Below are positions 1 to 20,421 of a stretch of DNA of 20,421 bases, piece after piece. A program made the translations under genes and the position numbers. The notes below the pieces were generated by a model that was not told the origin of the DNA, did no database searches, and saw only the letters and a list, made by a program, of their open reading frames with translations. Each line of letters begins with the position of its first letter. Position 1 is the first letter of the stretch. This DNA comes from a virus. The stretch spans positions 1 to 20,421 of IMG/VR virus record IMGVR_UViG_3300021131_000066; one strand, given 5' to 3'.

Positions 1-434
1 TACTGTTTTCCATCGTCTGGATATGGCGGACGAACAACCCAAGAATTTGTTGTGCCTTGCCAGAAATAATTGCCATCTGTTGGTCTTGGCGTTGGGGGCA
101 CATAAGCACAGGTAGCCTCATCAAACGTCCATGCAGTGAAATTATCACGATTTGGCAAAGACTCCCATCTTGCTCGAGCATTCTGTTGAACTTCAGCTTT
201 CTCTGCATCTGTCATGTCACGCAAAGCCCAAACGTCAGTCCATACTCCATCAATTTTTTGATAAATTGGTTCTTCTGAATTGAGCGCTTGATAAATTGTA
301 GGAATTGGGCGTTCTACACGAACAAAGGGCTCCCACTCTGATGGGATAGAGCCAAAAGCCTGAAGTAAGTTGTCTTCAAAAGCAGGATGATCAATAGTGT
401 TTTCGTTACCGTCTGTTTTAATATAAAGATTCAT
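1..434 (-). CDS. Partial tail-fibre-associated protein, function unknown
   Basis: The frame opens at 434 behind GGAG six bases upstream and stays open to the window edge: 144 complete codons with no stop. It begins MNLYIKTDGNENTIDHPAFE and contains WEPFVRVERP, a W-rich middle (KIDGVWTDVWALRDMTDAEKA) and FTAWTFDEATCAYVPPTPRP. Near the edge it shows two copies of a short unit: PTDGNYFWQGTTNSWV, then PPYPDDGKQ followed by TA, probably a Tyr codon. I recall similar proteins at the end of fibre operons in aquatic phages, but I do not know a proven function. Its place 14 bases after an adhesin gene would suit a fibre-assembly chaperone or an accessory tip protein; that is inference. The 3' end is missing. 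Confidence 0.75.
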   Translation of the reverse strand, partial: MNLYIKTDGNENTIDHPAFEDNLLQAFGSIPSEWEPFVRVERPIPTIYQALNSEEPIYQKIDGVWTDVWALRDMTDAEKAEVQQNARARWESLPNRDNFTAWTFDEATCAYVPPTPRPTDGNYFWQGTTNSWVVRPPYPDDGKQ

Positions 435-448
435 TTTCTACTCCAAAA

Positions 449-1618
449 TTAAGGCGATCCAACACAGGTTGATGGGAATGTGCGCGTGTTGCCGGGCCAG
501 ACGACACGGACTGCTCCAGAACTTCCTGCTCCACCATATGACGCACAGTTATTACCTACACCACCGCCGCCGCCGCCATACGAACCACCATTTGCTCCCG
601 CAGAATACGGAGAAACTACTTTAGAACCATTAGATCCTCCACTACCACCACCACCAATAGCAGAACAAACATTGGAGTTTGTTCCACCACTGCCACTAGA
701 ACCTTGGCCAAACAATCCTACTCCACCGCCGCCAGAACCTCCTGAAGGCCCACTAGGAGCAGAACTTGTACCGCCACCGCCGCCACCACCTGATCCAGAA
801 AAGCCGTTGCCTCCATACCAAACATAACCCGCCCCGCCTGAGCCAGAATAACCTCCTGCACCTCCGCCACCTCCGCCACCATAACTATTACCGCAACTGG
901 CCGAACCTCCGTTTCCTCCATTGCCACCGCCAATTCCTGTATATGTACCACCTACTCCAAAACAACCTCCATATCTACCTCCAGAAGCACTGCCACCTTT
1001 TGCTACTGCCGTTGATACAAAATATGAGCACCCGCCGCTTCCTCCACGACAGCGTAATCTACCACCTCCTCCGCCACCCCCAACTACTACCGTATATGAA
1101 TTACCGGGAGTAACAGAGTAACTGTTTGTGTAACCTAATCCACCTCCGCCACCGCCTGATCCAGAATAACAACAGCAACAATGAATTTTACCTCCACCTC
1201 CACCGCCACCGCCAACTGCAACTACAGAAACTGATGTCACTCCTGTAGGTGCAACCCAACTATAGGTTCCTGCTGTCGTATAGGATTGAGAGCTTGGAGC
1301 CACAGAAGTAGTAATGCTATTACTTGATCCACTATAGGCACCATATCCAATTGAATTTTGCGCTCTTACTGTAAATGTATAAGTAGTCGAAGCAGTTAAA
1401 CCAGTAACTGTAATTGGACTACTTGCTCCTGTTGCAGTGATAGAACCGGGACTTGACAATGCTTGGTAACCAGTAATGCTCAATCCACCTGTATTAGTGG
1501 GAGCAGTAAAAGCTACAGTGGCCGTGGTCGCACCAGTAGCCGTAGCTGTTCCAATCGTAGGAGCGCCAGGTACGGAGCTATAAGTCCCACCAGTAAAAGC
1601 ATTAAGAATGCCACTCAT
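449..1618 (-). CDS. Glycine-rich tail-fibre adhesin with FN3 domain
   Basis: A 389-residue probable receptor-binding protein. Residues about 16-105 read as a fibronectin type III domain (VPGAPTIGTA... YTFTVRAQNSIGYG). Residues about 110-135 carry SSQSYTTAGTYSWVAPTGV, a short beta segment seen before glycine-rich phage adhesin regions. Residues about 135-368 are dominated by Gly with Ser, Tyr and Asn, and include four consecutive cysteines at 147-150. The protein ends GAVRVVWPGNTRTFPSTCVGSP. Glycine-rich tips of this kind form polyglycine-II sandwiches in the phage S16 gp38 adhesin; that fold here is inference. The ATG overlaps the stop of the preceding fibre gene as ATGA, implying translational coupling. 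It is a paralogue of the gene at 5461-6306, which lacks the FN3 domain. Confidence 0.85.
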   Translation of the reverse strand: MSGILNAFTGGTYSSVPGAPTIGTATATGATTATVAFTAPTNTGGLSITGYQALSSPGSITATGASSPITVTGLTASTTYTFTVRAQNSIGYGAYSGSSNSITTSVAPSSQSYTTAGTYSWVAPTGVTSVSVVAVGGGGGGGGKIHCCCCYSGSGGGGGGLGYTNSYSVTPGNSYTVVVGGGGGGGRLRCRGGSGGCSYFVSTAVAKGGSASGGRYGGCFGVGGTYTGIGGGNGGNGGSASCGNSYGGGGGGGAGGYSGSGGAGYVWYGGNGFSGSGGGGGGGTSSAPSGPSGGSGGGGVGLFGQGSSGSGGTNSNVCSAIGGGGSGGSNGSKVVSPYSAGANGGSYGGGGGGVGNNCASYGGAGSSGAVRVVWPGNTRTFPSTCVGSP

Positions 1619-2211
1619 GTCACATTAGTCCCTGTTAATAGCCATTGAGTTGTAGCAATCTTAACGCAGTTTGCTACGCCATATTGAGCCAAAGACCTCG
1701 AGCCTGTACCGCCGCCTTGCGCCCAAGTTAATGTGTCCGAAGTGATAGCAATAGTCACCACTTGTGATGTCATGTTGATAAACTGGAGAACCGTTCCAAT
1801 AGGATACGCAACAGAAGAGTTGGCTGCAATCGTAAATGTGCGGGCATTAGCGTCTGAGGCTGGGTGGAAGATGCACTTACCAGCATCGGCCAGGACTGTT
1901 GTATATGCAGTGCTTTGGCTGTTTTGCGGGATGCTCAAGAACCCCACGGAAGTTGTTCCATCTGCGGTCGTGTTGGACAAGTTGCCACTTGCAGGCGTTC
2001 CAAGAATAGGCGCTACAAAGGTTTGCTGTCCTGACCATGTGGCCGCCACGTTAGTTGCTGGCATGGATGTCCAAGCGCTTCCAACATATTGGTCAACTAG
2101 ACCTGTTGTTGAGTTATAGCCAATCTCACCGTTTGATGGTGAGGCAGGACGAGAGCCTGTTGTCCACGTTGGGAGGAAGGCGCCGTTTGTACCATCGAGT
2201 ATCATTGCCAT
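1615..2211 (-). CDS. Tail-fibre protein, second cassette copy
   Basis: A 198-residue Ser/Thr/Gly-rich fibre-type protein. The N-terminus (MAMILDGTNGAFLPTWTTGSRPASPSNGEIGYNST) is the kind of segment in which a fibre names the surface it decorates; GEIGYNSTTGLVDQYVGSAW is frequent in phage fibres. From about residue 75 (LGTPASGNLSNTTADGT) to the end it is clearly homologous to the C-terminal half of the protein at 6303-6983: SDANARTFTIAANSSVAYP, FINMTSQVVTIAIT and GSRSLAQYG recur. The two N-termini are unrelated. AAGGA stands ahead of the ATG, and the 3' end overlaps the adhesin start by four bases. Probably the shaft or adaptor to which the adjoining adhesin attaches; this pairing is inferred from the two copies of the same gene order. 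Confidence 0.8.
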   Translation of the reverse strand: MAMILDGTNGAFLPTWTTGSRPASPSNGEIGYNSTTGLVDQYVGSAWTSMPATNVAATWSGQQTFVAPILGTPASGNLSNTTADGTTSVGFLSIPQNSQSTAYTTVLADAGKCIFHPASDANARTFTIAANSSVAYPIGTVLQFINMTSQVVTIAITSDTLTWAQGGGTGSRSLAQYGVANCVKIATTQWLLTGTNVT

Positions 2212-2223
2212 GTTAATTCCTTT

Positions 2224-3027
2224 TTACCAAGACCAAATAAATACTGCGCCATCACCGCCACGACCACCTGTTCCACCAGTAGAAGCTCCATACCCTCCGC
2301 CACCACCACCAGAACCTATGCCGCCAATACCTCCATTGCCAGCGATTCCGCCGCCTCCTACAGTTCCACCGCCGCCTCCAGCTCCACCAGTACTTAAAAA
2401 TAAAGGTTGAGTTAAAAAATAACCATTTCCCCCGGTACCTCCTGGCCCACCTGAAGCGCCACCATTAACAATTGGGTATCCATAATTTGTAGCTACATTT
2501 GATCCCGCATTAAGAGCTGCGCTCGCTCCGCCAGCACCTCCACTTAAAAATGTAGTCGTAGAAGCTGTAATTGCAGTTCCCACCGCCGCACCAGCTTGAC
2601 CAGCTATTGAATTAAATATTCCAGCAGCACCGAAATAATTGTTTGCAAATGCAGTACCAGCAGTTGAACCTGACCCTGCATTTGCTGTTAAAAGTGTATA
2701 ACCAGCACTCGCAGTTGGCCCTTGCCAAATTACAGAAGTTGCACCTCCCGCCCCAGCGCTCGGCAATCCACCTGCGCCAATAACAATTCTTAATTGGTCA
2801 GGAATAAATATTGCTGGTCCAATCCATTTCGTGACTGCTCCAGAGCCACCGCCAGCACCACCACTTGAGCCGCCTACACCTGTTGTGCCGCCGCCGCCTG
2901 CCCCAATTAAAAGCATACGCACCATAGATGCGCCACGGGGTTTGATCCAGTCACGAGTAGTGCCACCACCATAAAACTCTTGGTAATTGGCAGTTTGTGG
3001 GTTGGCAAAATTAAATACGTCTATCAT
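2224..3027 (-). CDS. Glycine-rich fibre/adhesin protein, tandem paralogue 3
   Basis: 267 residues, the most glycine-rich of three adjacent paralogues. A short N-terminal part (YQEFYGGGTTRDWIKPRGASMVRMLLIGAGGGG) is followed by GGGSGAVTKW, IPDQLRIVIGAGG, YTLLTANAGSGST, NNYFG, NSIAGQAG, TTFLSGGAGG, NYGYPIV, FLTQPLFLS and a final poly-Gly tract ending GDGAVFIWSW. The same landmarks occur in the same order in the genes at 3032-3712 and 3714-4433. The likely role is receptor recognition or fibre-tip formation outside the virion; this rests on the glycine-rich design and the position in the fibre array. The Shine-Dalgarno match is weak (GGTGA), so translation may depend on coupling to the gene five bases upstream. 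Confidence 0.8.
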   Translation of the reverse strand: MIDVFNFANPQTANYQEFYGGGTTRDWIKPRGASMVRMLLIGAGGGGTTGVGGSSGGAGGGSGAVTKWIGPAIFIPDQLRIVIGAGGLPSAGAGGATSVIWQGPTASAGYTLLTANAGSGSTAGTAFANNYFGAAGIFNSIAGQAGAAVGTAITASTTTFLSGGAGGASAALNAGSNVATNYGYPIVNGGASGGPGGTGGNGYFLTQPLFLSTGGAGGGGGTVGGGGIAGNGGIGGIGSGGGGGGYGASTGGTGGRGGDGAVFIWSW

Positions 3028-3031
3028 ATTT

Positions 3032-3712
3032 TCACCATGTAATGATTACTACGAGGCCGTTGCCACCTGCGCCACCAAAGTTTAAGCCAAAAGCCCCTCC
3101 GCAACCTATTCCCGCTTTTACATTGTCAAAATTTCCAGAGCCCCCCATTCCAACGATTATTGGTTGCATTTGAAAAAATCCATCAGTAGGTGATGTAATT
3201 CCTATGTAACCATAATTTGAAGTTGGAGAACCTTGTCCACCGCCAGCTAAAAAAGTAGTTGATGATGGATTTACCGAAGCATTCGATCCCGTTTGTCCTG
3301 CAATACTTTGATAAAACCCCATACAAGAAAAGTAATTTGAAGTAGATGCTGCGCCACCCGTTGATCCGCCACCATTAGCAGTCAACAAATTGTAGCTTCC
3401 ATTTACACTATAGTTAACAAGCGTGTTAGTTCCAGCTACAAGAATTGCTTGACTTACACCAACGCCACCTTTGCCAACTTGTATTTGCAACTCATCAGGA
3501 ATTAAAAAAGCAGGAACCATACAATTTGTAACTGCTCCAGAACCGCCGCCATAATTCGCTGCATCTCCACTTGCACCAGCACCAATTAAAGTAAACCAAA
3601 CAAATGATGCGCCTTGTGGTTTAACCCATGTTTGCGTGCCTTTTGTTTCTCCAGCATTAAATATCTGAATATTTGCGCCTTGAGGGGTTGGATATTTTAT
3701 AGGGTATGACAT
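3032..3712 (-). CDS. Glycine-rich fibre/adhesin protein, tandem paralogue 2
   Basis: 226 residues, the middle member of the three-gene paralogue set and the least glycine-rich. Landmarks in order: GTQTWVKPQGASFVWFTLIGAG, GGGSGAVTNC, FLIPDELQIQVGKGG, YNLLTANGGGSTGG, SNYFSCMGFYQSIAGQTG, STTFLAGGGQG, SNYGY, DGFFQMQPIIVG, GIGCGGAFG, GGNGLVVIITW. Three cysteines (in GAVTNCM, YFSCMG and GIGCGG) sit at points where the neighbours have other residues. The start lies one base after the upstream stop with no strong ribosome binding site, which suggests translational coupling. Probably a receptor-binding or fibre-tip component, inferred from composition and context. Confidence 0.8.
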   Translation of the reverse strand: MSYPIKYPTPQGANIQIFNAGETKGTQTWVKPQGASFVWFTLIGAGASGDAANYGGGSGAVTNCMVPAFLIPDELQIQVGKGGVGVSQAILVAGTNTLVNYSVNGSYNLLTANGGGSTGGAASTSNYFSCMGFYQSIAGQTGSNASVNPSSTTFLAGGGQGSPTSNYGYIGITSPTDGFFQMQPIIVGMGGSGNFDNVKAGIGCGGAFGLNFGGAGGNGLVVIITW

Positions 3713-3713
3713 A

Positions 3714-4433
3714 TTACCAACTCGCTATTAAAATCATACCAGCGCCTCCGTTACCACCAGTTGCTCCGCCATATGCACCACCAGAACCAATACCACCAAT
3801 TGTATTGTCTGCCGCACTATTCGTACCATTACTCCCAGTGCTAACAATAATTGGTTGTAATTGAAAAAACCCATTATTAACACCTGTAACGCTATAGCCG
3901 TAATTAGCAGTAGCAGCTGCTCCTGCGCTTCCAGAACTTAAAAATGTAGTTGCTGATGGTGTTTGAGTGCCGCTTGATATTCCAGCTTGACCAGCAACAG
4001 ATTGAAAAAACCCACTATTTGCAAATTGATTTGCTGTCATTGCAGTACCGCCAACCCCAGTACTGCCAGCGCCAGCAGTTAATAATATTGCTAATGATGC
4101 TGATGAACCACGATAATAAACATAACTATCAACCTGAGCATGACCAGAAACTCCAAAAAATGATGGCTGAATTATTAAATTATTAGGTACATTCTGTGCC
4201 GCACCATACCAAACAGTTACTGCCCCAGAACCACCTGACCCGGTACCACCACCAGTAGAACCATCGCCAGGGCCACCGCTTCCAATTAACATCATGTAAA
4301 CATGGCTAACGCCTACAGGTTTTATCCAAGAATAGGTTTGAGTTACACCTAATAGACTGCTGCCAGCCCCATAAAAAATCTGCACATCAGCATTGCTGTT
4401 GCGAAATTGGTTTTGGTTTTGGCGTACAAACAT
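3714..4433 (-). CDS. Glycine-rich fibre/adhesin protein, tandem paralogue 1
   Basis: 239 residues, first of the three-gene set in transcription order. The N-terminus differs from its sisters (MFVRQNQNQFRNSNADVQIFYGAGS). The shared framework then begins: YSWIKPVGVSHVYMMLIGSGG, GSGGSGAVTVWYG, VPNNLIIQ, LLTAGAGST, FFQSVAGQAG, ATTFLSSGSAG, NYGYSV, NGFFQLQPIIVS, GIGSGGAYGG, GGAGMILIASW. There is no recognisable Shine-Dalgarno in the two-base gap after the 67-residue gene, so coupling is likely. The three genes look like the product of two rounds of tandem duplication followed by divergence in the loops between the conserved landmarks, a pattern expected of host-range proteins. Confidence 0.8.
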   Translation of the reverse strand: MFVRQNQNQFRNSNADVQIFYGAGSSLLGVTQTYSWIKPVGVSHVYMMLIGSGGPGDGSTGGGTGSGGSGAVTVWYGAAQNVPNNLIIQPSFFGVSGHAQVDSYVYYRGSSASLAILLTAGAGSTGVGGTAMTANQFANSGFFQSVAGQAGISSGTQTPSATTFLSSGSAGAAATANYGYSVTGVNNGFFQLQPIIVSTGSNGTNSAADNTIGGIGSGGAYGGATGGNGGAGMILIASW

Positions 4434-4435
4434 GA

Positions 4436-4639
4436 TTAAGGCGTGTTGGTAGATGCGTTATACCAAGATGGTGCAGCAACATCCATACTTGTACAAGTAT
4501 ATTCCAATGGGTTATCTTGATTAACCACTGTACCTGTTTCTGTATAAATGTTTTGGCAAACACCATCCAACATTTTCATGTATCCCGCCCCTGTAGTGGG
4601 AGCGATAAACTCAATACTCCACCAGTTGTATGTAGGCAT
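4436..4639 (-). CDS. Small hypothetical protein in fibre array
   Basis: 67 residues, starting MPTYNWWSIEFIAPTTGAGY. I do not recognise a family. It is aromatic-rich (WW at 6-7, a further W, several Y), near neutral, and has two cysteines (VCQNIY and YTCTSMD). No signal peptide or membrane segment is visible. AGGAG lies nine bases before the ATG, and the gene starts one base after the stop of the 145-residue gene, so it is very likely translated with the operon. A small tail-tip or fibre-accessory component is possible, but only position supports that. Confidence 0.65.
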   Translation of the reverse strand: MPTYNWWSIEFIAPTTGAGYMKMLDGVCQNIYTETGTVVNQDNPLEYTCTSMDVAAPSWYNASTNTP

Positions 4640-4640
4640 A

Positions 4641-5078
4641 TCAATAATCTCCTGCGACAGTTACGACTGAATAACCTGTACCAGCAGAACCAGTAGAAGT
4701 ACCAAAAGTAACATAAAGCAAATAACTTGCTGGCAATGCAAAGTTCAAAGGCAATTCAAACACGCTTGATGCAGCAGTCTGAGATACTGTCACCGCAGGT
4801 AATGTAATCTCATCATAAAGCCATGTTACTGTTGCGCTAGTGGATGTGCTTGATGAAATAAACACACGACAAACAGTAGCGGCAGGAGAACCTACAGGGC
4901 GAAAACGAATCTTTTGAAGATAAGAGCCATTAGCACCAGCAGTAAATGCTTTGTACAACGTGCCTGATCCGTCTTGTGCGGTGTTAGCCGTTGGGCCAAC
5001 TACTAGACCAGAATTAAGTGCTGCAACGCTAGTAACGTCACCTGCTATTGAATAAATTGGGGATGTGTTTGCTGCCAT
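4641..5078 (-). CDS. Conserved phage virion-associated protein, fibre array
   Basis: 145 residues, beginning MAANTSPIYSIAGDV. The landmarks TANTAQDGSGTLYKAFTAG, YLQKIRFRPVGSPAATVCRVFI, WLYDEITLPAVTVSQTAA, LPLNFALPASYLLYVTFGT and the terminal VTVAGDY match a family I recall from many aquatic phage genomes, usually among tail-fibre genes. Alternating hydrophobic and polar residues indicate an all-beta fold. The exact function is not known to me. AAGGAG precedes the start with good spacing. A virion surface component, such as a fibre domain or a fibre cap, is the most likely role; this is inference from neighbours. Confidence 0.75.
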   Translation of the reverse strand: MAANTSPIYSIAGDVTSVAALNSGLVVGPTANTAQDGSGTLYKAFTAGANGSYLQKIRFRPVGSPAATVCRVFISSSTSTSATVTWLYDEITLPAVTVSQTAASSVFELPLNFALPASYLLYVTFGTSTGSAGTGYSVVTVAGDY

Positions 5079-5087
5079 GAAAACTCC

Positions 5088-5444
5088 TTATGGGAAAATA
5101 CAATTAATTGCGATTGCTCTGACTAAACCTATTGTAGGGCCTGTAACTGCCGCCGCCGCCCATATTGGAGCACCCGAGCCTTGAGATGTCAAGACGTAGC
5201 CTGTTGTTCCAAAAGAGGTAAATGCATATGCTGTTCCTGTTCCATATACAACTCCGCCGGACGTTGGTGTTGCTGTTGAGTTTGTGCCGCCAGAAGTAAT
5301 AGGAAGAGCGTTGGCTAAAGTGACCACTTGACTGGAGCTAATCGTGACCGCCGTAGTGCCCGCTGTTTGTAGAGCAAGAGAGCCAGAGGTGTCACTAGTG
5401 ACAACCACTCCGGCTGATGTTGATGCGTTAATTGATGCTGTCAT
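5088..5444 (-). CDS. Short tail-fibre protein
   Basis: 118 residues. The N-terminal half (MTASINASTSAGVVVTSDTSG, SLALQTAGTTAVTISSSQVVTLANALPITSGGT) is a repeat type common in long phage tail fibres, where pieces like LALQTAGTTAVTI build shaft segments. The middle (TSGGVVYGTGTAYAFTSFGTTGYVLTSQGSGAPIWAA) has the same pattern as the 6303-6983 protein (VPYSTGTGFGYSAVGTSGYLLASGG). The chain then ends in a hydrophobic tail, GLVRAIAINCIFP. It is far shorter than full-length fibres, so it may be a free-standing shaft module or a subunit that co-assembles with others. The start is supported by AAGGAGT-type spacing upstream of the ATG (AAGGAAACAAA). Confidence 0.7.
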   Translation of the reverse strand: MTASINASTSAGVVVTSDTSGSLALQTAGTTAVTISSSQVVTLANALPITSGGTNSTATPTSGGVVYGTGTAYAFTSFGTTGYVLTSQGSGAPIWAAAAVTGPTIGLVRAIAINCIFP

Positions 5445-5460
5445 TTTGTTTCCTTAAATA

Positions 5461-6306
5461 TTAGGGTGAGCCAACACAGGTTGATGGGAATTTGCGAGTG
5501 TTACCGGGCCAGACAATACGGACAGCACCGCCAGTGCCATTGCCGGGCGAAGCATTGCCAATATAACTACCGCCACCACCTCCTCCACCATAATTTCCAC
5601 CATTGCTACCTGCGTTTCCAGTAACAGAAGCTCCACTTGATCCTCCGCTACCACCTTTGCCATTTTGAGTTCCACCAGTTCCACCGGCTCCATTAGATCC
5701 TTGTCCAAATAAACCAACGCCCCCGCCGCCGCCGCCACCAAAATTTGGGCCAAAATTATTACTTGAACCACCGCCACCACCACCACCACTACCGGCGCAA
5801 GCCGTGCAACCAAAAGCCTTGGCATTTCCTCCATTACCTGCGTATCCTGCGGCACCACCACCACCACCGCCACCAGAGTTTACGAATAAACCTCCATTAC
5901 CACCTGTAAATCCACCACCACAAGCCGTAAAGTTTGTTCCTATTCCACCGGGTACTACTCTACCTCCTGTAGCCACCATAACGGCCGTAGGAGAACAAAA
6001 GTAACTTCTTGTCAATATTGGTGTACTATTAGTAGCGCCAACTTGTACGCTGTAACTATTTCCCGGCGTGACGGTAAAATTATTTATATATGCTAAACCA
6101 CCACCACCACTACCCGCTCCACCAATACAAGAACCACAACATCCCTGTTGTCCAGCATTAGAACCACCAATTGCTACTACGGAAACCGAAGTAACTCCTG
6201 TAGGGGCAACCCAAGAATATGTTCCCGCAGTCGTATAGGATTGAGAACTAGGCGCAGGGCCAAAACTCCTCTGGTTCTGAAACATTGCAACAGTAGCGCC
6301 ACTCAT
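5461..6306 (-). CDS. Glycine-rich tail-fibre adhesin, first cassette copy
   Basis: 281 residues from the ATG at 6306, which overlaps the preceding stop as ATGA. A start nine codons earlier is open but would lie inside the upstream gene. After MSGATVAMFQNQRS comes SSQSYTTAGTYSWVAPTGV and a beta strand, then about 200 residues dominated by glycine. Cysteines occur in pairs or clusters (GCCGSCIGG, FGCTACAGS). The end is GGAVRIVWPGNTRKFPSTCVGSP. Both ends match the adhesin at 449-1618 at protein and DNA level, while the glycine-rich interior differs. There is no FN3 domain. A receptor-binding tip with polyglycine-II packing is the likely structure, by analogy with phage S16 gp38. It probably works with the fibre protein encoded just upstream. 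Confidence 0.85.
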   Translation of the reverse strand: MSGATVAMFQNQRSFGPAPSSQSYTTAGTYSWVAPTGVTSVSVVAIGGSNAGQQGCCGSCIGGAGSGGGGLAYINNFTVTPGNSYSVQVGATNSTPILTRSYFCSPTAVMVATGGRVVPGGIGTNFTACGGGFTGGNGGLFVNSGGGGGGGAAGYAGNGGNAKAFGCTACAGSGGGGGGGSSNNFGPNFGGGGGGGVGLFGQGSNGAGGTGGTQNGKGGSGGSSGASVTGNAGSNGGNYGGGGGGGSYIGNASPGNGTGGAVRIVWPGNTRKFPSTCVGSP

Positions 6307-6983
6307 GTCAATCCGCTCCCTGAAATTAGCCAAGTGGTAGTAGTCATTTTTACAGCAGTTGCAGAGCCGTACTGAGCCAGTGATCGTGAGCCAGTCGTGC
6401 CTGCGCTAGACAAATACATTGTATCGGTGGTGATTGCAATCGTCACCACCTGAGACGTCATGTTGATGAACGTCAATGTTGTACCAACAGGATAAGCTAC
6501 ACTGCTATTGGCTGGAATTGTGAAAGTCCTAGCGTTCGCATCTGTAGATGGGTGGAAAATGATTTTTCCTGAGTCAGACAAAACTGCTGTATATGCAGCA
6601 GACTGGCTGTTAATAGGAAGAGTCAAATACCCAACAGCGTTTGTTCCATCGGCAGTTGTATTCGATAGATTGCCACTTGTGGGCGTGCCAAGTAGGGGCG
6701 TTACTAATGTAGGGCTTGTTGCAAGAACGGCGCTACCACTTCCTGTTGTTGCCACCCATGTTGGCGTCGATGATCCGCCAGATGCCAAAAGATACCCGCT
6801 TGTACCAACGGCGCTATATCCAAAACCCGTACCTGTTGAATAAGGAACCGTACCAGCTGTACCGGCAGTGGCGGTGAATAACGTCCCTGTTGTTGACGGC
6901 AGAGTAATAGTAACCGTCACCGCATCTGTTGGGGATAATGTTGTTGCGCCGCTTGTTGCGCCATTGAGTACGACTTGTCCCAT
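6303..6983 (-). CDS. Tail-fibre protein, first cassette copy
   Basis: 226 residues. The N-terminal half is a shaft-like repeat region (MGQVVLNGATSGATTLSPTD, VTVTITLPSTTGTLFTATAG, VPYSTGTGFGYSAVGTSGYLLASGG). From LLGTPTSGNLSNTTADGT onward it is homologous to the protein at 1615-2211, sharing HPSTDANARTFTIPANSS, FINMTSQVVTIAIT and TGSRSLAQYG. The C-terminal domain of about 120 residues is therefore a module carried by two different N-termini. AAGGA precedes the ATG, and the stop overlaps the adhesin start by four bases. The role is inferred to be fibre shaft or adhesin carrier. The composition is poor in charged residues, as expected of a beta-rich fibre. Confidence 0.8.
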   Translation of the reverse strand: MGQVVLNGATSGATTLSPTDAVTVTITLPSTTGTLFTATAGTAGTVPYSTGTGFGYSAVGTSGYLLASGGSSTPTWVATTGSGSAVLATSPTLVTPLLGTPTSGNLSNTTADGTNAVGYLTLPINSQSAAYTAVLSDSGKIIFHPSTDANARTFTIPANSSVAYPVGTTLTFINMTSQVVTIAITTDTMYLSSAGTTGSRSLAQYGSATAVKMTTTTWLISGSGLT

Positions 6984-6992
6984 GATATTTCC

Positions 6993-7808
6993 TTAGAGAA
7001 TTACCCAGCGTCCACCGCTAGGAACAGTGATTACAGCGCCACTTGCTAGGGTGATCGGGCCTGTGCTAGACCCGCTTGTACCGCTGGCAAAAGTGTAGCT
7101 GGTTGCAATTGTTTGATTGTTTACGAAGATGGCATTGGAAGCCGCGGCTCCACCAATACCGCCCCAACTGGAGCCGTTATAACCCTCAAAACTGTTGATG
7201 GTGCTGTTAAACCGAAGCATACCCGTGGAAGGTGTACCAGGCTCTTGTGCCGTCGTTCCAACAGGAACCGTGATCGCCCCTGTGCCGCCAAACGTAACCG
7301 TACTTGTACCGTCCGTAGCCAACGTAGAAATGGTCGTAGAACCAATTGTTGCCGATGGCAGATAACTCTGAGCTGATACATAGTCCGTGCCGTTAAACAC
7401 AACATTGGCTCTAGTATTGGCAGGGATTGTGACGCCAGTTAGGCCTGACGCTTTGATGGTAACTGTAAAGTTGGAGCCGTTGATGACGTAGTATGTCTTG
7501 CTATATGTGGCGCCACCATACCCAGAACTGGGCGCGGTGATGGTCACATTGGCTGTTAAAGAGTTAATGCTCAGAATTGCATACTGGGCTGTGCTCGTGG
7601 TAATGCCGGTTGATGAGCTTGACCCAGCGGTATTGCTAAGAGTCAGCGCATTGGCTGTAAAGCTTGACTGAGTTAGAGACAAAGTACCTGCAACTGCAAT
7701 ATCAAGATATTGTGTTAGGCCGTTGTTTATCTCGCTACCCCATACACCAGGCTCTGTTCCGGTGGTGATAATCGGTAAATACAGCAGTGATGAAGGTGTT
7801 ATTGCCAT
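6993..7808 (-). CDS. Tail-fibre protein with terminal RWVIL module
   Basis: 271 residues. The N-terminus (LLYLPIITTGTEPGVWGSEINNGLTQYLDIAVAGTLSLT) matches a widespread phage fibre N-terminal domain with the pattern TG...WG...N..L....AIAG. It is followed by a beta-rich region with YYVINGSNFTVTIKASG and TIPANTRANVVFNGTDYVSA. GMLRFNSTINSFEGYNGSSWGGIGG is the common fibre segment preceding a tip domain. The last about 45 residues, NNQTIATSYTF ... TGPITLASGAVITVPSGGRWVIL, are nearly repeated at the end of the 8709-9200 protein. The likely role is a tail fibre anchored by its N-terminus, with a small C-terminal beta domain as cap or trimerisation unit; that last point is inference. Confidence 0.8.
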   Translation of the reverse strand: MAITPSSLLYLPIITTGTEPGVWGSEINNGLTQYLDIAVAGTLSLTQSSFTANALTLSNTAGSSSSTGITTSTAQYAILSINSLTANVTITAPSSGYGGATYSKTYYVINGSNFTVTIKASGLTGVTIPANTRANVVFNGTDYVSAQSYLPSATIGSTTISTLATDGTSTVTFGGTGAITVPVGTTAQEPGTPSTGMLRFNSTINSFEGYNGSSWGGIGGAAASNAIFVNNQTIATSYTFASGTSGSSTGPITLASGAVITVPSGGRWVIL

Positions 7809-7809
7809 G

Positions 7810-8709
7810 TTATTGTCCTGACGGTATCACGGTCCAGTTGGGGGATTCAGGGTCATTGATAATGGTCCAGCCCGGAGTTTGCGTATTGCCTATATTTTGC
7901 CATGAAGCAGTCTCGCTGTCATCAACAGCAAACCAGCCAATCACGGTGTTGGAGTCTGCGGCCACCAGGTTCTCAATGATGCTGTAAATCGCACCGTATT
8001 GAATAGATTCCTGGTCAGCAAGTGTCGTAGCCTCTGAAATGCTTAGAGTCAAAATAAGATTGACGGAGCTCGAGTCTGCCGATGTAACGCCCTCAGTAAT
8101 CGTGAAGAACGAGATAAACCCGCCAATATACGAGTCAGCAGAAACCACTGCCTCTGCAATACTCTGCAAAAACGTTGATATCTGAGCGCTAGAATCCGCC
8201 ACCGCAAGATTCTCTACGATCCCAAAGAAGAACGTATCGATCTCTGAGTCGGTATTGTTGGATGTAAAGAACTCTGTTAAAGACTGTAAAAAAGCTGATT
8301 GCTGGGTGCTAGAGTCTGCTAAACCTGCATTTTCCACCAATGAAGAGCTAAATTGTGCCGATAAAACGGGCGTATCTGCCAGACCTGAATTCTCTGTATT
8401 ACTAAACGTAAACTGCTGAGAAATAGAGTTAACGTCACCAACAGTGGTTCCATCGGCGTTTACAAAGTAAAACTGCGATGCCTGGGTGCTTGAGTCAGCA
8501 CTATTTACATTCTCGGATATGCTATTAGAGAAAGTGCTTAACTCAGAGTTGGTGTCGCTGGAGGTCAGCGCCTCCGTAATACTCTGCAAAAAAGTGCTAA
8601 GTTGCGTGCTTGAATCTGCCAAGCCAGAGTCTTCAGTAATGGAAAAAGCATACTGATTACTGCCCGTTGATGCAAACGGTGACTGGGCAAAGGTGCTTAA
8701 ACCAAACAT
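7810..8709 (-). CDS. Fibre-like protein of twelve 20-residue repeats
   Basis: 299 residues. After a 23-residue N-terminus (MFGLSTFAQSPFASTGSNQY...), residues 24-263 divide without gaps into twelve 20-residue units of pattern (I/L)xExxxxADSSxQxSxFxxS. Examples are ITEALTSSDTNSELSTFSNS and LVENAGLADSSTQQSAFLQS. The tail (264-299) has a different, Trp-based repeat: SWQNIGNTQTPGW, WTIINDPESPNW, WTVIPSGQ; such W..I...QTP.W units occur near the ends of other phage proteins. The overall charge is strongly acidic (many D and E, almost no K or R). The regular period suggests a solenoid or an elongated beta shaft on the virion. The start overlaps the preceding stop as TAATG. Similar ADS repeats occur in aquatic phage genomes as I recall; the function is unproven. 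Confidence 0.75.
   Translation of the reverse strand: MFGLSTFAQSPFASTGSNQYAFSITEDSGLADSSTQLSTFLQSITEALTSSDTNSELSTFSNSISENVNSADSSTQASQFYFVNADGTTVGDVNSISQQFTFSNTENSGLADTPVLSAQFSSSLVENAGLADSSTQQSAFLQSLTEFFTSNNTDSEIDTFFFGIVENLAVADSSAQISTFLQSIAEAVVSADSYIGGFISFFTITEGVTSADSSSVNLILTLSISEATTLADQESIQYGAIYSIIENLVAADSNTVIGWFAVDDSETASWQNIGNTQTPGWTIINDPESPNWTVIPSGQ
7921..8640 (-). repeat. Twelve tandem 60-base coding repeats (20 residues each)
   Basis: This is the part of the 7810-8709 gene coding for twelve consecutive 20-residue units. The most conserved positions are E3, A8-D9-S10, Q13, S15 and F17, counting from the first Ile or Leu. The fourth unit (NADGTTVGDVNSISQQFTFS) is the most diverged yet keeps the 20-residue length. 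DNA identity between units is only partial; segments such as actctgcaaaaa and gagtctgc recur. The repeat is therefore old enough to have drifted while the period was held by selection. Confidence 0.8.
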
Positions 8710-9200
8710 TACAAGATCACCCAGCGTGATCCACTAGGAACGGTAACAGCCGCTCCAGAGGACATCGTTATAGGGCCAACAGAAGAGGCGGCATATCCAG
8801 CTGGTATCGAATACGAGGTGGCAATCGTCTGGTTATTTGTAACCAATCCATTGGTAGCCGCAAATACTGGAGCATTGGCCACGTTATTAATGTCTAAATT
8901 AACAGACTTTCCAGCGGGATAGGTGATGAAAACATTGACCGTACCGCTAAACGTGACCACGCTGCCCGAGTTGCTGGACGACAATATGGTCGTGCGCGCA
9001 AGAGCTGGTGTTGCAGAAGTGTACGCGCCATACCCGACCTCCCAGTTACCAGAGGAGTCTGTGGCCGCATAATAGGTTGTATTTGCGTTGGTTAGCGCAG
9101 AAAAGGACTGAAACCCAGTGACGGCAGAGCCCAGAGTAAAACTACTTGTTGTGTAGCTTGTACTCTGTACTTGGACTCTATCAGCAACTTGCAGAGCCAT
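8709..9200 (-). CDS. Tail-fibre protein sharing the RWVIL end module
   Basis: 163 residues. The N-terminal domain (MALQVADRVQVQSTSYTTS, FTLGSAVTGFQSFSAL, NTTYYAATDSSGNWEVGYGAYTS, LARTTILSSSNSGSVVTFSGTVNVFITYPAGKSV) is a well-known fibre or tail module in phages, usually at the N-terminus of larger proteins. The last about 45 residues (NNQTIATSYSIPAGYA, VGPITMSSGAAVTVPSGSRWVIL) repeat the end of the 6993-7808 protein. The protein is thus a minimal two-module fibre. GGGG lies upstream of the ATG at a suitable distance. The stop overlaps the next start. It is probably a tail or virion surface component. Confidence 0.8.
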   Translation of the reverse strand: MALQVADRVQVQSTSYTTSSFTLGSAVTGFQSFSALTNANTTYYAATDSSGNWEVGYGAYTSATPALARTTILSSSNSGSVVTFSGTVNVFITYPAGKSVNLDINNVANAPVFAATNGLVTNNQTIATSYSIPAGYAASSVGPITMSSGAAVTVPSGSRWVIL

Positions 9201-9212
9201 CTAAAGCCCCAA

Positions 9213-9818
9213 TCAAGATGTAGCAGTTGTGCTATATGTTACCGATACGGTATCGCCTGCCGTCGTGGCTTTGGCTGTACTGAAGTTGCCCTCAGAATAC
9301 AAGGTTCCACTGGTGTTGCTTTGAGTGCTGACAGCACCTGTTCCAGTCACCAAGAAGCAACCGTAAACTGTTCCTCCGCCACCTGTGATTGTGTAGGTAA
9401 TCGCCGTAGCGGTACTGGACGTCACGTTAGAGGGCGTTGATCCGGTTGATGTAGACGCTGCAAACACCGCTGTACCACGAACCGCTGATCCGCTGACTGT
9501 ATAAGCCGTAAACTCTTTACCACCGCCCACCAAAGTGGTCATGGTGTCTGTTGCGGCAGGAGTCAAGGTGGCATTTGTTAGACCCAAGAAAGGTCCGACA
9601 ACAGTATAAGCGCTGCCTCTAAGCAACGTATCCAACATTAACTGCTTGCCGCCTGCGACCACCAAATTGGGAAACTTATCTTCCCACTTAAAGTTGCCGT
9701 CTTTGTCATGACAAATAACGTGATACCAGCCTTCAATGCCCATGCCTTCTGGCACCTTGGGATTGGTATTAAGTGTAGCTACAGCGTAGTCTCCACATCC
9801 TTGAGTTTCGTTCGTCAT
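9213..9818 (-). CDS. Conserved phage structural protein, probable tail component
   Basis: 201 residues. The N-terminal 60 residues are distinctive: PEGMGIEGWYHVICHDKDGN, FKWEDKFPNLVVAGGKQLMLDTLLRGSAYTV. Similar 'W...F.NLV...G...MLD..L.G' proteins are common in aquatic phage tail regions, as I recall. From about residue 75 it is Thr/Ser/Gly-rich and beta-like (FLGLTNATLTPAATDTM, GGGKEFTAYTVSGSAVRGTAVFAAS, CFLVTGTG). AGGAG is present six bases before the ATG. It lies between two other all-beta virion proteins, so assembly into the tail or its surface is the likely job. No enzyme motif is visible. Confidence 0.75.
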   Translation of the reverse strand: MTNETQGCGDYAVATLNTNPKVPEGMGIEGWYHVICHDKDGNFKWEDKFPNLVVAGGKQLMLDTLLRGSAYTVVGPFLGLTNATLTPAATDTMTTLVGGGKEFTAYTVSGSAVRGTAVFAASTSTGSTPSNVTSSTATAITYTITGGGGTVYGCFLVTGTGAVSTQSNTSGTLYSEGNFSTAKATTAGDTVSVTYSTTATS

Positions 9819-9826
9819 GATGACTC

Positions 9827-10270
9827 CTATGCGATTCGCAATATTGCGTTTGTGTTGTTAACGGCTGGGAACTGAATGGTGAATGAATTGGTGCAGGTTT
9901 TATCCCCACCAAAATCAAGAATAGCCACTGAAGCATTGCTTTGACTTTGATTGTAAATCAAGGCCCCACGGCATGTAAATGCTGCCGGTGACCATATGGC
10001 ATTGGCAAATGACCAATAAGCGGTTGTACCGCCTGTAGAGCCCGATGTGGGGGATTGTGAGATGGTCAATGGAATCCCGCCTGCACTGTAGCCGGTTCCA
10101 GATACCTCCCCAACAAGTTGGGAGGTGTACTGCGTGATGGTGGCATTTAACAGTGCATTTGCAGTAAACAAAGCAATGTAAAACGTGTTCGGACTGGTAG
10201 GCCCAAAGTTGTGTAAACCTTGGGCCAACTGGACTTTAAAGCTGGTCGTAGCCGTTTGGACTATGCTCAT
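9827..10270 (-). CDS. Conserved phage structural protein, probable tail component
   Basis: 147 residues. Landmarks: TTSFKVQLAQGLHNFGPTSPNTFYIALFTANALLN, YTSQLVGEVSGTGYSAGGIPL, YWSFANAIWSPAAFTCRGALIYN, AILDFGGDKTCTNSFTIQFPAVNNTNAILRIA. The pattern 'F...L..G.H......FYIALYT..A.L....Y....EVSGTGY.AGG' is one I know from many phage structural regions. The family is usually described only as hypothetical or virion protein. The start overlaps the stop of the adaptor gene as ATGA, so its production is tied to that of the adaptor. A tail-associated role is inferred from this linkage. Confidence 0.8.
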   Translation of the reverse strand: MSIVQTATTSFKVQLAQGLHNFGPTSPNTFYIALFTANALLNATITQYTSQLVGEVSGTGYSAGGIPLTISQSPTSGSTGGTTAYWSFANAIWSPAAFTCRGALIYNQSQSNASVAILDFGGDKTCTNSFTIQFPAVNNTNAILRIA

Positions 10271-11367
10271 TTAACCGCCTGACTATATTGACCTGTTCTG
10301 TAGGCGTCGGTGCGCTCCATGCCATCGCCAAGACGTTTAGCTAAAGCCAGTGCCTCGGAATAACGATCAAAGTAAACTTTAAGCACATCAGCCTCACCCT
10401 TCATAAAGGTGTAAGCCTCAACCAAAGCGCCGTACAAAAGCACGGTATCAAAGTTCTGACCCAGCCAGCTTGTGCCAGTTGGGTTGTTTACAGAGTTAAC
10501 CTGTAGCTGAAAGTTGGTTCCATTGCCAAAACTGGCAGACAATAAGTCTCCAGGGGCGTAATAAGAGCCGTTGTAATTCAAAGTTACCGCCGTGACCACG
10601 CCACCAGCAACCGTGATATCGGCCCTTGCTCCAGTGCCTGTGCCGCCTGTGAGCGTTTGGTTGTAGTACGTTCCATTGGAATAACCAGACCCAGCCGCAT
10701 AAATACTTGTGCCGTTGATGGCAGACTGGACAATCGATGTTGGGTAATAGTAATAGTGCAGCTCGGCAGTATAGAGTGCATCAGGCGTTGGGCCCATGAT
10801 GACCGACAAGTTGGTAGAGACCGATCCGCCGCTTACCGTTGGGCCAAACAATGCGTAATACTGTGGCGTGCCGTAGGAAGTTGGGTTGTTGTACGTCTCA
10901 CGAATAAAGTTGACGTCTTTGTTCAACAAGAATGAATAATTGCCCTGGAACGTAATCGTCCCAGAAACCGCAGCTGTGTTGGGCAAATTAAACGTAATTA
11001 TCAAGCCATTGATATTTGTAACGGTGGCTCCGGTCGCTATCCCTGTACCAGTGGCAATCTGACCCAACAAAATGTTGGTAGCGCTGGATACGGTGATTGT
11101 GTACGCGCCCGATGTACCTGTGGCCGTAGGAGTTGCGTTTTCAAAAATGGCCAAAGAATACACTGCCAAAAAGTCAGACGGCAACGACAGATACTGATTG
11201 TTCTGTGTAATGGTTCCCGTTGAATTCTTGCGAATGGATGGAAACTGTATCGTGTTGAAGATACGCTGTTCCGCCTGCTCAACAAACATAGGAATATCCG
11301 CTACGAAAGTGCTCTCGTAGTTTTGCGTGTAATCCTGTATGAGTTGAGACAGCTCGGAATATGTCAT
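10267..11367 (-). CDS. Head-tail adaptor, SU10-adaptor-like, with two inserted beta modules
   Basis: 366 residues. The N-terminus (MTYSELSQLIQDYTQNYESTFVADIPMFVEQAEQRIFNTIQFPSIRKN) and the C-terminal helical part (GQNFDTVLLYGALVEAYTFMKGEADVLKVYFDRYSEALALAKRL) match a family I associate with the adaptor of phage SU10, which would sit between portal and tail. Two beta-rich, Gly/Thr-rich segments interrupt the core: about 79-143 (SSATNILLGQIATGTGI...) and about 213-293 (GSGYSNGTYYNQTLTGG..., GDLLSASFGNGTNF). Without them roughly 220 residues remain, the length I recall for simple members. Similar TGTGI modules occur in the 849-residue protein. The start overlaps the upstream stop as ATGA. The adaptor assignment is from recall of the family, not from a search. 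Confidence 0.75.
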   Translation of the reverse strand: MTYSELSQLIQDYTQNYESTFVADIPMFVEQAEQRIFNTIQFPSIRKNSTGTITQNNQYLSLPSDFLAVYSLAIFENATPTATGTSGAYTITVSSATNILLGQIATGTGIATGATVTNINGLIITFNLPNTAAVSGTITFQGNYSFLLNKDVNFIRETYNNPTSYGTPQYYALFGPTVSGGSVSTNLSVIMGPTPDALYTAELHYYYYPTSIVQSAINGTSIYAAGSGYSNGTYYNQTLTGGTGTGARADITVAGGVVTAVTLNYNGSYYAPGDLLSASFGNGTNFQLQVNSVNNPTGTSWLGQNFDTVLLYGALVEAYTFMKGEADVLKVYFDRYSEALALAKRLGDGMERTDAYRTGQYSQAVK

Positions 11368-11651
11368 GCCATTGGGCCTCTAGCCATCACGCCTTTGGTT
11401 GCAGCTCCAGTGCCACGAATTTTAATGCCGTCATCTTTAACGCGGTCATCCATCGTGATAGACACGCCCATCAAAGGAACCCAGTTCTTTTTCTTCTCAA
11501 ACTCAGGGTCTGTGAAAGCGGCAGATGGCCCTACTGGACGGCCTTTCATGTCGTGTGGCTTTGCATACTCAGCAGCAGAGCCATTGTTGACATCGCTGGC
11601 GCGGTGAATAGCAGGGCTATCCTTTTTGGTGGGTTTGACTTGAGTTTTCAT
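11364..11651 (-). CDS. Small basic phage protein, ATKGVMARGPMA end
   Basis: 95 residues: MKTQVKPTKKDSPAIHRASDV, AAEYAKPHDMKGRPVGPSAAF, KKKNWVPLMGVSITMDDRVK, DDGIKIRGTGAATKGVMARGPMA. The C-terminal DGIK.RG.GAATKG.MARGPMA segment is highly conserved in a small-protein family I recall near the adaptors of aquatic phages. It partly resembles the DG(I/C)A..RGHTKG motif of the other small proteins in this window. It is soluble, basic and glycine-rich at the end. The start overlaps the preceding stop as TAATG and its own stop overlaps the adaptor start as ATGA, so it is in a coupled chain. The function is unknown; a small virion or assembly factor is plausible. Confidence 0.75.
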   Translation of the reverse strand: MKTQVKPTKKDSPAIHRASDVNNGSAAEYAKPHDMKGRPVGPSAAFTDPEFEKKKNWVPLMGVSITMDDRVKDDGIKIRGTGAATKGVMARGPMA

Positions 11652-11842
11652 TATTTGCTTCCAGGTTTTTGGTTATGCGCTCTGGCCAAGTTACGTCCAA
11701 CAGCACGCATATCTTTGCCGGTTGGGCCGCCTTTTTTAAGCTTTGTAAGATTGGTTTTTTTGTTCTCATGCAGCTGTTTGTCGTGCATAGAAAAAGCCTT
11801 CTTAATCAGCTTTTTGTCTTCTTTAATATCGTCGTGTTTCAT
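11651..11842 (-). CDS. Small highly basic phage protein (KKGG type)
   Basis: 63 residues, starting MKHDDIKEDKKLIKKAFSMHDKQ and ending GGPTGKDMRAVGRNLARAHNQKPGSK. It is very rich in Lys, His and Arg, and probably helical in the first 35 residues. It matches a small family I recall from many environmental phage genomes, where it is carried among head-tail genes; its role has not been defined to my knowledge. AGGAG precedes the start. The KLKKGG segment echoes the KGG/RGG pieces in the other small proteins of the window. Binding to nucleic acid or to acidic virion surfaces is possible by charge alone. Confidence 0.75.
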   Translation of the reverse strand: MKHDDIKEDKKLIKKAFSMHDKQLHENKKTNLTKLKKGGPTGKDMRAVGRNLARAHNQKPGSK

Positions 11843-11851
11843 TTCAAACTC

Positions 11852-12241
11852 CTACGTTGTAACTATCGTAACTGTACCAACTTGCACGGTTGGAATCAAA
11901 TCATTTTGAGTCAATGCAACATCAAAACTGCTGGCTCCACCAACAGGGTTCCAACCCCACTGGAAAACTCTACTTCCCTCACCCACAAATCCATCTGACA
12001 ATTTGCCAGACTGGTAATAACTCAAGTCCGGCCTTGGATCTCTCACGCCCTGGGGGTCATCCACTGGGAACATACCCAATTGCAACTGCGGCTGGTCTGG
12101 GTCCCAACAAGTTGGACACACCAACAAGTTGTATACCTTGGTTTTTATGACTTCCTTCTTGAGATTCGTCAATTTATAACGAAAACCACACCGATCACAC
12201 TCTGCAATCGAGTTTTTACCGGAAGAAAACCTATTTCCCAT
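11852..12241 (-). CDS. Zinc-ribbon phage protein
   Basis: 129 residues. C15-x2-C18 (CDRCGFRYK) and C42-x2-C45 (CPTCWDP) form a clear zinc ribbon. A conserved segment follows (about 47-72: PDQPQLQLGMFPVDDPQGVRDPRPD), and then a short beta-rich C-terminus (VFQWGWNPVGGASSF..., VQVGTVTIVTT). I recall this protein from many aquatic phages, always near the adaptor genes; its function is not known to me. The start overlaps the adaptor-like gene's stop as TAATG, so the two are made together. The zinc site probably serves folding or protein contact in the head-tail joint rather than catalysis; that is inference. Confidence 0.8.
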   Translation of the reverse strand: MGNRFSSGKNSIAECDRCGFRYKLTNLKKEVIKTKVYNLLVCPTCWDPDQPQLQLGMFPVDDPQGVRDPRPDLSYYQSGKLSDGFVGEGSRVFQWGWNPVGGASSFDVALTQNDLIPTVQVGTVTIVTT

Positions 12242-13194
12242 TAGAAAGAGCCGCCAATATACATCTGTCTGGGCACAAACCTGACAGCGGCTTTCTCTTG
12301 ATCCTCCTGTGCTGCATTATTCCAGGCTTCATCATACTGAGCCTTCAAAATCTGTATTCTATCGAGTGCGCCAGGTATCTTCATGGCCATGTAGTAGGAT
12401 AAACCAGCCACTAAACATGGAATAAACCTGAATGGCACGTCTGCAATGTTAGTTCCGCCCCCAGCATCCTGTACTCGACGCATTCTCCAGTACACAAGCT
12501 GGTAAGTATTGGCGTTATCAGGTGTTGGCCACACGGTTACGCTGTTTTTCTGGGTCAAATAGAGGGCAATACCAGCACTATGAGTGGCCGCAGTTGTAGT
12601 TCCTTGACCGCGAGTGCAGTTTAAGATGTAAGCGGGATAGCCATTGACTGCCGGTTGAAGCTCGTTGTAGCCAATTAGCTCATCATCGAGGGTTACCCAG
12701 CCTGCATTTGGTAATCCAGACAGTGAACTTACCGCAATTTGCGTATCTGTAGTCCCAACAGCGCTGGCAATGGTGATGGCAGTCGGTGAAGTGTTGGCTG
12801 TTAGGCGCTGAATCCATAATTGGATGGGGCGTCCTTGTACCAACTTGTTGGGGATGGTCGCATAAGTAGACACGCTGATACGCGTAATCGTCAAATCAGC
12901 CTGGTTAGAGGCTACGTTGGCATTGGTTCTGATGACGTGCTCGAGTAAATCGACAGTATCGTCAGGAACCACATAGGTGGGCTGACCTTGGGCTAACGTG
13001 ATGACGTCTTGCTCAAACGTCCACATATTAACACCGCGGTTAGCCCAGTCCGCAAACAGCAGATTCAATGATCTGCGAGCCGTTCTAACATCATATCCAG
13101 TGCGAGATTCGCTGCCACAACGTTCAAAAGCCTCCTCGACTAACTCGGGAAGCTGTAAATTAAACCCCGTGGCTCCGGACGTTGTTATGGCCAT
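12241..13194 (-). CDS. Probable head-tail adaptor / tail-tubular-like protein with inserted module
   Basis: 317 residues. The N-terminal helical part (LQLPELVEEAFERCGSESRTGYDVRTARRSLNLLFADWANRGVNMWTFEQ) and the C-terminal part (DVPFRFIPCLVAGLSYYMAMKI, RIQILKAQYDEAWNNAAQEDQEKAAVRFVP) resemble phage joining proteins of the P22 gp4 or T7 gp11 kind, which form the ring below the portal. Residues about 133-213 look like an inserted beta module of the type 'GWVTLDDELIGY ... CTRGQGTTTAATHSAG', seen in unrelated phage proteins. WRMRRVQDAGGGTNIADVP is conserved in the family as I recall it. TAATG overlaps link it to both neighbours. The general role is fairly sure; the precise equivalence to gp4 or gp11 is not. 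Confidence 0.7.
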   Translation of the reverse strand: MAITTSGATGFNLQLPELVEEAFERCGSESRTGYDVRTARRSLNLLFADWANRGVNMWTFEQDVITLAQGQPTYVVPDDTVDLLEHVIRTNANVASNQADLTITRISVSTYATIPNKLVQGRPIQLWIQRLTANTSPTAITIASAVGTTDTQIAVSSLSGLPNAGWVTLDDELIGYNELQPAVNGYPAYILNCTRGQGTTTAATHSAGIALYLTQKNSVTVWPTPDNANTYQLVYWRMRRVQDAGGGTNIADVPFRFIPCLVAGLSYYMAMKIPGALDRIQILKAQYDEAWNNAAQEDQEKAAVRFVPRQMYIGGSF

Positions 13195-13388
13195 TATTTA
13201 GCCTTATCAACTTCTTCTTCTACAGCAGGAGTCTCAACTACAGGAGCCTCAACTACAGGCGTTTCAACGACGGGTTCAGCTTGCTCAGATGCGGCTACAA
13301 AAGCAGCAAACTTCTCAAGAAGAGTATGTTCAAAGCTGGAAACGGGATAACCCATTTGGCTCAAATAATTCATGATATGTTGTTTCAT
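13194..13388 (-). CDS. Small acidic-tailed protein with PVVE repeats
   Basis: 64 residues. An N-terminal helical part (MKQHIMNYLSQMGYPVSSFEHTLLEKFAAFVAASEQ) is followed by a low-complexity acidic tail of short repeats: PVVETP, VVEAP, VVETP, then AVEEEVDKAK. The first part is probably folded and the tail disordered. It is the only clearly acidic member of the small-gene block, where its neighbours are strongly basic, so it could pair with one of them by charge; this is speculation. The start overlaps the upstream stop (ATGA) and its own stop overlaps the next ATG. No family name comes to mind beyond 'small phage protein'. Confidence 0.7.
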   Translation of the reverse strand: MKQHIMNYLSQMGYPVSSFEHTLLEKFAAFVAASEQAEPVVETPVVEAPVVETPAVEEEVDKAK

Positions 13389-13639
13389 TGCGCAGCTCTC
13401 ATGTTATCAATTAAATTTGGATAATGACGTCCCGCCTTTTTGGCCGCTTTCTTTGCAGCAGCCTTTTTGGCAGGGGTCAACTTGTTGGGCTTACCAAGAC
13501 TTTTAGGGCGAGGCTTATCCCAAACCTCCCCGCCCTTCTTGTACATAGAGACATCATTCGGGTCATCTTTTCTCTTGATGACCTTCCTGCCCGGCATTTT
13601 TGACGGGTTAATGTCTCCCATGCCACGACTTGCCATCAT
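13385..13639 (-). CDS. Small basic phage protein with Lys/Ala-rich helix
   Basis: 84 residues from the ATG at 13639, which overlaps the upstream stop as ATGA; an in-frame ATG at 13660 would lie inside the upstream gene. The chain is MMASRGMGDINPSKMPGRK, KRKDDPNDVSMYKKGGEVWDK, then LTPAKKAAAKKAAKKAG and RHYPNLIDNMRAAQ. The end (TPA.KAAAKA.AKAAGR.YPNLIDNMRAA) is a segment I recall from small proteins of many aquatic phages. The Lys/Ala stretch resembles nucleic-acid-binding tails. YKKGG belongs to the KGG pieces repeated across this block. The function is unknown; an internal virion or DNA-contacting protein is possible. Confidence 0.7.
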   Translation of the reverse strand: MMASRGMGDINPSKMPGRKVIKRKDDPNDVSMYKKGGEVWDKPRPKSLGKPNKLTPAKKAAAKKAAKKAGRHYPNLIDNMRAAQ

Positions 13640-13851
13640 TTGTACATCCCGCCTTTGCATGCAACGATAGTACCTTTGGTGTGGCCTTTTTCACAGCATC
13701 CATCTGCACGCTCGCTTGCACGATGCGCAGAACCACCTTTACTCATTCCACCAGGACGTTTTGCCGCCAACAAAGGATTGACTGGCATGCGACCTGCCAT
13801 AGGTGGCCGGCGCATTTGTCCAGGAGCCATCATCATTGAATTCATAGGCAT
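13636..13851 (-). CDS. Small Met/Pro/Gly-rich protein with KGHTKG motif
   Basis: 71 residues: a Met- and Pro-rich N-terminus (MPMNSMMMAPGQMRRPPMAGRMPVNP), KRPGGMSKGGSAHRASER, and then ADGCCEKGHTKG at 49-60, ending TIVACKGGMYK. The DG.C.KGHTKG segment recurs in the genes at 14828-15112 and 15114-15401. Three cysteines (52, 53, 65) around the motif could bind a metal. AAGGAG lies six bases before the start. The protein looks largely disordered and basic. No function is known to me; recurrence of the motif suggests a common docking role in the virion or during assembly. Confidence 0.7.
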   Translation of the reverse strand: MPMNSMMMAPGQMRRPPMAGRMPVNPLLAAKRPGGMSKGGSAHRASERADGCCEKGHTKGTIVACKGGMYK

Positions 13852-13861
13852 AACAGTCTCC

Positions 13862-14071
13862 TTATTTGGATACTTGATGTTTGTGCAAATGTTCGGCTAC
13901 TTCGTGGTGCTTGTGATGACCAGCAGCATGCTCACCATAAATGTGATGATGATGCTTGTGACCATTGACTTCATGTTCTTTCATGTGGTGAACATGGTGT
14001 TTAGTCTCATGATGGTGCTCATGACCAGCAGGATGAACGTGCTCGTGATGTTCTGGGTGATGATGTTTCAT
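13862..14071 (-). CDS. Extremely histidine-rich small protein
   Basis: 69 residues, 29 of them histidine (42 %). It starts MKHHHPEHHEHVHPAGHEHH and continues with runs such as HKHHHH and GHHKHHEV. Glu and Lys are the next most common residues; there is no Cys or Trp. AAGGA stands before the ATG, and the gene fits between neighbours with ten-base gaps, so it is very likely translated. Proteins of this composition bind Zn, Ni, Cu or Co ions in bacteria (for example, His-rich tails of nickel chaperones), and that is the likeliest property here, but no family is recognised. At low pH it would be strongly positive. The next gene upstream also has His clusters. Confidence 0.7.
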   Translation of the reverse strand: MKHHHPEHHEHVHPAGHEHHHETKHHVHHMKEHEVNGHKHHHHIYGEHAAGHHKHHEVAEHLHKHQVSK

Positions 14072-14080
14072 GGTTTTTCC

Positions 14081-14635
14081 TTAACAAGCTTTGCCGCCAC
14101 GTTTCATGGCATGAGTCTTACCGCCGCGCTTCATGGCTGGGCCTTTGACGTTATACAAAGGACCGTCACCAATAGTGTTACCCTTCATTTTCTCTTGCAA
14201 TGCGCGTGTATGGCCACGTTCTTGGATTTTGTGCTCGCCGTGTTTCTTTTCGCCACCAGCAGCAACTCTACCCATTTTGGCTGTAGTCATGCCGCGTTTC
14301 TCGGCAATACCTTCACGACCAACTGTGTCTCCACCGCCAGCCATTTTTCTAACGTGGCCACCGTGTTTAAAAGCCTTTTCGCCCATGTCTTTTGAATGGG
14401 GTTCTTTGGCTTCTCCACCGTGTTTCATCGCTTCTTTCAAGTGATGATGAGCCATTTTCATGTGATGATGATGCATTTCGTTTTTCATATTTCCACCTTG
14501 TTTAAATGTGCGGCCTTTGTCCGCTTTACTGAACTCTTGCCCCACATTTTGAGGGACCCCCACCTTCTTGGCAAACGATGGACTGTGAGCCACCGCCTCC
14601 ATGAAATTGTGTTGTTTTTTGCTTGTGCTAGGCAT
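14081..14635 (-). CDS. Small basic protein, SKKQHNFM family, Gly/His/Lys-rich
   Basis: 184 residues from the ATG at 14635, one base after the upstream stop; an earlier in-frame ATG at 14671 would overlap the membrane-protein gene. The N-terminus (MPSTSKKQHNFMEAVAHSP, FAKKVGVPQNVGQEFSKADKGR) belongs to a small-protein family I recall in many phages (DUF3008-like is my best guess). After residue 45 it becomes low-complexity: FKQGGN, MHHHHMKMAHHH (54-65), FKHGGHVRKMAGGG, EGIAEKRGMTTAKMG, QERGHTRALQEKM, and the ending MKRGGKTHAMKRGGKAC with a duplicated MKRGGK unit. The charge is strongly positive. It may bind DNA or act as a scaffold in the head; not established. Confidence 0.75.
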   Translation of the reverse strand: MPSTSKKQHNFMEAVAHSPSFAKKVGVPQNVGQEFSKADKGRTFKQGGNMKNEMHHHHMKMAHHHLKEAMKHGGEAKEPHSKDMGEKAFKHGGHVRKMAGGGDTVGREGIAEKRGMTTAKMGRVAAGGEKKHGEHKIQERGHTRALQEKMKGNTIGDGPLYNVKGPAMKRGGKTHAMKRGGKAC

Positions 14636-14636
14636 A

Positions 14637-14825
14637 TTAGATCTTAAAGTTCCAGCCTTTGCCAATGACAAAGCCTACGACAATCGCCCCAACCCAAACA
14701 AGAACTTTGTTAATAATTGTTTTACCAACTTGTCTATAGAACTCGCCAGCGAGCTCTTCAATAGCAATGCGTGCCGCTTCTTTGGCAATGGCTTGTTCGC
14801 GTTCTGTTAGTTCGATGTCTGCCAT
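14637..14825 (-). CDS. Small single-pass membrane protein
   Basis: 62 residues. Residues 3-35 form a charged, probably amphipathic helix (IELTEREQAIAKEAARIAIEELAGEFYRQVGK). Residues about 41-55 (VLVWVGAIVVGFVIG) form a short hydrophobic segment, followed by KGWNFKI. The layout, with a soluble helix and one C-terminal membrane segment, fits a holin-like or membrane-targeted virion protein. No endolysin or spanin gene lies nearby, which weakens a holin reading. The start is two bases after the upstream stop. A role in membrane contact during DNA entry is an alternative. I do not recognise the family. Confidence 0.65.
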   Translation of the reverse strand: MADIELTEREQAIAKEAARIAIEELAGEFYRQVGKTIINKVLVWVGAIVVGFVIGKGWNFKI

Positions 14826-14827
14826 AA

Positions 14828-15112
14828 TTATCTCATCGATCCTTTGGTGTGACCACGCTTTGCAATTCCATCACGTTTCTTAACATGCGTTTTATGGTGT
14901 GCAATTTTACCGCCACGTTTTTTACCCATGCTTTTGCTGGCCTCATTGTAGGCCTCATTGGCTTTGGCTTGCTCCAAACGCTCATCACGTTCAGCCCTTA
15001 ACTGTCGCTCGGTTTCTGGCGTCATATAGTTGGGACTATTGCGTTCGGCCATTTGCTCGGCAGTTGGCCCGCCTTGTTTTCCTCTTCCAGCTCCAGCACC
15101 TTGAGTAGCCAT
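14828..15112 (-). CDS. Small basic protein ending in KRGHTKG motif
   Basis: 94 residues from the ATG at 15112, one base after the upstream stop and nine bases behind AGGA. An in-frame ATG at 15151 would start inside the upstream gene. The chain is MATQGAGAGRGKQGGPTAEQ, a long charged helix (TPETERQLRAERDERLEQAKANEAYNEASKSMG), then KKRGGKIAHHKTHVKKRDG and IAKRGHTKGSMR at the end. The final segment matches the C-termini of the adjacent 95-residue protein and, in part, the 71-residue protein. The helix could form a coiled coil. The RGG/His/Lys region suggests nucleic acid or phosphate binding. The function is unknown. Confidence 0.7.
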   Translation of the reverse strand: MATQGAGAGRGKQGGPTAEQMAERNSPNYMTPETERQLRAERDERLEQAKANEAYNEASKSMGKKRGGKIAHHKTHVKKRDGIAKRGHTKGSMR

Positions 15113-15113
15113 A

Positions 15114-15401
15114 TTACACCATCCTACCTTTTGTATGTCCTCTAATAGCACAACCGTCAGCGCATTTCCAAGCCCGTAGACTTTTGTTGATCCGACTATT
15201 TGGATCGTTGGCAGTCTTGGAAGACGTCAACTTTTCTTTCATCCCCGACATTCTTGCGCAAAAGCTTTTCTTCCTTGATCCGCCCTCGGGTTGGGGAGGC
15301 TTTAAATGCATCCCCTCCTTCGCGGCTGACGCTCTTCCTTTGGCGTTTAGACCGCCATTCGGATTCTTCCCTTCTTTGCGTTGCCATGCGGGGGTGGCCA
15401 T
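15114..15401 (-). CDS. Small basic conserved phage protein (DUF6321-like)
   Basis: 95 residues: MATPAWQRKEGKNPNGGLNAKGR, PPQPEGGSRKKSFCARMSGMKEKLTSSKTANDPNSRINKSLRAW, ending KCADGCAIRGHTKGRMV. The N-terminal 'PAWQRKEGKNP.GGLN.KGR' signature is one I recall from a widespread small phage protein family (DUF6321 as I remember it). 'SF.AR..GMK......K......SRI..SLR.W' is also typical. The C-terminal CADGCAIRGHTKG is shared with neighbouring small genes. The gene starts one base after the 849-residue gene's stop. It is highly basic and has four Cys. The biological role is unknown; virion association is plausible from its place between head and adaptor genes. Confidence 0.75.
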   Translation of the reverse strand: MATPAWQRKEGKNPNGGLNAKGRASAAKEGMHLKPPQPEGGSRKKSFCARMSGMKEKLTSSKTANDPNSRINKSLRAWKCADGCAIRGHTKGRMV

Positions 15402-15402
15402 A

Positions 15403-17952
15403 TTAAGCCATCGCTTCCTGGCAGACCACGTTTACTTGCAACGTCACACCGCCACTGTTTGCACAAGTCACGGCAACCGTCAGAATATCCGCTATATTGC
15501 CTTTGATGTTGGTCAAGACAGGAAAGAAGTTTGACAAATCAAGCTGTTGCAATCCATTGGGAGGCGTAGAGAATGCATACACAACCTCTCCACCAGACAA
15601 TGACGTGGAGGTTAAATCTTGCTCGGCAAATGAGTTATAAGAACCTAGAGTGTTCAAAGGAACAAAGTTTGCCTGAGACAAAGACACCTGATTGGTTGGT
15701 GTGGATGCAATCAACTCAACCAAACATGTTTGTGAAGAGTTAAGTAGCAACGTGTTTGGCAATAATTGACCGCGATCAATCAGACCAATCTGATAGCTAT
15801 TGCCAGATGCAGGACCATTGGCCAAAGGCAAGCCAGTCACAATATCACCGAATGTCAAAACGCTGGTTGTGTTTCCGGTAACACGGCCTGTATAAGGACT
15901 CACAGCAGAAGCGCCAGATGTATAGTTGCCAGGATTTACATTGCCCCAGTTAACCGTAATCGTTGTGGTTGGGTTTGATACTGGGATGCTTACTGAGTAA
16001 ATACCATTCATTGCAGCAGGAGTTGATCCGCTAATAATGATCACATCACCTTGCTTCAGTCCATGTGCTGAACTGAATGTAATGGTAGATGTGTAATTTG
16101 TCAGACCAGCAATTGTAGAACTAGCGGGATTGCTAATTGCACTGATTGAAGGCAAGCTGGCTTGATAATAAACAAACTTGCCAACCCACTGATTCACGCC
16201 CCAATACGTTGCCGTTGGCGTAGAGGTCAATGTTGCACCATTTACCAATTGGATTGGCAAAATCATGGTTGTCGTTGTTGGCACTTGTTGAATCAACCAA
16301 GTTTGAGCGGCGTATGTGGTGGTGGCTGTCAAGGTTCCTGTACCAGTAGTCTGGCTGGAACTCACTTGATATGTGCCCAATCCGCCTGGTGCATATGATG
16401 TCACAGTGCCTGAAACCTGAGCAGTAAATGCTTGGTTTACAGTGATTGTGGCACCATTAACAGCAGTGATAAACGTGCTTGCAGGAATGCCTGTTCCAGC
16501 AATCAATTGGCCTACCGCAAACGATGTGCCTGCGGCCAACACAACAACGCTTGAACCAGCTGCACCGCCGCTTGAATAAGCCTGAGAGCCAACAGCAGAG
16601 CTTGTTGCAGTTAATTGCTTAACAATGGTGGGTGAACCTGTAACGCCTGTACCCGACAAAACCTGACCGGGCTGGAGCGCTCCAGTAGCCACAGCTGTGG
16701 TCACGGTCAAAGTTGTTGTGGAGAAAGCGTAATTTCCCGTCGCAATTGTTGCCACTTCAGTAAAAGAACTTAGCGTAACATATTGGGATGGGTTGTTGGC
16801 TTGAGCAGTATTTGTTACAGCATATCCATGTGCAGATGCAAAAGTGACCAATGCTTGTCCGCCATTAGGTTGACCAACAACAGAAGAAATTGCAGGAGTT
16901 GCAGCGCTGATTGTCAATGTCGTAGCAGAACCGCCTGTAGCGGCAGCATTGGTTTGATCAAAAATATCAGAACCAATAGCTCTCATGCGGAAAGACATCG
17001 CGGGATAGCGAGTAATTGCAGTAGAAGGAGCTCTGGTTTGTGTCTTAGCATCATTGCCGTATGAATATGTAAAACCACGCTGAGAGTCAATACGGCCTTC
17101 AATCAATACTGATACGCCATAGTGCGTCATCAAAGATGCAGCACTGCTTCCGTTGTCTCTTTGCTCATAGCGCACAGGCAAATTACCTGTACGGCTCCAA
17201 GGTTTAACTTGTGCAATACCGTTAACAATTCCGTTTCCAGTACCAACTTGGTGTAAAACCCAGGGCTCACCGTTAAGAACAACGCCCCAACGCAAAGCAC
17301 CAGCTCCATACCATGCGTATTCCATCCAAATCATTTGGACTTTGGTCCAATCAAGTGCATTGATAATGTTTTTATTACCATTCCACTGATCGCAAGGAAT
17401 AACTTGATCTATAACGCCAGCCGAACCAGAGTCAGAACGAATAACAGCATACATGGCGCCAGAATTTCCTGGGTATGCAGTACCTTGCTGTAAAAAGAAA
17501 ATACCGTTGGAGTCATCAAAAATACCAACGCGTTGTGTTTGTCCGCTTACAGATGTACCAAAGTTAACGTTGGAAGCCATGTACATGGTCTTACCAGGTT
17601 GGTATCTGTGATAAGGACGTGACTGACGAATCGTAATATCACCGGGTGTATTGCCGCCGCCAATGTTCATTGACACGCCACCAAGCCCGGGGTTTTGAAC
17701 AATGTATGCTTGACCAGATACATTACTAATAATCTGTTCCCAACGCAAAGGCTGAACGCCATATTCAAAGTCGGCGTCGTAAATATTTTGTGATTGGCTT
17801 ACTTTTAATTTACCAACAACATCGCGTAAGCGTTGTGGAGGAATAAACTCAGCAGCACCATCAATACCTTGCCAAGCGGTACTTGGGGTTTGCGTCCCCA
17901 TGCTTGCCGTCTGGTTGTTAGGCGAGAAAAAATTAAAAAGATTCAAACCCAT
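15403..17952 (-). CDS. Large modular virion structural protein
   Basis: 849 residues. The core N-terminal part (about 30-330) holds RLRDVVGKLKVSQSQNIYDADFEYG, RVGIFDDSNGIFF (141-153), AVIRSDSGSAG, QWNGNKNIINALDWTKVQMIWMEYAWYGAG, RWGVVLNGEPWVLHQVG and NLPVRYEQRDNG. I recall this set from virion proteins of aquatic phages; it has the look of a lectin-like beta domain. Residues about 345-685 are a string of inserted beta modules: two TGTG(V/I) modules (about 412-450 and 467-522) and two SAHG modules (371-376 and 627-655, FSSAHGLKQGDVIIISG). The core resumes to the end (YAFSTPPNGLQQLDLSNFFPVLTNIKG, LTVAVTC). Its place after the capsid genes suggests a head fibre, decoration or tail-surface protein; the exact site is unknown. 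AAGGAG precedes the ATG. Confidence 0.75.
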   Translation of the reverse strand: MGLNLFNFFSPNNQTASMGTQTPSTAWQGIDGAAEFIPPQRLRDVVGKLKVSQSQNIYDADFEYGVQPLRWEQIISNVSGQAYIVQNPGLGGVSMNIGGGNTPGDITIRQSRPYHRYQPGKTMYMASNVNFGTSVSGQTQRVGIFDDSNGIFFLQQGTAYPGNSGAMYAVIRSDSGSAGVIDQVIPCDQWNGNKNIINALDWTKVQMIWMEYAWYGAGALRWGVVLNGEPWVLHQVGTGNGIVNGIAQVKPWSRTGNLPVRYEQRDNGSSAASLMTHYGVSVLIEGRIDSQRGFTYSYGNDAKTQTRAPSTAITRYPAMSFRMRAIGSDIFDQTNAAATGGSATTLTISAATPAISSVVGQPNGGQALVTFASAHGYAVTNTAQANNPSQYVTLSSFTEVATIATGNYAFSTTTLTVTTAVATGALQPGQVLSGTGVTGSPTIVKQLTATSSAVGSQAYSSGGAAGSSVVVLAAGTSFAVGQLIAGTGIPASTFITAVNGATITVNQAFTAQVSGTVTSYAPGGLGTYQVSSSQTTGTGTLTATTTYAAQTWLIQQVPTTTTMILPIQLVNGATLTSTPTATYWGVNQWVGKFVYYQASLPSISAISNPASSTIAGLTNYTSTITFSSAHGLKQGDVIIISGSTPAAMNGIYSVSIPVSNPTTTITVNWGNVNPGNYTSGASAVSPYTGRVTGNTTSVLTFGDIVTGLPLANGPASGNSYQIGLIDRGQLLPNTLLLNSSQTCLVELIASTPTNQVSLSQANFVPLNTLGSYNSFAEQDLTSTSLSGGEVVYAFSTPPNGLQQLDLSNFFPVLTNIKGNIADILTVAVTCANSGGVTLQVNVVCQEAMA

Positions 17953-17969
17953 TACAAACTCCTTACGTT

Positions 17970-17992
17970 AAAGAAAGGGGCCGAAGCCCCCC
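17970..17992 (-). terminator. Rho-independent terminator with TTCG loop
   Basis: Read on the minus strand, GGGGC-TTCG-GCCCC (17990 to 17977) is followed by TTTCTTT. The five-base G-C stem with a UUCG tetraloop and a U-rich tail is a textbook terminator. It lies in the 46-base gap between the 239-residue gene and the 849-residue gene. The tail is interrupted by one C and no promoter is obvious behind it, so it is probably partial, setting a step down in expression between abundant capsid-proximal products and the rest of the operon. Confidence 0.8.
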
Positions 17993-17998
17993 TGACTA

Positions 17999-18718
17999 TC
18001 AGTCAAAATTACCGTATGGGTAAGTTGTAAGGTTGCCAATTGTAGGATCAGCTTGTGTGTAACGCACAATAAAATTCAACTTGCCGCCAGTAGGAGCTGC
18101 AACGCTTGTACCAGTAATGGACAAGGTGAGCACCAACTGAGAGAAGAAGCTAGGCTGTGTACCAACTTGTGGGTTCTGAATATCAGAAGTTGTTGCCATC
18201 ATGTTGATCAAGTTAGTCGCTGTGTAAGTGGTTGACAAACGACCAGCTGTACCAACGCCTGTGCTTGAAGAAATAACAGCAGTACCATATGTAGGTGTGC
18301 CGCCACCAGCTGTGTAGTTATTGGAAATAAATACGCTGGTGTTGCTGAGTGTAGCGCCACCTTCACCAGTAATGGCCAACTGATAGTCAACGATGATGTC
18401 TTGAATTGCACTGTTGATTGGCAAATACATCACAGCGCCGCGATACACCTGAGTTGATGTGTCAGCAGGAAGTGTCTGTACGACTGGGCCTGTTGTGGTG
18501 AATGTAGAGCTAGGTGTATAAACAACACCTTGCAAATTAGGAATGGTATTGGAAGAAACAAACTGTCCTGAACCACCGCTGTAACCAGCAGTACCAACTG
18601 TAGAGTTGGAGAGGTCAATGTAACATTCTTGAACTAACTCTGTGTAACCAACGTCACGCAAAGGGCCAAAACGGTTGTCGCCCGATAGGATTGGGCCTTC
18701 AAAGGTGGAACGTGCCAT
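17999..18718 (-). CDS. Virion structural protein, probable capsid-associated
   Basis: 239 residues: MARSTFEGPILSGDNRFGPLRDVGYTELVQECYIDLSN, VVYTPSSTFTTTGPVVQTLPADTSTQVYRGAVMYLPINSAIQDIIVDYQLAI, ISSSTGVGTAGRLSTTYTATNLINMMATTSDIQNP, QLVLTLSITGTSVAAPTGGKLNFIVRYTQAD. It is a beta-rich protein with few charges and no enzyme motif. It lies directly after the capsid gene once the HNH gene is discounted, and has its own strong promoter, structured leader and a terminator on the far side. That high, independent expression fits a decoration or head-fibre protein made in large copy number; this is inference. I recall similar proteins beside the capsid gene in aquatic phages without a defined function. 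Confidence 0.7.
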   Translation of the reverse strand: MARSTFEGPILSGDNRFGPLRDVGYTELVQECYIDLSNSTVGTAGYSGGSGQFVSSNTIPNLQGVVYTPSSTFTTTGPVVQTLPADTSTQVYRGAVMYLPINSAIQDIIVDYQLAITGEGGATLSNTSVFISNNYTAGGGTPTYGTAVISSSTGVGTAGRLSTTYTATNLINMMATTSDIQNPQVGTQPSFFSQLVLTLSITGTSVAAPTGGKLNFIVRYTQADPTIGNLTTYPYGNFD

Positions 18719-18738
18719 GATAATTCCTTATGCAAAAG

Positions 18739-18789
18739 TCTCTTGTTAATCGTTGCATCGTGACCTCTGGGCAGGTTGGCAACAAGAGA
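18739..18789 (-). promoter_or_regulatory. Structured 5' leader (inverted repeat)
   Basis: The 98-base gap between the HNH gene and the 239-residue gene contains a perfect 9-base inverted repeat: TCTCTTGTT at 18739-18747 and AACAAGAGA at 18781-18789. Between the arms, a second possible pairing (ACCT...AGGT) would form an inner hairpin, and GTTGC/GCAAC offers an alternative stem. The transcript from the promoter at 18809-18836 would begin just ahead of it, so the structure would sit in the 5' leader, ending about 20 bases before the start codon and leaving AAGGA free. It has no U-tract, so it is not a terminator. mRNA stabilisation or translational control is the likely effect. Confidence 0.55.
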
Positions 18790-18808
18790 AAAATCCCAGA
18801 CAAACTTA

Positions 18809-18836
18809 AATATACACTATATACGCACGGTGTCAA
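18809..18836 (-). promoter_or_regulatory. Sigma70-type promoter for the 239-residue virion gene
   Basis: On the minus strand, TTGACA (18836-18831) is followed after 16 bases by TATATT (18814-18809). The -35 box is perfect and the -10 box has five of six consensus bases. The -35 box lies within the codons for V-D-T near the end of the HNH gene, and the -10 box just beyond its stop. Transcription would start near 18802, giving a leader of about 85 bases. Use by host RNA polymerase would make this a strong promoter for the capsid-associated protein. Confidence 0.7.
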
Positions 18837-19395
18837 CAAGTTTATTGGACTTTTTTAAATTCTCTTCTTGAGTGATTACACGAAGATTCCAAGGCACATG
18901 TAGGCCGCACACAGACTCTGAAATGAGCGGAATAATATGGTCAACAACATATCTTTCGCCGGCTATTTTGGTAAGCTCTTGAGCCTTTAAATACAGGTTT
19001 CGCATGGCCAGCTTTTGTTCTGGCGTGATCCACTTGGGGGTGGCGTTGCGGTGTCTGCGCTTGCGAACGCTAGTGAGGGCTTTGTAGAGTTCAGGGTTTT
19101 CTTTTTTATGTTTATTTCTATGTGTTCTTTTTTCTTCTATTGGCCTTGCATTAGACCGCGCTTTTACGGTTTCTTTATTGCGTTCGTAATAACGTCGCCC
19201 AGCTGCTTTTGCCGCCTCTGATTTCGGCTTCTCCTTGCGCTTTTGATTATCAATTACCCAATCTTCTTTCATGCATTCTACGCATGATCCTTTGGTCTTT
19301 CGTAAAGCAATATGCCCACGAATGCATGCTATGCCAGTAAAGTAATGCGTTGCGCCTATACGTTTTGCTTCAGCTCTATTATCTGGATACTCCAT
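18817..19395 (-). CDS. HNH endonuclease, probable free-standing homing type
   Basis: 192 residues. The N-terminus has a zinc-binding pattern typical of phage HNH proteins (THYFTGIACIRGHIALRKTKGSCVEC: C24, H28, C38, C41). A long Lys/Arg-rich stretch for DNA contact (about 50-125) is followed by WITPEQKLAMRNLYLKAQELT. The HNH fold is at 149-184: YVVDHIIPL (D152-H153), H166-V-P-W-N170-L and N179-x4-N184. Such enzymes nick or cut double-stranded DNA. It stands alone between a terminator and a promoter, interrupting the capsid region, and its wording is richer in A and K than its neighbours; both suit a mobile homing endonuclease. AGGAG is six bases before the ATG. There is no sign of an intron, since no flanking gene is split. 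Confidence 0.85.
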   Translation of the reverse strand: MEYPDNRAEAKRIGATHYFTGIACIRGHIALRKTKGSCVECMKEDWVIDNQKRKEKPKSEAAKAAGRRYYERNKETVKARSNARPIEEKRTHRNKHKKENPELYKALTSVRKRRHRNATPKWITPEQKLAMRNLYLKAQELTKIAGERYVVDHIIPLISESVCGLHVPWNLRVITQEENLKKSNKLVDTVRI

Positions 19396-19423
19396 ATCAT
19401 ACTCCTGTTATACGATACGGGAA

Positions 19424-19429
19424 ATTATA
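19424..19429 (-). promoter_or_regulatory. Possible -10 box ahead of the HNH gene
   Basis: A perfect TATAAT on the minus strand lies about 30 bases before the HNH start, just behind the terminator U-tract. No good -35 box is placed 16-18 bases upstream; the nearest match is within the terminator stem. It could give weak expression of the endonuclease independent of capsid transcription, or be chance in an A/T-rich gap. Confidence 0.3.
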
Positions 19430-19435
19430 ACACAC

Positions 19436-19486
19436 AAAAAAGGGCCCTTGTGAGGCCCTTCTTAAATCAACCTAAGTTGTTGATTT
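19436..19486 (-). terminator. Tandem-hairpin Rho-independent terminator after the capsid gene
   Basis: Three bases after the capsid stop codon, the minus strand reads AAATCAAC-loop-GTTGATTT (19486-19464, an 8-base perfect stem with a 7-base loop). It then reads AAGGGCC-loop-GGCCCTT (19460-19440, a 7-base stem with a 7-base loop) running into TTTTTT. The second hairpin with its U-tract is a strong terminator. The first could protect the capsid mRNA 3' end or assist termination. Confidence 0.85.
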
Positions 19487-19488
19487 TA

Positions 19489-20391
19489 TTAGTATGATCC
19501 ATAAATACCTAGTGGGTCGGACCAACCAAAAGAGTAACGTTCTCTAGATTTGTAGCGAACGTTCCCTGTATCGAAGTCACCATCCATTGAATTTTGCAAC
19601 GGTGTACGCTCAAAATGCTTGAGGCCGTTAGGCACATCAGTAGTCAAGAACCATGCATTGGTAGCGGTCAAGAAGTGGTTAACTGTGTAACCTTCTGGAA
19701 CGGAACCGTTGTTCTTGATAGCGTTGATGTCGTTGTTGTTTGTACCAACGCGCAATTCTGTGTCGAGCAAACGTGTTGCAACGAACATTAGTGCTGGTGG
19801 AACAATCAACTTCTTGGGGCGTGCGGCGATCAAAAGACCACGCTCGTCTGTCCAAGCGGCGATTTGAATGACGGCATTCTCAAGAGAAGTCTCGTTCAAG
19901 TCAGCGGCTGTCGAGGGAGTGTTGGCGTTTGTGCCACCGTTCACCAAGGGGTGAGCAGAGTTCAACAAAGATACACCGTCGCCACCAACGTATTGAGCGT
20001 TGTAAGCGTTGTTCAAAACTGCGGCAGCTTTGACTTGCTTGGTGTATGCCATAGCACGAGCCAAACCTTTGGTGTAGCGAGCAGACAAGCTGTCGTACAA
20101 GTTATCTTCAATCGCTTCTTCAGTGATTGAGAAACCCAAAGCAATGGTTTCGTGGTTATAGCGAGCTGTAAATGCCTCTTGCGCATTGTCGTAGCTGATG
20201 GCTGTGCCCTCGGCCTTGACTGGTGCGGCTGAGAAGCCTGACAGTTTTGTCTCTTCTTCAAAGCTACGCTCTGATTTCTCAGTTTCGTAGATCTCTTTGT
20301 GCTCTTCGCCGTAGCGGGCGTACTCTAGACCGAACAATGCGTTCAAACCAGGGAGCAACTCTTTAAGCAGTTGTGCGCGTGAAATAGCCAT
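19489..20391 (-). CDS. Major capsid protein (HK97-fold, Mu gpT-like)
   Basis: 300 residues. It begins MAISRAQLLKELLPGLNALFGLEYARYGEEH. Landmarks: FEEETKLSGFSAAPVKAEGTAISYD (about 44-68), ETIALGFSITEEAIEDNLYDSLSARYTKGLARAMAYTKQVKAAAVLNNAY (81-130), NSAHPLVNGG (144-153), DERGLLIAARPKKLIVPPALMFVATRLLDTE (182-212) and the end SRERYSFGWSDPLGIYGSY. The spine-helix region, the 'RP..LIVPP.L...A..LL' strand-helix and the C-terminal 'ERYSFGWSDPRG.YGS' are typical of Mu-gpT-like capsid subunits with the HK97 fold. The length suits this family. It would form the icosahedral shell. AAGGAG stands six bases or so before the ATG, and a terminator follows at once, fitting a very abundant product. I am confident of the role; the subfamily label is from memory. 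Confidence 0.9.
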   Translation of the reverse strand: MAISRAQLLKELLPGLNALFGLEYARYGEEHKEIYETEKSERSFEEETKLSGFSAAPVKAEGTAISYDNAQEAFTARYNHETIALGFSITEEAIEDNLYDSLSARYTKGLARAMAYTKQVKAAAVLNNAYNAQYVGGDGVSLLNSAHPLVNGGTNANTPSTAADLNETSLENAVIQIAAWTDERGLLIAARPKKLIVPPALMFVATRLLDTELRVGTNNNDINAIKNNGSVPEGYTVNHFLTATNAWFLTTDVPNGLKHFERTPLQNSMDGDFDTGNVRYKSRERYSFGWSDPLGIYGSY

Positions 20392-20421
20392 TTAAGTGCT
20401 CCTTAATTAAACACCAGCAGT
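20392..20421. other. Window edge upstream of the capsid gene
   Basis: These 30 bases hold the capsid ribosome binding site (AAGGAG on the minus strand at about 20398-20403). Read on the minus strand they include TAA triplets that may end the preceding gene, which lies outside the window. Nothing more can be assigned. Confidence 0.5.

Follow-up and report, generated by a model that had tools for sequence, protein, structure and literature searches.

Constant segments of a fibre–adhesin cassette carried twice by a freshwater phage border the tips that differ between sister phages

Introduction

The swapping of host-recognition tips and the mosaicism of tail fibres are already known. In the T-even gp37/gp38 system, the adhesins of phages such as T2, PP01 and S16 are swapped between conserved motifs (Tetart et al. 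1998, as cited in a passage of PMC7468147), and the gp38 of S16 carries a three-helix attachment domain with tryptophans (PMC6851490). The fibre gp24 of cyanophage Pam3 (7ypx, 7yfw) has a TNF-like domain and a glycine-rich distal domain, with a conserved stem and a variable tip (PMC9608196). On a genomic scale, passages of two studies describe how uncultured phages with near-identical genomes can have different tail-fibre or receptor-binding genes, which is put down to recombination (PMC7468147), and gp38-type adhesins among the genes of metaviromic islands (PMC3909814). By what rules a new phage can accommodate a foreign tip is rarely apparent.

Here we analyse a stretch of 20,421 nucleotides (the window) from a freshwater virus of bacteria, which contains two fibre–adhesin gene pairs, X and Y. 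Like T-even gp38, the adhesin is encoded by a separate glycine-rich gene directly downstream of the fibre gene (joined by ATGA in both copies), its glycine-rich motifs alternate with hypervariable segments (29 bodies aligned), its alleles are exchanged at conserved sequence, and we propose that it caps the fibre tip. It is unlike gp38 in having no sequence match to it (Pfam gave only Gly_rich_2 and fn3, and a sequence search of the PDB no gp38 chain), in a predicted core that is TNF-like rather than a beta-helix, in N-termini that are MSG peptides of about 15 residues without the conserved tryptophan, unlike those of S16, and in carrying different tip folds on one connector, with two such pairs in a single phage. 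The AF2 model of adhesin X (pLDDT 77.9, pTM 0.79) had as its top Foldseek match, and best solved structure, the Pam3 fibre 7ypx and not 6F45, at E 1.4e-5 but a TM of only 0.40, which is a likeness at fold level only. In Pam3, however, the domain makes up the C-terminal part of one trimeric fibre protein that has a helical anchor of its own, whereas here it would belong to a separate protein behind the fibre. The passages of PMC3909814 and PMC7468147 considered here treat variable genes or domains; in the present case the borders can be placed at codons of the connector and the scaffold, and exchange across folds is seen on one connector. It is this standardised connector set that is unusual.

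Results

Two cassettes with conserved ends

An earlier note on this DNA had described two overlapping fibre/adhesin pairs, at 6983-5461 and 2211-449, and both were confirmed (Table 1), with the ATGA overlap of fibre stop and adhesin start at 6303-6306 in X and 1615-1618 in Y. A 290-aa version of adhesin X starting at TTG is an artefact of reading upstream; the ATGA start at 6306 fits all relatives. When the cassettes were aligned as DNA, identity peaked at the segments the note had picked out as conserved, the adhesin start (93 bp, 83%) and the adhesin end (73 bp, 85%), with 68% in the fibre C-domain, against about 55% in the glycine-rich bodies, which is the level of unrelated family members. 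The two fibres have about 134 C-terminal residues in common (70% amino acid identity), where the note gave about 120, and not their N-termini, again as described, and the synonymous sites of this domain are saturated between X and Y; over its full length, fibre X is 74% identical to the fibres of contigs G034-G036. The adhesin end includes the perfect match CCAACACAGGTTGATGGGAAT at exactly 459-479 and 5471-5491, and since we estimate the chance of such a 21-base repeat in 20 kb at about 5e-5, it is unexpected.

Table 1 Features of the two cassettes and their surroundings in the window
Feature	Position	Strand	Remarks
Junction 1	6795..6817	.	99% identity to the near-twin stops inside fibre X
Fibre X, 226 aa	6303..6983	-	ORF; variable N-part and C-terminal socket domain
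Socket domain of fibre X, C-terminal ~134 residues	6306..6707	-	Common to Y and 69 other distinct fibres; X/Y 70% aa
Adhesin X, 281 aa, glycine-lattice tip protein	5461..6306	-	ATGA overlap with fibre X; phrog_4474 E 1.5e-42
Connector (plug) of adhesin X, MSGATVAMFQNQRSFG	6259..6306	-	[MV][SA]G start, as in 68/68 socket-coupled ORFs
N-segment of adhesin X (SSQSYTTAGTYSWVAPTGVTSVSVVA), first scaffold strands	6163..6255	-	93 bp, 83% to Y; model strands 20-46
C-end of adhesin X (GAVRIVWPGNTRKFPSTCVGSP)	5461..5529	-	Holds 21-base match 5471-5491; last scaffold strand 261-266 in model
Junction 2, 108 bp at 97%	5340..5447	-	Start of 118-aa ORF; right edge of X exchange, left edge of next
Three more glycine-lattice ORFs, 267/226/239 aa	2224..4433	-	Absent from twin; PF21722 over cut-off only for 3032-3712
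Fibre Y, 198 aa	1615..2211	-	ORF; block 1202-2210 88.8% to twin
Socket domain of fibre Y	1618..2019	-	X/Y comparison; 84-aa motif-to-C-terminus spacing
Adhesin Y, 389 aa	449..1618	-	ATGA overlap with fibre Y; FN3 domain precedes glycine lattice; phrog_4474 E 7.9e-42
Connector (plug) of adhesin Y, MSGILNAFTGGTYS	1577..1618	-	Connector survey of socket-coupled ORFs
FN3 domain of adhesin Y, residues 19-99	1322..1564	-	PF00041 E 6e-9; absent from adhesin X
N-segment of adhesin Y	1208..1300	-	93 bp, 83% to X
Variable body of adhesin Y	527..1193	-	Unalignable to twin, flanks 86-89%; body identity at family background
C-end of adhesin Y	449..517	-	Holds 21-base match 459-479
Gene right after last adhesin, perhaps assembly factor	3..434	-	Cut by window end, 159 aa in twin; constant partner

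Both adhesins match phrog_4474 over 250+ residues (E ~1e-42). Adhesin Y also exceeds the Pfam cut-offs for PF21722 (Gly_rich_2, 31.2 bits) and fn3 (36.4 bits), while adhesin X stays below that for PF21722 (16.6 vs 24.3 bits); as listed, the entries phrog_4474 and PF21722 come without a function or a connector. In the alignment of adhesin bodies (A3), constant blocks, namely GGGGGGAGGYSGNGG, GVGIFGQGSNG and YGGGGGG, are separated by variable loops. A tblastn search of adhesin X against phages returned no match, the glycine-rich sequence probably being masked.

The earlier note took conserved ends around a variable body as the mark of an exchange site. The block exchange stands, on the evidence of the sister contigs described below; the ends as evidence in themselves do not. 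Their similarity is mostly imposed by the protein family on every member, because they are predicted to encode the β-scaffold of a TNF-like/glycine-lattice domain, and conserved ends alone are therefore no evidence of exchange. Codon identity at the ends exceeds the expectation from codon usage modestly (obs/exp 1.30 vs 1.14 in the fibre control), and TTC-CCA-TCA is favoured over gene-wide usage in 62 non-redundant C-ends. Since CCA-TCA is favoured in the fibre motif too, we claim no dedicated recombination site at the 21-base motif.

Tip replacement in sister contigs and in a near-twin

With ends that are conserved in all family members and form the predicted scaffold strands, and with fibre synonymous sites saturated between X and Y, the cassettes might be ordinary family members whose fold-constrained ends persist while their bodies diverge fast under diversifying selection, no exchange being involved. 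This explanation is unlikely, and is already largely refuted by pairs of sister contigs that are identical outside a sharply bounded replaced tip. Contigs G039 and G040 are 99.92% identical over 13.4 kb and yet have one adhesin body that is entirely different; the right junction falls in the C-end motif of adhesin 1, and the left flank is near-identical too over the 205 bp available. Between L026 and L382, adhesin 2 is kept at 97.5%, whereas bodies 1 and 3 are replaced and near background. In several further contig pairs identity resumes 56-85 bp before the adhesin stop, which makes a cluster of junctions. The replaced bodies lie near the family background (49±4% identity), no closer than unrelated ones. 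No donor of a body was found among 93 distinct adhesin ORFs, nor any body common to otherwise different contigs. As every contig was assembled from a metagenome, a single junction might be an assembly chimera.

A further such pair consists of the window and a near-twin. The two are 99% identical over 12 kb, but copy X is missing entirely from the twin, and the body of its Y is unrelated. Beyond junction 1 the twin continues into a different fibre C-part and a 97-aa ORF weakly like XkdW, and in place of the window's three additional glycine ORFs it has an S74-chaperone-like ORF and an HNH ORF. The two genomes are mosaic relative to each other, their junctions lying inside fibre X and at the starts of genes; the swap of copy X is bounded inside the fibre gene and at the ATG of the next gene, not at the 21-base motif. 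The variant genomes with exchanged tips that the earlier note had anticipated thus exist in these pairs, and together with the clustered junctions and the background-level bodies they support tip replacement and, more specifically, that natural variants exchange adhesin bodies as blocks flanked by conserved ends. The twin's missing copy X and unrelated Y body, together with the replacements in sister contigs, therefore point to replacement between phages.

The HNH/AP2 ORF of the twin lies exactly in the block that replaces the three glycine ORFs, directly before fibre Y, and the window has an ORF at 18817-19395, HNH-like by our reading, which differs from it and which the twin lacks. Homing endonucleases beside fibre genes could accordingly cut and co-convert the tip genes that flank them and thereby drive the exchange, but the tip region of the window itself has no such gene at the positions that were swapped, and we consider this quite improbable.

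A different reading, that of the earlier note, is a switch within one genome: X and Y would recombine at their conserved ends, and the tip on display would alternate. The N-segments of X and Y are indeed mutual nearest neighbours among 30, the C-end nearest to that of X among 69 is that of Y, and C-ends share more codons within a contig (0.543) than between contigs (0.421; permutation p ~0.001), for which codon usage is no explanation, although related contigs and a pair at 94% contribute to this excess. However, the twin has no copy X, the bodies of X and Y are not common to both, neither an X/Y hybrid nor a common body was found in any relative, and matches to an invertase, an integrase or a reverse transcriptase were absent from the twin and 12 other records. 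Each copy moreover has its own fibre, so both tips are available simultaneously. A switch is thus very unlikely.

A fibre C-domain of fixed length and a shared connector

Across 71 distinct fibres, the distance from the socket motif to the C-terminus is 84 aa without exception (71/71). A directly coupled ORF follows 68 of these fibres, and every one of the 68 starts with a short [M/V][S/A]G connector of about 15 residues, 40 having been retrieved via the fibre alone. The tips after the connector are glycine lattices, C-type-lectin-like (Lcl_C) or other. Glycine and Lcl_C tips are found on fibres up to 92% identical, the homology stopping at tip nucleotides 19-59, inside the connector, which again speaks against divergence without exchange. 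What is new here is this combination of a fixed-length socket and a short connector in all 68 coupled genes with tips of varying fold behind it; we infer that the connector docks on the fibre socket. Other N-terminal tags, RYQAG, SGxW and YPGG, occur invariably in that order in tandem arrays.

In sister phages the tips differ up to borders formed by the constant segments, and these differences are nested at three levels: fibre-plus-adhesin blocks, tips behind the connector, even of unrelated folds, and bodies between N-segment and C-end.

Recombination functions

Among the genes of the twin are those for an ERF annealing recombinase and a PD-(D/E)XK nuclease. Of 13 records, many of them fragments, only 3 had an ERF match. 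A published Erf/Exo system recombines DNA that is 78% identical (PMC3945230).

No match to RVT_1, Resolvase or Phage_integrase was obtained in the twin and 12 other records, nor to RVT_1 in 19 further records, those with Lcl_C tips included. An invertible tail-fibre switch, as in phiCh1, has a site-specific recombinase with inverted copies; X and Y lie on the same strand. The variation could still be made by a diversity-generating retroelement or an invertase, as it is focused on one gene, and the Lcl_C tips are similar to the C-type-lectin-like proteins targeted for mutation by such retroelements. But the bodies differ in length and throughout rather than at adenines, and at the Lcl_C tips we found neither a reverse transcriptase nor a template-like repeat. 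We rejected a retroelement there, and regard either source as extremely unlikely.

Discussion

Each cassette is probably a two-gene host-recognition tip that is swapped between phages at constant segments. The fibre ends in a constant C-terminal domain, the socket, and the translationally coupled next gene opens with a short constant plug, which may dock on this socket and leads into the glycine-lattice adhesin. The conserved ends would encode the outermost beta-strands of the adhesin, the first and the last, and these would hold the variable loops. Replacement may proceed by homologous recombination with other phages co-infecting the cell, the ERF annealing recombinase and the nuclease presumably acting on short diverged homology, and would be selected where it changes the receptor bound. 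X and Y would then be two tips carried together, not two states of a switch. If the connector does dock on the socket, this explains the one-step exchange of unrelated tips and offers a sequence signature for receptor-binding proteins of uncultured phages.

One could also speculate, with the case evenly poised, that the connector is a standard: a fixed socket and a 15-residue plug would let many aquatic phages share a single pool of tips across the community (glycine lattice, C-type-lectin-like, laminin-G-like, FN3), swapped by annealing recombination at constant codons, with the tags RYQAG, SGxW and YPGG as addresses for further virion positions.

In a comparison with genome contigs, the matches are contigs binned in many unrelated MAGs, so we claim no host. 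Between 449 and 6983, the ORFs outside both cassettes comprise the three glycine-rich ones and others of 118, 145 and 67 aa. The gene behind the last adhesin gave no match in a Pfam search; its counterpart adjoins the last adhesin in contigs L255-L261 as well.

Two tip cassettes with conserved ends

The minus strand of the window, a virus record of 20,421 bases in IMG/VR, carries tailed-phage virion genes, including a string of fibre-like ORFs (see table). The earlier note had described a two-gene cassette, fibre and adhesin overlapping by ATGA, that is present twice, and this is borne out for both copies, here called X and Y (adhesins of 281 and 389 residues). Directly compared, X and Y are 68% identical at the DNA level in the fibre C-half, 83% in the conserved start of the adhesin (N-segment), about 55% in its glycine-rich body and 85% at its end (C-end), so that conserved ends around a divergent interior are recovered, with the 21-base match in the end lying exactly where it had been reported.

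Virion and tip genes of the window
Feature	Position	Strand	Remark
Major head protein	19489-20391	-	phrog_371
Virion protein	15403-17952	-	phrog_1645
Fibre X	6303-6983	-	overlaps adhesin X by ATGA
Adhesin X	5461-6306	-	overlaps fibre X by ATGA
Fibre Y	1615-2211	-	overlaps adhesin Y by ATGA
Adhesin Y	449-1618	-	overlaps fibre Y by ATGA

The consensus of the C-end, GAVRIIWPGxTRxFPSTxxGxx, and that of the N-segment, SYTTAGTYSWVAPxGVTSVSVVA, are both found across tens of unrelated contigs. In an AlphaFold2 model of adhesin X made with 29 relatives (pLDDT 77.9, pTM 0.79), the predicted beta-strands coincide with the conserved ends (residues 20-46 and 261-266), and the interior between them is a glycine lattice with loops. 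Among solved structures, the model comes closest to the fibre of cyanophage Pam3 (E 1.4e-5, TM 0.40), described as having a TNF-like core, a conserved glycine stem and a hypervariable tip (PMC9608196). As modelled, the ends would be first of all a scaffold of the fold, in which case conserved ends and a variable body are expected even without recombination. The earlier proposal that such ends mark a site of tip exchange by homologous recombination, perhaps for host-range switching, is not supported by the ends alone; it gains from sister genomes, in which bodies are replaced between such ends.

Tip replacement between sister genomes

Two metagenome contigs, G039 and G040, share 99.92% identity along 13.4 kb, and the 205 bp available on the left are nearly the same in both; their first adhesin is wholly different. 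On the right flank, unbroken identity starts at TTCCCATCAACTTGTGCAGG, the place of the motif noticed earlier. L026 and L382 have three tandem adhesins apiece, the middle one 97.5% identical along its entire length, the first and third with ends kept and bodies dropping to about 50-60%. When all pairs of contigs with 85% identity or more are compared, alignment breaks recur inside adhesin ORFs, with identity back 56-85 bp from the stop.

The near-identical relative of the window, the twin G041 (60,480 b; contigs from three other metagenomes are identical to it), has a 100% identical head protein and is 98.97% identical over window 18820-6795, beyond which the relation is a mosaic. Fibre X is common to both for only about 60 codons at its start, continuing in the window with the socket (the conserved C-terminal fibre domain) and adhesin X, and in the twin with a different C-part and a 97-aa ORF. 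The ORF next after the X block shares its first 108 bp, followed by three glycine ORFs in the window and by an S74-chaperone-like ORF and an HNH endonuclease in the twin. Homology resumes at the start of fibre Y (88.8%); the body of adhesin Y is unalignable and its right end 86% identical.

Could the bodies have diverged gradually? Unrelated bodies are 49±4% identical (maximum 60%), and the allelic bodies of sister pairs fall within this range (window/twin 52%, G039/G040 49%, third copy of L026/L382 56%); being no closer than unrelated bodies, they speak against gradual change in these pairs, barring chimeric assemblies. Variant genomes support replacement of bodies between conserved ends (G039/G040, L026/L382, window/twin) and lend no support to alternation between X and Y.

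A fixed socket and a short connector

Among 71 distinct fibres with the socket domain, the FH...R.FTI motif invariably lies 84 residues from the C-terminus among the fibres listed, and in 68 of the 71 the coupled next ORF begins at offset -4, -1 or +1. Every one of the 68 coupled ORFs opens with a connector, made of [MV][SA]G plus a short peptide such as MSGALQAVFQNQRSFG, MSGIQQMLTGGTY or MSGILNAFVGGSYG; 40 of them were retrieved by a query with the fibre alone, so that the retrieval did not favour the connector. Behind it stand 33 glycine lattices with a PST end, 13 other glycine-rich tips, 16 Lcl_C tips and 6 others, laminin-G-like and FN3 proteins among them. On fibre genes up to 92% identical, a glycine tip in one phage is matched by an Lcl_C (C-type-lectin-like) tip in another, and the homology of such pairs, which are not mutually independent, stops 19-59 nt into the tip gene, in or directly past the connector. 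Glycine adhesins not behind a socket mostly have other N-termini. The connector would, we infer, bind the socket.

In tandem glycine adhesin arrays the order of N-terminal tags is fixed (RYQAG, SGxW, YPGG), with no counter-example found in L069, L396, L026, L382, L010, L022, L029 and L392. The socket-coupled Lcl_C tips of L085:7673-8326 and 15 relatives have variable surface positions; neither a reverse transcriptase nor a template repeat was found in their records.

Codon-level signal and mechanism of exchange

Codons matching at identical residues of X and Y were compared with codon-usage expectation. They are at about that level in the fibre C-half (37/93, 31.8 expected) and the adhesin body (30/89, 28.2 expected), and in excess in the N-segment (15/29, 8.5 expected) and at the end (12/20, 6.5 expected; z = 2.7 for each). 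Family-wide, observed matches exceed expectation by a factor of 1.30 at the C-end and 1.22 in the N-segment; a fibre motif taken as control gives 1.14. The N-segments of X and Y are each other's nearest, and the C-end nearest to that of X is that of Y; C-ends share codons at 0.543 within contigs (expected 0.318) versus 0.421 between contigs (expected 0.299; permutation p about 0.001). Together these are modest signs that the ends have a recent history in common, and do not amount to proof of a dedicated site.

In the twin, the gene of an ERF-family annealing recombinase adjoins that of a PD-(D/E)XK nuclease; ERF is also present in G004 and G037, and the window is too short to reveal one of its own. 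Phage D3 Erf/Exo recombines DNA of 78% identity, and the minimum for Red-beta, related to Erf, is taken to be 30 bp (PMC3945230); the conserved tracts here (73-93 bp at 83-85%) fall in this published range. The twin and 12 further records yielded no reverse transcriptase, resolvase or integrase. On the simplest account, short constant tracts would be the points at which tips are exchanged with other phages. The window's two cassettes are two tips borne simultaneously, and for switching between them within a genome no supporting evidence was found.

Relation to known systems

T-even gp38 adhesins, as described in PMC12892980, PMC6851490 and PMC7468147 (citing Tetart 1998), likewise combine glycine motifs, hypervariable segments and exchange at conserved motifs; the window adhesins differ in sequence and attachment domain and are therefore not assigned to gp38. 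Near-identical uncultured phages with variable recognition genes are already known (PMC3909814, PMC7468147). What is new is the fixed socket, the short connector common to tips of differing fold, and that the borders of swaps can be placed at these elements; a partial literature search found no earlier description of them.

Other features of the window and its twin

Shortly behind the twin's tip locus lies a 2OG-Fe(II) oxygenase gene (L281:17902-18591, the twin record); such oxygenases are among the metaviromic-island genes listed in PMC3909814. Between the structural and fibre genes of the window, a 299-aa ORF (7810-8709) has diverged internal repeats (ADSSTQ and TFLQSI motifs). Neighbouring small basic ORFs at 13636-13851, 14828-15151 and 15114-15401 end in a GHTKG motif (KGHTKGTIV, RGHTKGSMR, RGHTKGRMV), and histidine makes up about one third of a 69-aa ORF (13862-14071) that is 77% conserved in the relative L253. 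The ORF at 18817-19395, between the head protein gene and a 239-aa ORF, is HNH-like by reading and has no Pfam HNH match; it is missing from the twin, where window 19429 and 18820 map to 8317 and 8332.
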